Source of the DNA: Castellaniella defragrans
Lineage (GTDB): Bacteria > Pseudomonadota > Gammaproteobacteria > Burkholderiales > Burkholderiaceae_B
DNA: 64,000 nucleotides
Reading direction: 5' to 3'
Assembly: GCF_014203015.1 (NCBI RefSeq)
Contig: NZ_JACHIB010000003.1
Location: 170,680-234,679, forward strand
Of the stretch, positions 1-64,000 are shown one piece after another. The stretch's first letter is position 1; the number at the start of each line of letters is the position of its first letter. The position numbers and the translations under genes were made by a program. The notes beneath the pieces are model-generated. The model made no database searches. It was given only the letters and a program-made list of their open reading frames with translations, and was not told where the DNA came from.

Positions 1-30
1 ACCCTTCTGTGCCTGTCGAATCCGAGCCGC

Positions 31-639
31 GTGCAAGCGGCGAGGTGGAGGGATGTCTCGATCTTGTTCGATGGTCTGATTCTCGCAGGCGGGCAATCCC
101 GGCGCATGCGCTCGGCTGATGCGCCCGAGGCCGACAAGGGCTTGATGCCCTGGCGCGGCGAGCCCCTGGCGGCCCATGCCTGCCGCTATCTGCGCGCCCA
201 GGGCGCGGATGCCGTGTGGATCAGCGCCAACCGTCATCCGGAAGACTACGCCGCCTACGGCACGGTCGTGCGCGACGATCCCGATCATGCGCAGTGCGGT
301 CCCCTGGCCGGGGTGCTGGCGGGGCTGCGGCGGGCGCGCTCGCCCTGGCTGTTCGTGCTGCCGGTGGACGTGGTGCGCCAGCCCGGCGACCTGGCGGCGC
401 GGCTGGCCGCCGCGGCGCGGCCCGACCGCCCGGCCTATGCGCGTACGTCCGATGGCCCGCATCCGCTCTGCCTGATGGCGCACCACGATCTGGCGGACGG
501 ACTGCAGGCCTTCCTGGACGCGGGCGGCCGCCAGGTCCAGGGCTGGCTGCGCTCCTGCGGCGCGGTCGCCGTGGATTTTTCCGATGCGGACGCGCTGATC
601 AACCTGAACACGCCCGAGGACTGGGACCGCTGGTCCTGA
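31..639 (+). CDS. mobA: Molybdenum cofactor guanylyltransferase MobA
   Basis: MobA transfers GMP from GTP to molybdopterin-Mo to make the bis-MGD cofactor, in the cytoplasm. The N-terminus has the nucleotidyltransferase signature LILAGGQSRRM, followed by the DKGL segment and a conserved GPLAGVLAGL stretch; the length of about 200 residues fits the family. The start is uncertain. GTG at 31 is the longest reading, but TTG at 64 gives the usual short lead into FDGLILAGG and has GGAGG at 47-51 upstream, so 64..639 is a serious alternative. The gene converges on the moa/moe operon with 113 bp between stops. moaA is not in the window, so other cofactor genes may lie to the left. Confidence 0.92.
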   Translation: MQAARWRDVSILFDGLILAGGQSRRMRSADAPEADKGLMPWRGEPLAAHACRYLRAQGADAVWISANRHPEDYAAYGTVVRDDPDHAQCGPLAGVLAGLRRARSPWLFVLPVDVVRQPGDLAARLAAAARPDRPAYARTSDGPHPLCLMAHHDLADGLQAFLDAGGRQVQGWLRSCGAVAVDFSDADALINLNTPEDWDRWS

Positions 640-752
640 TCCGGACCCGCATCCGGCGGGGCCGCGTCGCCGGGACCGCGCCGTCGGGACCGCGCCCCGG
701 CGTTCGCCTTGCCGTGCGTTTGACGATGGGGGCCGCCGACCCTGGCGGATCG

Positions 753-1961
753 TCAGACCAGCCAGTCGGACAGCGCCATCCAGTCCACTTCGGCGCCGGA
801 TTCCAGCCGCGCGCCCGCCGGGATGCGGGCCAGGCCGTGCGCCCAGGCCAGGCTGCCGAGCGCGCCCGAGCTTTGCTGCGTGTGCGGCGTCAGGCGGGGC
901 AGCCCGGCGGCGCCCTGCGCGGCCTGGATGCGCAGGAAATCGTCGCGTTCGCCGCCGACGGGGCGGGACGTGTCCAGGATGCCGCGCCGGATGGGGGGCA
1001 GCACGTCCCGGCGGCCCTGCAGGCCCCGGATCAGGGGGCTGACCAGCAGCGTGAACACGGCGAAGGCCGAGACCGGGTTGCCGGGCAGGCAGACCACCGG
1101 GCGGCCGTTCAGTTCGGCCAGCGCGACCGGCTTGCCCGGCTTCATGCGCACGCGCCACAGGTCCAGCGTGCCGCCCAGGGCCTCGATGGCGGGCTTGACC
1201 AGGTCCTTTTCGCCGACCGAGGCGCCGCCCACGCTGAGCACCAGGTCGCAGGCTTCATTGAGTTCGGCCAGCGCCCGGCGGGTGGCGTCCGCGTCGTCGC
1301 GCGCGTGGCGCAGCAGCGGCGCGGCGGTGCCCATCCCGCCGCACAGGCCGGCGAGCATCGGCGCGTTGGAATTGTGGATGGCGGCCGGCGGCAGGGGCTG
1401 GCCGGGGGGGACGAGTTCGTCGCCGGTGGTCAGGATGCCGACCGTCAGGCGCGGGAAGACGGGCGCCCGGTCGTGGCCCTGGGCCGCCAGGACGGCCAGC
1501 TGCCCGGCGCCCAGGCGGGTGCCGCGGAGGAGGACCGTCTGCCCCGCCCGCATGTCCTCGCCCCGGCGGCGGATGTGCTGGCCGGGCGCGGGCGGCGCGA
1601 GGACGGCGACCCGGCCGGCGTCCTCGCGGCAGTCCTCCTGCATGACCACGGTGTCGGCGCCCGCCGGGATCACGCTGCCGGTGAACAGGCGGATGGCCTG
1701 GCCGGGCAGCAGGGGGTCGGGCGCCTGGCCGGCGAAGCAGCGCTGCTGGATGGGCAGCGTGGCGCCGGGGGCGGCCGCGTCGGCGGCGCGCAGCGCGTAG
1801 CCGTCCATGGCGCTGTTGTCGGCGGGCGGCAGGTCCAGGCCGGCGATGATGTCCTCGGCCAGCACGCGGCCGTACAGGGCGTCGAGGGGCAGGGTCTCGC
1901 GTCCGGCGGGCGCGCGTCCGCGCGCCGCCAGCCGCGCCTGGGCGGTATCGAAGTCGAGCAT
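753..1961 (-). CDS. moeA: Molybdopterin molybdenumtransferase MoeA
   Basis: MoeA inserts molybdate into adenylylated molybdopterin. The 402-residue product has the expected order: N-terminal MoeA domain with PPADNSAMDGYAL, the loop with FTGSVIPAGADTVV, the central MoCF-binding domain with GILTTGDEL and SVGGASVGEKD, then PGNPVSAF and the C-terminal beta domain. The start is the ATG at 1961; upstream sequence in the same frame is only the shadow of moaB and moaE. It is the last gene of moaC-moaD-moaE-moaB-moeA and begins 2 bp after moaB stops, which implies translational coupling. Confidence 0.96.
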   Translation of the reverse strand: MLDFDTAQARLAARGRAPAGRETLPLDALYGRVLAEDIIAGLDLPPADNSAMDGYALRAADAAAPGATLPIQQRCFAGQAPDPLLPGQAIRLFTGSVIPAGADTVVMQEDCREDAGRVAVLAPPAPGQHIRRRGEDMRAGQTVLLRGTRLGAGQLAVLAAQGHDRAPVFPRLTVGILTTGDELVPPGQPLPPAAIHNSNAPMLAGLCGGMGTAAPLLRHARDDADATRRALAELNEACDLVLSVGGASVGEKDLVKPAIEALGGTLDLWRVRMKPGKPVALAELNGRPVVCLPGNPVSAFAVFTLLVSPLIRGLQGRRDVLPPIRRGILDTSRPVGGERDDFLRIQAAQGAAGLPRLTPHTQQSSGALGSLAWAHGLARIPAGARLESGAEVDWMALSDWLV

Positions 1962-1963
1962 GA

Positions 1964-2491
1964 TCAGGTTTCCGTGCGCGCGCGGTAGGCGCTGGCGAAA
2001 TTGCAGGGGAGCTGGCGGCTGTCGAGCTGGGACAGGAGGATCTTTTCCCAGGCCAGGCGGCAGGCGCCCGTCGAGCCGGGCAGGCAGAACACCAGGGTGT
2101 CGTTGGCCATGCCGCCCAGTGCGTCGGACTGCAGCGAGGAGGCGCCGATGTCCAGCCAGGACAGGTGGCGGAACAGTTCGCCGAAGCCGGGCACGACCTG
2201 GTCCAGCAGCGGCGTGACGGCGGGAATGGCGGACTTGCCATGGGTGAAGCCCGTGCCGCCGTTGCACAGGATCACCTGGATGTCCGGATCGGCGATCCAG
2301 TCGCTGAGGACCTTGCGGATCCGGTAGCGATCGTCCGGGCACAGCGCGCGGGCCTGCAGGACGTGGCCCGCCTCGGCCAGCGCGGCGGCCAGGTAGTCGC
2401 CGGTCGTGTCCTCGGCGGCCGTGCGGCGGCTGGAAATCGTCAGCACCGCGCAGCGCAGGCTGACGGGCGGCAGGTCGGGACGGGCTTTCAT
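1964..2491 (-). CDS. moaB: Molybdenum cofactor biosynthesis protein MoaB
   Basis: This is a MoaB/Mog-family molybdopterin-binding protein of 175 residues, presumed to adenylylate molybdopterin before MoeA acts. It shows AVLTISSRR near the N-terminus, the glycine-rich CNGGTGFTHGK segment and the CLPGSTGAC motif near the C-terminus, as in this family. The ATG at 2491 overlaps the moaE stop by 4 bp, so the pair is coupled. MoaB rather than Mog is chosen from its place beside moaE; the families are close. Confidence 0.93.
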   Translation of the reverse strand: MKARPDLPPVSLRCAVLTISSRRTAAEDTTGDYLAAALAEAGHVLQARALCPDDRYRIRKVLSDWIADPDIQVILCNGGTGFTHGKSAIPAVTPLLDQVVPGFGELFRHLSWLDIGASSLQSDALGGMANDTLVFCLPGSTGACRLAWEKILLSQLDSRQLPCNFASAYRARTET

Positions 2492-3006
2492 GGCGTATCG
2501 GGGGGCGTGTTGCGGGGCGCGTCCGGGGATGTGCCGGAGGGCGTGTCCTGGGGCATGTCCCAGCGGGCGGTTTTTTCGGCGTCGGCGGCCTGCTGCTCGA
2601 CCCAGAAGGCGCGGCCGTCGGCCAGGGTCTCGCGCTTCCAGAAGGGCGCGCGGGTCTTGAGGGCGTCGATGATGTATTCGCAGGCGCGGAAGGCCTGGCC
2701 CCGGTGGGCGGCGGCCGCGCCGACGAAGACGATGGGATCGCCCAGCGGCAGTTCGCCGACCCGGTGGACCACCACGGTGTCGAGCACGTCCCAGCGCTGT
2801 TTCGCCTGGTCGCACAGCGCCTGGATCTCGCGTTCGCACATGCCCGGGTAATGCTCCAGGAACAGGCTGCGGGAGCCGGCGTCGGGGCTGTAGTCGCGCA
2901 CCATGCCGACGAAATGCACCAGCGCGCCGGCCCGGCCGGCCGCGCGGGTCTGCAGCAGCTCGGCCAGTTCGGCGACTTCAAAGCGTTCGGTCTGGATGCG
3001 GATCAT
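2488..3006 (-). CDS. moaE: Molybdopterin synthase large subunit MoaE
   Basis: MoaE is the catalytic subunit of molybdopterin synthase; with thiocarboxylated MoaD it converts cPMP to molybdopterin. Family features are ALVHFVGMVRD, the LEHYPGMCE segment, VVVHRVGELPLGD, and the FWKRE motif near residue 125 holding the conserved lysine. At 172 residues it is longer than typical MoaE. The excess is a C-terminal proline/threonine-rich tail made of degenerate DTP-like repeats, absent from most homologues and probably disordered. It overlaps moaB by 4 bp. Confidence 0.95.
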   Translation of the reverse strand: MIRIQTERFEVAELAELLQTRAAGRAGALVHFVGMVRDYSPDAGSRSLFLEHYPGMCEREIQALCDQAKQRWDVLDTVVVHRVGELPLGDPIVFVGAAAAHRGQAFRACEYIIDALKTRAPFWKRETLADGRAFWVEQQAADAEKTARWDMPQDTPSGTSPDAPRNTPPDTP

Positions 3007-3045
3007 GATGGATGCGGCTGGGTGGATGCGCCCGGGGCGTCGGCC

Positions 3046-3300
3046 TCAGCCGCCGGTGACGGGCTCGAACACGGCGACCTCGTCGCCCGGGCGGATCGTG
3101 GCGGCGCGCCCGGCGTGTTCCTGGTTGATGGCGAGCTTCAGGCGCGCCGAGGGGCCCAGCGCGGGGCAGCGCGCCGCCAGGGCGTCCAGCCAGTCGCCCG
3201 CCCGGATGGGCGCGTCCAGGGGCAGGGTCTCGCGCCGCAGGCCCATGTGTTCCGCCACCTGGGCGAAATACAGGACATCAATCGTTGTGCCAGTCGCCAC
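3046..3300 (-). CDS. moaD: Molybdopterin synthase sulfur carrier subunit MoaD
   Basis: This small 84-residue ubiquitin-fold protein ends in the diagnostic di-glycine (PVTGG), which is adenylylated and thiocarboxylated to deliver sulfur to MoaE. The N-terminus IDVLYFAQVAE and the AINQE segment are typical. Its start lies inside the 3' end of moaC (23-bp overlap) and its stop is about 40 bp before moaE, so it sits in the middle of the cofactor operon. Confidence 0.95.
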   Translation of the reverse strand: MATGTTIDVLYFAQVAEHMGLRRETLPLDAPIRAGDWLDALAARCPALGPSARLKLAINQEHAGRAATIRPGDEVAVFEPVTGG

Positions 3301-3772
3301 TCTTGCCTCCGGTTTTGCTGAGCAGGCGGATCTGCTCGATGACGATGCCCTTGTCGGCGGCCTTGCACATGTCGTAGACCGTCAGGGCGGCGACCGAGCA
3401 GGCCGTCATGGCTTCCATTTCGACGCCGGTCTGGTGGCGGGTGCGGCTGGTGGCGCGGATGGTCAGCGTGCGGCTGGATTCGTCGGCCGAGAAATCCACC
3501 CCGACGAAGCTGAGCGGCAGGCTGTGGCACAGGGGGATGAGTTCGGCGCAGCGCTTGGCCGCCAGGATGCCGGCGATGCGGGCGGTGTTCAGGACCTCGC
3601 CCTTGGCGTTGGCCTGGGCCGACAGCAGGCTCCAGGCGTGGGCATTCAGGCGCACGCGGCCTTCGGCCACGGCGCTGCGGTCGGTCGGCGCCTTGGCGCC
3701 GACGTCGACCATGCGGACCTGGCCATTTTCATCCAGGTGGGTAAGGACGGGGGAGAGGTCTGTTTCGCTCAT
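3278..3772 (-). CDS. moaC: Cyclic pyranopterin monophosphate synthase MoaC
   Basis: MoaC, with MoaA, converts GTP to cyclic pyranopterin monophosphate, the first step of the pathway. The sequence carries MVDVGAKAPTDR, IPLCHSLPLS and GVEMEAMTACSVAALTVYDMCKA, the conserved substrate pocket regions. The start at 3772 (MSETDL) is chosen over one 12 codons upstream because it gives the standard 164-residue length. It is the first gene of the operon and is read divergently from the MFS gene at 3879, so the 106-bp gap must hold both promoters. Confidence 0.95.
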   Translation of the reverse strand: MSETDLSPVLTHLDENGQVRMVDVGAKAPTDRSAVAEGRVRLNAHAWSLLSAQANAKGEVLNTARIAGILAAKRCAELIPLCHSLPLSFVGVDFSADESSRTLTIRATSRTRHQTGVEMEAMTACSVAALTVYDMCKAADKGIVIEQIRLLSKTGGKSGDWHND

Positions 3773-3878
3773 GGGCCTATGATAAACGAGGACGCCGCCG
3801 GGCGGCATGCGCCGCTGCTATGATGCCTGTTTGAGGACGCTGCTGCCGCACCGGCGGTGCTTCCGACCGGAATTCCGC

Positions 3879-5432
3879 ATGGCCAAGACGATCGGCGCAT
3901 TTTTTTCCCTGTATCTGGCAACCCTGATCCTGTTGCTCAGTTCGGGGCTGTTCAACACCTATCTGGGCCTGCGGCTGACCGCGCTGTCCGTGTCCGAGGT
4001 CTGGGTCGGGGCGATGATCGCCGCGTACTACCTGGGCCTGGTGCTGGGCGCCCGGGTCGGGCACCGGCTCATCATCGGCGTGGGCCACATCCGCGCCTAC
4101 GCGGCCTGCGCGGCGATGGTCACCGTCACCGTGCTGGCGATGATCCTGATCGAGGGCCTGTGGCTCTGGCTGGCGCTGCGCTTCGTGGCGGGCATCGCCA
4201 TGGTGAGCCTGTTCATCGCCATCGAAAGCTGGCTCAACGAGCAGACCGAGAACGCCTCGCGCGGGACCGTGTTCGGCTTCTACATGGTCGCTTCCTGTAT
4301 GGGCACCGTGCTCGGCCAGCTGGCGCTGGGGCTGTTCCCGAAGCTGGATTCCGAGCCGCTGGTGTTCGTGGCGATCTGCAGCGTGCTGAGCCTCATTCCG
4401 GTGACGCTGACGCGCCGCCTGCATCCGGCGCTGCAGGTGCCGGCCCCCCTGGCCCTGCGCTACTACGTGGCGCGCGTGCCCCTGTCCCTGACGGTGCTGT
4501 TCCTGGCCGGCATGCTGACGGGCGCGTTCTACGGCCTGGCGCCCGTCTACGGGCTGCAGCACGGCATGGACAATCACCAGGTCGGGGTGTTCCTGGCGGT
4601 GTCCGTGGCGGCCGGCCTGGTGTTCCAGTGGCCGCTGGGCTGGCTCGCCGACCACATGAGCCGGGTGCGCCTGATCCGCATCGGCGCGCTGCTCCTGCTG
4701 TGCCTGGGGGTGCCGCTGTGGGGCTGGTTCGAGTTTCCCTACCCGGCCCTGGTGGCCTTCTCGGGCGTGCTGGGGGTGGTGCAGTTCACGCTCTATCCCA
4801 TGGGGGCGGCCTTCGCCAACGACAACGTCGATCCGGAGCGGCGGGTGGGCCTGAGCGCCCTGCTGTACATGGTCTACGGCCTGGGGGCCTGTCTCGGGCC
4901 GCTGGCGGCGGGGGGGCTGATGCGGGTCTGGGGATCGGACGTGTACTTCGTCTTCGTGTCGGCCTGTGCCGCCCTGCTGGTGGTGTTCATCCGCGAGCGC
5001 AAGGTCAAGGGCACGCACCGCAGCGAGGACGCGCCCACCCAGTTCGTGCCCATGGCCGACACCCTGCAGAATTCCCATGTGATGGCGGTGCTGGATCCGC
5101 GCGTCGATCCGCAGCGCGACATCTCGCACGATCCGGTCATCGACGATCCGCTGGCGGCGCCGGCGACAGCGGCATCGGCGTCAACATCGGCACCGGCGGC
5201 AGCGACAGCGGCATCGGCACCAACACCGGCACCGGCTGCGGCATCGGCATCGGCGCCAACACCGGCACCGGCGGCGACGCCGTCACCGGCACCAACGGCG
5301 GAGGCGCCGGTTCCTGCATCGGCAGCGGCTCCGGCTTCCCGTCCGGTCCCGGTCCCAGCGTGCGGTCCGCTTTCGCCCCTGGCGCCGGGCCTGCCAGCCT
5401 CAGCGGGGAAACAGCAGGACGATGGCGCCTAG
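3879..5432 (+). CDS. MFS transporter with long Ala/Pro/Thr-rich C-terminal tail
   Basis: This is a 12-helix major facilitator carrier related to the YcaD group. The first helix begins right after MAKTIGAFFSLY, and the inter-domain and cytoplasmic loops carry typical MFS features such as ARVGHRL and WPLGWLADHMSRVRLI. The start at 3879 (GCATGGCC context) is preferred to 3807, which would add an untypical leader. The transporter core ends near residue 415. Residues about 425-517 form a low-complexity tail of Ala, Pro, Thr and Ser encoded by a microsatellite-like array. The last 33 bp overlap the convergent EamA gene. The substrate is unknown. Confidence 0.85.
   Translation: MAKTIGAFFSLYLATLILLLSSGLFNTYLGLRLTALSVSEVWVGAMIAAYYLGLVLGARVGHRLIIGVGHIRAYAACAAMVTVTVLAMILIEGLWLWLALRFVAGIAMVSLFIAIESWLNEQTENASRGTVFGFYMVASCMGTVLGQLALGLFPKLDSEPLVFVAICSVLSLIPVTLTRRLHPALQVPAPLALRYYVARVPLSLTVLFLAGMLTGAFYGLAPVYGLQHGMDNHQVGVFLAVSVAAGLVFQWPLGWLADHMSRVRLIRIGALLLLCLGVPLWGWFEFPYPALVAFSGVLGVVQFTLYPMGAAFANDNVDPERRVGLSALLYMVYGLGACLGPLAAGGLMRVWGSDVYFVFVSACAALLVVFIRERKVKGTHRSEDAPTQFVPMADTLQNSHVMAVLDPRVDPQRDISHDPVIDDPLAAPATAASASTSAPAAATAASAPTPAPAAASASAPTPAPAATPSPAPTAEAPVPASAAAPASRPVPVPACGPLSPLAPGLPASAGKQQDDGA
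5155..5335. repeat. Low-complexity GGCACC/GGCATC-type array
   Basis: The DNA alternates short units such as GGCACCGGC, GGCATCGGC and GGCAGCGGC for about 180 bp. It encodes the Ala/Pro/Thr tail of the MFS protein on the plus strand and would encode Pro/Met/Val repeats on the minus strand. Such arrays can change length by slippage. A unit change that is not a multiple of three would alter the end of the MFS protein and run it deeper into the convergent gene. Confidence 0.7.
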
Positions 5433-6293
5433 CGCCAGGACGATGCCCAGCACGTTCAGCAGGCTCAGGCGCTCGCGGAACACGCCCGCGCCCACCAGCG
5501 TGCCGATGGAGATCACGCCGATGTTCATGGCCGCGAACACCAGGGTGGGGTTGTCCGGGAAGGTCTGGTGCGCGCGGATGTAGAAGTAGATGTTGCCGAA
5601 GTTCAGCCCGCCCAGCAGGACGCCGGACGCCAGGCTGCGGGCGTGCCAGCGGGTGCCCCGGGCCAGCAGCCACAGGCCCATCAGCACGCCGGCCAGGACG
5701 AAGCTCAGCAGCAGGCTGCCGGCGAAGCCCGCGCCGATGCGCGCCATCTGCTTGAACAGGATGTCGATGCAGCCGTAGCCCGCCCAGACGCCCAGCAGCA
5801 CCAGCCAGCCGCGCGACGCCCATCCCCGCGTCTCGTCCTCGGGCGCCGTCGCCGCGGCGCTCCCGGCTGCCGCGGCCGCGGCCCGGGGGCGCGTCAGCAG
5901 GCAGGCCAGGGCGCACAGCGCCAGGGCGATGCCGATGGCCTTGCGGCCCGACAGGACTTCGTGGAACACCAGGAAGGCGGCCAGGATCGGCAGGATCAGC
6001 GACAGGCGCTGGGCCGTGTCGCTGCGCACGATGCCCGCGCGGCGCACGGCGGCCGCCATGACCAGGAACACGCTGGGCAGCAGCACGCCGAGCAGGCCCA
6101 GGATCAGCCAGACGGCGGCCGGCTGCTCGAACAGCGTGTCCAGCGGCGGGTGCAGCAGCCACAGGCATAGCGCCACCGCCGTCGCGTAGTTCACGGCGAT
6201 GGCCTGGTCGACGCGGATGCCGCCGCTGCGGGCGAGCTTCAGGAAGATCGAGACGGCGACGCTGAAGGAAATGCTGAGGATCAGGGTGTGCAT
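5400..6293 (-). CDS. EamA/DMT-superfamily transporter
   Basis: The 297-residue protein has about ten hydrophobic segments arranged as two EamA repeats, separated by a hydrophilic stretch around residues 140-160. This is the architecture of drug/metabolite exporters. The second repeat has LLGVWAGYGCIDILFKQ and the C-terminal GVISIGTLVGAGVFRERLS with a conserved glutamate. No substrate can be assigned. It is transcribed in the same direction as bioB, whose start lies over 1 kb upstream, and is read convergently with the MFS gene. Confidence 0.85.
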   Translation of the reverse strand: MHTLILSISFSVAVSIFLKLARSGGIRVDQAIAVNYATAVALCLWLLHPPLDTLFEQPAAVWLILGLLGVLLPSVFLVMAAAVRRAGIVRSDTAQRLSLILPILAAFLVFHEVLSGRKAIGIALALCALACLLTRPRAAAAAAGSAAATAPEDETRGWASRGWLVLLGVWAGYGCIDILFKQMARIGAGFAGSLLLSFVLAGVLMGLWLLARGTRWHARSLASGVLLGGLNFGNIYFYIRAHQTFPDNPTLVFAAMNIGVISIGTLVGAGVFRERLSLLNVLGIVLALGAIVLLFPR

Positions 6294-6315
6294 GGTGGGG
6301 CGCGTCGGATGAGGG

Positions 6316-7332
6316 TCAGGCCGGACTGGCGGCCGCGTGGGTTTCCAGGGTTGCGGATACCGTGTCGTCGGGCATCGGCACCAGCCCCAGGCGCTCGAAC
6401 AGCCGTGCGTCGGCCTGCGCCTGCGGGTTCGGCGTGGTCAGCAGCCGCTCGCCGTGGAAGATCGAGTTGGCGCCGGCCATGAAGCACAGCGCCTGGGTGC
6501 TGTCGTGCATGCTCTCGCGGCCCGCCGACAGCCGCACCACGGCGCGCGGCATGACGATGCGGGTCACCGCAATGGTGCGCACGAATTCGATGGGATCCAG
6601 GTCGGGCGCGTCGGCCAGGGGCGTGCCGGGCGCCTTCACGAGCTGGTTGACGGGCACCGATTCGGGATAGGGGTCCAGGCTGGCCAGGGCGGCGATCAGG
6701 CCGGCGCGGATCTCGCGCGATTCGCCCATGCCCACGATGCCGCCGCAGCAGACCTTAAGCCCGGCGTCGCGCACGCGCCGCAGCGTGTCCAGGCGGTCCT
6801 GGAACGTGCGGGTGCGGATGATCTCGCCGTAGTGTTCCGGCGCGGTGTCCAGGTTGTGGTTGTAGTAGTCCAGGCCGGCCGCTTTCAGGCGTTCGGCCTG
6901 GCCGTCCTTCAGCATGCCCAGGGTGACGCAGGTTTCCAGGCCCAGCGACTTGACGGCCTGCACGTGTTCGATCACCTGGTCCAGCTGGCGCTCGGTCGGC
7001 GACCGCCAGGCGGCCCCCATGCAGAAACGCTGCGCGCCCGCGTCGCGCGCCTTGCGCGCCGCGGCCAGCACCTGCTCCAGCGGCATCAGCGGCGCCGGCG
7101 CCACTTCGGTGTGGTAGCGCGAGGACTGCGGGCAGTAGGCGCAGTCCTCGGGACAGGCGCCGGTCTTGATCGACAGCAGGCTGGACTGCTGCACGGCGTT
7201 GGCCGGATGGTGCGCGCGGTGCACGGTCTGCGCCCGCAGCAGCAGGTCGTTGAAGGGCAGGGCGAACAGGTCCAGGATCGCCTGGACCGGCCAGACGGGC
7301 GCCAGGGTTTCGTGACGGACGCGGGCGTGCAT
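6316..7332 (-). CDS. bioB: Biotin synthase BioB
   Basis: BioB is a radical-SAM enzyme inserting sulfur into dethiobiotin. The CxxxCxxC cluster motif is present as [13 protein letters not shown], followed by [19 protein letters not shown], the [11 protein letters not shown] segment and SAGRESM, all diagnostic; the [2Fe-2S] ligands fall in the expected strands. The ATG at 7332 gives 338 residues, the family length; upstream in-frame sequence is unconserved. The other bio genes are not in the window. No clear BirA operator is visible upstream. Confidence 0.96.
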
Positions 7333-7647
7333 GACGGATGGGCTCCGAGGGTGTCGAACAGCCCGGATCGTAGGCGTTCCGCACATCGCCCCGCAAGCGC
7401 CAACGCCGTGCAACCGGCGTGCAAATGGCCGGTAGTACAGTGATCTTGCTTCTTATTGTGCGATAGCCAGCATCGCTGGCCGGGCTTCTGGTCCGATCTT
7501 CTTCTGCTCGCGCAGGTGTAAGGATTTGTGATACAGCGCGCGGAAGCAGGGTTTCGAGGCGGACCCGAATAAAAAAATCCGGGCTCGCTTGCACGCCAAA
7601 AAAAATTCGTGCATAATCTCGTTTCTTCGTTAACGAAGACCTTGTTT
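7333..7647. promoter_or_regulatory. Intergenic region with tRNA operon promoter
   Basis: These 315 bp between bioB (leftward) and the tRNA genes (rightward) contain no convincing gene. On the plus strand TTGCAC at 7589-7594 and CATAAT at 7612-7617 are 17 bp apart, close to the sigma-70 consensus, with initiation expected near 7624, about 24 bp before the first tRNA. The A-run in the spacer would favour a strong stable-RNA promoter. The bioB promoter must lie in the 7340-7500 part, but I see no clear consensus. Confidence 0.65.
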
Positions 7648-7723
<76 letters not shown>

Positions 7724-7745
7724 AACTTTCGTTGTCGAATGTCCT

Positions 7746-7821
7746 GTCCCCTTCGTCTAGAGGCCTAGGACATCACCCTTTCACGGTGAGTACAGGGGTT
7801 CGAATCCCCTAGGGGACGCCA
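7746..7821 (+). tRNA. tRNA-Glu (TTC anticodon)
   Basis: A 76-nt cloverleaf. The acceptor GTCCCCT pairs with AGGGGAC, the anticodon loop CTTTCAC reads TTC, the T loop is TTCGAAT, and CCA is encoded at 7819-7821. It follows tRNA-Ala after 22 bp. Confidence 0.97.
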
Positions 7822-7841
7822 GGATTTTCTGGCACCGCTGC

Positions 7842-7918
7842 GGAGCGGTAGTTCAGTTGGTTAGAATACCGGCCTGTCACGCCGGGGGTCGCGGGTTCGA
7901 GCCCCGTCCGCTCCGCCA
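7842..7918 (+). tRNA. tRNA-Asp (GTC anticodon)
   Basis: A 77-nt cloverleaf. The acceptor GGAGCGG pairs with CCGCTCC, the anticodon loop CTGTCAC reads GTC, the T loop is TTCGAGC, and CCA is encoded at 7916-7918. It is the last tRNA of the unit; a strong terminator follows after 8 bp. Confidence 0.97.
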
Positions 7919-7926
7919 AAGAATTC

Positions 7927-7959
7927 AACGGGTTAGCTAGGTTTAGCTAACCCGTTTTT
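7927..7959 (+). terminator. Rho-independent terminator of the tRNA operon
   Basis: A perfect 13-bp inverted repeat (arms 7927-7939 and 7944-7956, loop GGTT) runs into a T tract ending at 7959. It is the cleanest intrinsic terminator in the window and ends the Ala-Glu-Asp tRNA transcript. Confidence 0.95.
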
Positions 7960-8133
7960 CTATTCCGAATTCCAATTTTGGAATATGTTTTGGGCTGGCG
8001 TCTCCAAATTGTCCGGCTTTCTGGCCGTGGCGAGGTCGCTGCGCAATCCAGGAGCAAGCCCCGGATCACCCGACGCACGCCCGGCGGCTTCCCTGGCGCC
8101 GCGCGGTCACAGGCGGGTGGCTCCTCTTCCCTT

Positions 8134-9066
8134 CTACAACCCCAAGGCCGCCTGCAGCAGGACGACCCGGGGATTCACCGGCCCCGACCTGAAAATCAGC
8201 GCCACCGCGCTGGCGGGCGGCGCGGGTGCGACCCGGATCTGCCTGACCGTGCCCGCCGGCACGATGCCGTGGCGCAACAGCGCCACGTCCGGCACGATTC
8301 CGATGCCCAGGCCCGCGGCCACCAGCTGGATGCTGGTGGTCGGGCTCGTCGCTTCGATGATGGGCACGGGGACGGGTACCCCCGCATGGGTGAAGCATTC
8401 CTCGATCAGCTTGCGGCCCATGGACCCCTCGACCGGCATCACCCAGGGCTCGCGCACCAGATCGATCCAATCGACGCGCCGTGCGCGCAGCAAAGGATGC
8501 GCACGGGCGGCGACGACGGCGAACGGCACCTCGAACAGCTTGACGTACTGGAAGGCGCCCGCGTCGGATTCCAGCAGCTGCAGCGGAAAAGTGGTGATCA
8601 GCGCGTCGAGCTCGCCCCGCTGCAGGGCCCCGATCAGCGCGGGCACGCGCTCTTCCAGCAGGTGCACGCGCAAGGGGGCGTCCTGCCGGACCAGCCGCTG
8701 GATCACGTCGGGCAGGTAGGTCTGCGCCACGAACGGGGGCGCGCCGATGCGGATCTTGATGGCGCAGCGGTCGGCGGCGCGGGCTTCGGAATGGAGGTGG
8801 GCCAGTTCCGTCAGCAGCAGCGTGGCGCCCCGCAGCACCACGGCTCCCTGCGCCGTGGGCGTGAGGCCGCGCGTCGTGCGCGAGAACAATGCGAAGCCGA
8901 AGGCGCTTTCGATTTCCGCCAGCGCCTTGCTGAGCGCCGGCTGGGTGAGATTGAGCGACTCGGCCGCCGCCCGCAGGCTGCCCCGGGCCTGTACTTCCGT
9001 CAGCAGGTTCAGGTGGCGAAAGCGCAGCCTGGCGACCAGGCGGTCGGATTCGGACGGCTTGTCCAT
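8134..9066 (-). CDS. LysR-family regulator of the adjacent TTT operon
   Basis: This is a 310-residue LysR-type activator/repressor. Its N-terminal winged helix-turn-helix (about residues 12-70) includes GSLRAAAESLNLTQPALSKAL, and the C-terminal periplasmic-binding-like effector domain has the GLGIGIVPD segment. ATG at 9066 gives the normal length; a start 19 codons upstream would place the leader over the divergent promoter. It is transcribed away from the Bug/TctAB operon, the standard arrangement for a regulator responding to the substrate or an intermediate of the neighbouring pathway. Confidence 0.92.
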   Translation of the reverse strand: MDKPSESDRLVARLRFRHLNLLTEVQARGSLRAAAESLNLTQPALSKALAEIESAFGFALFSRTTRGLTPTAQGAVVLRGATLLLTELAHLHSEARAADRCAIKIRIGAPPFVAQTYLPDVIQRLVRQDAPLRVHLLEERVPALIGALQRGELDALITTFPLQLLESDAGAFQYVKLFEVPFAVVAARAHPLLRARRVDWIDLVREPWVMPVEGSMGRKLIEECFTHAGVPVPVPIIEATSPTTSIQLVAAGLGIGIVPDVALLRHGIVPAGTVRQIRVAPAPPASAVALIFRSGPVNPRVVLLQAALGL

Positions 9067-9173
9067 CGCTGGGTATGAAAAAGTGTTATCGCAATATAAA
9101 AATATATCACTTTTTATATGCACCAGGATTCACTATCCTGCAGGCATGACAAGGACAAGATCAAGGAGACACC
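9067..9173. promoter_or_regulatory. Divergent LysR/Bug promoter region with inverted repeat
   Basis: This is the only AT-rich DNA around the operon. It contains an inverted repeat with 8-bp arms AAAAAGTG (9078-9085) and CACTTTTT (9108-9115) separated by 22 bp, and a smaller AGGAT-N5-ATCCT palindrome at 9125-9139. Long spaced dyads of this kind fit a LysR tetramer site. Promoters for both directions must lie here; I cannot assign unique -10/-35 boxes. Confidence 0.5.
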
Positions 9174-10151
9174 ATGCACCGTCGCACCTTCTGTCTGGGC
9201 GCCCTGGGCGCCGGCCTGGCGTCCGGTTCCTTCGCGCGCGCCGCTGAAACCTATCCCGCGCGGCCCGTCCGCGTCGTCGTGCCCTATGCCGCCGGCGGCG
9301 GGCCGGACATCATGATGCGCCAGTTCGGCCCCACGCTCGGCGAAAGAATGGGCCAGCCCATCGTGGTCGAGAACAAGGTCGGCGCCGGCGGCGTGCTGGC
9401 CGCCCAGTCCGTCGCCCAGGCCGCTCCCGACGGCTATACCGTCCTGCTGGGCTCCAATTCGCACCTGATCCAGAAGATCCTGCAGCCCGCCCTGGCGTTC
9501 GATCCGGTCCGCGATTTCGTGCCGGTGACCCTCATCGCGGCGTCTCCCACGGTCCTGGTCGTGTCCGCCAAGTCGCCGTACCGCAGCGTGCAGGATCTGG
9601 CCGACGCCTTGCGGGCGCACCCGGGCAAGATGAATTACGCCTCGGGCGGCGTCGGTTCGGGGGCGCACCTGGGCGGCGCGACCTTCGTGTCGCTGCTGAA
9701 GGCCGACGCGGTGCACGTGCCTTTCAAGGGATCCGTGGAAATCCCGGTGTCGCTCGTGCGGGGCGACACGGATTTCGCCTTTGCCATCGCGGGGACCGCC
9801 ATTCCGCAGGTGCGGGGCGGCCAGCTGCGCGCCCTGGCCGTCACCGGCGCCGCCCCCCTGGCGGAACTGCCGGGCGTCCCGCCGCTGCACGACGTCCTGC
9901 ACAGCGACCTGGCGATCCAGGAATTCTGGTTCGCCTTCTGGCTGCCCCGCAATCCGTCCCCGGACGTCGTCGGCACGCTCTATCGCGCCACCACGGCCGC
10001 GCTGCGGGACCCGGCCGTGGGGCCGATGTTCGAGGCCGCGGGCAACCGCGTGGTCCGGAGCGACGATCCGCAGGCCGCGGCCGAATTCGTGCGCAGCGAA
10101 TATCGGAAGTGGGCCGACATCATCAAGCTGGCCGGCGTCACCGCCGGCTGA
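9174..10151 (+). CDS. Bug-family tripartite tricarboxylate transporter receptor
   Basis: A 325-residue periplasmic binding protein of the Bug/TctC family, which presents carboxylates to the TctAB membrane complex. It has an N-terminal signal (MHRRTFCLGALGAGLASGS, cleavage likely after ARA), then YPARPVRVVVPYAAGG, the family beta-strand/loop that hydrogen-bonds ligand carboxylates, then VVENKVGAGG and the GVGSGAHLG region. AAGGAGA stands 7 bp before the ATG. It leads an operon with a CoA-transferase, an SDR, a MaoC hydratase and TctB/TctA. The ligand is unknown. Confidence 0.93.
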   Translation: MHRRTFCLGALGAGLASGSFARAAETYPARPVRVVVPYAAGGGPDIMMRQFGPTLGERMGQPIVVENKVGAGGVLAAQSVAQAAPDGYTVLLGSNSHLIQKILQPALAFDPVRDFVPVTLIAASPTVLVVSAKSPYRSVQDLADALRAHPGKMNYASGGVGSGAHLGGATFVSLLKADAVHVPFKGSVEIPVSLVRGDTDFAFAIAGTAIPQVRGGQLRALAVTGAAPLAELPGVPPLHDVLHSDLAIQEFWFAFWLPRNPSPDVVGTLYRATTAALRDPAVGPMFEAAGNRVVRSDDPQAAAEFVRSEYRKWADIIKLAGVTAG

Positions 10152-10164
10152 AACGGGAGCATTC

Positions 10165-11421
10165 ATGGCAAAGCCCCTCGAAGGCGTGCGCGTGCTGGAT
10201 CTGTCGCACGTGATCGCCGGCCCCCTGGCCTCGTTCTACCTGGCGCAGCTGGGCGCCGAAGTCATCAAGGTGGAACCGCCCCTCGCCGGCGAGGTCCTGC
10301 GATCCATGAGGGACGGCGCGGACACCGATACGCCCACCGGCTTCGCCGCCATCAATGCCGGCAAGCAATCGCTGGCGCTGGACATCAGGACGCGGGAGGG
10401 GGCGGAACTGCTGCGCGGCCTGGCCGCCGACGCCGATGTCTTCATCGAGAATTTCCGCCCGGGCGTGGTCTCCCGGTACGGGCTGGACCATGCGTCGATC
10501 CGGGCGGTCAGGCCGGACATCGTCTATTGCTCCATTTCGGGTTTCGGGCAGCGGGGAGACTGGTCGCAGCGCGGCGCCTACGACCACGTGGTGCAGGCCC
10601 TGACCGGCATGATGATGATGTCGGGGGAAGGCGACGACGCGCCGCCGATCAAGGTCGGCTTTCCCGTCGTGGACGTGGCGGTCGGCATGCTCGCCGCGCT
10701 GGCCATCGTGTCCTCGCTGCACCGCCGCTCGCGCGAGGGCGCCGGCCAGTATATCGATGCGTCCATGGTCCAGGCGTCCCTGATGCTGATGTATCCGAAT
10801 GCCTGCGCCTGCCTGAGCGACGGAACGCCGACCCGGCGCGTGGGCAACCGCGGCTATACCGGCAGTCCGGCCGCGGACACCTACCGGTGCGCGGACGGCT
10901 GGCTGGCCGTCGCGGCCAATACGCCGGCGCAGTTCCGCAGGCTGGCCGGCGTCCTGGGGATCGAGGCCCTGTGCGACGATGCGCGCGCCCTCGACCTCGC
11001 CGCCTTCAATGCCCCCAACGGCTTCGTCGTGCCGAACGATCGCGGATACGTTGCGGACCGGCTGCGCCAGGCCTTCGCGGCCCACAGCGCCATGCGGCTG
11101 GAGGCGCAGCTGGCCCAGGCCGGGGTGCCCGCCGCCCGGGTGCGCAAACTGGAAGAATTCCTGCACGAGGCCGATGCTTCCGGCTGCGTGAGCCTGCCCG
11201 ACCATCGCTTCCGCCAGGGCGGGCGCGAGGTCCGCACCCACGGGATCGGTTTCGTCTTCGATCAGGATGGCGGGCCCACGGCGGCGGGCGCGCCGTCGCT
11301 GGGGCAGGGCGGCAAGGCGGTGCTGCTGCGGGCGGGCCTGGACGGACGCCGCATCGCGGAACTCGAACGCGCCGGCATCCTCCGGACCGCCGCCGAGGCG
11401 CCCGAGCCCCTGGCCTCCTGA
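10165..11421 (+). CDS. CaiB/BaiF (family III) CoA-transferase
   Basis: The 418-residue protein belongs to the family III CoA-transferases, which move CoA between carboxylic acids through an aspartyl-CoA anhydride. It opens with LEGVRVLDLSHVIAGPLAS and AQLGAEVIKVEPP, then INAGKQSLALDI and NFRPGVVSRYGLD. The likely catalytic aspartate is in GQYIDASM. The start at 10165 has GGGAG upstream and follows the receptor gene by 13 bp. Within this operon it probably activates the acid imported by the TTT transporter. Confidence 0.93.
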   Translation: MAKPLEGVRVLDLSHVIAGPLASFYLAQLGAEVIKVEPPLAGEVLRSMRDGADTDTPTGFAAINAGKQSLALDIRTREGAELLRGLAADADVFIENFRPGVVSRYGLDHASIRAVRPDIVYCSISGFGQRGDWSQRGAYDHVVQALTGMMMMSGEGDDAPPIKVGFPVVDVAVGMLAALAIVSSLHRRSREGAGQYIDASMVQASLMLMYPNACACLSDGTPTRRVGNRGYTGSPAADTYRCADGWLAVAANTPAQFRRLAGVLGIEALCDDARALDLAAFNAPNGFVVPNDRGYVADRLRQAFAAHSAMRLEAQLAQAGVPAARVRKLEEFLHEADASGCVSLPDHRFRQGGREVRTHGIGFVFDQDGGPTAAGAPSLGQGGKAVLLRAGLDGRRIAELERAGILRTAAEAPEPLAS

Positions 11422-11445
11422 TCCTTTCGACCCGACGGAGATCCC

Positions 11446-12396
11446 ATGACACCACTTCTGCAAGACCGGGTCGCCCTCGTGACGGGCGCCGGCCGCGGCC
11501 TGGGCCGCGCGCATGCGCTCGAACTGGCGCGCCACGGCGCCCGCGTGCTGGTCAACGACCTCGGCGCCGAGACGCCCGGCTCGGCGGCGCAGGCCGTCGT
11601 GGAGGACATCCGCCAGGCCGGCGGGCAGGCCCTGGCGCATGGCGCCGACGTGACCGATCCGCGGCAGGTGCGGACGATGGTGCAGGCGGCCATCGCCCAG
11701 TGGGGCCGCATCGACATCCTGGTGAACAATGCCGGCATCCTGCGCGACAGGAGTTTCGCCAAGATGAGCCTCGACGATTTCCGGCTCGTCCTGGAGGTGC
11801 ACCTGATGGGTTCGGTGCATTGCACCCATGCGGTCTGGGACATCATGCGCGCCCAGCATCACGGGCGCATCGTGATGACCACTTCCTCGTCCGGTCTCTA
11901 CGGGAATTTCGGCCAGGCCAATTACGGTGCCGCCAAGATGGCGCTGGTCGGCCTGATGCAGACCCTGGCGCTGGAGGGCGAGCGCTACGGCATCCGGGTC
12001 AACTGCCTGGCGCCGACGGCGGCCACGGCGATGACGGAGGGGCTGCTCGAACCGCAGGCGCTGGATCTGCTGGCGCCCGAATGGGTGAGCCCCGCGCTGG
12101 TCGCCCTGGCGGCGGACGAGGCGCCGACCCGGACCATCCTGCTGGCGGGTGCGGGCTGCTTCGAGCAGGCGCACATCACCATGACCCGGGGCATCTGCCT
12201 GGACGGCGCCGAGCTGTCCGCGAACGCCCTGATCGAACGCCTGGACGAGGTGGCCGACCGCCGCGCCGACAGCGTCCCGGCCACCGGCTTCGAGCAGCTG
12301 CGCCATGAAATTGCCAAGGCCCAGGCCCGCCGACAGCCATGCGCCGCGCATGCGTCCGACGAAGGGCGGGCACCCGACGAAGGGCGGACGCCATGA
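11446..12396 (+). CDS. SDR dehydrogenase, 3-hydroxyacyl-CoA dehydrogenase-like
   Basis: A 316-residue short-chain dehydrogenase with TGAGRGLGRAHALELA for NAD(P) binding, NNAGILRD, a TTSSSGLYG serine region and the YGAAK catalytic pair. The NDLG motif after the second strand and the length resemble the dehydrogenase part of multifunctional enzyme type 2, which suggests a (3R)-hydroxyacyl-CoA substrate. The last 25 residues form a hydrophilic tail containing a duplicated DEGR unit. It overlaps the next gene by ATGA. Together with the MaoC hydratase it could oxidise the CoA thioester. Confidence 0.88.
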   Translation: MTPLLQDRVALVTGAGRGLGRAHALELARHGARVLVNDLGAETPGSAAQAVVEDIRQAGGQALAHGADVTDPRQVRTMVQAAIAQWGRIDILVNNAGILRDRSFAKMSLDDFRLVLEVHLMGSVHCTHAVWDIMRAQHHGRIVMTTSSSGLYGNFGQANYGAAKMALVGLMQTLALEGERYGIRVNCLAPTAATAMTEGLLEPQALDLLAPEWVSPALVALAADEAPTRTILLAGAGCFEQAHITMTRGICLDGAELSANALIERLDEVADRRADSVPATGFEQLRHEIAKAQARRQPCAAHASDEGRAPDEGRTP

Positions 12397-12902
12397 CGAA
12401 CCCCCGTGGGCAGCCGGCGGCGGCCCTCCGGGCATTCGATTCCGTCCGGTCGCTGCGCGATTTCGTGGGGCGGCCGGCCATCCGGTCGGCCTCGGTGGTG
12501 ATCGGCCAGGACCTCATCGACCGGTTCGCGTGCGTCACGCGCGACCGCCAGTGGATCCACGTGGATCCCGTGCGGGCGGCGGCGGAGTCGCCGTACGGCG
12601 GCACCATCGCGCACGGTTTTCTCCTGCTGTCGCTGCTGAGCTGCTGGCAGTCGAGCTGCATCGCTTTTCCCGGCGCGGCCGTGGTGCTGAACTACGGTTT
12701 CGACCGCGTCCGCTTCACGGCGCCCGTCCGCTCGGGTGCGCGGGTGTCGGCCTGCTTCGCGCTGGACCAGGTGGCCGAGCCCCGGCCCGGGGAGGCCCGC
12801 TGCGCGTGGGCCGTCACGGTGCGGGCCGAGGAGTCTCCCCGGCCGGCGGTGCATGCCGACTGGCGGATCGTGGTCCGGTACGAGGAGGCCGGGTCGGGCT
12901 GA
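12393..12902 (+). CDS. MaoC-like (R)-specific enoyl-CoA hydratase
   Basis: A 169-residue single hot-dog domain. The hydratase-2 motif is visible as DRQWIHVDPVRAA, followed by YGGTIAHGFLLLSLL, with the Asp/His pair expected for water addition to enoyl-CoA. The ATG at 12393 overlaps the SDR stop and has GGGCGGA upstream; earlier in-frame starts lie inside the SDR tail. Pairing with an MFE-2-type SDR in one operon supports a beta-oxidation-like step on the imported acid after CoA transfer. Confidence 0.88.
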   Translation: MTNPRGQPAAALRAFDSVRSLRDFVGRPAIRSASVVIGQDLIDRFACVTRDRQWIHVDPVRAAAESPYGGTIAHGFLLLSLLSCWQSSCIAFPGAAVVLNYGFDRVRFTAPVRSGARVSACFALDQVAEPRPGEARCAWAVTVRAEESPRPAVHADWRIVVRYEEAGSG

Positions 12903-12942
12903 ACCGCTGCGCACGGCCCATCAATAAGAGGAGACGGAGACC

Positions 12943-13404
12943 ATGAAAATACGGTCTGAACAGGATTTCTGGTCGGGATTGATGTTCCTGGCCGCCGGCG
13001 CCTTCTTCGCCTGGCGCGCGACGGGCTATGCCCGCGGGACGGCCGCCCACATGGGGCCGGGATATTTCCCGTTCTGGCTGGGCATCCTCCTGGCGGTCCT
13101 GGGCGCGGGCATTGCGCTGGCCGCCCTGTCGCCGCGCGCCGCCGGGAGCCGGATCGAGCGGTTCGACTGGCGCGTCGCCGGCTGGATCGTCGGCACCGTT
13201 GTCCTGTACGGCGCGGCGCTCGAACCCCTGGGCGTGTATGTGTCCATCTTTCTGCTGGTCGTCCTCGGCAGCCTGGCGGGCCGCGATTTCGACTGGAGGG
13301 TCGCGGCCGGCAACGGCGCGTTCCTGGCCGTGTTCGCGTATCTCGCCTTCATCAAGGGGCTGGGGCTGGTTTTCCCCCTGTGGCCCTTCGGCCTGGGCCG
13401 TTGA
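12943..13404 (+). CDS. TTT transporter small membrane subunit TctB
   Basis: This 153-residue membrane protein with four hydrophobic segments matches TctB. It includes MGPGYFPFWLGILLAVLGAG, the glycine/proline-rich sequence after helix 1 that is typical of the family. AGGAGAC precedes the ATG by about 9 bp. It pairs with TctA, 10 bp downstream, and the Bug receptor at 9174; the whole forms a secondary active carboxylate importer of the inner membrane. Confidence 0.92.
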   Translation: MKIRSEQDFWSGLMFLAAGAFFAWRATGYARGTAAHMGPGYFPFWLGILLAVLGAGIALAALSPRAAGSRIERFDWRVAGWIVGTVVLYGAALEPLGVYVSIFLLVVLGSLAGRDFDWRVAAGNGAFLAVFAYLAFIKGLGLVFPLWPFGLGR

Positions 13405-13413
13405 GGAACCGCG

Positions 13414-14919
13414 ATGGAACTGTTCGACCACCTGATGCTCGGCCTGTCGGTCGCCTTCACGCCCGAGAACCTGATGTACGCCTTCCTCGGTTGCCTGCTG
13501 GGCACGCTGATCGGCGTGCTGCCCGGCATCGGGCCGGTGCCCACCATCGCCATGCTGCTGCCGGTCACCTACGTGCTGCCGCCCACCGCGGGGCTCATCA
13601 TGCTCGCCGGCATCTACTACGGCGCGCAGTACGGCGGCTCGACCACCGCGGTGCTGGTGGCCCTGCCCGGGGAGACCTCTGCGGTCGTCACGGTGCTGGA
13701 CGGGCACCAGATGGCCCGCAACGGGCGCGCCGGCGCCGCCCTGGCCCTCGCGGCGCTGGGCTCCTTCTTCGCCGGCTGCGTCGCCACGGTCCTGCTGGCG
13801 GCCTTCGCGCCGCCGCTGGCGGCGATCGCCTTCGAGTTCGGGCCCGCGGAATATTTTTCCCTGATGGTGCTGGGGCTGGTAGGGGCCGTGGTGCTCGCCT
13901 CCGGCTCCCTGCCCAAGGCCATCGCCATGGTCGTGCTGGGCCTGCTGCTGGGGATGGTCGGGTCCGACGTCAATTCCGGGGTGATCCGCTACGACTTCGG
14001 GCTGCCGGAACTGCAGGACGGCATCGATTTCGCCATCGTCGCCATGGGGGTGTTCGGCTTCGCCGAGATCATGACGAACCTGGAGCAGCGGGAAAACCGC
14101 ATCGACATGATCGACAAGGTCGGCAGCCTGTATCCCAGCCGGCAGGAATTCAAGGAAGCCTGGCCGGCCGCGATCCGCGGCACGCTGCTGGGCTCCGCGC
14201 TGGGCATCCTGCCGGGCGGCGGCGCCGTGCTGTCCTCCTTCGCCTCCTACTCGCTCGAAAAGAAAATGTCCGCGCAGCCGGAAAGGTTCGGCAAGGGCCA
14301 TCCGGCGGGCGTGGCGGGCCCGGAATCGGCCAACAACGCGGCCGCCCAGACCTCGTTCATCCCCTTGCTGACGCTCGGCATCCCGGGCAATGCGGTCATG
14401 GCGCTGATGATCGGCGCCATGACCATCCACAACATCTCGCCCGGCCCGCAGGTGATGAGCAACCACCCGCAGCTGTTCTGGGCCCTGATCGTCTCGATGT
14501 GGATCGGCAACCTGATGCTGCTGGTGCTCAATCTGCCGCTGATCGGGCTCTGGATCAAGCTGCTGAAAGTCCCTTACCGCATCCTTTTTCCCGCCATCCT
14601 GGTGTTCTGCGTCATCGGGGTGTATTCGCTCAACGGCAACGTCTTCGACATCTACCTGACGGCGTTCTTCGGCCTGGTCGGCTACGTGTGGTCCAAGCTG
14701 CGCTGCGAGGGTGCGCCCCTGCTGCTCGGGCTCGTGCTCGGCCCCATGATGGAGGAGAACTTCCGGCGCGCCCTGCTGCTGTCGCGCGGGGATTACACGA
14801 CGTTCGTCAGCCGGCCCCTGACCGCCTCGCTGCTGGCCGCGGCGGTCCTGCTGGTGGTCCTCGTCGCGCTGCCGTCCATACGGAAACAGCGCGCGACGGC
14901 CTTCGTCGAAGAGGACTGA
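13414..14919 (+). CDS. TTT transporter large membrane subunit TctA
   Basis: A 501-residue integral membrane permease with about 10-12 helices. The family signatures GVLPGIGPVPTIAMLLPVTY, YYGAQYGGSTTAVL and PGGGAVLSSFASYSLEKK are present; the last begins the second repeat of the fold. EIMTNLEQRE occupies the central cytoplasmic loop. As the last gene of the operon it probably uses the proton or sodium gradient to import the ligand held by the Bug protein. A GC-rich hairpin with four T follows. Confidence 0.94.
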   Translation: MELFDHLMLGLSVAFTPENLMYAFLGCLLGTLIGVLPGIGPVPTIAMLLPVTYVLPPTAGLIMLAGIYYGAQYGGSTTAVLVALPGETSAVVTVLDGHQMARNGRAGAALALAALGSFFAGCVATVLLAAFAPPLAAIAFEFGPAEYFSLMVLGLVGAVVLASGSLPKAIAMVVLGLLLGMVGSDVNSGVIRYDFGLPELQDGIDFAIVAMGVFGFAEIMTNLEQRENRIDMIDKVGSLYPSRQEFKEAWPAAIRGTLLGSALGILPGGGAVLSSFASYSLEKKMSAQPERFGKGHPAGVAGPESANNAAAQTSFIPLLTLGIPGNAVMALMIGAMTIHNISPGPQVMSNHPQLFWALIVSMWIGNLMLLVLNLPLIGLWIKLLKVPYRILFPAILVFCVIGVYSLNGNVFDIYLTAFFGLVGYVWSKLRCEGAPLLLGLVLGPMMEENFRRALLLSRGDYTTFVSRPLTASLLAAAVLLVVLVALPSIRKQRATAFVEED

Positions 14920-14938
14920 GTTCCTGACGGGCCAGGGC

Positions 14939-14960
14939 GCCCGCCCGCCGCGGGCCTTTT
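14939..14960 (+). terminator. Possible intrinsic terminator after tctA
   Basis: GCCCGC (14939-14944) pairs with GCGGGC (14950-14955) across a 5-nt loop, and TTTT follows at 14957-14960. The stem is short, so efficiency is uncertain. It fits the 40-bp gap between tctA and the convergent ATPase gene. Confidence 0.4.
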
Positions 14961-17704
14961 CAGGTCCGGGCGGCCCGCAGCCGCTGGGCGATGAGCTTCT
15001 CGGCTTCCACGGCGAAGAAGAGCACCAGCGCGGCGGCCAGGGTGAGCAGCCATTCTCCCGCGCTCAGCGCGGCGGAGCCGAAGATGCGGTGCATGGGGCT
15101 CCAGTGGATGTAGACGAACTGGAGGAGCACGGCGATCGCCATGGTGAGCAGCGCGTAGGGGTTGCCGAACAGGCCCTCCCGGTCGAGCACGCTGCGCCGC
15201 AGCCGCCGGCTGTTGATCAGGTAGACCACTTCGCACAGCACGATGGTGTTGACGGCCATGGTGCGCGCCACCTCGATGCCGGCGCCGCTGTCGAGCTTGT
15301 ACAGGAAGAGGGCCAGCGCGCCGAGCATCATCAGCAGCGACACCAGGACCAGCCGCCACAGGAAGAATGCGGTGAACAGGGGCTCTTCGGGGGGGCGCGG
15401 CGGCCGCAGCATGATGTTGTCGTCCGGCGCGTCGAACGCCAGCGCGATGCCCAGCGTGCCCGCCGTGACCATGTTGATCCAGAGCACCTGGGCGGGGGTG
15501 AGCGGCAGGGCGAGACCGAGCAGCAGGGCCGCGATGACCACCAGGGCTTCGCCGCCGTTGGTGGGCAGCATGAACAGGATGAACTTGCGCAGGTTGTCGT
15601 ACACGGCGCGCCCTTCGCGCACCGCGGCCGCGATGGTGGCGAAATTGTCGTCGGCCAGCGTCATGTCCGCCGCCTCGCGCGCGGCATCCGTGCCTTTCAG
15701 GCCCATGGCGATGCCGACGTCGGCCTGCTTCAGGGCGGGCGCGTCGTTCACGCCGTCGCCGGTCATGGCGACGATGTTGCCGTTGTCCTGCAGCGCCTGC
15801 ACCAGCCGCAGCTTGTGTTCGGGACTGGCCCTGGCGAAGATGTCCACGTCGGCCACCACGAGGCGCAGCCCGGCGTCGTCCAGCAGGGAGATTTCCGGGC
15901 CCGTGACCGCCGGCCTGCCCACGCCGATGCCCAGCTGGGCGCCCACGGCGCGGGCGGTGTCGGCGTGGTCGCCGGTGATCATCTTCACCCGGATGCCCGC
16001 GGCGTGGCATTGCTTCACCGCCGCGATGGCCTCGGCGCGCGGCGGATCGATGATGCCGGCCAGCGCCAGCATGACGAAGCCGTCCTCCATGTCGGCGGGC
16101 GAGAGCGGGCCGTCCGCCGGTCCGGCGGCCTTGCGGGCCAGGGCCAGCAGGCGCAGGCCGCGCGCGGCGATGTCGTTGACCATGCGCCGCCAGTAGTCCA
16201 CGTCCAATGGCTGCGGGCCTTCGCCGCCGAGCTGCCAGCGGCACATGGAGAGCACGCGCTCCGGCGCGCCCTTCACGAGGATCCAGTCCGTGCTGCCGGC
16301 GTCCTTGTGGTGCGTGGCCATGTAGCGGTTTTCCGATTCAAAGGGAATGGAGTCCAGCCGCGGCCATTCCTTCGACAGCGCGGCGAGGTCCAGGCCGCCC
16401 TTCGCGCCCAGCACCAGCAGGGCGCCTTCCGTGGGGTCGCCCACGATGTGCCAGCCGTCTTCGCGCCGTTCCAGCACGCTGTCGTTGCACAGCATGCCGG
16501 CCTGCAGGGCCGGCAGCAGATCGCCGCGGCGGGCGGCGCCGGGCCCGCCGCCGTCGGCGGCGATTTCGCCTTCGGGGGCATAGCCCACGCCCGAGGCCCG
16601 GTAGACTCCGGCGCCCGTGACGACGAGCTGCACCGTCATTTCGTTGCGCGTCAGGGTGCCGGTCTTGTCGGTGCAGATGATGGTGACCGAGCCCAGCGTT
16701 TCCACCGCGGGCAGGCGGCGGATGATGGCCTTCTGGCGCGCCATGCGCTGCACGCCCAGGGCCAGGATGATGGTCATGATGGCGGGCAGGCCCTCGGGGA
16801 TGGCCGACGCCACCAGCGCCACCGTCATGACGAACATGTCGGCGACGGGATGGCCGCCCAGCAGGACGCCGAAGGCGAAGGTCAGCACCGCGATGCCGAG
16901 GATGACGCTGGCCAGGCGGGCGGAAAAGCGGTCGAGCTTGCGCATCAGCGGCGTGCCCGCGCTCTCCACGCCGCTGATCATCCGCGTGATGCGCCCGATC
17001 TCCGTCTGCAGGCCGGTGGCCGTCACGATGCCCACGCCCTGGCCGCCGACCACCAGCGTGCCGGAATAGCCCATGCCGTCGCGCTCGGCGAGTGCGGCAT
17101 CCGCGGCGACCGGCGCCGTGGTTTTTTCCACCGCCAGCGATTCCCCCGTCAGAGAGGCCTGGTCCAGGCGCAGGTCGCGCGCATGGACCAGGCGCAGGTC
17201 GGCCGGCACGCGGTCGCCCGAGGCGATGACGACGCGGTCGCCGGGCACGAGGAACGCCGCGTCCATCACCCGCCGCCTGCCCTCGCGGATCACCGTGGCG
17301 TGCGGCGGGAGCATGCCGCGGATGGCCGCCAGGGCGTTCTCGGCCTTGCCCTCCTGGACGAAGCCGATCAGGACGTTGACGAGCGCGGCGGCCCACAGCA
17401 CGGCGGCGTCCACCCATGCGCCCAGCAGCGCCGTGATGATGCCCGCCGCGATCATGAGGTAGAGCAGCAGGTTGTGGAACTGGCGCAGCAGCCGCAGCAG
17501 GGGATGGCGGCGCCGGGCGGCGGCCAGCTCGTTGCGGCCGTGCACCCGCAGGCGGGCCCCGGCTTCGGCTTCGGACAGGCCGCCCTCGGGCGATCCGAGC
17601 GCGCGCGCCGCGAATTCCGCGCTGCGGCCATGCCAGTCGGTGGGGGCCGCCGCGGTATCGGTCGATGCGGGATCGGCTTTAATGAAGGAGTCGTCCTGGG
17701 TCAT
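14960..17704 (-). CDS. Cation-transporting P-type ATPase (P2-like)
   Basis: This 914-residue P-type ATPase has an N-terminal cation-ATPase domain (RVHGRNEL), the actuator loop LTGES near residue 187, the phosphorylated Asp in CTDKTGTLTRN near residue 343, KGAPE in the nucleotide domain, MITGDH, and GDGVNDAPALKQADVGIAMG. Helix M4 has AIPEGLPA as in Ca2+ pumps and M5 has TNGGEA, but M6 reads NMVTAG where Ca2+ pumps have an aspartate. That pattern is shared by bacterial CtpF-like pumps, so the ion is unresolved. ATG 17704 is preferred to a TTG seven codons upstream. It stands alone, convergent with tctA. Confidence 0.88.
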   Translation of the reverse strand: MTQDDSFIKADPASTDTAAAPTDWHGRSAEFAARALGSPEGGLSEAEAGARLRVHGRNELAAARRRHPLLRLLRQFHNLLLYLMIAAGIITALLGAWVDAAVLWAAALVNVLIGFVQEGKAENALAAIRGMLPPHATVIREGRRRVMDAAFLVPGDRVVIASGDRVPADLRLVHARDLRLDQASLTGESLAVEKTTAPVAADAALAERDGMGYSGTLVVGGQGVGIVTATGLQTEIGRITRMISGVESAGTPLMRKLDRFSARLASVILGIAVLTFAFGVLLGGHPVADMFVMTVALVASAIPEGLPAIMTIILALGVQRMARQKAIIRRLPAVETLGSVTIICTDKTGTLTRNEMTVQLVVTGAGVYRASGVGYAPEGEIAADGGGPGAARRGDLLPALQAGMLCNDSVLERREDGWHIVGDPTEGALLVLGAKGGLDLAALSKEWPRLDSIPFESENRYMATHHKDAGSTDWILVKGAPERVLSMCRWQLGGEGPQPLDVDYWRRMVNDIAARGLRLLALARKAAGPADGPLSPADMEDGFVMLALAGIIDPPRAEAIAAVKQCHAAGIRVKMITGDHADTARAVGAQLGIGVGRPAVTGPEISLLDDAGLRLVVADVDIFARASPEHKLRLVQALQDNGNIVAMTGDGVNDAPALKQADVGIAMGLKGTDAAREAADMTLADDNFATIAAAVREGRAVYDNLRKFILFMLPTNGGEALVVIAALLLGLALPLTPAQVLWINMVTAGTLGIALAFDAPDDNIMLRPPRPPEEPLFTAFFLWRLVLVSLLMMLGALALFLYKLDSGAGIEVARTMAVNTIVLCEVVYLINSRRLRRSVLDREGLFGNPYALLTMAIAVLLQFVYIHWSPMHRIFGSAALSAGEWLLTLAAALVLFFAVEAEKLIAQRLRAART

Positions 17705-18019
17705 GCGGCATGCTGCCTCTGTCAATGCTGGAACGTCGGTTCCCGGATGTCGGATCCGGAACGTTGGTGCCGCGCGGGCCTCGCGGGCATGTCCATGCGT
17801 CGAATTTCCGGGGGCACATCCCTACGTTATCAAACCCTGCCCGGCTCCGGCCCGCCTGGTGTGGGCCCCGGCTGCGCGAAATCAAAACCCCGATATCCGC
17901 CCCTGGATTCCGGTTGTTAGCGTGTTGTCCTTTCCCACGCATCCAGTACCATGCCAGAGGATGGCGTCCCGGGCCGCGCATCGGCCCGCTGCCGCCGCCG
18001 TTCATCTGACAGGGAAGGC
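17705..18019. promoter_or_regulatory. Intergenic region between ATPase and GGDEF-EAL genes
   Basis: These 315 bp hold no convincing gene. They must carry the leftward promoter of the ATPase and the rightward promoter of the signalling gene. For the latter, TTGTCC (17925-17930), a 16-bp spacer and TACCAT (17947-17952) form a weak sigma-70 candidate. AGGGAAGG just before 18020 supports the ATG there. Confidence 0.35.
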
Positions 18020-20905
18020 ATGAGCCCTCACACATCGCACGTGGCATGGCCGGCGGTCCGATCCTCCTTCGGACCGGGCACGGCGGCAGCCGTCTTTTTC
18101 CTGTTCATGCTGGTCTTCGTGCTGGGCAATGCCGCCGCCGTGCATTCCCTGCTGTCGCGCTACGAGAGCGCGCTCGACCAGGCCGTCACCCTGGACCGCA
18201 TGCGCGCCGCCAGCCAGCAGCTGGCGGTGCGGGCGATGCGCCTGTCCGACGGCGCCCTGGTGCAGGCGGGCCAGCTCAGCCAGGAAATGGACTTCATGGA
18301 TCGCGCCCTGCAGGCCCTGGACCAGGGCGGCGTCATCGACGGCCGCGAGATCCCCGCCCTGGCGCAGCCGGCCTCGCGCGATTTCCTGCCCCGCATCCGG
18401 CGCGACTGGGTCACCCTGCGCGGCCGGCTGCAGACCGTGCTGCTGGGCACCTACGTGCGCGACGAGCGCGCGGCCGAGGCGCGCGAACTGCCCCAGATCG
18501 TCCAGCGCCAGTGGGTGGCCGACGACGCCGAGACCCTGTTGGGCACGCTCGACGCCTGCGCCGACGTCCTGATGCCGCTGCTGCGCGAGGACAAGGACCG
18601 CGCCCTGCTGGCCAGCGGCGGGCTGGCGCTGCTGAACCTGATCCTGCTGCTGGGCCTGTACCTGCTGCTGCGCCGCCATCTGGTCCGGCCCCTGCGCGAA
18701 CTGCGCATCGCCTGCCGGCAGCTGGTCCAGGGACACTACGACGCCCGCATCGGCTATCGGGGCAAGGGCGAGCTCGGCCAGGTGGCGCAGGATTTCAACG
18801 ACGGCATCCGGCAGGTCCACGACCTGCTGGCCAAGATGCGCGAGGATCAGGCGGGCCTGCTGCGGGCCGACACCATCTTCCAGGGCCTGGCCTCGAACTC
18901 CATCGTGGGGATCTTCCTGGTCGAGAACGAGCGCTTCACCTTCGTCAGCAGCAAGATGGCCGAGATCTTCGGCTACGAGCCGCGCGAGATGGTCGACGCC
19001 ATGACGCTGCTGACCATCGTGGTGCCGCGCGAGCGCTTCCTGATGGCCGAATCGATCAAGGCCAGCCAGAGCCGGCGGGACGGCACGCTGCGCTTCGAGC
19101 GCCATGGCCGCCGCAAGGACGGTTCGGAGATCGACATCGAGGTGTTCAGCTCGACCGTGCGGGTGGGCGAGCAGGTCTCGGTCATCGGCATCGTGCAGGA
19201 CATCACCGAGCGCAAGCAGGCCGAGTCCTCGGCCCAGCTCGCCGCCATCGCCTACGAGAACAGCAGCGAGGCCATCGCCATCACCGATTCGGCCGGGGTG
19301 GTCATCGACGTCAATCCGGCCTATTCGCGGATGACGGGCTTCTGGCCCGACGAGATCGCCGGCGAGCTGCTGCCGCTGCTGCGGCCGGGCCGCCACAACC
19401 GCGATTTCTACGACGAGATGTGGCATGCCATCAACACCCAGGGACGCTGGGAAGGCGAATACTGGAGCCAGCGCAAGTCGGGCGAGGACTATGCCGAGCG
19501 CGTGGTCATGGACACGGCCTGGAACCACGACGGCTCGGTCAACTGCCGGGTGGCGATGCTCAGCGACGTGACGCAGAAAAAGCAGATCGAGGCGCAGATC
19601 TGGAACCAGGCGCACCACGATCCCCTGACCGGCCTGCCGAACCGCCAGTATTTCAACGAGCGCCTGCAGGCCGCCGTCCAGTCGGCGGACCAGTCGGGCC
19701 AGCCCCTGGCGCTGCTGTTCCTGGATCTGGACCTGTTCAAGGAGATCAACGATTCCATGGGGCACGCGACGGGCGACCGGCTGCTGGTCGAGGTCGCCCG
19801 GCGCCTGCAGTCCTGCGCGCCGCCCGAGACCAGCTTCGTGGCGCGCCTGGGCGGCGACGAATTCGTCGTCATCCTGAACGACACCGCGGACAAGGCGCGG
19901 ATCGACGCGCTGTGCCGCGCCATCCTCGACCGCATCACCGAGCCCTACCGCCTGGGCGGCGATCCGCTGCGAATCTCGGCCAGCCTGGGGGGGGCGCTGT
20001 ATCCGCAGGACGCCGAGGATGCCGAGTCCCTGATGCGCCACGTGGACATGGCGATGTACGTCGCCAAGGATTCCGGCCGGAACTGCTTCCATTACTTCGA
20101 CCGGAGCATGCGCGAACGCGCGCGCATGCAGCGCGACCTGATGTACGCCCTGCCGCAGGCCATCCAGGATTCGCAGTTCTTCCTCCTGTTCCAGCCGATC
20201 CACTCCTTCCGCACGGGGCGCATCGTGCAGGCCGAAGTCCTGCTGCGCTGGCGGCATCCGGAGTTCGGCGTGATCGTCCCGGCGGACTTCATTCCCTTCG
20301 CCGAGGAGCGCCTGCTGATCCGGCCGCTGGGCGACTGGGTGTTCCGCGAATCGATCCGCCAGCTGGCCCGCTGGCGCGAGGCCCTGGCGCCGGACCTGCG
20401 CCTGACGATCAACGTCTCGCCCGGCCAGCTCGGCCTGGAGGACGCCGGGCTGGACGTCGTGTTCGGGCTGTTCGATGCGCTGGATCTGCCGCCGGACTGC
20501 CTGGTGCTGGAACTCAGCGAGCAGATGCTCATGACCGAGGATCCGCAGGCGCAGGACCGGCTGCGGCGCCTGCACGAGGCCGGACTGCGCTTCAGCGTGG
20601 GCGCGGTGTCGATCGGCATGCCGGCCCTGCTGGCGGTGAACGAACTGCCGTTCGAGACCCTCAAGCTCGAACGCGCGACGACCGAGCGCCTGCTGGACGG
20701 CGAGCACGCCCCCATGGTGAGCGAAGCCATCATCGCCCTGGCGCACCGGCTGGGCCTGCGGGTCACCGCCGAGGGCATCGTCAGCCAGGCCCAGTACGAG
20801 CTGCTGCGCGACGCGGGCTGCGACGAGGGCCAGGGCTACTGGTTCGACGAGCCGCTGGACCAGGCAGCCTTCGAGCAGCGCCTGCGCAGGCAGGCCGGCG
20901 GCTAG
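18020..20905 (+). CDS. Membrane PAS-PAS-GGDEF-EAL protein with degenerate EAL domain
   Basis: A 961-residue c-di-GMP signalling protein. Order: TM helix (about 21-45), periplasmic sensor region, TM helix (about 195-217), HAMP (217-270), two PAS domains (about 287-525), GGDEF (528-690), EAL (703-957). The GGDEF motif is intact (RLGGDEFVV near 610), so diguanylate cyclase activity is likely. The EAL domain has EVL for EAL, and FSVGAVSIG where active enzymes have two metal-binding aspartates. It also has AEGIV for AEGVE, so phosphodiesterase activity is probably lost. ATG 18020 with AGGGAAGG is chosen over 17951. The stop overlaps the convergent lnt stop by 4 bp. Confidence 0.92.
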   Translation: MSPHTSHVAWPAVRSSFGPGTAAAVFFLFMLVFVLGNAAAVHSLLSRYESALDQAVTLDRMRAASQQLAVRAMRLSDGALVQAGQLSQEMDFMDRALQALDQGGVIDGREIPALAQPASRDFLPRIRRDWVTLRGRLQTVLLGTYVRDERAAEARELPQIVQRQWVADDAETLLGTLDACADVLMPLLREDKDRALLASGGLALLNLILLLGLYLLLRRHLVRPLRELRIACRQLVQGHYDARIGYRGKGELGQVAQDFNDGIRQVHDLLAKMREDQAGLLRADTIFQGLASNSIVGIFLVENERFTFVSSKMAEIFGYEPREMVDAMTLLTIVVPRERFLMAESIKASQSRRDGTLRFERHGRRKDGSEIDIEVFSSTVRVGEQVSVIGIVQDITERKQAESSAQLAAIAYENSSEAIAITDSAGVVIDVNPAYSRMTGFWPDEIAGELLPLLRPGRHNRDFYDEMWHAINTQGRWEGEYWSQRKSGEDYAERVVMDTAWNHDGSVNCRVAMLSDVTQKKQIEAQIWNQAHHDPLTGLPNRQYFNERLQAAVQSADQSGQPLALLFLDLDLFKEINDSMGHATGDRLLVEVARRLQSCAPPETSFVARLGGDEFVVILNDTADKARIDALCRAILDRITEPYRLGGDPLRISASLGGALYPQDAEDAESLMRHVDMAMYVAKDSGRNCFHYFDRSMRERARMQRDLMYALPQAIQDSQFFLLFQPIHSFRTGRIVQAEVLLRWRHPEFGVIVPADFIPFAEERLLIRPLGDWVFRESIRQLARWREALAPDLRLTINVSPGQLGLEDAGLDVVFGLFDALDLPPDCLVLELSEQMLMTEDPQAQDRLRRLHEAGLRFSVGAVSIGMPALLAVNELPFETLKLERATTERLLDGEHAPMVSEAIIALAHRLGLRVTAEGIVSQAQYELLRDAGCDEGQGYWFDEPLDQAAFEQRLRRQAGG

Positions 20906-22584
20906 GGCGCGTCCGCCGGCGCCGGCGGGGATGCCGGTTCTTTGCGCCGCCGCGCCCGGACGGCCAGCAGCAGTCCTAGCAGCGTCCAGGCGAGGATCGG
21001 CGCATTGCCCCAGCGCACGTAGGGCGTCAGCCCCTCGGTGCCCTGGACCTCGGCGTCCAGGACGCCCGGGCGGCCCGGTTCGAGCGCGCCCCGCACCTGG
21101 CCGCGGGCGTCGATGACGGCGGTGGCGCCGGTGTTGGTGGCGCGCACCACGGGGCGCGCGGTTTCCAGGGCCCGCATGCGGGCGATCCACAGGTGCTGGC
21201 GCAGCGCCCAGCCGTCGCCGAACCAGGCCAGGTTGCTCAGGTTGACCAGGATGCTGGCGCCCGGCGCATCGGCGCCGTCGGGCGCGACCGTGGCGGCGAT
21301 TTCCTCGCCGAAGGTGTCCTCGTAGCAGATGTCGATGGCCAGGCGCTGGCCGCCGACCGCCAGCGGCGGCTGGCGCGCCGGCCCGCGGTCGAAGTCGCCC
21401 AGTGGGATCTGCATGGCGCGCACGAACCAGTGGAAGCCGGGGGGAATGAATTCGCCGAAGGGCACCAGGTGGCGCTTGTCGTAGTGCCAGTCGCCGCCGG
21501 CCGGGGCCGATGATCCGGCCTGCGGGCGCAGGGCGATGGCGCCGTTGGTGTAGCGGTCGCCGGCCGGCGTGGCGACGTGCAGCGGCGCCCCGAGCACGAA
21601 GGTCGCGCGCATCGATTCGGCGGCGGCCCGCCATTGCCGCCAGACGGCCTCGGGCACCTGGTCCTGGAAGATCGGCAGCACGGTTTCCGGCAGGATCACC
21701 ACGGCGGGGCGGTCCGGCTCGCTCTTGGGGGGCAGCGCGGCCAGGCGCTGGACGCGTTCCTGGGTGGGCCGGAAGAGCTCGGGCTGGAACTTGTCGGACT
21801 GGGGGGTGGCCGGCTGGACCAGGCGCACCATCAGGGGCTCGCCCAGCGGGCGGGCCCATTCGACGTGGCTCCAGGCGATGCCCAGCAGCCCGGCCAGCAG
21901 GGCCAGGCCCACCACGGCGGCCGCGCTGCGGTCGTAGGCGGTGTCCTTGGCGCGCGCCATCAGCGCGGCGGCGGCGGCGGAGAACGCCGCCAGCCAGGCC
22001 AGGCCGTAGACCCCGGCGAACGGCGCCCAGGCGGCGAACATGCCTTCGGCGTGCGCGTAGCCGGCGTTCAGCCAGGTGAATCCCGTGAACAGCGTGCCGC
22101 GCAGCCATTCGGCCAGCGTCCAGGCCGAGGCCCAGGCGACGGCGTTGAGGATCTGGCGCGGGGCGCGCCGTTCGGGATGGCCGTGGCCGGCGCACAGCCA
22201 GGCGGTCAGGGCGCAGGCGCCCGCCGCGTAGGCGGCCATGGCCGCCGCGAACAGCAGCAGGGCGGCGATGGCCAGCGGCAGCGGCAGGCCGCCGAATTCG
22301 TGCATGCTGGTGGTCAGCCAGTAGACGCCGATGCCGAACTGGGCCAGCCCGAACAGCCAGCCCAGGCCCGCCGCCCGGCGCGGATCGGGCGCGCCGAAGG
22401 TCAGGGCCGCCAGGACGGCCAGCGCGGCGATCTGCGCGAAGGGCAGGCTCCAGGCGGGCAGGGGGCCGGGCGCGAAGCAGAGCGCCTGCAGGGCGCCGGC
22501 CAGCAGCGCCGCCAGGCGGCCGCGTCCCGCGCGCCGCGCGTCCGGCGCACCGGGGCGCGGCGCGGGCGCGGAATCAGGCGGCAT
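20902..22584 (-). CDS. lnt: Apolipoprotein N-acyltransferase Lnt
   Basis: Lnt adds the third acyl chain to lipoproteins in the inner membrane. About six N-terminal hydrophobic helices are followed by a periplasmic nitrilase domain. The catalytic Glu-Lys-Cys triad is visible in PETVLP, DKRHLVPFGE and DICYED, and a final helix (ILAWTLLGLLLAV) lies near the C-terminus. At 560 residues it has a slightly long N-terminal leader. It overlaps corC by 11 bp, the classic lnt-corC pairing. Confidence 0.95.
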   Translation of the reverse strand: MPPDSAPAPRPGAPDARRAGRGRLAALLAGALQALCFAPGPLPAWSLPFAQIAALAVLAALTFGAPDPRRAAGLGWLFGLAQFGIGVYWLTTSMHEFGGLPLPLAIAALLLFAAAMAAYAAGACALTAWLCAGHGHPERRAPRQILNAVAWASAWTLAEWLRGTLFTGFTWLNAGYAHAEGMFAAWAPFAGVYGLAWLAAFSAAAAALMARAKDTAYDRSAAAVVGLALLAGLLGIAWSHVEWARPLGEPLMVRLVQPATPQSDKFQPELFRPTQERVQRLAALPPKSEPDRPAVVILPETVLPIFQDQVPEAVWRQWRAAAESMRATFVLGAPLHVATPAGDRYTNGAIALRPQAGSSAPAGGDWHYDKRHLVPFGEFIPPGFHWFVRAMQIPLGDFDRGPARQPPLAVGGQRLAIDICYEDTFGEEIAATVAPDGADAPGASILVNLSNLAWFGDGWALRQHLWIARMRALETARPVVRATNTGATAVIDARGQVRGALEPGRPGVLDAEVQGTEGLTPYVRWGNAPILAWTLLGLLLAVRARRRKEPASPPAPADAP

Positions 22585-23455
22585 GTTCCGGAGCGGGCGG
22601 CGGCGGGTCCTGCCGCTGGATGTGCAGCCAGCGCGCCCGCTTGCCGTCGGCGCTCACGACGGTGAAGACCAGGCCGCGGCGTTCGAGGCGCTCGCCGCGC
22701 CGCGGGATGTGGCCCAGCTCGGCGGCCAGCCAGCCGTTGAGCGTGTCGGCGTCCTCGTCGGGCAGATGGGTGCCGAAGGTCTCGTTGAAGTCCTCGATCT
22801 CGGTGCTGCCCATCGCGCGCCAGCTGTTCTCGCCGGTGCGGAAGATGGTCTTTTCGCCCTCGTCGTCGAATTCGTCCTCGATGTCGCCGACGATCTGCTC
22901 CAGCACGTCTTCCATGGTCACCAGGCCGCAGATGCCGCCGTGCTCGTCGATCACGATGGCCAGGTGATTGCGGCTCACGCGGAATTCGTGCAGCAGTTCG
23001 TTCAGGCGCTTGGATTCGGGGATGAAGACGGGCGGGCGCACCAGCGCGCGGACGTCCAGGGCGTGGTCCGCCAGGGCCAGCAGCAGGTCCTTGGCGAGCA
23101 GCACGCCGACGATGTTGTCGCGGTCGCCCTCGTAGACGGGGAAGCGCGAATGGCCGGTCTCGGTGATGGCCGGCATCAGTTCCGGCAGCGGCCGGGAGAT
23201 GTCGAGCAGGTCCATGCGCGCACGCGACACCATGATGTCGGCCACGGTCTTGTCCGCGACGGCGAGGGCCCCGGAGATCATGGCGTACGATTCCCCGTCG
23301 AGGACGGAGTGGTCGTGGGCGGCTTCGAGGACGGCGCGGATGTCGTCGCGGTCCGCGGGCGGGGCGGGGCGCAGCAGGGCCTTGAAGCGGGACAGAAGGG
23401 AACGTGCCGGCCGGGGAGGTCGGGGCTCCGAGTCGGAGGCGTGTGGGTCGGGCAT
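22574..23455 (-). CDS. corC: CorC/HlyC-family transporter accessory protein (CBS domains)
   Basis: A 293-residue cytoplasmic protein with a CBS pair. The first domain carries TVADIMVSRARMDLLDI and GHSRFPVYEGDRDNIVGVLLAKDLL. The second carries HLAIVIDEHGGICGLVTMEDVLEQIVGDIEDE, followed by a CorC_HlyC transporter-associated domain. It is linked to Mg2+/Co2+ export in relatives. ATG 23455 (MPDPHASDS) is chosen over a start 11 codons upstream. It lies directly before lnt with overlap. Confidence 0.93.
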   Translation of the reverse strand: MPDPHASDSEPRPPRPARSLLSRFKALLRPAPPADRDDIRAVLEAAHDHSVLDGESYAMISGALAVADKTVADIMVSRARMDLLDISRPLPELMPAITETGHSRFPVYEGDRDNIVGVLLAKDLLLALADHALDVRALVRPPVFIPESKRLNELLHEFRVSRNHLAIVIDEHGGICGLVTMEDVLEQIVGDIEDEFDDEGEKTIFRTGENSWRAMGSTEIEDFNETFGTHLPDEDADTLNGWLAAELGHIPRRGERLERRGLVFTVVSADGKRARWLHIQRQDPPPPAPEHAA

Positions 23456-23633
23456 TGTCCTGAGGACGAGTGACGGATTCTGTAGCATAACCGATAAACG
23501 GCGGCTGCCGTTCGGCGGGCGAGGCGGGGCCGATGGCGGCCCGCTGCGGACCCGTCAGCCGGGACGGCCGATGATCCGCTCGCGCTGTCCGCTTATGCCG
23601 CCCCCTTATGTCCGTCCGCTTATGTCCGTCCGT

Positions 23634-24096
23634 TCATGTCGCGTAGGGATCGGGGATGTCCTGGGCGGCCAGGATGCGGGTCTCCAGCGCCTCCATGCGC
23701 TCAGCCTCGTCGGCCTCGATGTGGTCGTGGCCCAGGGCGTGCAGCACGCCGTGGGTGACCAGGTGGGCGGCGTGGTGCAGCAGGGGCTTGCCCTGTTCGG
23801 CCGCCTCGCGCTCCAGCACCGACAGGCAGAGCACGATGTCGCCGCTGATCAGCCCGGAAGGGTCGGCGCCGTACTCGAAGGTCAGGACGTTGGTGGCGGC
23901 GTCGCGGCCGCGCCAGGCGGCGTTCAGGGCGCGGCCTTCCCCGGCGTCGACGATGCGCAGGGTCAGGGCCACCGGGCTGCCGGCGCGCGGGTCGGGAGGC
24001 GCCAGGGCGGCCGCCAGCGCGCGCCCCACCCAGCGCCGCAGGCGCCAGCGCGGCAGCGCCGGGGCCGGGACCGCGTACTGGACCGACAGGGTGAAA

Positions 24097-24107
<11 letters not shown>
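23634..24107 (-). CDS. ybeY: Endoribonuclease YbeY (rRNA maturation factor)
   Basis: A 157-residue metal-dependent RNase for 16S rRNA 3'-end maturation and ribosome quality control. The zinc-binding signature HGVLHALGHDH is present, with TNVLTFEY and GDIVLCLSVLEREA upstream as in the family. Its start overlaps the phoH stop by 11 bp, the conserved phoH-ybeY coupling. About 180 bp separate it from corC; that gap holds a short imperfect run of CCGTCCG-like repeats and no gene. Confidence 0.95.
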
Positions 24108-25160
<1,053 letters not shown>

Positions 25161-25164
<4 letters not shown>

Positions 25165-26648
25165 GCCGCTCCCTGGGCGACGTGCGCCTCGGCCGAATCC
25201 GTCGTGACGATCTCGCCGCGCAGGGTGTTGGCCAGGGCTTCGGTGATGCGCACGTCCACCATCTGGCCGATCAGGCGCGGCTGGCCGGCGAAGTTGACGA
25301 TGCGGTTGTTTTCCGTGCGGCCTTTCATGTCGCGGGGATCCTTTTTCGAGGGGCCTTCGACCAGCAGGCGCTGGACGCTGCCGACCATGGCGCGGCTGAT
25401 GGCGGCGGCCTGCTCGTTGATCAGGGCCTGCAGGCGGTACAGCCGGCCGAGCTTTTCGGCTTCCGGCGTGTCGTCGTGCAGGTCGGCGGCCGGGGTGCCC
25501 GGGCGGCGCGAATACACGAAGGAGAAGGACTGGTCGAAGCCCACGTGGCGCACCAGGTCCAGCGTCTTCTGGAAGTCGGCCTCGGTCTCGCCGGGGAAGC
25601 CGACGATGAAGTCCGAGGACAGCGTCATGTCGGGCCGCGCGGCGCGCAGGCGGCGGATGATGGATTTGTATTCCAGCGCCGTGTAGCCGCGCTTCATGGC
25701 GGCCAGCACCCGGTCGCTGCCGGCCTGGACCGGCAGGTGCAGGAAGGGGACGAGCTTGGGCAGCCGGCCGTGCGCCTCGATCAGCCGCGCGGTCATTTCC
25801 TTGGGGTGCGAGGTGGTGTAGCGGATGCGCTCGATGCCGGGGATGTCGTGCACGTAGTCCAGCAGCATGGCGAAGTCGGCGATCTCGCCGTGCTCGCCGG
25901 CCGGGCCCCGGTAGGCGTTGACGTTCTGGCCCAGCAGGGTGACCTCGCGCACGCCCTGGTCGGCGAGGTCGGCGATTTCCACCAGCACGTCGTCGAACGG
26001 CCGCGAGACTTCCGCCCCGCGGGTGTAGGGCACGACGCAGAAGCTGCAGTACTTGCTGCAGCCTTCCATGATGGAGACGAAGGCCGCCGGCCCGTCGACA
26101 CGGGCGGGGGGCATGGCGTCGAACTTCTCGATTTCCGGGAAGGAGATGTCCACCTGGGACTGGCCGGTGGCGCGGCGCCGGTCGATGAGTTCCGGCAGGC
26201 GGTGCAGGGTCTGCGGGCCGAACACCACGTCCACGTAGGGTGCGCGGCGCACGATGGCCTCGCCTTCCTGGCTGGCCACGCAGCCGCCCACGCCGATCAC
26301 CAGGTCGGGGTTCAGCCGCTTCAGGTGCTGCACGCGGCCCAGGTCGGAAAAGACCTTTTCCTGGGCCTTCTCGCGCACCGAACAGGTGTTGAAGATGATG
26401 ATGTCGGCGTCGTCCGGACTCTGGGTGAGCTCCACGCCCTTGGCCGCGTGCAGCACGTCGGCCATTTTCTCGGAGTCGTATTCGTTCATCTGGCAGCCGA
26501 AGGTGCGGATGAACAGTTTCTTCACGCGGCCGGGCTCGGCGGGCTGCAGCAGGGCGGCCAGGGCTTCTTCGCCGGCGGAGTCCGCGGGGGAGGGGGCGGA
26601 TGCAGCGGCGGGCGCGAGGCCGGCGCGGCGCAGGGTGGTTTCTTGCAT
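25161..26648 (-). CDS. miaB: tRNA-2-methylthio-N6-dimethylallyladenosine synthase MiaB
   Basis: A radical-SAM methylthiotransferase of 495 residues acting at A37 of tRNA. The N-terminal UPF0004 domain holds three cysteines ([33 protein letters not shown]), the radical-SAM motif is [15 protein letters not shown], and a TRAM domain is at the C-terminus ([11 protein letters not shown]). About 40 N-terminal residues rich in Ala and Pro precede the conserved domain and are unusual. An in-frame start nearer [11 protein letters not shown] is not evident, so ATG 26648 is kept. It heads miaB-phoH-ybeY. Confidence 0.95.
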
Positions 26649-26775
26649 GGCGGTGCCGTGACGGGTTTACATCCCGGGGGCGGAGTGTGGAAACCCTTGA
26701 TTGTACTGTGTGAAGCCGGGATGCCGGAGGCTGCCGCGTGTACAAGGGGAGCGTGATTGGATTCGGGTTCTGAAT

Positions 26776-27128
26776 CCGCGCGCGGCGACGGGCGGTTCCG
26801 TGCCTGGTGAATCCACTGGAGCGCGTGGTGGCGGGTGGTTCCCCGACAACCGCGCGAGGCGCCGGCGGCTTCCGAAGGGAGGCCGGGGGAAGTCGGCGGG
26901 CGTGTCCGAGCCGCGCAGCAGCGAGTTCGCCCGCCGCTCGGCCGGGCGAGGAAGGGCCGGGCAGTCCGACCGCAGGGAGGACCGCCGAGCAGGGCGGAGG
27001 GGAACCGCCCGTCGCCGCGCGCGGGTTTAGAAAGCGATGCTCCATGCGGCGAGCATCCCCGCTGCATCATCCCGCATGGGTCGAGAGCCCAAAAAAACAG
27101 GGCTGGCCATCCGAAGAGGCCGGCCCTG
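26776..27128. repeat. Structured interspersed repeat, copy A
   Basis: The 495 bp between miaB and the Rpn gene hold no convincing gene but carry a composite repeat. Positions 26837-26866 are identical to 28308-28337. Positions 26993-27126 match 28340-28473 with about eight mismatches in 134 bp. Between these two modules copy A has 126 extra bp (26867-26992). A perfect 24-bp inverted repeat joins 26776-26799 to 27001-27024. Further in, GATGCTC (27036-27042) pairs with GAGCATC (27051-27057), and the right end is a terminator hairpin. Confidence 0.85.
27091..27128 (-). terminator. Rho-independent terminator of the Rpn gene (in repeat copy A)
   Basis: An 11-bp stem (27098-27108 with 27118-27128, one G-U) and a 9-nt loop are followed, on the minus strand, by seven T (27097-27091). 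It lies 16 bp beyond the Rpn-type stop codon, so it ends that transcript. Confidence 0.85.
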
Positions 27129-27143
27129 ATCCGGATGATCCGT

Positions 27144-28112
27144 TCAGTCGTGGAACACGTCGTCCAATGAAGGAGCGTCCACGAAATTCAAGGACCACAG
27201 CATCAGCTGCGATTCCGTGGCGTTCTGGACGCGTTGCGTCACGTCGTCAGGGATGGGCCCGAAGCGCCGTTCGATCAGGCGCAGCAGCAGGTCGGCCTGG
27301 CCTTCCAGTTTGCCTTCCAACCTGCCTTCCTGTTTCCACTGTTGCGCCCAGACGCCGGGTTTTTCGCTGATCATCATGGCCAGTTCCTCCAGAGTATTGA
27401 CGGGGGGCAGGGGTTCGTCGAGGGCGGCGTTGGATTGGGCCACCAGCAGTAGCCAGGCTGTCATGCTGCGATTCAGTTCCTGGAATTCAGGGCCCTGGGT
27501 CGCCTGAACGAGAGTGTGCACCAAAGCCCGCCATTGCTCAATCTCCCGGCTGGCGCCCAGGCGGAACATCAGGGCGGCCAGGTTCGTGTCGGGCAATCCG
27601 CCGGCTTGCAACAGGGCACGTTCTTCCACCAGCAGATAACGCATCTGCAACTGATAGGGCCGCAGATCGTTGGGCATGTCGGCGATCAGGCCAGCCATGT
27701 CCGGCGAGGCCCGCCAGGGCGTGGTGCCGCTGTACAGCACGACAGGCAGTACCGGCGGCAAGGGCAGTTCGATGTGGAGGGCCCGCAATAGGGACTGATA
27801 CGACAGGCCCGTGTAGACGGCGGTACGCAGCGGCATCGTCGCATCGGATTCGCTCTGATGTTCCAGCAACAGCAGAATGCACAGATAGCCTGGTGGCGAT
27901 GCGTCCCCTGGCCTGCGTCGGCGGGAAATCAGCCAGGCGATGTCGCCTGATCGTTTTTTCAATCGGTCGCTGATGTAATTGGTCGGGACGGATTGCGCGC
28001 CATTCCAGTCCAGGGCATCGAACAGCGTGGCGGAGAGTGTGCAGGCCATCAGATCGCGCACCATGGCGGGGTGCTCGAACAGGCGTCGGTAGGCGGCATC
28101 GGTCTTGCCCAT
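27144..28112 (-). CDS. Rpn-family PD-(D/E)XK nuclease / putative transposase
   Basis: A 322-residue protein of the Rpn/transposase_31 family (recombination-promoting nucleases). The N-terminus DAAYRRLFEHPAMVRDLM is diagnostic. The nuclease core shows D in SGDIAW and E-x-Q in LLLLEHQSES. A short charged G-x-LEG repeat (EGRLEGKLEGQ) precedes a C-terminal DUF4351-like segment ending in SLDDVF. Base composition is visibly lower in GC than its neighbours. It is bracketed by two copies of a structured repeat and interrupts the space between miaB and secF, which suggests acquisition. Actual transposition by this family is not established. Confidence 0.88.
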   Translation of the reverse strand: MGKTDAAYRRLFEHPAMVRDLMACTLSATLFDALDWNGAQSVPTNYISDRLKKRSGDIAWLISRRRRPGDASPPGYLCILLLLEHQSESDATMPLRTAVYTGLSYQSLLRALHIELPLPPVLPVVLYSGTTPWRASPDMAGLIADMPNDLRPYQLQMRYLLVEERALLQAGGLPDTNLAALMFRLGASREIEQWRALVHTLVQATQGPEFQELNRSMTAWLLLVAQSNAALDEPLPPVNTLEELAMMISEKPGVWAQQWKQEGRLEGKLEGQADLLLRLIERRFGPIPDDVTQRVQNATESQLMLWSLNFVDAPSLDDVFHD

Positions 28113-28291
28113 GATCGGTGTCCATCGGGTTGGCGATGGAAGTCATGATGCAGGGGGAGGGGCTGCTATGAAAGCGTATTTGGGTGATTTTGATCAGGTT
28201 TGTCACTGAGGAAAAATCCCCGATTTGCCGTTGCCTGTCGTGGTCAACCCCCAGTCAGGGTCCTGCAGAGTCTTGGACATGCCCTGACGGA

Positions 28292-28475
28292 GCGCGCGTC
28301 GGCGAGCGGTTCCCCGACAACCGCGCGAGGCGCCGGCAAGGCGGAGGGGAACCGCCCGCCGACGCGCGCGGGTCAAGAAAGCGATGCTCCATGCGGCGAG
28401 CATCCCCGCTGCGTCATCCCGCATGGATCGAGAACCCAAAAAAACAGGGCCGGCCATCCGAAGAGGCCGGCCCCG
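28292..28475. repeat. Structured interspersed repeat, copy B
   Basis: The 389 bp between the Rpn gene and secF hold no convincing gene but carry the compact form of the repeat. The left module (28308-28337) and right module (28340-28473) are separated by 2 bp instead of the 126 bp in copy A. Arms 28292-28313 and 28348-28369 form a 22-bp inverted repeat with one mismatch; a second hairpin (GATGCTC/GAGCATC) and a terminator hairpin follow. Both copies have the same orientation and flank the Rpn gene. Confidence 0.85.
28438..28475 (-). terminator. Rho-independent terminator of secF (in repeat copy B)
   Basis: The stem 28445-28455 with 28465-28475 (one mismatch), a 9-nt loop and seven T on the minus strand (28444-28438) lie 26 bp past the secF stop. 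The element is nearly identical to the terminator of the Rpn gene. Confidence 0.85.
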
Positions 28476-28501
28476 TGCGTGGCGCGGGAGAACGGGGGAC
28501 G

Positions 28502-29437
28502 TTATCCGAGCTCGACCTCGGGCCCGTCCTTCTTGACCGGCTTGACCAGGTCCTCGCGCTTGATGCCCATCCACATCGCCAGGGCGGCGGCCACGAACAC
28601 CGACGAATAGATGCCGAACCAGATCCCGATCGTCAGGGCGAGCGAGAAGTTGTGCAGCGTCGGCCCGCCGAAGAAGAACATCGACAGCACCATCATCTGC
28701 GTCGAGCCGTGCGTGATCACCGTCCGGGAGATGTTCTGCGTGATCGAGGCGTTGATGATCTCGCGCACCGAGGCCTTGCGCTGCTTGCGGAAGTTTTCGC
28801 GGATCCGGTCCATCACCACCACGGATTCGTTCACCGAGTAGCCCAGCACCGCCAGCACCCCGGCCAGCACCGACAGCGAGAATTCCCACTGGAAGAAGGC
28901 GAAGAAGCCCAGGATGATCACCACGTCGTGCAGGTTCGCCAGCGCGCACGAGGCCGCCAGCTTCCACTCGAAGCGCACGGCCAGGTACACCATGATGCCG
29001 ACCACCACGAAGAGCAGCGCCATCAGGCCGTTGTGCAGCAGTTCCTGGCCGACCTGCGGCCCCACGAATTCCACGCGGCGCAACTGCACGCCGGGGTTCT
29101 GCGCCTGCAGGGCCGACAGCACGGTGCGGCTCTGGGCGGCGGTGTCTTCGTTCGGGCGCACCGGCAGGCGGATCATCACGTCCTGCGAGGTGCCGAAGTT
29201 CTGCACCTGGAAGTCGGTGTAGCCCAGGGCGTCGATGGCCGTGCGGATCTCGGACACCGGCGCGGACTGCTCGTAGTGGACCTCCATCACCGTGCCGCCG
29301 GTGAATTCGATCGACAGGTGGAATCCCCGGGTGGCGATGAAGAAGACGGCGGCCAGAAAGGTCAGCAGGCTGATGACGTTCAGGATCAGCGCATGCCGCA
29401 TGAACGGGATGGTGCGATGGATGCGGAAGAATTCCAT
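28502..29437 (-). CDS. secF: Protein translocase subunit SecF
   Basis: A 311-residue inner-membrane protein with six helices and one periplasmic loop; with SecD it uses the proton motive force to complete Sec export. Signatures are the N-terminal helix, then LSIEFTGGTVMEV, and later VMDRIRENFRK and SITQNISRTVITHGSTQM. It is the last gene of queA-tgt-yajC-secD-secF, 45 bp after secD. Confidence 0.96.
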   Translation of the reverse strand: MEFFRIHRTIPFMRHALILNVISLLTFLAAVFFIATRGFHLSIEFTGGTVMEVHYEQSAPVSEIRTAIDALGYTDFQVQNFGTSQDVMIRLPVRPNEDTAAQSRTVLSALQAQNPGVQLRRVEFVGPQVGQELLHNGLMALLFVVVGIMVYLAVRFEWKLAASCALANLHDVVIILGFFAFFQWEFSLSVLAGVLAVLGYSVNESVVVMDRIRENFRKQRKASVREIINASITQNISRTVITHGSTQMMVLSMFFFGGPTLHNFSLALTIGIWFGIYSSVFVAAALAMWMGIKREDLVKPVKKDGPEVELG

Positions 29438-29482
29438 GATGTGTCCTGGGTGCGGGGTGGACGGGCTCGGGGCGCGGGCCCG

Positions 29483-31354
29483 TCAGTCCTGCTTGGGTTT
29501 CCAGATCTGGCCGATGGAGATCGACTTCAGCTTGCGCTGGCGGCCATACCACAGGTTGGCCAGGGCGCGCACGCCGACCACCGACGAGAACATCGAGGTC
29601 AGGATGCCGATGCAGTGCACCACGGCGAAGCCGCGCACCGGGCCGGTGCCGAAGGCCAGCAGGGCGACGCCCACGATCAGGCTGGTGAGGTTGGAGTCGA
29701 AGATCGTCGCCCAGGCGCGGTCGAAGCCCAGGTGGATGGCCTGCTGGGGCGGCAGCCCGGCGCGCAGTTCCTCGCGGATGCGCTCGTTGATCAGCACGTT
29801 GGCGTCGATCGCCATCCCCAGCGTCAGGGCGATGGCGGCGATGCCGGGCAGGGTCAGCGTGGCCTGCAGCATGGACAGCACCGCCAGCAGCAGCAGCACG
29901 TTGAAGCTCAGGCCCAGGGTGGAGAACAGACCGAACAGGTGGTAGTACAGGATGATGAAGATCGCGATGGCGGTGAAGCCGTACAGCGTCGAGTCGAAGC
30001 CCTGCTTGATGTTGGCGGCGCCCAGGCTCGGGCCGATGGTGCGTTCCTCGATGATGTGCATCGGCGCCGCCAGCGAGCCGGCGCGCAGCAGCAGGGCCAC
30101 GTCGGCGGCTTCCTGCGCGGTCATGCTGCCGGAGATCTGCACCTGGCCGCCGGGGATCTCGGAGCGGATCACCGGGGCGGTGACGACTTCGCCCTTGCCG
30201 TTCTCGAACAGCACGATGGCCATGCGCTTGCCGATGTTGTCGCGCGTCACGTCGCGGAAGATGCGCGCGCCCTTGGAGTCCAGCGTCAGGTTGACGGTGG
30301 GCTGCTGGGTCTGATGGTCGCGGCCGGGCTGGGCGTCCTGCAGGTTCTCGCCCGTCAGGATCACCTGGCGGCGCAGCAGCAGGGGGCGGCCGTCGCGGTC
30401 GGTGTAGCGCACCAGGCCGAAGGGCACGCGGCCCGAGGCCAGCGCGGCCGTGGCGGTGGGCGAGTCGTCCACCATGTGGATTTCCAGGGTGGCGGTGCGG
30501 CCCAGGATGTCCTTGGCCTTGGCCACGTCCTGCACGCCCGGCAGCTGGACCACGATGCGGTCGCCGCCCTGCTGCTGGATCACGGGCTCGGCCACGCCGA
30601 GTTCGTTGATCCGGTTGTGCAGCGTCTGGATGTTCTGCTTCAGGGCGTTGTCCTGGACCTGGGTGATGGCGGCCGGGCTGAGCGTGCCGTCCACCAGCCA
30701 CTGCTCGCCGGACTGCCCGGTCGTGAAGACCATTTCGGGCATCGCGCGGCGCAGCGCGTCGACGGCGGCGTCGCGGTCGGCCTGGGTGGCGAAGGTGGCG
30801 CGCACCGACTGCTGGTTGCGCTCGACGTCCTCGACCTTGAGCTTGGCGTCGCGCAGCGTGGTGCGCGCCTCGCCCGCCATGGAATCGTAGCGGCTGGTCA
30901 GGGCGCCCTGCATGTCCACCTGGAGCAGGAAGTGCACGCCGCCGCGCAGGTCCAGGCCCAGGTACATCGGGTGCGCGCCCAGGGATGAGAGCCAGTTCGG
31001 CGAGGCCGACATCAGGTTCAGGGCGATGGTGTAGTCGGGGTTCTGCGGGTCCGGGTTCAGGGCCTTTTCGAGCTGGTCCTTGGCCTTGAGCTGGGTGTCG
31101 GTGGAGTCGAAGCGCAGCCGCACCGTGCCGACCGGGCCGTTCATCTCGAAGGAGCCGGCGGTCGGCTGCAGGCCGGCCTGGTCCAGGACCTGCTCGGCCC
31201 GCGACAGGGTGTTCTGATCGACCTTGACGGCCGTCTTGGCTCCCGCGATCTGGACCGCCGGCGATTCACCGTAGAGGTTGGGCAGCGTGTAGAGCACGCC
31301 GATCAGGACGGCGGCCAGAACGATGAGGTATTTCCAGAGAGGGTAGCGGTTCAT
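29483..31354 (-). CDS. secD: Protein translocase subunit SecD
   Basis: A 623-residue export factor. The N-terminal helix KYLIVLAAVLIGVLYTLPNLY is followed by LGLDLRGGVHFLLQVD, a large periplasmic domain (P1) and the six-helix RND core with GMAIDANVLINERIREELR and ALLAFGTGPVRGFAV. Length is normal. The gene lies between yajC and secF and shares their transcript. Confidence 0.96.
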   Translation of the reverse strand: MNRYPLWKYLIVLAAVLIGVLYTLPNLYGESPAVQIAGAKTAVKVDQNTLSRAEQVLDQAGLQPTAGSFEMNGPVGTVRLRFDSTDTQLKAKDQLEKALNPDPQNPDYTIALNLMSASPNWLSSLGAHPMYLGLDLRGGVHFLLQVDMQGALTSRYDSMAGEARTTLRDAKLKVEDVERNQQSVRATFATQADRDAAVDALRRAMPEMVFTTGQSGEQWLVDGTLSPAAITQVQDNALKQNIQTLHNRINELGVAEPVIQQQGGDRIVVQLPGVQDVAKAKDILGRTATLEIHMVDDSPTATAALASGRVPFGLVRYTDRDGRPLLLRRQVILTGENLQDAQPGRDHQTQQPTVNLTLDSKGARIFRDVTRDNIGKRMAIVLFENGKGEVVTAPVIRSEIPGGQVQISGSMTAQEAADVALLLRAGSLAAPMHIIEERTIGPSLGAANIKQGFDSTLYGFTAIAIFIILYYHLFGLFSTLGLSFNVLLLLAVLSMLQATLTLPGIAAIALTLGMAIDANVLINERIREELRAGLPPQQAIHLGFDRAWATIFDSNLTSLIVGVALLAFGTGPVRGFAVVHCIGILTSMFSSVVGVRALANLWYGRQRKLKSISIGQIWKPKQD

Positions 31355-31424
31355 GGTCGATCGGGTGGGGCGGGTCTGGAGAGACGAGGCGCCGCGGGGG
31401 CGGCGCCCGCCGGGCGAACAGGTC

Positions 31425-31766
31425 CTAGAGCGACTTGATCGTGCCCTTGGGCAGCACGGCCGTGACGGCGCTGCGCTGCACGATGGTTTCCACGGCCTTG
31501 TCGCCCGACTGCGCGATTTCGACGGTCAGGTAGTTGTCGCTGACCTTGCTGATCTTGCCCAGCATGCCGCCCGTCATGATGATTTCATCCCCCTTGGCCA
31601 GGGCTTCGACCATCTTCTTGTGGTCCTTCTGGCGCTTCATCTGCGGACGGATCATCAGGAAATACAGGATGACGAACATCAGGATGATGGGCAGCATGCT
31701 CATCAGCGGGTTCGCTTCGCCGGCGGCTTGGGCCGGGATCAGGGACAGGGTGTCGACGAGGGACAT
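31425..31766 (-). CDS. yajC: Sec translocase accessory subunit YajC
   Basis: A 113-residue single-helix membrane protein that associates with SecDF. It has a hydrophobic segment (MLPIILMFVILYFLMIRPQ), the RPQMKRQKDHKKM basic patch and a cytoplasmic beta domain with GDEIIMTGGMLGKI. ATG 31766 (MSLVDTL) gives the usual length. It sits 70 bp before secD. Confidence 0.95.
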   Translation of the reverse strand: MSLVDTLSLIPAQAAGEANPLMSMLPIILMFVILYFLMIRPQMKRQKDHKKMVEALAKGDEIIMTGGMLGKISKVSDNYLTVEIAQSGDKAVETIVQRSAVTAVLPKGTIKSL

Positions 31767-31821
31767 GGAGGCTCCTGCGGGTCGGTGGGGTTCGATGGAC
31801 GGACACGAGCCGCAGGGCATC

Positions 31822-31861
31822 GGGCTCATGAAGCATGAGGCCCGTGCACGAAGCTCGTGTA
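31822..31861 (-). promoter_or_regulatory. Double hairpin in the leader between tgt and yajC
   Basis: Two adjacent inverted repeats lie in the tgt-yajC gap: 31822-31830 with 31834-31843 (nine pairs, one bulge), and CACGA/TCGTG at 31847-31859. No T-tract follows on the minus strand, so a terminator is unlikely. It could be an RNA processing or stability element in the queA-tgt/yajC-secDF transcript. TACAAT (minus strand, 31880-31875) could be the -10 of a yajC promoter just upstream. Confidence 0.4.
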
Positions 31862-31946
31862 TGAAATTAACTCTTGATTGTAGCGGGATATCCGCCGGGC
31901 CGCGTCCGGGTGCCCGTGCGCCGGGCGCCCGCACGGCAGGCGAGGC

Positions 31947-35913
<3,967 letters not shown>

Positions 35914-36124
35914 GCCGCGCGCGGCTCGACACGCCCTTCGCGGCGGGGCGGGGCTCCGGCGTTGCCGGCATGCCCGCCGCGCCCGCATGCCCGCCGCACC
36001 CGCATGCCCACTGTTGACAATCTATTAGTTTATTTCTAAATTAATATGAACTAAATTAAAGAGCGCGTGAGGCGGAGCCGTGCCGGTCGAGCCCGGGACG
36101 ATTCGTCTTGACCGAGGAGACAAT
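35914..36124 (+). promoter_or_regulatory. Promoter and AT-rich operator of the CoA-ligase gene
   Basis: After a GC-rich stretch with a repeated CCCGCCGCACCCGCATGCC-like unit, the DNA becomes AT-rich. TTGACA (36014-36019), 17 bp, TAAATT (36037-36042) form a near-ideal sigma-70 promoter. TTAGTT (36025-36030) and AACTAA (36049-36054) are inverted arms around the -10, and TTAG-N7-CTAA lies inside. The arrangement AACTAAATTAA after the -10 recurs at the 58-kb promoter. A MarR protein binding here would block RNA polymerase. GAGGAGA stands before the ATG. Confidence 0.7.
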
Positions 36125-37735
36125 ATGACCACCGCGCATGTGGACACCTTCGCCCGCGACCATCTGCCGCCGCCCGGGCAGCAGCCCGAATTCCTGTTCG
36201 AGCTGCCCGAACTCCGGTTTCCCGAGCGCCTGAACTGCGCCACCGAGCTGCTCGACCGCCACGTCGCCGAAGGGCGCGGCGGCCGCGTCTGCATCCGCGC
36301 GCCGGGCGTGACCTGGACCTATGCGGACCTGCAGGAGCGCGCCAACCGCATCGCCCACGTGCTGGTCCGGGAGATGGGCCTGGTGCCGGGCAACCGCGTG
36401 CTGCTGCGCGCGCCCAACAATCCCATGCTGGCGGCCTGCTGGTTCGCCGTCATGAAGGCGGGCGGCATCGCGGTGGCGACGATGCCGCTGCTGCGGGCCA
36501 AGGAGCTGAAGGCCGTCCTGGAGATCGGCCAGGTCACGCACGCCCTGTGCGACGCCACCCTGGCCGAGGAAATGGATCTGGCGGCCCGGGCGTGTCCCGT
36601 GCTGCGGCAGCTGCGGTATTTCAAGCAGGACGGCCCGGACGGCCTGGAGGCCGCCATGGCGCGGATGCCGGGCGAGTTCCGCAACGTCGAGACGGCCGCC
36701 GACGACACCTGCATCCTGGGCTTCACGTCCGGGACCACGGGCGTGCCCAAGGCCACCATGCATTTCCACCGCGACGTGATGGCGATCTGCGACTGCTGGC
36801 CCAAGTACGTGCTGCGGCCGGTGGCCGACGACGTGTTCATCGGCAGCCCGCCGCTGGCCTTCACCTTCGGCCTGGGCGGCCTGCTGCTGTTTCCCCTGCG
36901 CGTGGGCGCTTCCGTGGCGCTGCTGGAAAAGGCCGGCCCGCCGCTGCTGCTCGAAGGCATCCGCGAGTTCGGCGCCACCGTGCTGTTCACCGCGCCCACC
37001 TCGTACCGGGCGCTGGCGGCCCATGGCGCCGAACTGCGGCGCACGCCGCTGCGCAAGTGCGTGTCGGCGGGCGAGGCGCTGCCGGCGGCCACGCGCGCCC
37101 TGTGGAAGGAAGCCACCGGCATCGAGCTGATCGACGGCATCGGCGCCACCGAAATGCTGCACATCTTCATCTCGCACGACGAAAGCAACGCCCGGCCCGG
37201 CGCCACCGGCAAGCCGGTGCCCGGCTACCGTGCCAGGGTGGTGGACGACGCCGGCCGGGAGGTGCCCCCCGGCACCATCGGCAAGCTCGCCGTGCAGGGC
37301 CCCACGGGCTGCCGCTACCTGGCCGATCCGCGCCAGAAGACCTACGTGCGCGACGGCTGGAACCTGACCGGCGACGCCTACCTGATGGACGCCGACGGCT
37401 ACTTCTTCTACCAGGCGCGCACGGACGACATGATCGTCTCGTCGGGCTACAACATCGCCGCGCCCGAGGTCGAGGAGGCCCTGATGCAGCATCCCGCCGT
37501 GGCGGAGTGCGCCGTGATCGGCGTGCCCGACGCGGACCGCGGCCAGATCGTCAAGGCCTTCGTGGTCCTGCGGTCCGGCCAGGCGCGGGACGAGGCGATG
37601 GCCAGGGCGCTGCAGGATTTCGTGAAGGCGACGATCGCGCCCTACAAGTATCCGCGCGCCGTGCAGTTCCTGGATGCGCTGCCCCGCACCCAGACCGGCA
37701 AGCTGCAGCGTTTCCGGCTGCACGAGCAGGAGTGA
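36125..37735 (+). CDS. Benzoate/2-aminobenzoate-type aryl-CoA ligase
   Basis: A 536-residue ANL-superfamily ligase of the benzoate-CoA ligase group. The AMP-binding motif is GFTSGTTGVPKATMHFHRD. It has SPPLAFTFGLGG, the IGATEMLHIF segment, TGDAYLMDADGYFFYQARTDDMIVSSGYN, and the C-terminal catalytic lysine in TQTGKLQR. The 2-aminobenzoyl-CoA monooxygenase gene at 58 kb with a matching promoter makes anthranilate (2-aminobenzoate) the best guess for the substrate; benzoate cannot be excluded from sequence. It is followed 135 bp later by a MarR gene. Confidence 0.88.
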   Translation: MTTAHVDTFARDHLPPPGQQPEFLFELPELRFPERLNCATELLDRHVAEGRGGRVCIRAPGVTWTYADLQERANRIAHVLVREMGLVPGNRVLLRAPNNPMLAACWFAVMKAGGIAVATMPLLRAKELKAVLEIGQVTHALCDATLAEEMDLAARACPVLRQLRYFKQDGPDGLEAAMARMPGEFRNVETAADDTCILGFTSGTTGVPKATMHFHRDVMAICDCWPKYVLRPVADDVFIGSPPLAFTFGLGGLLLFPLRVGASVALLEKAGPPLLLEGIREFGATVLFTAPTSYRALAAHGAELRRTPLRKCVSAGEALPAATRALWKEATGIELIDGIGATEMLHIFISHDESNARPGATGKPVPGYRARVVDDAGREVPPGTIGKLAVQGPTGCRYLADPRQKTYVRDGWNLTGDAYLMDADGYFFYQARTDDMIVSSGYNIAAPEVEEALMQHPAVAECAVIGVPDADRGQIVKAFVVLRSGQARDEAMARALQDFVKATIAPYKYPRAVQFLDALPRTQTGKLQRFRLHEQE

Positions 37736-37870
37736 GCCCCTGCGCGCTTCGAGCGGCTGCCTGGGCCGCCCGGCTTGACGTATGATGCGCCAGGAGCGCG
37801 CCGCCCCGGCCGGGGGCGGGCCTCCGTGTGCAATCAGGCGGAAACCCAGGCGGAAAATCAGGCGGACATC

Positions 37871-38341
37871 ATGGCTGACATCGACCCGCGGCGCTTCATC
37901 CCGGAAGGCAAGGACTTCCATTACGACGAGTTCCCGTTCTACTGGCTGGTCCGCCTCCACGCCCTCTACACGCTCGAACTCGAACGGGTCCTCAAGCGCC
38001 TGAAGACCGGCATTCCCCAGCGGCGGGTCCTGATCGTCCTGCGGCAGCACGGCGTCGTCAGCATCTCCACGCTGGCCATGCACGTGGTCATCAAGCCGTC
38101 CACGCTGACGCGCATCCTGCAGCGGATGCGCGAGGCGGGGCTGATCGAGATGCGCACCAACGCCGAGGACGCGCGCGTGACCGACGTCCTGATCACCGCC
38201 GAGGGCGAGGCGCTGGCCGTCCGGATCGAGGAGGCGACCCACCGGATCTTCGTGCGCGGCTACCGCGGCCTGGATGCCGGCGAGCTGGAGCACCTGATGA
38301 AGACGCTCAGGCACATGTTCGAGAACCTATCCGAGCACTGA
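37871..38341 (+). CDS. MarR-family regulator (1)
   Basis: A 156-residue winged-helix regulator. The recognition region reads VSISTLAMHVVIKPSTLTRILQRMREAGLIEMRTNAEDARVTDVLIT, typical of MarR proteins sensing aromatic ligands. ATG 37871 (MADIDPRRF) is chosen; the in-frame sequence from 37775 is an unconserved Gln/Glu-rich leader. It stands just behind the CoA-ligase gene, so it is a candidate repressor of the TTGACA-N17-TAAATT promoters. Its 3' end overlaps the convergent second MarR gene by 15 bp. Confidence 0.88.
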   Translation: MADIDPRRFIPEGKDFHYDEFPFYWLVRLHALYTLELERVLKRLKTGIPQRRVLIVLRQHGVVSISTLAMHVVIKPSTLTRILQRMREAGLIEMRTNAEDARVTDVLITAEGEALAVRIEEATHRIFVRGYRGLDAGELEHLMKTLRHMFENLSEH

Positions 38342-38878
38342 CCCGGCGTCGGCGGCATCGGTGCCGGTGCCGGCTTCAGCATCGGCGGAGGCATCGGCAT
38401 CGGCGCCCGCGCCCGGTCGCCCCGTGTGCAGATCGATGATCTGGCGCAGCGTCTTTTTCAGCTCCTCGGCGCGGGCGAGCCCGAAGGGCGCGAGCACGCG
38501 GCTTTCGTGCTCGCGCGCCAGGCCGATCAGGCGCTCGATCGTGCGCGACCCCTGGGGCGTGATGCGCACCAGGGTGATGCGCCGGTCGCTCGGGTGGGGC
38601 AGCCGTTCGACCTGGCCCTTCGACTCCATGCGGTCCAGCAGGCGGGTGACGGTGGGCTGCTTGGTGACGGTGACCTGGGCCAGCTCGCCGATGCTGATGG
38701 GATCGCCGTCGGCCAGGGAGGCCATCACGCGCCACTCGGACACCGAAAAGCCGTGCTGGCGGACCACCTCGTGGAATTCCCCCGAAATGAGCCGGCTCGC
38801 CAGCGCCAGCAGGGCGGGCAGGTAGCCGTCGACGAAGCGGGCGGGGGCGGGCGGGCTGGATTCCATGGCGTGCGGCAT
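38327..38878 (-). CDS. MarR-family regulator (2), divergent from iorA
   Basis: A 183-residue MarR protein with ISIGELAQVTVTKQPTVTRLLDRMESKGQVERLPHPSDRR as its helix-turn-helix and wing. It is read away from iorA, so it probably controls the ior operon and itself through the 38879-39044 region. The last 25-30 residues are a low-complexity Ala/Asp/Gly tail encoded by GGCATC-like repeats, unlike normal MarR proteins, and extend into the end of the first MarR gene. Confidence 0.88.
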   Translation of the reverse strand: MPHAMESSPPAPARFVDGYLPALLALASRLISGEFHEVVRQHGFSVSEWRVMASLADGDPISIGELAQVTVTKQPTVTRLLDRMESKGQVERLPHPSDRRITLVRITPQGSRTIERLIGLAREHESRVLAPFGLARAEELKKTLRQIIDLHTGRPGAGADADASADAEAGTGTDAADAGSVLG

Positions 38879-39044
38879 CTGATTCCTGAGGAGGGGACGA
38901 CGGCCTCAATTCTATGCCCGTCCGGTGGCCGGAGCGCATGGGCTTAGGGTAAATCATGATAATGAATATGTTCACTCATAAACTATAATCCGACCAGAAG
39001 CCGTCCCCCGAGAGACGGCGTATCCACGATTCTGGAGCGAGACC
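38879..39044. promoter_or_regulatory. Divergent marR/iorA control region
   Basis: A TATAAT hexamer (38984-38989) is well placed for the ior operon, but no good -35 lies 16-18 bp upstream, as expected for a regulated promoter. The palindrome ATCATGAT (38953-38960) and the dyad TGAA-TATG-TTCA (38963-38974) occupy the place of the -35 and spacer, and are candidate sites for the divergently coded MarR protein. Confidence 0.5.
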
Positions 39045-41324
39045 ATGGCCGAGCGATCATTCGTCGCCGAAGTCGAGAAGCTGCGATTGCCGGCGGGAGA
39101 AGTCTTCCGCGGCGAGGGCATCCTCGCCATCACCAAGGCGCTGCTGGAGTCCGGGGTGGCCTACATCGCGGGCTACCAGGGCGCGCCCATTTCGCACCTG
39201 ATGGACGTCCTCGCGGATGCGCAGGACATCCTTGCCGAATACGGCATCCGCTTCGAGAACAGCGCCAGCGAGGCCACCGCCGCCGCGACGCTGTCGGCCT
39301 CGGTGAACTATCCCCTGCGCGGCGCGGTCACGTTCAAGGCCACCGTCGGCACCAACGTGGCCTCCGACGCGCTGGCGAACCTGTCCTCGGGCGGGGTCAC
39401 GGGCGGCGCGCTCGTGATCGTGGGCGAGGACTATGGCGAGGGTTCCTCGATCATGCAGGAGCGCAGCCACGCCTTCGCCATGAAGTCCCAGATCTGGCTG
39501 CTGGATCCGCGCCCCAATCTCCCCTGCATCGTGCAGGCCGTCAAGGACGGCTTCGAGCTGTCCGAGGCCAGCCATACGCCGGTGATGCTGCAGGTGCGCA
39601 TCCGCTCCTGCCACCTGCACGGCCAGTTCGTCGCGTCGGACAACCGGGCGCCGGCGTTCTCCGTGCGCGACGCGCTGGAAAACCCCGTGCGCGACGTCGG
39701 CCGCATCGTGCTGCCGCCGGCCAGCTTCGTCCACGAAAAAGAAAAGATCGAGGAACGCTGGCCCGCGGCCGTGCGCTTCGTCCAGGAGCGCGGGCTCAAC
39801 GAGTTCTTCTCCGAGAAGGCCGCGGACGTGGGCATCGCCCTGCAGGGCGGGCTCTACAACACCGTGATCCGCGCGCTGCAGCGCCTGGGGCTGGCGGACG
39901 TGTATGGCGAGTCGCAGATCCCGCTGTACGTGATGAACGTCACCTACCCCCTGGTGGACGACGAGTTCGAGCGCTTCTGCCAGGACAAGAAGGCCCTGCT
40001 GGTGCTGGAAGAGGGGCAGCCGAACTTCATCGAGCAGAACGTCGCCTCCATCGTGCTGCAGCGGCGCCTGGACGTGCGCCTGCATGGCAAGGACGTGCTG
40101 CCGATGGCGGGCGAATACACGGCCGCCACGGTGCGCACCGGCCTGCGGGCCTTCCTGGAGCAGTACGGCTGGACCCTGCCGGGCGTGGCCGCCGAGGCCG
40201 CGCCGCCGCGGACGGCACAGGCCGCGCCCGCCGAAACCCCGGCCTCGGCCACGGCCGAAGCCGCCGGATCGGCCGTGGCCGAGGCCGTGATCCCGGCCGC
40301 CGTCCCGGCCGGGGCCGCCGGGGCGCGGGACGAGGACATCCTGCCGCCCTTGAGCGAGACCGTGTATCCGCGCCCCCCCGGGCTGTGCACCGGCTGTCCC
40401 GAGCGGCCCATTTTTTCCGCCATCCGGCTGGTCGAGCGCGAACTGGGGACGCACCACATCAGCGCCGACATCGGCTGCCAGCTGTTCTCCATCCTGCCGC
40501 CTTTCGACCTGGGCAACACCACCATGGGCTACGGCCTGGGCGGGGCGAGCGCCGCCGCCCTGAACGTCGCCCCCGGCAGTGCGCCCGCCAGCCGCCGCGC
40601 CATCTCCGTCATGGGGGATGGCGGGTTCTGGCACAACGGCCTGACCAGCGGCGTGGCCAACGCGGTGTTCAATCAGAGCGACAACCTGACCATCATCGTG
40701 GACAACAACTACACCGCCGCCACCGGCGGGCAGGACATCCTGTCCACGCACAACACCGTCAATCCCACCCGCAGCACCGGCCACGAGATCGAGGACGCCG
40801 TGCGCGGGGTGGGGGTGAAGTGGGTGCGCACGATCCGGCGCACCTACGACACCAAGGCCATGACGGCCGCCCTGCGCGAGGCGCTCACCACCCTCTCGGC
40901 CGGCCCCAAGGTGCTGATCGCCCAGAGCGAATGCATGCTCAACCGCCAGCGGCGCGAAAAGCCGCTGCGGCGCAAGGCCATCGCCGAGGGCAGGCGCGTC
41001 GTGCGCGAGCGCTTCGGCGTCGATCCCGACACCTGCACCGGCGACCATTCCTGCATCCGTCTGTCGGGCTGCCCCTCGCTCACCATCCGGGACAATCCCG
41101 ACCCGCTGCGCCAGGAGCCCATCACCGCCGTGGAGGACACCTGCGTGGGATGCGGCCACTGCGGCGAGGTCGCGCACGCCGCGGTGCTGTGCCCCTCGTT
41201 CTACAAGGCCAGCATCATCGACAACCCCTCCGGCTGGGACAAATGGAAGCACCGCACGCGCGGGGCGATCATCGCCTGGTTCCAGCGCGGCCTGGCCCGC
41301 CGGCGCGACCGGCATGCCTTCTAG
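39045..41324 (+). CDS. iorA: Indolepyruvate ferredoxin oxidoreductase alpha subunit (IorA-like)
   Basis: A 759-residue 2-oxoacid:ferredoxin oxidoreductase subunit that decarboxylates a 2-oxo (aryl) acid to an acyl-CoA. The N-terminal pyrimidine-binding domain starts with GNEAI-type sequence EGILAITKALLESG. The thiamine domain has CTGCPERPIFSAI, ISADIGCQL, MGDGGFWHNG and NNYTAATGGQ. A C-terminal ferredoxin-like domain has CTGDHSC and CVGCGHCGEV. Residues about 383-433 are an Ala/Glu/Pro linker between the two halves, longer than usual. By context the substrate may be indolepyruvate or 2-aminophenylglyoxylate (isatinate). Confidence 0.9.
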   Translation: MAERSFVAEVEKLRLPAGEVFRGEGILAITKALLESGVAYIAGYQGAPISHLMDVLADAQDILAEYGIRFENSASEATAAATLSASVNYPLRGAVTFKATVGTNVASDALANLSSGGVTGGALVIVGEDYGEGSSIMQERSHAFAMKSQIWLLDPRPNLPCIVQAVKDGFELSEASHTPVMLQVRIRSCHLHGQFVASDNRAPAFSVRDALENPVRDVGRIVLPPASFVHEKEKIEERWPAAVRFVQERGLNEFFSEKAADVGIALQGGLYNTVIRALQRLGLADVYGESQIPLYVMNVTYPLVDDEFERFCQDKKALLVLEEGQPNFIEQNVASIVLQRRLDVRLHGKDVLPMAGEYTAATVRTGLRAFLEQYGWTLPGVAAEAAPPRTAQAAPAETPASATAEAAGSAVAEAVIPAAVPAGAAGARDEDILPPLSETVYPRPPGLCTGCPERPIFSAIRLVERELGTHHISADIGCQLFSILPPFDLGNTTMGYGLGGASAAALNVAPGSAPASRRAISVMGDGGFWHNGLTSGVANAVFNQSDNLTIIVDNNYTAATGGQDILSTHNTVNPTRSTGHEIEDAVRGVGVKWVRTIRRTYDTKAMTAALREALTTLSAGPKVLIAQSECMLNRQRREKPLRRKAIAEGRRVVRERFGVDPDTCTGDHSCIRLSGCPSLTIRDNPDPLRQEPITAVEDTCVGCGHCGEVAHAAVLCPSFYKASIIDNPSGWDKWKHRTRGAIIAWFQRGLARRRDRHAF

Positions 41325-41343
41325 CGGCGGGGGACGATCCGAC

Positions 41344-42924
41344 ATGTATTCCGAACCGATCAAGATCGCGGTACTGGCCATGGGCGGCGAGGGCGGCGGC
41401 GTGCTGGCCGACTGGATCGTCGATCTGGGCGAGGAGAACGGCTGGTTCGCCCAGACCACCTCCGTGCCCGGCGTGGCGCAGCGCACCGGCGCCACCATCT
41501 ATTACGTCGAGCTGTTCCCGGGCGCGGACCAGCCCGATGCCCGCGTGCCGGTGCTGGCCCAGTCGCCCATGCCGGGCGACGTGGACATCGTCCTGGCCTC
41601 CGAGCTGATGGAGGCGGGGCGGGCCGTGCAGCGCGGCTTCGTCACGCCGGACCGCACCACCCTGATCGGCTCCACGCACCGCGTCTATGCGATCGCCGAG
41701 AAATCCCACCTGGGAGACGGCCGGGTCGACAGCAACGCGCTCCAGCGGCAGATCCGCCGCGCGGCCCGGCGGCTGATCACCTTCGACATGGCCCGGACGG
41801 CCGAGCGCAACGGCAGCGTGGTCAGCGCCGTGCTGTTCGGCGCGCTCAGCGGCGCCGGAGTGCTGCCCTTCAACCGCGCCCAGTTCGAGGCCACCATCGA
41901 GCGCGGCGGCGTGGGCGTCAAGGCCAGCCTGGCGGCCTTCGCCGACGCTTTCGAGCAGGCCCGGCTGACGCAGAGCGAATCCTCGCGCCCCACTGTGCGC
42001 GCCCGGGAGGGCGGCCGGCCGGCCGCCGATGCCAAGCCCGCCCTGCCGGACCCGGCCGCGGTGGCGCCGCGCCATCCGGAGGTGGCGCGGCTGGTCGAGC
42101 ATGCCCGCGGCTATCCGGCGGAGATCCAGCCCATCGTGATCGAGGGCATCCGCCGCTGCGTGGACTACCAGGACCCGGCCTACGGGCGCCTGTACCTCGA
42201 CCGCCTGGATGCGCAGCGGGCGGCGCCCGGCGGCCAGGATGCCGAGATGATGCGCGAGGTGGCGCGCCACCTCGCCCTGTGGATGACCTACGAGGACACC
42301 ATCCGGGTGGCCGACCTCAAGATCCGCGGCAGCCGCTTCGAGCGCGTGCGCGGCGAGGTGCGCTCCACCGACGGGCAGGTGCTGTCGATCTCCGAATACA
42401 TGCACCCGCGCATCGAGGAAATCTGCGAGACCCTGCCCGCCGGCCTGGGACGCTGGCTGTCCAGGCCGCATGCCGTGCATCGCCTCGTGGCCCGCCTCAC
42501 CCGCGATGGCCGCGTGGTCACCACCAGCTCGCTGGGCGGGTTCTTCCTGCTGTATGCGCTGGCGTGGTGGGGGCGCTGGCGGCGCGTCACCCTGCGCTAC
42601 GCCGTCGAGACCGCGCGCATCGAGGCCTGGCTGGGGCGCCTGCGCGCGGCGGCCGCCATCGATCCCCGCCTGGCGCTGGAGGCGGCCAAATGCCAGACGC
42701 TGGTGCGCGGCTACAGCGACACGCACGAGCGCGGCCTGCGCAATTACGAGATCATCATGACGGTGCTGGACCGCCATGCGAAGGCCCTGGCGCCCGCCAT
42801 CCTGCGCGAACTGCGCAACGCGGCGCTGGCCGACGAGCATGGGCGCGTCCTGCGCGACGCCCTGGCGCGCCGCGGCTTCCCGCTCGACGGGCTGTTCGCC
42901 GGGGCCGAAAGGAGCTGTCCATGA
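41344..42924 (+). CDS. iorB: Indolepyruvate ferredoxin oxidoreductase beta subunit (IorB-like)
   Basis: A 526-residue partner of IorA. Residues 1-200 form the gamma/beta-type domain that binds CoA (AVLAMGGEGGGVLADWIVDLGEENG, VPGVAQRTGATIYYVE). The rest is the DUF6537-like C-terminal domain of aerobic bacterial IorB proteins, ending with HERGLRNYEIIM. ATG 41344 (MYSEPIKI) is chosen over an in-frame start at 41314 that overlaps iorA. The fused C-terminal domain marks the form found in aerobic proteobacteria rather than the small archaeal subunit. Confidence 0.88.
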   Translation: MYSEPIKIAVLAMGGEGGGVLADWIVDLGEENGWFAQTTSVPGVAQRTGATIYYVELFPGADQPDARVPVLAQSPMPGDVDIVLASELMEAGRAVQRGFVTPDRTTLIGSTHRVYAIAEKSHLGDGRVDSNALQRQIRRAARRLITFDMARTAERNGSVVSAVLFGALSGAGVLPFNRAQFEATIERGGVGVKASLAAFADAFEQARLTQSESSRPTVRAREGGRPAADAKPALPDPAAVAPRHPEVARLVEHARGYPAEIQPIVIEGIRRCVDYQDPAYGRLYLDRLDAQRAAPGGQDAEMMREVARHLALWMTYEDTIRVADLKIRGSRFERVRGEVRSTDGQVLSISEYMHPRIEEICETLPAGLGRWLSRPHAVHRLVARLTRDGRVVTTSSLGGFFLLYALAWWGRWRRVTLRYAVETARIEAWLGRLRAAAAIDPRLALEAAKCQTLVRGYSDTHERGLRNYEIIMTVLDRHAKALAPAILRELRNAALADEHGRVLRDALARRGFPLDGLFAGAERSCP

Positions 42925-42952
42925 TCAAGACCCTCACCGGAGGAACCTCCTG

Positions 42953-44119
42953 ATGGCGCGCCTGGGGTATGACGACGTCGCCGTGGCCGTGCCGGTCACC
43001 GTGCCTTATCAGCGGTTCTCGAACGAAGGCGCGCACTGGTTCATCGGCCAGGCCGTGCGCGGCCTGGTCGAGCGCAGCGGCGTGGCCAAGGAACACATCG
43101 ACGGCCTGTGCCTGTCCAGCTTCTCGCTGGTGCCCGATACGGCCGTGGGCGTCACCCAGCACCTGGGCCTGTCGCCGCGCTGGCTCGACCACGTGCCCAC
43201 CGGCGGGGCGTCGGGCGTCATGTGCCTGCGGCGCGCCGCCCGGGCGGTCCAGGTGGGCGACGCCGACATCGTGGCCTGCGTGGCGGCCGACACCAATCAC
43301 GTGGATTCGTTTCGCCAGACGCTCGGGGCGTTCAGCGATTTCTCCCGGGACGCCACCTATCCGTACGGCTCGGGCGGGCCCAACTCGGTCTTCGCCATGA
43401 TCACGGCGCACTACATGCGCACGTTCGGCGCCCGGCGCGAGGACTTCGGCCGCATCGCCGTGGCGCAGCGCGAGAACGCGCTGCGCAACCCCAACGCCCT
43501 GTTCAAGAAGCCGCTGACGCTGGACCAGTACATGGCGGCGCGGCCGATCGCCGATCCCCTGCACCTGTTCGATTGCGTCATGCCCTGCGCCGGCGCCGAG
43601 GCCTTCCTGGTGATGAGGCAGCAGCGCGCCCGCGACCTGGGGCTCGACCACGTCCTGGTGCGGGCCGCCATCGAGCGCCACAACGCGTTTTCCGACGACC
43701 CGGTGATGGTGCGCGGCGGCTGGCGCCAGGACCGCGACGAGCTCTATGCGCAGGCGGGCGTCGGGCCGGACGACATCGACCTGCTGCAATCCTACGACGA
43801 CTATCCCGTCATCGTGATGATGCAGTTCGAGGACCTGGGATTCTGCGAAAAGGGCGAAGGCCCGGAGTTCGTGCGGTCCCACACCCTGACGGTGGACGGC
43901 AGCTTTCCCAACAACACCGGCGGCGGCCAGCTGTCGGCCGGCCAGCCGGGCGCGGCGGGGGGATTCATGGGACTCACGGAGACGATCCGCCAGCTGACGG
44001 GCCAGGCCGGCGACCGCGCCGTCCCGGGCGCGCGGCTGGGCCTGGTGGCGGGATTCGGCATGGTGACCTACGACCGCTGCCTGTGCACCGGCGCGGTGAT
44101 TCTCGGGAGCAGCCAATGA
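42953..44119 (+). CDS. Thiolase-fold protein lacking the catalytic Cys (candidate retro-aldolase)
   Basis: The 388-residue protein has the SCP-x/thiolase fold. Where thiolases carry C-x-S-G, it has G-A-S-G (residues 85-88), and the GHP motif near the C-terminus reads GQP (SAGQPGAAGG, about residue 330). It therefore lacks both the acyl-accepting cysteine and the active-site histidine. Thiolase-like proteins of this kind act with DUF35 partners as retro-aldolases in steroid side-chain degradation (Ltp2/ChsH2). The next gene codes for a DUF35 domain and starts within its stop codon. The start has AGGAGGAACC-like sequence ahead. Confidence 0.82.
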   Translation: MARLGYDDVAVAVPVTVPYQRFSNEGAHWFIGQAVRGLVERSGVAKEHIDGLCLSSFSLVPDTAVGVTQHLGLSPRWLDHVPTGGASGVMCLRRAARAVQVGDADIVACVAADTNHVDSFRQTLGAFSDFSRDATYPYGSGGPNSVFAMITAHYMRTFGARREDFGRIAVAQRENALRNPNALFKKPLTLDQYMAARPIADPLHLFDCVMPCAGAEAFLVMRQQRARDLGLDHVLVRAAIERHNAFSDDPVMVRGGWRQDRDELYAQAGVGPDDIDLLQSYDDYPVIVMMQFEDLGFCEKGEGPEFVRSHTLTVDGSFPNNTGGGQLSAGQPGAAGGFMGLTETIRQLTGQAGDRAVPGARLGLVAGFGMVTYDRCLCTGAVILGSSQ

Positions 44120-45372
44120 CCATGCCCCTGATGCGGCCTCCGCGCAAGAACCCGGTGCTGCGCACCCGGCAGATGAACCTGCCTCCCTGGGCGCGCGGCC
44201 GCGTGGCCCTGGGCATGACGGCGGCCGCCGCCGAGGGCCGCTTCGAGCTGCAGGCCTGCGATGCCTGCGGGGCGCTGCAGTATCCGCCGCGCTCGGCCTG
44301 CCACCGGTGCCTCTCCAGCCGGCTCGTCTGGCGCGAGCAGGGCGGCGAGGGCGAGCTGCTCACGGAGACGACGCTGCATCACAGCAACGACCTGTTCTTC
44401 CGCGAGCGCCTGCCCTGGCGCCTGGGGTTCGTGCGCCTGGATGCCGGTCCCACCCTCATGGTGCACGTGCACGGCGACGTCGGCCCCGCGCCGCAGCGGG
44501 TGCGCGTGGGCGCCCGGCTCGATCGCGCCGGGCAGGCCGTCTTGATTGGATTCCCGATGGAAGGAAGTGCGAACATGGCAGACGATCCGATGCTGCGCGA
44601 AATGGGCTGCGACCCCAAGTTCCGCAAGGTGCTGGTCACCGACGGCAAGACCCCGGTGGGGCAGGCCCTCGTGCGGGCGCTGGTGGCGGCCGGGGCCGAC
44701 CTGGTCTGGGTGGGCCATGCCGAGCCCTGGAAGCGGCTGGGCGGGCTGGAGGACATCGCGGCCCTGCCGCAGGTGTCGCTGGTGCCGCTGGACCTCAGCG
44801 ACAACCGCAGCGTCGTCGAGCAGGCGGGCTCCATCGGCGGCAAGGTGGACATCGTGGTCAACAACGCCGAGGTGCACCGCACGCATGGCATCGCCTCGCG
44901 GCGCGGCACCGACGTCGCGCGGGCCGAGATGGACATCAATTATTTCGGCCTGCTGCGGCTCGCCCAGGCGTTCGGCCCCGCGCTCAAGGGGCGCTCGGCC
45001 GACGGCACGGCCAGCGCCACGGCATGGGTCAACCTCCTGTCGATCTACGCCCTGTCGAATTTCCCGCCGCAGGGCACCTACAGCGCCAGCAAGGCGGCGG
45101 CGCATTCGCTGGCGCAGTGCCTGCGGGCGGAGATGGCGCTGGCCGGCATCCGCGTCATGAACGTCTATCCGGGGCCGGTGGACGACGAATGGAACCAGAA
45201 CGTGCCGCCCCCCAAGCTGAGCCCCGAGGCCCTGGCCGCCGCGGTCGTCAAGGCCCTGAAGGAAGGGGTCGAGGACGTGTATCCCGGCGACGTGGCGCAG
45301 GAGTGGCTGCAGCGCTGGCGCGACAATCCCAAGGTCCTGGAACGTGAACTCTCGATGAACCGTGGCGCCTGA
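44116..45372 (+). CDS. DUF35 OB-fold/Zn-ribbon domain fused to an SDR
   Basis: A 418-residue two-domain protein. Residues 1-150 form a DUF35 acyl-CoA-binding module with a zinc ribbon (CDAC at about 48, CHRC at about 62) and an OB fold. Residues 154-418 form a short-chain dehydrogenase with NNAEVHR, LLSIYAL and YSASK, but a loose nucleotide loop (VTDGKTPVGQ). The reading frame is open across the joint. An internal ATG at 44575 has AAGGAAG about 8 bp upstream, so the SDR may also be made alone (265 residues). The ATGA overlap with the thiolase-like gene suggests a complex of the two. Confidence 0.82.
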   Translation: MTMPLMRPPRKNPVLRTRQMNLPPWARGRVALGMTAAAAEGRFELQACDACGALQYPPRSACHRCLSSRLVWREQGGEGELLTETTLHHSNDLFFRERLPWRLGFVRLDAGPTLMVHVHGDVGPAPQRVRVGARLDRAGQAVLIGFPMEGSANMADDPMLREMGCDPKFRKVLVTDGKTPVGQALVRALVAAGADLVWVGHAEPWKRLGGLEDIAALPQVSLVPLDLSDNRSVVEQAGSIGGKVDIVVNNAEVHRTHGIASRRGTDVARAEMDINYFGLLRLAQAFGPALKGRSADGTASATAWVNLLSIYALSNFPPQGTYSASKAAAHSLAQCLRAEMALAGIRVMNVYPGPVDDEWNQNVPPPKLSPEALAAAVVKALKEGVEDVYPGDVAQEWLQRWRDNPKVLERELSMNRGA

Positions 45373-45391
45373 CGGCCTGGAGAAGCAAAGC

Positions 45392-46201
45392 ATGACATCC
45401 CACACCGATCCGACGACGGGCGCCGAGGCCCTGCTGGGGTTCGCCCGGGCGCTGCTGGGCGGCGGCATCCGCGTCGTCGACCTCACCCAGACCCTGACGC
45501 CCGAATTCCCGCAGATCGCGCTGCCGCCCGAATTCGGCCAGTGCTGGCCTTTCCGCATCGAGGAAGTCTCGAAATACGACGAGCGCGGGCCGGGCTGGTA
45601 CTGGAACAACTTTTCCTGCGGCGAGCATACCGGCACGCACTTCGACGCCCCCATCCACTGGATCTCCGGCCGCGACCTGCCCAACAACTCGGTGGACACC
45701 ATCCCGGTGCGCCATTTCGTGGCGCCCGCCTGCGTCATCGACTGCTCGCCGCAGGTGAAGGACGACCCCGACTACCTGCTGACCATCCAGGACATCGAGA
45801 CGTGGGAGGCCGCGCACGGCCGCATCCCGGCGGGCTCGTGGGTGCTGATGCGCACCGACTGGTCCAAGCGCACCGACCCGAAGGAATACCAGAATTACGA
45901 CGAGACCGGCCAGCACACGCCCGGACCCAGCGCCGAGGCCGTGCGCTTCCTGATCGAGCAGCGCGACGTGCTGGGGTTCGGCTCCGAGGCGATCGGCACC
46001 GATGCCGGCCAGGGCTACCATCTGCGCCCGCCCTATCCCTGCCACTACCTCATGCATGGCGCCGGCCGCTACGGCCTGCAGTGCCTGTGCAACCTGGACC
46101 TGCTGCCCGCCAGCGGCGCGGTGCTGATCTGCCCGCCGCTGAAGATCGAGAAGGGCAGCGGCAGCCCCCTGCGGGTGCTGGCCCTGGTGGCGGACGCCTG
46201 A
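45392..46201 (+). CDS. Cyclase-family metal hydrolase (isatin hydrolase / kynurenine formamidase type)
   Basis: A 269-residue cyclase-fold hydrolase. The metal-binding signature HTGTHFDAPIHW is present, and FGSEAIGTDAG near residue 200 carries further active-site residues. The family opens amide rings or bonds; isatin hydrolase and kynurenine formamidase are the best-known members. In this operon, beside IorAB and a possible retro-aldolase, isatin hydrolysis to isatinate is the most attractive role. ATG 45392 with GGAG nine bp ahead is chosen over 45362, which lies within the previous gene. Confidence 0.85.
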   Translation: MTSHTDPTTGAEALLGFARALLGGGIRVVDLTQTLTPEFPQIALPPEFGQCWPFRIEEVSKYDERGPGWYWNNFSCGEHTGTHFDAPIHWISGRDLPNNSVDTIPVRHFVAPACVIDCSPQVKDDPDYLLTIQDIETWEAAHGRIPAGSWVLMRTDWSKRTDPKEYQNYDETGQHTPGPSAEAVRFLIEQRDVLGFGSEAIGTDAGQGYHLRPPYPCHYLMHGAGRYGLQCLCNLDLLPASGAVLICPPLKIEKGSGSPLRVLALVADA

Positions 46202-46301
46202 AGCGGGTGCCTCCCCCGATTCCCGGCATGCCGTCTTTATCGTTGATGAGTAAATTTTTTATAACTTAATACTTCGGTCCTCTCCCTTTCTGAAGGAGCC
46301 C
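46202..46301 (+). promoter_or_regulatory. Promoter region of the ABC transporter operon
   Basis: An AT-rich patch at 46243-46275 separates the cyclase from the transporter genes. TTGATG (46243-46248), 18 bp, TAATAC (46267-46272) is a plausible promoter, and GAGTAAAT (46248-46255) resembles the AAGTAAAT/AACTAAAT half-sites of the other catabolic promoters. GAAGGAG precedes the start of the first binding-protein gene. Confidence 0.5.
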
Positions 46302-47471
46302 ATGATGAAGTCTCTTCGTTCCCTGCGCGCCCTGGCCGCCACCGTCTCGGCCACGGCGCTGGTCGCCGCGGTTCCCTCGGCCCGCGCGGCCGATTACAAG
46401 GTCGGATTCATCACCTCCCTGGTGGGTCCGGTCTCCTCCCTGGGCATCCCCTACCAGAAGGGCATCAAGGCGGGCCAGGCCTACCAGTCCGAGATCGACG
46501 GCAAGAAGGTCCAGCTCATCCAGCTCGACGATGCCTCCGACCCCAGCACGGCGGCGCGCAACGCCCGCAAGCTGATCGAGGAGGACAAGGTCGATGCCAT
46601 CATCGGCACGGCCGGCTCGCCCGGCGCTCTGGCCATCGCCGCGGTGGCGCGCGAGTCCAGGACGCCGCTGATCTCGATCGCCCACGCCGACCTGTCGGGA
46701 GCCGAGGCCGAGTGGGTCGTGACGGTGCCGCAGCCCGCCACCCTGATGATCAGCGCCGTGGTCGATCACATGAAGCAGGCCGGCGTCCACACCCTGGGCT
46801 ACATCGGCTTCTCGGACGCCTGGGGCGACCAGGTCTACGAGGCGCTGGAGAAGACCACGCCGCAGGCGGGCATCAAGGTCGTGACCAACGAGCGCTACGC
46901 GCGCGGCGACGCCTCGGTGGCCGGCCAGGTGCTGAAGATCGTCTCGCAGCGCCCCGACGCCGTGATCACGGGGAACTCGGGCACGCCCGGCGCGCTGCCC
47001 TACCTGGCGCTGGCCGACCGCGGCTACAAGGGCAAGCTCTACGGCACCCACGCCCTGATCAATCCGGCCTTCATCAACGTCGCGCGCAGTTCCGTCGAGG
47101 GCCTGCTGGCGCCCACCGGCCCGGTCATCGTGGCCGAGCAGCTGCCCGAGGACAATCCCATCCGCAAGGTGGCGATGGCCTATCGCGACGCCTACCAGAA
47201 GGCCAACGGCGCGCCGGCCGCCGACGCCTTTTCCGCCTATTCCTTCGACGCCTGGCTGATCTTCCTGGACGCGGCCAAGCGCGCCTCGGCCACCGCCGAG
47301 CCGGGCACGCCGGAATTCCGCGTGGCGCTGCACGACGCGATCAACAGCACCAAGGAGCTGGTGGGCACCCACGCGGTCTACAACTTCCGGCCGGACACGA
47401 CCTACGGCACGGACGAGCGTTCCCGTGTGGTGGTCAGGCTTGAAAAGGGCCAATGGAAGCTGGTGCCCTGA
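46302..47471 (+). CDS. ABC transporter substrate-binding protein (branched-chain/aromatic type), copy 1
   Basis: A 389-residue periplasmic binding protein of the Leu/Ile/Val family. The signal peptide runs through PSARAAD, followed by YKVGFITSLVGPVSSLGIPYQKG and LIQLDDASDPSTAARNARKLIEEDKV. It is about 60% identical by eye to the next gene. Family members with the LIV-type permeases often carry aromatic acids. The neighbouring livHMGF genes and the indole genes around suggest an indolic or aromatic ligand. Confidence 0.9.
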   Translation: MMKSLRSLRALAATVSATALVAAVPSARAADYKVGFITSLVGPVSSLGIPYQKGIKAGQAYQSEIDGKKVQLIQLDDASDPSTAARNARKLIEEDKVDAIIGTAGSPGALAIAAVARESRTPLISIAHADLSGAEAEWVVTVPQPATLMISAVVDHMKQAGVHTLGYIGFSDAWGDQVYEALEKTTPQAGIKVVTNERYARGDASVAGQVLKIVSQRPDAVITGNSGTPGALPYLALADRGYKGKLYGTHALINPAFINVARSSVEGLLAPTGPVIVAEQLPEDNPIRKVAMAYRDAYQKANGAPAADAFSAYSFDAWLIFLDAAKRASATAEPGTPEFRVALHDAINSTKELVGTHAVYNFRPDTTYGTDERSRVVVRLEKGQWKLVP

Positions 47472-47532
47472 GCGAGGCCGGTCCCCGAGGCGGCGGCCCG
47501 GCCGCCGCCATTCCCGGTTCCTGGAGAGAGCG

Positions 47533-48735
47533 ATGAATTTGTTTCTGGAGACATTCCCGGCGCCGCCGCGCGTGCTGCGCTGGCTGATCCTGGCGGGCGC
47601 GGCCTGCCTGTCGATGAGCGCCTCGGGGGCGGAACTCAAGGTGGGCGTGATCAGCTCCCTGTCCGGGCCGGTCTCGGCGCTGGGGATCCCCTACGAAAAG
47701 GGGATCCGCGCCGCGCATGCCCGCTTCCCCGAGGTGGCCGGTCACCGGGTGGAACTCATCGTCCTGGACGATGCCTCCGACCCGACCACGGCGGGGCGCA
47801 ATGCGCGCAAGCTGGTCAACGAGGACAAGGTGGACGTGCTCATCGGCACCTCGGGCGTGCCCGGCGCGATGGCGATCGCCGCCGTCGCGCAGGAGCTGAA
47901 GACGCCGCTGATCTCGCCCACGCCCATCTCGCTGCCTGGCCGGGAACACGACTGGACGGTGGCGGCCTCGCAGCCGTTCGAGCTGATGGTGTCGGCCGTG
48001 GTCAAGCGCATGAAGGCCGAGGGCGTCAGGACCGTGGCCTTCATCGGCTTCTCCGACGCGCTGGGGGACCTGGCCTACGACTCGCTGGTCCGCAGCGCCG
48101 GCGAGCAGGGCATCGAGGTGGTGGCCAACGAGCGCTATGCGCGCGGCGACATGTCGGTGGCTGGCCAGGTGCTGAAGATCATGGCCAGGCGGCCGGACGC
48201 CGTGTTCGCCGGCAACAGCGGCACGCCCGGCGCGCTGCCGTACCTGGAGCTTGCCAACCGCCGCTATGCCGGGCGCCTCTACGGCACCCACGGCCTGATC
48301 AACGCCGATTTCGTGCGGGTGGGCGGCCGTTCGATCGAAGGCCTGGAGGTGCCCAGCGGACCGGTGCTGGTGGCCGAGCAATTGCCGGCCGGCGATCCGA
48401 TCCGCGCGGTCTCGATGGCGTTCCGCGCCTCGTACCGGCAGCTTTATGGCGCGCCGCCGACGGACGCCTTCTCGGCCTACACCTACGACGCCTACCTGGT
48501 GCTGGCCGACGCCGCCGCGCGGGTCGGCGCGGACGCGGGGCCGCCGGGCACGCCGGCCTACCGGCAGGCGCTCAAGGACGCCATCGTGTCGACGCGGGAG
48601 CTGGCCGGCACGCACGGCATCTACAACTTCGGGCGCGACAGCCGCTACGGCTCGGACGAGCGCGCGGTCGTCATGGTGCGCATGGAAGGCGGGCAGTGGA
48701 AGCTGGCCGCGCAGCCCAAGCCGCCGGGCCGCTGA
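47533..48735 (+). CDS. ABC transporter substrate-binding protein, copy 2
   Basis: A 400-residue paralogue of the preceding protein, with the same GVISSLSGPVSALGIPYEKG opening, the DDASDPTTAGRNARKL segment and matching residues throughout. The signal peptide ends near SASGA. Differences are concentrated in the ligand-side stretch after TPLIS (TPISLPGREHDW here, IAHADLSGAEAEW in copy 1), suggesting different ligand preference after a tandem duplication. GGAGAGAG lies ahead of ATG 47533. Confidence 0.9.
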   Translation: MNLFLETFPAPPRVLRWLILAGAACLSMSASGAELKVGVISSLSGPVSALGIPYEKGIRAAHARFPEVAGHRVELIVLDDASDPTTAGRNARKLVNEDKVDVLIGTSGVPGAMAIAAVAQELKTPLISPTPISLPGREHDWTVAASQPFELMVSAVVKRMKAEGVRTVAFIGFSDALGDLAYDSLVRSAGEQGIEVVANERYARGDMSVAGQVLKIMARRPDAVFAGNSGTPGALPYLELANRRYAGRLYGTHGLINADFVRVGGRSIEGLEVPSGPVLVAEQLPAGDPIRAVSMAFRASYRQLYGAPPTDAFSAYTYDAYLVLADAAARVGADAGPPGTPAYRQALKDAIVSTRELAGTHGIYNFGRDSRYGSDERAVVMVRMEGGQWKLAAQPKPPGR

Positions 48736-48774
48736 GCGGCGGCCCGCGGCGATGAAACGAAGGGATTTGACATC

Positions 48775-49830
48775 ATGACATGGGATATCGCCCTCATCCT
48801 GGGCATCGACGGCCTGGCCAACGGCGCCATCTACCTGCTTGCGGGGCTGGGGCTGGTGCTGGTCTTTTCGGTCACGCGCGTCGTGTTCGTGCCGTTCGGG
48901 GACATCGCGGCCTTCTCCGCCCTGAGTCTGGCGGCCTTCGAGGCGGGCCAGGTGCCGCCGACCATCGGCCTGGTGGCTTTCCTGGCCGCGGCGGCGCTGC
49001 TGACGGAAGTCGGCAGCCTGGCGCGCAAGGGCGAGGGGCGCCGCATTCCCCGCGCGCTGCTGCTGTGGGGCGTGCTGCCCCTGCTGCCCTGCCTGATCGC
49101 CTGGGCGGCCGCGCGCTTCGGGGCGCCAGCGCCCGTCCAGGTGGTCGCGTCGGTGCTGCTGGTGGTGCCGATGGCGCCGCTGCTGGCGCGCGTGGTGTTC
49201 CAGCCCATCGCCGACGCCTCCGTGCTGGTGCTGCTGATCGTGTCGCTCGCCCTGAGCTTCCTGCTCTCGGGCCTGGGCCTGCTGTTCTTCGGTCCCGAGG
49301 GCACGCGCACGGCGCCCCTGGCGTTGGGCTCGCTGGCGCTGGGCGACGGGGTCGAGGTCGGCGGCCAGGTGATCCTCATGGTGGGCACGGCGATCGTGCT
49401 CAGCGGCCTGTTCTTCCTCGCCTTCGAGCGGACCGCGATGGGCAAGGCGCTGCGCGCCACGGCGATCAACCGCGTGGGCGCGCGGCTGGTGGGGATCCGT
49501 CCCGCCCGCACCGCCATGCTGGCCTACGGCTATTCCTCCCTGCTGGCGGGGTTCATCGGCATCCTGATCGCGCCCGTCACCACCATGTACTACGACTCGG
49601 GCTTCCTCATCGGCCTGAAGGCCTTCGTGGCCGCCATCATCGGCGGGCTGGTGAGCTATCCGGCCACGGCCCTGGGCGCCCTGGCCGTCGGCCTGTTCGA
49701 GAGCTTCGCGTCTTTCTGGAGCGGCGCGCTCAAGGACGCGATCGTGTTCAGCCTGCTGATTCCCGTGCTGATGGCGCGCTCCTACCTGGCACGCCACCAC
49801 GAGGAAGAAGCCGAGGAGATCGATCAATGA
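48775..49830 (+). CDS. livH: ABC transporter permease (LivH type)
   Basis: A 351-residue inner-membrane permease. It starts with IDGLANGAIYLLAGLGLVLVFSVTRV and has the EAA-like cytoplasmic loop RATAINRVGARLVGIRPARTAM, both LivH hallmarks. It is somewhat longer than usual because of an extra loop with ARKGEGRRIPR near residue 85. It overlaps the next gene by ATGA. Confidence 0.9.
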   Translation: MTWDIALILGIDGLANGAIYLLAGLGLVLVFSVTRVVFVPFGDIAAFSALSLAAFEAGQVPPTIGLVAFLAAAALLTEVGSLARKGEGRRIPRALLLWGVLPLLPCLIAWAAARFGAPAPVQVVASVLLVVPMAPLLARVVFQPIADASVLVLLIVSLALSFLLSGLGLLFFGPEGTRTAPLALGSLALGDGVEVGGQVILMVGTAIVLSGLFFLAFERTAMGKALRATAINRVGARLVGIRPARTAMLAYGYSSLLAGFIGILIAPVTTMYYDSGFLIGLKAFVAAIIGGLVSYPATALGALAVGLFESFASFWSGALKDAIVFSLLIPVLMARSYLARHHEEEAEEIDQ

Positions 49831-51608
49831 AACCGTTCGCACCCAGGATCCTCGTGGCGGTGCTGATCGCCGCCCTCATCCTCGCGCCGCTGTTCGCGGG
49901 CACCTTCACCGTCTCGCTGCTCAACGAGATCGGCATCGGCGCCCTGGTCGCCCTCGGGCTGGTGCTGCTGACCGGCGTGGGCGGCGCGACCTCCTTCGGC
50001 CAGGCGGCGTTCGTCGGCATCGCCGCCTATGCCAGCGCCTGGCTGACGACCGCGCAGGGGATGTCGCCCTGGCTGGGCCTGATCTTCGCGCTGGCGCTCA
50101 CGGGGCTGTCCGCTCTGGCCATCGGCATGCTGACCCTGCGCCTGGGCGGGCACTTCCTGGCCCTGTCCACCATCGCCTGGGGCCTGTCGATCTCCATGCT
50201 GTTCGGCAATCTCGATGCCCTGGGCCGGCATACCGGCCTGTCGGGCATCCCGCCCGTGACGATCGGCGGCTGGTCGCTGATGGAGCCGCAGGCCATGTAC
50301 TACCTCGTCTGGACGGTGGTGGGCCTGGCGTTCCTGTTCAGCCGCAACCTGCTCGACTCCCGTCCGGGGCGCGCCATCCGCGGCCTGCGCGGCGGCGCGA
50401 CGCTGCTCGCCAGCGTCGGCGCGGACGCCTACCGGCTGCGGCTGTCCCTGTTCGTCACGGCGGCGCTGCTGGCGGGCCTGGCGGGCTGGCTGTACGCGCA
50501 CATGAACCGCTTCGTCAGCCCCTCGCCGTTCAGCGTGCACGCCAGCATCGAATACCTGCTGATGGCGGTGGCCGGCGGCCTGGGCAGCCTGGCCGGCGCC
50601 CTGGTGGGCTCGGGCCTGGTGCTGGCCCTCAAGAACGTCCTGCAGGACGTGCTGCCGTGGCTCACGCAGCGCTCCGGCCAGCTCGATTCCATCGTGTTCT
50701 CGGCCCTGTTCATCGCGCTGCTGCACTTCGCCCGCGGCGGCCTGATGGCCTACGTGCGCCGCTGGCGGCGGCGCCATGGCGCGGGCCGTCCGGCCGCGGC
50801 GCCCGTGGCGCCGGCCCGGCCGCTGCCCAATCGCGCCATGCCGGCCCGCGGGACGCCGATCCTGTCGGTGCAGGGCGCGGTCAAGCGCTTCGGCGGCCTG
50901 GTCGCGGTCAACGACGTCAGCTTCGAGCTGAACGCGGGCGAGATCCTGGGGCTGATCGGGCCCAACGGCGCGGGCAAGTCCACCATGTTCAACCTGCTCA
51001 CCGGCACGATTCCCATGACCTCCGGGCGGGTGCGGTTCCTGGGGCGCGACGTGTCCGGCATGCTGCAGCTGGAAATCGCCCGCCTGGGCCTGGGGCGCAC
51101 CTTCCAGCACGTCAAGCTGCGCCCGCACATGAGCCTGCTGGACAACGTCGCGCTGGGCGTCCATGCCAGGACACGGCCCAGCATGCTGCGCGCCGGCCTG
51201 CGCCTGGACCGCGAGGAAGAGCGCCGCATCCTGTACGAGGCGCGGCGCCAGCTCGACCGGATCGGCCTGGGCGACCGCGCCCATGAAATGGCCGGCAGCC
51301 TGCCGCTGGGCACCCAGCGCATCCTGGAGATCGCGCGCGCCCTGGCCTCCGATCCCGTCCTGCTGGTGCTGGACGAGCCGGCCGCGGGCCTGCGGCGCCA
51401 GGAAAAACTCGCCCTGGGCGACCTGCTGCGCAAGCTGCGCGAGGAAGGCATGACCATCCTGATCGTGGAGCACGACATGGATTTCGTGATGAATCTGGTG
51501 GACCGGCTGGTGGTGATGAACTTCGGCTCCAAGCTGGTGGAAGGCGTGCCGGCGGCCGTGCGCGCCGACGAGCGGGTGCAGGCCGCCTATCTCGGGGGGA
51601 CGGTATGA
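49827..51608 (+). CDS. Fused ABC permease-ATPase (LivM-LivG)
   Basis: A 593-residue fusion. Residues 1-315 are a LivM permease with nine or so helices and [21 protein letters not shown] as the coupling loop. Residues about 345-593 are a LivG ATPase with Walker [10 protein letters not shown], the signature [16 protein letters not shown] in place of LSGGQ, Walker [12 protein letters not shown] and the switch [12 protein letters not shown]. The linker (about 315-345) is Arg/Ala/Pro-rich. An internal ATG at 50838 has no ribosome-binding site, so the fusion looks real. Both ends overlap neighbours by ATGA. Confidence 0.92.
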
Positions 51609-52351
51609 GCGCGACGACAGGGACGCCGATGCTGGAAGTGGGGGACCTGCGGGTCGCGTACGGGCGCGTCGAGGCGGTGCGCGGGGTTTCGATCGCCCTG
51701 CAGCCGGGCCAGATCGTCTCGGTCATCGGGCCCAACGGCGCGGGCAAGACGACGCTGCTGTCGGCGGTGATGGGCCTGCTGCCCTCGCGCGGCACGCTGC
51801 GCTTCGAGGGCGAGGACCTGGCCGGCCTGGACGTCGAGTCGCGCGTGGAGCGCGGCCTGTGCCTCGTGCCCGAGACGCGCGAGCTGTTCGGCGAGCTCTC
51901 GGTGCTGGACAATCTGCGCCTGGGCGCGTATTCGCGCCGGCTGCGGCCGCAGGCCCTGCGCGGCCGCCTGGATTCGGTGTACGCGCGCTTTCCGCGGCTG
52001 GCCGAGCGGCGCTCGCAGCGGGCGGACACCTTGTCCGGCGGCGAGCGCCAGATGCTGGCGGTCGGGCGCGCGCTGATGTCGGCGCCGCGCCTGCTGATGC
52101 TCGACGAGCCCAGCCTGGGGCTCGCGCCGCTCATCGTGCGGGAGATCCTGTCCATCGTGCGCGCCTTGCGCGAGGACGGCGTGTCGATCCTGCTGGTCGA
52201 GCAGAACGCCCGCGCCGCGCTGGAGAGCTCCGATTTCGGCTACGTGCTGGAAACCGGCGAGATCGCCCTGTCGGGCGATTCCGCGGCGCTCGCCGAGGAT
52301 GCGCGCGTGCGGGCCACTTATCTTGGAGGAGGCACCGATGACGATGCATGA
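51605..52351 (+). CDS. livF: ABC transporter ATPase (LivF type)
   Basis: A 248-residue ATPase with Walker [10 protein letters not shown], signature [15 protein letters not shown], Walker [15 protein letters not shown] and H-loop region [11 protein letters not shown]. It forms the second nucleotide-binding subunit beside the LivM-LivG fusion. The C-terminal YLGGG ending is typical. Its stop lies inside the start of the next ligase gene. Confidence 0.94.
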
Positions 52352-53930
52352 AGGACTGCCGCCCGCACAGCGGACCGTGCCGCGGATGCTGCTGCGCCAG
52401 GCGGCGCTGTTCGCCGGGCGGCCGGCCCTGAAGCTGGGCGCGGCCCGCTGGACGCACGCGGATGCGGCGCCGATCGCGGCGCGGCGGGCAGGCGCGCTGC
52501 GCGCGGCCGGCGTGGGCCGGGGCGACCGCGTGGCGATCATGAGCGCCAACCGCGAGGAATTCCTGGAGGCCTTCCTCGGCTGCGGCTGGTCGGGCGCGGT
52601 CGCCGTGCCGGTCAACACCGCGTCCCGCGGGCCGCAGATCGAATATTTTCTGGCCAACAGCCAGGCCCGGCTGCTGGTGATCGAGGCGCAGTACCTGGAC
52701 CGGCTGGCGACGGCCGACCTGGGCAAGACTTCCCTGCGGCAGATCTGGGTGCTGGACGGCGCCGGCGCGGCGGGGGCGATCGGCGAGGTGCCGGCGGCGC
52801 CGTGGCCGCCGGGCGGGCCGGCGCTGGAGGCCGAGGCGGTGGGGCCGGGCGACACCCTGGCGATCCTCTACACTTCCGGCACCACGGGACCGTCCAAGGG
52901 GGTGCTCTGCCCGCATGCGCAGTACTACTGGTGGGGCGTCAACACCCTGCGCGTCCTGGGCGTGACGCAGGACGACGTCCTGTGCACCACGCTGCCGCTG
53001 TTCCACATCAATGCCCTCAACACCTACGCGCAGGCGGCGCTGGCCGGCTGCGAGGTGGTGTTCGAGCCGAAATTCTCGGCTTCGGGCTTCTGGACTTCGA
53101 TGGCCGCCTGCGGCGCGACCGTCGTATACTTGCTCGGCGCCATGGTGCCGATCCTGCTGGCGCAGCCGTCGGCGCCGGCGGAGCGGGCGCATCGCGTGCG
53201 CATCGGGCTGGGGCCGGGCGTGCCCGCCGAAGCGGGCGAGACGTTCCGCGCGCGCACCGGCGTGCAGCTGCTCGAAGGCTATGGTTCGACGGAAACGAAT
53301 TTCGTGATCGGCACCGCGCCGGATTCGCCGCGGCGCGGGGTGATGGGGTGGGTCCTGCCGGGCTTCGAGGCGCGCGTGGCCGACGAGGACGACGTGGAAG
53401 TGCCGGTCGGCCAGGCCGGCGAACTGCTGGTGCGCGCGCACGAGCCCTATGCCTTCGCCTCGGGATACTTCAACATGCCCGAGAAGACGGTCGAGGCCTG
53501 GCGCAACCTCTGGTTCCATACCGGCGACCGGGTGCTGCGCGAAACCGACGGAGCGTTCCGTTTCGTCGACCGGATCAAGGACGCAATCCGCCGAAGAGGG
53601 GAAAATATCTCGTCTTTCGAGGTCGAACAAGTGCTGCTGAGTCATCCGGCCGTGGCGGCCGCCGCCGTCTATCCCGTCGGCTCCGAACTGGCCGAGGACG
53701 AGGTCATGGCCGCGCTGGTCGCGCGTCCCGGCCAGGTCCTGGACCTGCCGGAACTGGCGGTCTGGTGCGAGTCCCGGCTGCCGCATTTCGCGGTGCCGCG
53801 CTACATCGACGTGCTGGAAGACCTGCCGCGCACCGAGAACGGCAAGATCCAGAAGTACAAGTTGCGCGAACGCGGCGTCACCGCGGCCACCTGGGAACGT
53901 CCCCAGGCGCCGCGCAGGCAGCGGGCTTGA
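52338..53930 (+). CDS. Acyl-CoA ligase (CaiC-like, AMP-forming)
   Basis: A 530-residue ANL ligase. Motifs are [18 protein letters not shown], the [11 protein letters not shown] segment, [31 protein letters not shown] and the terminal lysine in [12 protein letters not shown]. It resembles carnitine/crotonobetaine and related ligases rather than the benzoate type. Co-transcription with the importer and position before the Iac-type genes suggest that it activates the imported acid or an oxidised product such as dioxindole-3-acetate. ATG 52338 with GGAGGAGG upstream overlaps livF by 14 bp. Confidence 0.87.
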
Positions 53931-54031
53931 GCGCGGATGATTGTTCCAGGCCCGGGGGCGGCACGGCTCCCCCGGCGCAAGATGACGGAGCCCGACATGG
54001 CCGGCAATTCGATCGAAAGGAGGGGATGCGC

Positions 54032-54613
54032 GTGACCGCTCATGCCAAACATTTCCGACTGGTGCAGTCCCTGGGCGATGACCACATCGGCCTGGAGGCG
54101 CGCGCGCAGATCGACGATCACATGGAAACCAAGATCTGGCTGCGGCTGCTCGCCTGCAGCACGCAGATCGAGCACCAGATCCGCCAGCTGCTGCGCGTGC
54201 GCTTCGCCACCAGCCTGCCGCGCTTCGACTACCTGGCCCAGCTCGACCGTCACCCGGACGGCCTGCGCATGAACGTGCTGTCGCGCTACCTGATGGTGAC
54301 CGGCGGCAACGTGACGGGGCTGACCGACCAGCTCGTCAAGGAAGGGCTGGTGCGCCGCATCGTCAATCCCGAGGATCGCCGCTCCTGGCGCGTGACGCTG
54401 ACCGACAAGGGGCGCGCCGAGTTCGCGGTCATGGCCGCCGAGCACGAGCGCTGGCTGGTCGGGATGTTCAAGGGCCTGCCGGTGGAAAGCCGCGACGCCC
54501 TGTACGAGCACCTGGGCCATTTGCGGGTCCTGCTGGCGAACCGCCAGGCCGAGGTCGAGACCGAGGCCGCGGCGAGCCCGCCCCGGCGGCGCGGGAGCAA
54601 GACGAGCGCCTGA
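54032..54613 (+). CDS. MarR-family regulator (3), IacR-like by position
   Basis: A 193-residue MarR protein with SRYLMVTGGNVTGLTDQLVKEGLVRRIVNPEDRR as its DNA-binding region. GTG 54032 is chosen because AAGGAGG at 54017-54023 is 8 bp away; ATG 54026, two codons earlier, would leave only 2 bp. The C-terminus is a basic Arg/Ser tail. Classical iac clusters carry a MarR regulator, IacR, next to iacA; this gene has the same place, before the iacA-like gene and its palindromic promoter. Confidence 0.86.
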   Translation: MTAHAKHFRLVQSLGDDHIGLEARAQIDDHMETKIWLRLLACSTQIEHQIRQLLRVRFATSLPRFDYLAQLDRHPDGLRMNVLSRYLMVTGGNVTGLTDQLVKEGLVRRIVNPEDRRSWRVTLTDKGRAEFAVMAAEHERWLVGMFKGLPVESRDALYEHLGHLRVLLANRQAEVETEAAASPPRRRGSKTSA

Positions 54614-54889
54614 TTCGGGATAGTCCCTATTGATGCGTTCCGTCGCATTCAATAGCATCATAACTAAATATATGATTTTGGATTGATTTAGAGCAGTAGA
54701 AACAAGCGGCAAGGAGCAGCACCGCCCCGGCACGTACGCAAGCACTTTCCGGGGTCGTTTTTCCGGACATTTAATTCAAAAATCAATTGAAATCGGAAGT
54801 AATTTCGCAGGGCGCATCCGCGGTGCGATGCGCGGTCCGGCCCGCCGGGCCGCCCTGCGAAACCGCCACCGACAGATGGAGACAAGACG
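54614..54889 (+). promoter_or_regulatory. Promoter and palindrome before the iacA-like operon
   Basis: The 276-bp gap holds no gene. TTCAAT (54648-54653), 17 bp, TATGAT (54671-54676) make a candidate promoter. ATCATA (54657-54662) and TATGAT form an inverted repeat overlapping the -10, and AACTAAAT (54662-54669) inside it matches half-sites elsewhere in the region. A second AT-rich patch (54763-54800) lies further down. This fits a MarR operator. Confidence 0.6.
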
Positions 54890-56050
54890 ATGAGCGACAT
54901 TCTTTCCCTGCCCGCGGGCGTGCGCGCGCACGGCGCCGAGCTGGACCAGCTCCTGCGCGACGTCCATGAGCGCCGGCGGGAATTCGAGGCCCTGGGCTAC
55001 GTGCCGCAGGACATCATCGACCGGTTCAAGGCCATGGGCGTCTACCGTTCGCTGGTTGCGCGGCGCTTCGGCGGAGACGAATGCTCGCCCGCCGAGTTCT
55101 GCCGCCTGATCGAGCGGATTTCCCAGGCGGACGGCTCGACGGGCTGGGTCGCCAGCTTCGCCATCGGCCCGATCTACCTGTCGGCCCTGCCGGTCCCCAC
55201 GCTGGAGCGGCTGTACGCCGAGGGCGGCGTGGACCAGGTCTTCGCCGGCGGGATCTTCCCGCCGCAGCCGGTCCAGGCCGTCGAGGGCGGGTACAAGGTC
55301 TCCGGGCGCTGGCATTTCTCCAGCGGCAGCATGGGGGCGGACGTGGTCGGCGTGGGCATCATCCCGCCCGCCGAAGGCGGGGCCGCGCTGCCGCGCATGG
55401 CCGTCATGCGCCGCGACCAGATCCGCATCGAGCAGAACTGGGACGTCATGGGCCTGAAGGCCACCGGCAGCAACGATCTCGTGGCCGACGGCGTCGTGGT
55501 GGCGCAGGACTGGACTTTCGTGCGGGGCGGCGCCTCGTCCCTGGACACGCCGCTGTACCGCTATCCGGCGCTGGCCTTCGCGGCGCAGGTCCTGGCCGTG
55601 GTCGCGCTGGGCATCGGCCGCGCGGCGATCGACGAAGTCCTGCAGATGGCCGGCGGCCGCAAGTCCGTCACCGGGGCGCCCAACCTGGGCGAGCGCGTCT
55701 ACGTGCAGCTGGAGGTCGCCCGGATCGAGGCCGAGCTGCGCGCGGCGCGCAGCTGGTTCTACGAGGCCATCGACGACATCTGGCGGGTGCTGGTGGCCGG
55801 CGGCAGGCCCGAGGACCACCTGGTCAGCATGCTGCGCCTGTCGGCCACGCATGCCGCGCGGGTCGGGGCCGACGTGGCCCGCCGCGCCCAGATGCTCAGC
55901 GGCATGACCGGCGTCTACGAGGCCAGCCCGCTGGCCCAGCAGGTGCGCGACGCCCAGATGGTGACCCAGCACGCCTTCATGGGCGACATCACCTACCAGA
56001 ACGCGGGTGCCATGCGCTTCGGCCTGGCGCCCCTGCCGGGCTATCTTTGA
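54890..56050 (+). CDS. iacA: IacA-like acyl-CoA-dehydrogenase-fold monooxygenase
   Basis: A 386-residue flavin-dependent oxygenase of the acyl-CoA dehydrogenase fold (HpaB/DszC side). It has QADGSTGWVASF, SGRWHFSSGSMGADVVGVG, WDVMGLKATGSNDLV and a C-terminal helix bundle with AQMLSGMTGVYE, and lacks the catalytic glutamate pattern of true dehydrogenases. IacA starts IAA breakdown by ring oxygenation using reduced flavin. Assignment rests on fold plus the following iacB-, iacE- and iacG-like genes in the same operon. Other indole or phenol monooxygenases remain possible. Confidence 0.8.
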   Translation: MSDILSLPAGVRAHGAELDQLLRDVHERRREFEALGYVPQDIIDRFKAMGVYRSLVARRFGGDECSPAEFCRLIERISQADGSTGWVASFAIGPIYLSALPVPTLERLYAEGGVDQVFAGGIFPPQPVQAVEGGYKVSGRWHFSSGSMGADVVGVGIIPPAEGGAALPRMAVMRRDQIRIEQNWDVMGLKATGSNDLVADGVVVAQDWTFVRGGASSLDTPLYRYPALAFAAQVLAVVALGIGRAAIDEVLQMAGGRKSVTGAPNLGERVYVQLEVARIEAELRAARSWFYEAIDDIWRVLVAGGRPEDHLVSMLRLSATHAARVGADVARRAQMLSGMTGVYEASPLAQQVRDAQMVTQHAFMGDITYQNAGAMRFGLAPLPGYL

Positions 56051-56086
56051 GCGTGGCCCGTCCCGATTCCATACCAGGAGGATGAC

Positions 56087-56443
56087 ATGGAAGACAAGAA
56101 ACCCCTGCGCGTGCTGTTCTGCATCGGCGTCAATCAGAATTTCATGGACGGCACCGCCGCAGACATGAAGGATGTCTGGGTGGCCTTCCTGGCCATGATG
56201 CGCGGCATCCGGGACCTGCCCGGCGTGCGCGTGCTGGGCAATCTGGACGACGACCGGATCATGGTCGGCCCGTCGGTCCAGTTTCCCTGGACCACCTACG
56301 TGCTGGCCGACGTACCCGACTTCGAGACCGTGGTCGAGGCCTGCAACCTGTTCCGCGCCACTCCGGTGGGCGACGGCACGTACAAGCTGTGGAAGTACAT
56401 GCGCGTCGAAGCCCGCGTCGGGCGCGAGCTGGTCATCGATTGA
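56087..56443 (+). CDS. iacB: IacB-like protein
   Basis: A 118-residue soluble protein beginning with KKPLRVLFCIGVNQNFMDG and containing a compact alpha/beta core with FPWTTYVLADVPDFETVVEACN. I recognise it as an IacB relative, a small protein found almost only with iac genes and of unclear role. It is placed 36 bp behind the iacA-like gene with AGGAGGA before its ATG. Its presence is the strongest single argument for an indole-acetate function of this operon. Confidence 0.75.
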   Translation: MEDKKPLRVLFCIGVNQNFMDGTAADMKDVWVAFLAMMRGIRDLPGVRVLGNLDDDRIMVGPSVQFPWTTYVLADVPDFETVVEACNLFRATPVGDGTYKLWKYMRVEARVGRELVID

Positions 56444-56503
56444 CGCCGGCCCCGGCGCCCCCCGCGGCGGGCGCCGGGACCCGGCCCTCTCAGGAGAGAC
56501 ATC

Positions 56504-57244
56504 ATGGATCGGATCGCACTCGTGACCGGCGCCGGCCAGGGCCTGGGGCTCGCCATCGCCGGGCGCCTGCACTCGGCGGGATTCCAGGTGGCCGTCACGG
56601 ACCACCGGCTGGATATGGCGCAGCGGGCGGCGGCGCAGATCGACGCCCGCGGCGAAGGCGTGCTGCCCCTGCGCCTGGACGTGACGCGCAAGGAAGACTT
56701 CGAGGCGGCGCTGGCCGCCGTCCTGCAGCGCTGGGGCGGTCTGCAGGTCCTGGTCAACAACGCCGCCATGACCAAGGCCACGCCCGTGATGGAGATCGGC
56801 CCCGAGGAATTCGACGCGGTGCTGGCCACCAACCTGCGCGGCACGCTGTTCGGCTGCCAGGTCATGGGCGCCCACATGGCCGAGGCCGGCTACGGGCGGC
56901 TGATCAACATGGGCTCGCTGGCCGGCCAGAACGGCGGCACGGCCACCGGCGCGCACTATGCCTGCTCGAAAGGCGCGATCATCACGCTCACCAAGATCTT
57001 CGCGCGCGAGCTGGGCCCGCGCGGCGTCACGGCCAACGCCATCTCGCCCGGCCCGATGGACCTGCCCTCGGTGCATGCGCTCGTCCCGCCGGAGAAGCTG
57101 GAGCAGATCGTGCAGGGCATCCCCGTGCGGCGCCTGGGCGACCCCCAGTTCGTCGCCGACCTGGTGGTGCGGCTCGCCTCGGAGGACGCCGGCTTCGTCA
57201 ACGGCGCCAACTGGGACGTCAATGGCGGACTTTTCATGCGCTAG
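56504..57244 (+). CDS. iacE: SDR oxidoreductase (IacE-like)
   Basis: A 246-residue classical short-chain dehydrogenase with VTGAGQGLGLAIAGRL, NNAAMTKATP, the serine in NMGSLAGQNG and YACSK. In classical iac clusters IacE is an SDR acting on the oxidised IAA intermediate leading to dioxindole-3-acetate. The same gene order (A, B, E, G) here supports that role, though the SDR family alone does not define a substrate. Confidence 0.8.
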   Translation: MDRIALVTGAGQGLGLAIAGRLHSAGFQVAVTDHRLDMAQRAAAQIDARGEGVLPLRLDVTRKEDFEAALAAVLQRWGGLQVLVNNAAMTKATPVMEIGPEEFDAVLATNLRGTLFGCQVMGAHMAEAGYGRLINMGSLAGQNGGTATGAHYACSKGAIITLTKIFARELGPRGVTANAISPGPMDLPSVHALVPPEKLEQIVQGIPVRRLGDPQFVADLVVRLASEDAGFVNGANWDVNGGLFMR

Positions 57245-57307
57245 CCGCCGCGCGGCGCGGACGGATGCGGGGCGGCCCGCGCAATCGAATCCCCGAAGGA
57301 GCGGATC

Positions 57308-57913
57308 ATGAACGTGAACGAATTTCGGATTGCGGCACCCACGCCAGAGCCGATCGCCTGGCGCTGGACGTGCGAGATGGACGATCAGGAGAGCACCATG
57401 GCAGATGCAGACGCATTCCGCAACGCGATGGCCCTGCTGGCCGGCGCGGTCAACATCATCACCACCGACGGCCCCAGCGGCCTGGCCGGCTTCACCGCGA
57501 CCGCGGTGTGCAGCGTCACGGACCAGCCGCCCACGCTGCTGGTCTGCATGAACCGCTCGTCCTTCGCGCACCGGTTCTTCGAGGGCAACAACGTGCTGTG
57601 CGTCAACGTGCTGGGCGCGGCGAACAAGGAAGCGCCGGCGCTGTTCGCGGACCGCAACGTCCAGATGGAGGACCGCTTCGCCCGCGTCCAGTGGAGCCGG
57701 CTCGCCACCGGCAGCCCGCTGATCGACGGCGCCGTGGTCAGCTTCGACTGCCGCATCAAGAACACCAGCGTGGTCGGCTCGCACAGCATCTTCCTCTGCG
57801 AGGTGCAGGACATCCGGCGCGGCGAGGCGCAGGGCGGGCTGGTGTATTTCAACCGCGACTACCATCCGGTGGGCTTCGGCGAGCCGCCGGTCCCGCCGGC
57901 CAGGAAGAATTGA
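57308..57913 (+). CDS. iacG: Flavin reductase (IacG-like)
   Basis: A flavin reductase-like FMN-binding protein with the split-barrel core: NAMALLAGAVNIITTDG, GFTATAVCSVTDQPPTLLVCMNR, and HSIFLCEV. It would supply reduced flavin to the IacA-like oxygenase. Two starts are plausible: ATG 57308 (GAAGGAG upstream), giving 201 residues with a 30-residue hydrophilic leader, and ATG 57398 (AGGAGAG upstream), giving the standard 171-residue core. Both have good ribosome-binding sites. Confidence 0.86.
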   Translation: MNVNEFRIAAPTPEPIAWRWTCEMDDQESTMADADAFRNAMALLAGAVNIITTDGPSGLAGFTATAVCSVTDQPPTLLVCMNRSSFAHRFFEGNNVLCVNVLGAANKEAPALFADRNVQMEDRFARVQWSRLATGSPLIDGAVVSFDCRIKNTSVVGSHSIFLCEVQDIRRGEAQGGLVYFNRDYHPVGFGEPPVPPARKN

Positions 57914-58083
57914 TGCGCGGCCCGACCGAGGCGCGCTCGAGGCGCGGTCCGCCGCGCGGTGCGGCCCCGTGCGCCGGCCGGGTTCCGGATCGGCAGGACG
58001 ATCGGCAGGACGATTGACAGGTATTTACTTTACAAGTAAATTAAATACAAATAAATTAAACCCGAGATACCAGGAGACATGAG
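57914..58083 (+). promoter_or_regulatory. Promoter and operator of the aminobenzoyl-CoA operon
   Basis: TTGACA (58014-58019), 17 bp, TAAATT (58037-58042) form a near-consensus promoter identical in both hexamers to the one at 36.0 kb. A perfect palindrome ATTTACTT-TAC-AAGTAAAT (58023-58041) covers the spacer and -10. AAATAAATTAAA follows, as at 36 kb. Just upstream a 12-bp unit GATCGGCAGGAC is repeated in tandem (57988-57999, 58000-58011). A MarR operator is the best reading. CAGGAGA precedes the ATG. Confidence 0.75.
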
Positions 58084-60492
58084 ATGAAGATCGTTTGCAT
58101 CGGTGGCGGGCCGGCTGGTCTGTATCTGGCCCTGCTCATGAAGAAGCTGGACGCGCGGCACGAGATCGTCGTGGTCGAGCGCAACCGGCCCTACGACACG
58201 TTCGGCTGGGGGGTGGTGTTCTCCGACGCCACCATGGACAACATGCGGCAGTGGGACCGCGAGACGGCCGACGAGATCCAGGAGGCCTTCAACCACTGGG
58301 ACGACATCGAACTGCGCTTCAAGGGCCGCACCATCCGCTCGGGCGGCCACGGCTTCGTGGGCATCGGCCGCAAGAAGCTGCTGAACATCCTGCAGGCGCG
58401 CTGCGAGCAACTGGGCGTGGAGCTGGTCTTCGAGACCGAGGTGGACTCCGACGAGGACTATCCGGACGCGGACCTGATCATCGCCAGCGACGGCATCTTC
58501 TCCAAGATCCGGGGCAAGTACGCCGACACCTTCCAGCCGGACATCGTCACGCGGCCGAACCGCTACATCTGGCTGGGCACGAACAAGCTCTACGACGCCT
58601 TCACCTTCGACTTCCGCAAGACCGAGCACGGCTGGTTCCAGGCGCACATCTACAAGTTCGACGAGAAGACCACCACCTTCATCGTCGAGTGCCCCGAGCA
58701 CGTCTGGCTGGCGCACGGCCTGGACAAGGCCGACCAGCAGCAGTCGATCGCCTTCTGCGAAAAACTGTTCGACGAGGGCAACCTGGAAGGCGCGAAGCTG
58801 ATGACCAACGCGCGCCACCTGCGCGGGGCCGCGTGGCTGAACTTCCAGCGCGTGGTGTGCGGACAGTGGTGGCTGAAGAACGCGCACGGCAGCCACGTCG
58901 TGCTGATGGGCGACGCGGTGCACACGGCGCACTTCGCCATCGGCTCGGGCACCAAGCTGGCGATCGAGGACGCCATCGAGCTCACGCGCCAGTTCCAGCT
59001 GCTGGGCGACGACGCGGCGCACATTCCCGAGGTGCTGGCCGCCTACCAGGAAGCGCGCCGCATCGAGACCCTGCGCCTGCAGAACGCGGCCTGGAACGCG
59101 ATGGAATGGTTCGAGGTCTGCGGCGAGCGCTATTGCGACCAGTTCGAGCCCGAGCAGCTCATGTATTCCATGCTGACGCGCAGCCAGCGCATCAGCCATG
59201 AAAACCTGCGTCTGCGCGACAAGGAATGGCTGGAGGGCTACGAGCGCTGGTTCGCCGAGCGCGCCCGCGCGCCCGCGCCGGCCGGCCGCGCCACGCCGCC
59301 CATGTTCACCCCCTGGACGGTGCGCGGCCTGACGCTCAAGAACCGCGTCGTGGTCTCGCCCATGGCCCAGTACTCGGCGGTGGACGGCACGGTGGGCGAC
59401 TATCACCTGGTGCACCTGGGCGCGCGCGCGCAGGGCGGCGCCGGCCTGGTGTTCGCCGAGATGACCTGCGTGAGCGCCGAAGGCCGCATCACCCCCGGCT
59501 GCCCCGGGCTGTACAAGCCCGAGCACACGGCGGGGTTCAAGCGCATCGCCGACTGGATCCACGAACACACCGACGCCAGGTTCGGCATCCAGATCGGCCA
59601 CGCCGGCGCCAAGGCGTCCACGCGCCGGGCCTGGGACGGCATCGACCAGCCGCTGCCGGAGGGCAACTGGCCCCTGATCTCGGCCTCGCCGCAGCAGTAC
59701 CTGGAAGGCGTGAGCCAGGTCTCGCGGGCCATGACGCGGGAGGACATGGACGCGGTCAAGGCGCAGTTCGTGGCCTCGGCGCGCGCCGCCGACGAGGCGG
59801 GCGCCGACTGGCTGGAGCTGCACTGCGCCCACGGCTACCTGCTGTCGTCCTTCATCTCGCCGCTGACCAATCAGCGCACGGACGAGTACGGCGGTCCGCT
59901 CGCCAACCGGCTGCGCTATCCGCTGGAGGTGTTCGAGGCGGTGCGCGCGGTCTGGCCGCAGCACAAGCCGATGTCGGTGCGCATCTCCGCGCACGACTGG
60001 GTCGAGGGCGGCATCACGCCCGCCGACGCGGTGGAAGTCGCCCGCGCCTTCAAGGCGGCCGGCGCGGACATGATCGACGTGTCCTCGGGGCAGGTGAGCA
60101 AGCGGGAAAAGCCGGTCTACGGGCGCATGTTCCAGACGCCCTTCGCCGACCGGATCCGCCAGGAGGCGGGCATTCCCACGATCGCGGTGGGCGCGATCAG
60201 CGAGGCCGACCACGTCAACAGCATCCTGGCCGCCGGCCGCGCGGACCTGTGCGCGGTGGCGCGCCCGCACCTGGCCAATCCGGCCTGGACCCTGACCGAG
60301 GCCGCCAAGATCGGCTACATCGGCGTCCAATGGCCCCGGCAGTACCGCACGGCCAAGCAGCAGATGGAAAGCAATTTCGCGCGGGAAAAGGCCGCGCAGG
60401 CGGCCGCCGTGGCGGCGAGCGCCATCCACCAGCCGGCCGCTCCGGCGGGGGGCGCCCTGCACGAGCCGGCCGTCGCGGCGGGGAGCGTCTGA
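58084..60492 (+). CDS. 2-Aminobenzoyl-CoA monooxygenase/reductase (salicylyl-CoA 5-hydroxylase family)
   Basis: An 802-residue two-domain flavoprotein. Residues 1-395 form an FAD monooxygenase with [26 protein letters not shown] and a [14 protein letters not shown] motif. Residues 405-765 form an old-yellow-enzyme domain with [31 protein letters not shown] and [16 protein letters not shown]. This fusion is the known enzyme that hydroxylates and then reduces 2-aminobenzoyl-CoA to a non-aromatic 2-amino-5-oxocyclohexenyl-CoA, with salicylyl-CoA 5-hydroxylase as a close relative. The following beta-oxidation genes and RidA favour the aminobenzoyl substrate. An Ala-rich C-terminal tail follows. 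Confidence 0.9.
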
Positions 60493-61263
60493 ATGAGCGC
60501 GGAGACGCTCGGGCGCCATGTCCTGGTCACCGGCGGCGGCCGCGGCATCGGGGCGGCCGTCGCCCTGCGGCTGGCGGCCGACGGCTGGCGCGTGACGGTG
60601 CTGGGGCGCAGCCCCGAACCGGTCCGTGCCCTGGCGGCGCGCGATCCCGGGCGCCTGCACGCCGTGACCGCCGACGTGGCCGACGCGCAGCAGGTCGCCC
60701 GCGCGCTGGCCGACGCCCAGGCGCGCTTCGGCCCGGTGCAGGCGCTGGTGAACAACGCCGGCCAGGCGGAAAGCGCGCCCTTCCTGAAGACCGGCGCCGA
60801 GCTGTGGCAGCGCATGCTGGCGGTGAACCTGACCGGGGTGATGATCTGCACGCAGGCCGTCCTGCCCGGCATGCTGGAAGCCGGCTGGGGCCGCATCGTC
60901 AACGTGGCGAGCACGGCCGGGCTGGCGGGCTACGCCTACGTGTCGGCCTATTGCGCCGCCAAGCACGGCGTGATCGGCCTGACGCGCGCGCTCGCCCTGG
61001 AACTGGCGGCCCGGGGCGTCACCGTGAATGCGGTCTGCCCCGGCTACACCGATACCGACATCGTGCGCGAGGGCATCGCGCGCGTGGTGGCGAAGACCGG
61101 CCGCGATCCGCAGGACGTGCGCGCCGAGTTCGTCAAGACCAATCCGCAGGGCCGCCTGGTGGCGCCCGAGGAAGTGGCCGATGCCGTGGCGTGGCTGTGC
61201 GGCGAGGGGGCCGGCGCGGTCACCGGACTGTCGCTTCCCGTCTGCGGCGGCGAGGTCATGTAG
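60493..61263 (+). CDS. SDR dehydrogenase of the ring-cleavage/beta-oxidation set
   Basis: A 256-residue SDR with [39 protein letters not shown] and YCAAK; the C-terminal CGGEV is typical of 3-hydroxyacyl-CoA/acetoacetyl-CoA reductase-like members. Its ATG directly follows the stop of the monooxygenase/reductase gene. It likely oxidises a hydroxyacyl-CoA intermediate made after dearomatisation. Confidence 0.86.
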
Positions 61264-61306
61264 CCCGATGGCGCGTCCCCGCGCGCAACGACGAGGAGAA
61301 TCCCCG

Positions 61307-62161
61307 ATGAGTGACGACCATACCGATCCCCGGCTGCTGGCCGGCAATCGCCGCCCCATGGCCGGCTACCAAGCGACCCACTTCCTGTGGACGGTGGAGC
61401 AGGGCGTGGCGACGATCACGCTGAACCGCCCCGAACGCAAGAATCCGCTGACCTTCGACAGCTACGCCGAGCTGCGGGACCTGTTCCACCGCCTGAAATG
61501 GGCCGACGACGTGAAGGCCGTGGTGGTCGCCGGCGCCGGCGGCAACTTCAGCTCGGGTGGCGACGTGCACGACATCATCGGCCCGCTGGTGCGGCTCAAG
61601 GCGCCGGAACTGCTGATGTTCACCCGCATGACGGGCGAGCTGGTCAAGACCATGCGCGCCTGCCCGCAGCCCATCGTCGCGGCGGTGGACGGCGTGTGCG
61701 CCGGGGCGGGCGCCATCGTCGCCATGGCCTCGGACCTGCGCCTGGGCACCGCGCGCAGCAAGACGGCTTTCCTGTTCAACCGCGTCGGCCTGGCCGGCTG
61801 CGACATGGGCGCCTGCGCCATCCTGCCGCGCATCGTGGGCCAGGGCCGCGCGAGCGAGCTGCTCTACACCGGCCGCAGCCTGGGCGGCGAGGAAGGCGAG
61901 CGCTGGGGGTTCTTCAACCGCCTGTGCGAGCCCGAGGCCCTGCTGGCCGACGCGCAGGCGCTGGCGGCGCAGCTCACCCAGGGCCCCAGCTTCGCCAACG
62001 GGATCACCAAGACCATGCTGCACCAGGAATGGGCCATGACCATCGAGCAGGCGATCGAGGCCGAGGCCCAGGCCCAGGCGCTGTGCATGCTGACCCAGGA
62101 TTTCACGCGCGCCTACGAGGCCTTCGTGGCCAGGCGGCAGCCGGTCTTCGAGGGGAACTGA
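61307..62161 (+). CDS. Enoyl-CoA hydratase/isomerase family protein
   Basis: A 284-residue crotonase. The oxyanion-hole sequences are [12 protein letters not shown] and [18 protein letters not shown], with [15 protein letters not shown] at the start and [18 protein letters not shown] after. The catalytic position, where hydratases have glutamate, falls in the GCDMGA segment, so a different reaction such as ring hydrolysis is conceivable. ATG 61307 with GAGGAGAA upstream is chosen; longer in-frame sequence lies inside the SDR. The next gene starts 1 bp after its stop. Confidence 0.88.
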
Positions 62162-62162
62162 G

Positions 62163-63334
<1,172 letters not shown>

Positions 63335-63338
<4 letters not shown>

Positions 63339-63781
63339 ACGCCGCGCCCGCCGCTTCCTCCCGCGCCGCGTGCTTCGCGCGCGACTACCCGATCCGCTTC
63401 TCGCACTGCGATCCGGCCGGCATCGTGTTCTTCCCGCAGTACCTGGTGCTGTTCAACCAGCTGGTCGAGGACTGGTTCAACGAAGGCCTGGGCATTTCCT
63501 ACGCGCATCTGCTGGGGCCGCGCCGCATCGGCCTGCCCATCGTCCGCCTGGAATGCGATTTCCGCGCCATCGGCCGGATGGGCGAGACGCTGCGCTTTGC
63601 CCTGGCCGTCGAGCGGGTCGGAGGCAAGTCGCTGACGCTGGCGCTGGAAGCCAGCGGAGACGGGGTGCTGCGGGTCGCCTCGCGCCAGGTCCTGGTGTTC
63701 ACGGACCTGGAGACCCATCGCGCCATCGCCTTGCCCGAGGACGTCCGCGCCGCCCTGGCGGCGGGCGCCCCGGCGGCGTAG
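63335..63781 (+). CDS. Acyl-CoA thioesterase (4-hydroxybenzoyl-CoA thioesterase type)
   Basis: A 148-residue hot-dog enzyme with [16 protein letters not shown], where the Asp is the catalytic residue, and [11 protein letters not shown] after it. It may release trapped aryl-CoA or a dead-end thioester. Its ATG overlaps the dehydrogenase stop by 4 bp. The substrate is inferred from context only. Confidence 0.88.
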
Positions 63782-63842
63782 CGCGGCTTTCGTTTCGTTG
63801 GGCTTTCGTTTCGTTGTTTCGTTGCTGACAAGGAGTTTTCCC

Positions 63843-64000
63843 ATGCAGATCCTGCTCCCCCCCGGCTGGCCGCGGCCCAAGGGATATTCCAATGGGGTGG
63901 CCGTGCGCGGCCGCATGGTGTTCGTGGCGGGCATGATCGGCTGGGATGCGCACGGCCGCTTCCACACGGACGACATGGCCGGCCAGGTGCGCCAGGCGCT
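63843..64000 (+). CDS. RidA/YjgF-family enamine/imine deaminase (truncated by window edge)
   Basis: The ATG at 63843 (AAGGAG upstream) opens a frame reading MQILLPPGWPRPKGYSNGVA and then VFVAGMIGWDAHG, the N-terminal half of a RidA protein; it runs off the right edge after about 52 codons. RidA hydrolyses reactive enamines and imines. In a 2-aminobenzoyl-CoA operon it would release the ring nitrogen as ammonia, which fits the amino-substituted, not hydroxy-substituted, substrate. Confidence 0.85.
   Translation, partial: MQILLPPGWPRPKGYSNGVAVRGRMVFVAGMIGWDAHGRFHTDDMAGQVRQA

Follow-up and report, generated by a model that had tools for sequence, protein, structure and literature searches.

Ltp2-ChsH2 of Thermomonospora curvata (6ok1) combines a Cys-less thiolase-fold protein with a DUF35 partner and converts a tertiary β-hydroxyacyl-CoA to a cyclic ketone. 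The benzoylsuccinyl-CoA thiolase BbsAB (7pxp) also has a DUF35-type partner and acts on an aromatic CoA substrate. In Sal-Shy, the Comamonas testosteroni aldolase for the side chain of bile acids (9myr), the thiolase-fold protein Sal carries Gly in place of the nucleophile, performs β-hydroxyacyl-CoA chemistry and is partnered by a DUF35 protein, Shy, that is fused to a hydratase domain. The available excerpts of the Sal-Shy paper (PMC12329534) name C17-OH for the Ltp2 substrate, describe Sal/Ltp2 relatives with the same Tyr as active aldolases and report that the C. testosteroni protein (CtSal) lost its activity when Cys304 was replaced by Ala, Ser or His.

Genetic data on the iad auxin-degradation locus come from Variovorax where, according to the accessible part of a preprint (PMC12633357), deletion of iadF, iadG, iadH or iadI lowers anthranilate and causes accumulation of C10H9NO4, assigned as dioxindole-3-acetic acid. 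Four ring deuteriums are still present in later species, consistent with the loss of a CH2-COOH unit. The same text labels IadG a ketothiolase, takes IadH for an alcohol dehydrogenase and speaks of a reductive removal of the acetyl unit, with C8H7NO2 accumulating in the iadI mutant. C8H7NO2 is the formula of dioxindole, that is, isatin plus two hydrogens. Isatin was detected in cultures of the same Variovorax strain, as was dioxindole in Variovorax (PMC9613470, in part), and the Bradyrhizobium scheme of 1995, as given in the portion of PMC8383072 at hand, has dioxindole between dioxindole-3-acetate and isatin. No retro-aldol or thiolase-like reading of the iad genes was found among the matches listed in the open PMC literature or in the passages covered of PMC12329534, PMC9613470, PMC11630574, PMC8383072 and PMC6117287, and the available sections of PMC12633357 and PMC10374108 hold none for IadG or IadH.

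We analysed a 64,000-nucleotide stretch of DNA from Castellaniella defragrans (the window), in which the genes at 42953..44119 and 44116..45372 are iadG and iadH of this known locus; all features given here lie on the + strand. The window IadG is 81% identical to that of Variovorax sp. Root411 (locus L024), where the gene order is that of the published iadC-K2 region. The published IadG and IadH are those of Variovorax paradoxus CL014 (PMC12633357, PMC10374108), and the likeness to them is drawn via L024. The order F-G-H-I-J of L024 is kept in the window for G-H-I, and the genes in the F and J places are not orthologous to those of L024.

The iadG product (388 aa) is a thiolase-fold protein that we predict to be a DUF35-dependent retro-aldolase. 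It matches Thiolase_C_1 of Pfam (E 1e-36), and its closest solved relatives, by sequence and by fold, are thiolase-fold proteins. All four thiolase catalytic positions are changed, however. The nucleophile Cys is Gly85 (codon 43205..43207), the His of GHP is Gln331 (codon 43943..43945), and the His and Cys of the HDCF motif are Tyr281 and Asp283, within a YDDY motif (Tyr281-Asp282-Asp283, codons 43793..43801). The places of Gly85 and Gln331 were set by alignment with BbsB (7pxp) and 7yvy, both of which keep Cys and His, and that of Gly85 also by 9myr and 6ok1. With Gly and Gln in place of Cys and His, IadG lacks the residues that mark thiolases of EC 2.3.1.16 or 2.3.1.9. The first-pass annotation had recognized the thiolase fold lacking Cys and His, including Gly85 and the GQP motif, and this holds in the aligned rows; it had overlooked the two further changes that turn HDCF into YDDY. 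An alignment of 92 rows, made up of the window and 91 loci, some of them near-identical strains, shows Gly85, Gln331, YDDY and the GQ pair in every row (left out were L001 and L003, both identical with the window, and L002, a 27% paralog). Gly85 and Gln331 also recur in L098-L103, six of six orthologs that belong to other classes of the phylum. A Cys nucleophile at a shifted position, a check that the annotation had proposed, was also looked for. None of the Cys residues invariant in the 92 rows (C109, C208, C212, C298 and C378) lies at the nucleophile position, C91 is not conserved, and C298 is common to Sal (9myr), Ltp2 (6ok1), 4u4e and BbsB (7pxp), so this candidate was rejected.

The nearest solved relative of IadG by sequence is CtSal (9myr, E 2e-51), followed by 4u4e and Ltp2 of T. 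curvata (TcLtp2, 6ok1), and a profile search returned the three in the same order. The fold search agrees, with 9myr at Z 42.3 (rmsd 3.2, 373 residues aligned), 4u4e at 40.4 and 6ok1 at 39.9, and with SCP2 and other thiolases following within some three Z units; the AlphaFold model of IadG has low confidence at residues 116-142, 199-211, 252-255, 323-332 and 372-375. Reading the four catalytic positions as nucleophile, HDCF His, HDCF Cys and GHP His, 7yvy and 7pxp have C/H/A/H, CtSal G/Y/C/Q, TcLtp2 G/Y/H/Y and IadG G/Y/D/Q. BbsB resembles IadG in its fold (Z ∼39) but keeps Cys, HDAF and GHP and is a true thiolase. The equivalent of YDDY is HDCF in SCP2 thiolases, YDCY in CtSal and YDHF in TcLtp2, with the roles of the motif residues taken from the excerpts of PMC12329534.

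IadG has the features common to the Sal/Ltp2 kind, namely the Gly at the nucleophile position, the YDxx Tyr and a DUF35 partner. From Sal it retains the catalytic Tyr302 (Tyr281), Gln347 (Gln326) and Gln352 (Gln331), but Sal proper is defined by YDCY with the catalytic Cys304, where IadG has Asp283 and YDDY in 92/92 rows. Ltp2 proper is defined by YDHF with the catalytic Tyr344, where IadG has Asp283 and Gln331. Since the exchanges of CtSal Cys304 abolished activity, Asp283 is not obviously equivalent to the Sal Cys. The first-pass annotation, which drew the analogy with Ltp2-type proteins, had recognized neither the gene as iadG of a published locus nor the difference in the proposed catalytic acid from Ltp2 and Sal alike. 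In an IQ-TREE tree of 45 rows, from which the duplicates L096 and L136 were dropped and for which the HDxx rows served as root, IadG groups with a YDDF sister group (UFBoot 100), and the two join the Sal clade (UFBoot 93), which the six YDCY rows form, before Ltp2; a FastTree version gave the same YDD group at 0.96 and the Sal-plus-YDD group at 0.98. The evidence favours a retro-aldolase related to Sal, with Asp at the place of the catalytic Cys of Sal.

The start codon of iadH, an ATG, overlaps the iadG stop, and the product (418 aa) has zf-ChsH2, OB_ChsH2_C and adh_short domains. A separate DUF35 gene ending at 44575, as first annotated, was rejected, as the frame is open from 44116 through to 45372 and encodes a DUF35-SDR fusion; the adjacency of DUF35 to the thiolase-fold gene was correctly seen. 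The DUF35 part (44221..44523) consists of a zinc finger, C48-x2-C51...C62-x2-C65, and an OB fold. The four Cys are invariant in 91 rows, giving a C4 finger as against C3H1 in Shy, and the fused domain is a degenerate SDR as against the hydratase of Shy. The IadH orthologs of the aligned rows are full-length fusions of 413-428 aa.

The SDR-fold part of IadH (44626..45372) has a degenerate cofactor motif (TDGKTPVG). Compared with the TGxxxGxG of a classical SDR dehydrogenase, which IadH lacks, the first Gly is Asp in 91/91 rows, the middle Gly is kept in two of the 91 and the last in all. At the Tyr of YxxxK, 79 of the 91 rows have no Tyr (Phe in 71, Trp in 8) and 12 have it. Rows from other classes have Asn or Asp at the first Gly, with YSASQ in three genomes and HSVAH in one; this alignment contains L099, L100 and L102 and omits L006, L012 and the IadH of L098 and L103, and its L099 and L114 rows are the same gene. 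The window copy keeps both Tyr and Lys (YSASK) and for this reason may have residual SDR activity. A working dehydrogenase is weakened as a reading of IadH, though it may still apply to the window copy. Among solved SDRs the closest is 5u4s, in which the Gly replaced by Asp in IadH is retained and Leu stands at the YxxxK Tyr position; because it is by title an NADP complex and also lacks the Tyr, loss of this residue may be older than the fusion. Nearly all rows of the IadH fold search cover the SDR half only, which makes the search a very slight test of the DUF35 half, and the IadH model has low confidence at residues 1-41.

Across genomes it is the DUF35 domain that stays with IadG. Of 200 genomes sampled from the family, 68 have IadG (threshold 1e-100), and a DUF35 adjoins it in all 68, fused to the SDR in 49 and stand-alone in 19. 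One of the stand-alone loci, L161 (48% identical), has no iad gene within the 9 kb examined. The gene iadI follows iadH in 109 of 112 fused loci and in 0 of the 19 loci with a lone DUF35, counts that are not independent, as the genomes are related and some of the 112 repeat a place already counted. The evidence favours IadH being an obligatory DUF35 partner of IadG with a degenerate SDR domain.

Directly after iadH lies iadI (45392..46201), whose product is homologous to isatin hydrolases along its whole chain (5nna, E 1.3e-111, residues 16-267 of 269; 5nnb, 1.4e-111; 5nmp, 5.5e-110), against E 1.2e-4 for the kynurenine formamidase 4cob. Upstream are iadB (41314..42924; indolepyruvate oxidoreductase beta family, NF006179 over its cut-off) and iadA (39045..41324; indolepyruvate ferredoxin oxidoreductase alpha-like, TIGR03336 at E 5e-85, under its cut-off), a gene used as marker of iad-like loci in the available part of PMC9613470. 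An ATP-dependent acyl-CoA ligase (52341..53930; NF004808 over cut-off) is the probable activator of dioxindole-3-acetate, in the role of IadF, and in some relatives, L017 and L030 among them, a ligase of the same type immediately precedes iadG. Further downstream are a flavin-dependent monooxygenase of acyl-CoA dehydrogenase fold (54890..56050), probably the first, IacA-like oxygenase; an SDR (56504..57244), probably the dehydrogenase giving dioxindole-3-acetate; a flavin reductase (57308..57913), the probable monooxygenase partner; and a member of the bifunctional salicylyl-CoA 5-hydroxylase/oxidoreductase family (58084..60492; NF006101 over cut-off), which probably serves a downstream step. 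We take this last product to be of the 2-aminobenzoyl-CoA monooxygenase/reductase type. Queries with Variovorax IadC, IadD and IadE, for a Rieske oxygenase, had no match in the window at E 1e-5; a single Ring_hydroxyl_A match lies elsewhere in the genome, on a different contig. The iadG-iadH-iadI core is the same whether a locus carries the Rieske IadDE, as in Variovorax, or has a flavin monooxygenase and no IadDE, as in the window and L015.

What we infer for the reaction, the complex, the single residues and the SDR half is as follows. IAA would be oxidized to dioxindole-3-acetate and activated to the CoA ester, and IadG, bound to the DUF35 of IadH, would cleave this tertiary β-hydroxyacyl-CoA without a covalent acyl-Cys. 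Tyr281 would take the proton of the 3-hydroxyl, the C3-CH2 bond would break to give isatin and the acetyl-CoA enolate, and Asp283, where other family members have the Cys of HDCF or YDCY, would return a proton to the enolate, with Gln326 and Gln331 supporting the site as proposed for their Sal equivalents. Isatin would then be hydrolysed to isatinate by IadI. The SDR half, degenerate and conserved, would not catalyse the cleavage and may be a dock. We assign a probability of roughly 0.79 to retro-aldol cleavage of dioxindole-3-acetyl-CoA to isatin and acetyl-CoA by IadG with the IadH DUF35, the SDR half not being the catalyst. This chemistry, which the first-pass annotation had put forward, is well supported as a prediction through the kinship with Sal, the residues, the DUF35 partner, the isatin hydrolase homologue and the published knock-outs. 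It would account for the prior CoA activation of the acid, for an isatin hydrolase as the next gene and for the need for iadH despite its degenerate dehydrogenase half. In substrate, too, IadG would differ from Sal, as a small aromatic lactam carrying a tertiary alcohol is proposed for it.

The same retro-aldolase could act on a neighbouring substrate, such as the CoA-activated 2,3-dihydroxyindoline acid that precedes the dehydrogenase step or a ring-opened β-hydroxyacyl-CoA, as the residue pattern and DUF35 partner leave the substrate unfixed. We regard this as unlikely, given the isatin hydrolase homologue next door and the accumulation of dioxindole-3-acetic acid itself on deletion of iadF, iadG, iadH or iadI (PMC12633357, accessible part). 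It is also decidedly unlikely, in our estimate, that a ketothiolase IadG and an alcohol dehydrogenase IadH remove the acetyl unit reductively to give dioxindole as substrate for IadI and later enzymes, as published. The annotation and the C8H7NO2 of the iadI mutant (same source) speak for this scheme, as do the place of dioxindole before isatin in the older Bradyrhizobium work (PMC8383072, in part) and the YSASK of the window IadH. Retro-aldol cleavage would give isatin directly, so that dioxindole would need a side reduction. However, neither the nucleophile Cys nor the GHP His occurs in any of the 92 IadG rows, the SDR motifs of IadH are altered as described (in other classes likewise), 19 of the 68 genomes have the DUF35 without a fused SDR half, and IadI is homologous to isatin hydrolases.

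A second older route is very improbable; in it 2-formamidobenzoylacetyl-CoA is split as a β-ketoacyl-CoA, the products are acetyl-CoA and a formylanthraniloyl ester, and IadI acts as a formamidase. It was postulated for B. japonicum (PMC8383072), a 1961 report is named in PMC11630574, and IadI is annotated as kynurenine formamidase in PMC12633357, in each case in the available text, but it requires Claisen chemistry for which IadG lacks the residues, IadI is far closer to isatin hydrolases (∼1e-111) than to 4cob, and N-formylanthranilate was excluded for C8H7NO3 (PMC12633357, in part). The free acid of 2-formamidobenzoylacetyl-CoA has the same formula as dioxindole-3-acetate. That IadG, having lost all canonical thiolase residues, is a non-catalytic scaffold is extremely improbable, as the invariant polar set Y281, D283, Q326 and Q331 has taken their place, the relatives that share its Tyr work as aldolases and iadG is needed for normal anthranilate formation (PMC12329534 and PMC12633357, excerpts).

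Thiolase-fold CoA retro-aldolases and the iad pathway are both known, and what is new under the retro-aldolase reading is the reassignment of two pathway genes. If true, it would extend these enzymes from steroids to an aromatic plant hormone, predict a new acid residue and reduce the smallest gene set for the cleavage step to iadG plus a DUF35. More tentatively, and with the odds against it, IadG may represent a third class of retro-aldolase (Tyr-Asp, compared with Tyr-Cys in Sal and Tyr-Tyr in Ltp2) that reaches beyond auxin, with the pseudo-SDR half docking the isatin hydrolase so that isatin is handed over. Such docking would explain why iadI follows iadH only where the SDR half is present. 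On the reach beyond auxin, the YDDF gene is immediately preceded by an enoyl-CoA hydratase and immediately followed by a DUF35 in 3/3 loci (two in one genome), an arrangement that suggests hydration followed by aldol cleavage and that counts for the main reading too, and a YDDY relative lies beside a CoA-transferase. Two of these three YDDF stretches also contain SDR genes at a greater distance, which speaks the other way.

The thiolase-fold gene of the window is iadG (42953-44119, 388 residues). It is preceded by iorA- and iorB-like genes, which the available part of PMC9613470 describes as exclusive markers of iad-like loci. Among the matches listed, the best named match to its product is from Castellaniella caeni (94% identical); contig 3 of the 3.94 Mb genome holds the window. 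The ATG of iadH (44116-45372), the frame that comes next, overlaps the iadG stop; iadH encodes a zf-ChsH2 zinc ribbon, an OB_ChsH2_C domain and a short-chain dehydrogenase (SDR) domain. The first-pass annotation had ended the DUF35 gene at 44575; since this frame has no stop before 45372, that position falls within a 418-residue fusion protein. A search of genome_contigs with the IadG protein kept at least 80 loci, many from Variovorax. The locus of Variovorax sp. Root411 has the order reductase, Rieske alpha, Rieske beta, ligase, IadG, DUF35-SDR, isatin hydrolase homologue, SDR and binding protein, the Rieske and reductase names being assigned from sequence and gene-order match. This order is identical to the iadC-K2 region of V. 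paradoxus CL014 in the accessible text of PMC12633357 (gene list in PMC10374108), so the published IadH is most likely a DUF35-SDR fusion.

The active-site residues of IadG were compared in a family alignment of 47 rows (6 IadG, 5 solved chains and 36 other frames). The chains called thiolases, 7yvy and 7pxp, carry the nucleophilic Cys, HDAF and GHP; the steroid aldolase CtSal has Gly, YDCY and GQ, and the steroid aldolase TcLtp2 has Gly, YDHF and Tyr. The window IadG has Gly85, Y281-D-D283-Y and GQ331, so that the replacement of both the nucleophile and GHP, first noticed in the single sequence, holds in the alignment. YDDY, with GQ at the GHP place, is present in 92/92 aligned IadG rows; these are the window and 91 loci, near-identical strains among them, without the repeat entries of the window (L001 and L003) and without the paralog L002. 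Six orthologs (L098-L103) belong to other classes within the phylum, and all have the same residues; YDDY also occurs in the 19/19 loci with a stand-alone DUF35 protein. In CtSal, Tyr302 and Cys304 of YDCY are essential, changing Cys304 to Ala, Ser or His gives a dead enzyme, and the proposal is that Tyr acts as the base while Cys, as the acid, donates a proton to the acetyl-CoA enolate (PMC12329534, available portion). IadG keeps the Tyr but has Asp where CtSal has Cys304, and we infer that this Asp is the catalytic acid.

In an IQ-TREE tree of 45 rows, with the root placed on the HDxx rows, the IadG sequences form one clade (SH-aLRT 81, UFBoot 95), which groups with three YDDF sequences (100/100). 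This group joins the Sal clade (93.3/93) and next the Ltp2 clade (90.9/92). The AlphaFold model of IadG (mean pLDDT 76, pTM 0.83) places CtSal first in a fold comparison (9myr, Z 42.3, rmsd 3.2, 373 aligned), followed by 4u4e (Z 40.4) and TcLtp2 (6ok1, 39.9); as SCP2 and other thiolases score about 39, the fold alone is not decisive.

The constant neighbour of IadG is DUF35 and not the SDR half. IadG (cut-off E 1e-100) was found in 68 of 200 sampled family genomes, 49 of which have a full DUF35-SDR protein (cut-off 1e-40), in every case encoded immediately after iadG and in the same orientation. The remaining 19 each have a DUF35 frame directly behind iadG that ends 4 to 29 residues past the domain and contains the C4 zinc motif. 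An IadJ match lies downstream on the same strand in 18 of these 19 loci, the exception being L161. An isatin hydrolase gene directly follows the SDR-bearing IadH in 109/112 loci, some of which are one place counted more than once (of the three others, two have no iadI seen and one has it elsewhere), and the stand-alone DUF35 in 0/19; the genomes are related rather than independent. In the stand-alone loci the hydrolase gene lies 6.0-6.8 kb upstream in 10 and is absent from the stretch in 9.

The SDR half of IadH departs from the classical SDR motifs at several positions. In TGxxxGxG, all 91 IadH rows have Asp instead of the first Gly, and 2 retain the middle one. At the position of the catalytic Tyr, 71 rows have Phe, 8 have Trp and 12, including the window, have Tyr itself; Ser is kept in all 91 and Lys in 90. 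Five rows from four genomes of other classes, in which L099 and L114 represent a single gene, carry Asn or Asp at the first Gly, with YSASQ in three genomes and HSVAH in one. In contrast, the IadJ of the Root411 locus reads VTGGSAGIG and YSATK. In 5u4s, the nearest SDR of known structure, Leu occupies the Tyr position although the entry is titled an NADP complex, which counts against over-reading the loss of Tyr. Mean pairwise identity is 0.80 for the SDR half and 0.77 for the DUF35 half; thus there is no decay of the SDR half, which probably serves another purpose.

Deleting iadF, iadG, iadH or iadI lowers anthranilate and leads to build-up of C10H9NO4, assigned by the authors to dioxindole-3-acetic acid; their annotation-based roles are CoA-ester maker for IadF, ketothiolase for IadG, alcohol dehydrogenase for IadH and amidase for IadI (PMC12633357, as far as accessible). 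Words beginning with thiolase or retro-aldol are absent from its main text, which uses ketothiolase. The first-pass proposal that IadG and its DUF35 partner act as a retro-aldolase, converting dioxindole-3-acetyl-CoA to isatin and acetyl-CoA, fits these genetics, on which it did not draw, and is the best available interpretation. The iad genes and the kind of enzyme were already known, as was the fact that the pathway needs these genes; new, as far as searched, are two predicted reassignments, by which IadG, published as a ketothiolase, becomes a Tyr-Asp retro-aldolase, and IadH, published as an alcohol dehydrogenase, becomes a DUF35 partner whose SDR is degenerate.

The product of iadI (45392-46201) aligns along its full length with isatin hydrolases of known structure (5nna, E 1.3e-111), and matches the kynurenine formamidase 4cob at 1.2e-4 only. 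Isatin and isatin hydrolase have been tied to the IAA route (PMC6117287, part available), and dioxindole-3-acetic acid (by NMR), isatinic acid and isatin (by mass) were found during IAA degradation by Pseudomonas sp. LY1 (PMC8383072, part available). Both isatin and dioxindole have also been detected in Variovorax (PMC9613470). Dioxindole is an awkward metabolite for the retro-aldol model: the older scheme and the preprint PMC12633357 (C8H7NO2) place it first, whereas a retro-aldol step gives isatin, so that dioxindole must arise by later reduction. Isatinate is a 2-oxoacid, and thus IadAB, a relative of 2-oxoacid:ferredoxin oxidoreductase, could convert it to 2-aminobenzoyl-CoA. A frame of the salicylyl-CoA 5-hydroxylase/oxidoreductase family (58084-60492) may provide a downstream step.

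The window looks like a hybrid auxin locus: it has flavin enzymes and lacks the Rieske IadCDE and the IadJ that other iad loci carry. Searches with IadC, IadD and IadE found nothing within it, and IadF and IadJ gave weak matches only (32% and 34%). It encodes a ligase different from IadF (52341-53930) and a flavin-dependent monooxygenase, SDR and flavin reductase (54890-57913); the flavin enzyme presumably starts IAA breakdown. That loci with different oxygenases share one iadG-iadH-iadI core fits dioxindole-3-acetate as a common intermediate. Iad-like loci from other classes (L113-L117) gave no Rieske match; small frames near their iadG resemble, by eye, OsmC and Asp/Glu racemase family proteins. 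Before iadA in the window (36080-38878) lie a gene that falls just short of the cut-off for the benzoate-CoA ligase family and two MarR regulators, one per strand. Behind iadI (46302-48735) are two similar solute-binding proteins in tandem, the first Peripla_BP_6 and the second judged by eye, and then ABC transporter genes.

Beyond auxin, each of the three YDDF sisters of IadG (L104, L105 and L111, from two genomes) is immediately preceded by an enoyl-CoA hydratase and immediately followed by a DUF35 gene. These triads of hydratase, YDDF/GQ aldolase-like protein and DUF35 span L119 5872-8263, L120 6137-8570 and L121 6159-8551, with SDR genes farther away in two of the three stretches. Hydratase followed by aldolase is also the logic of Shy-Sal, and the sisters are probably retro-aldolases for other beta-hydroxyacyl-CoA esters. 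In L161 (822-4618), a YDDY relative, 48% identical, is flanked by a class III CoA-transferase and a DUF35 protein, with an extracellular solute-binding protein gene alongside. The 9 kb examined there contain no iad gene, and the relative possibly acts in a short route for a different beta-hydroxy acid.
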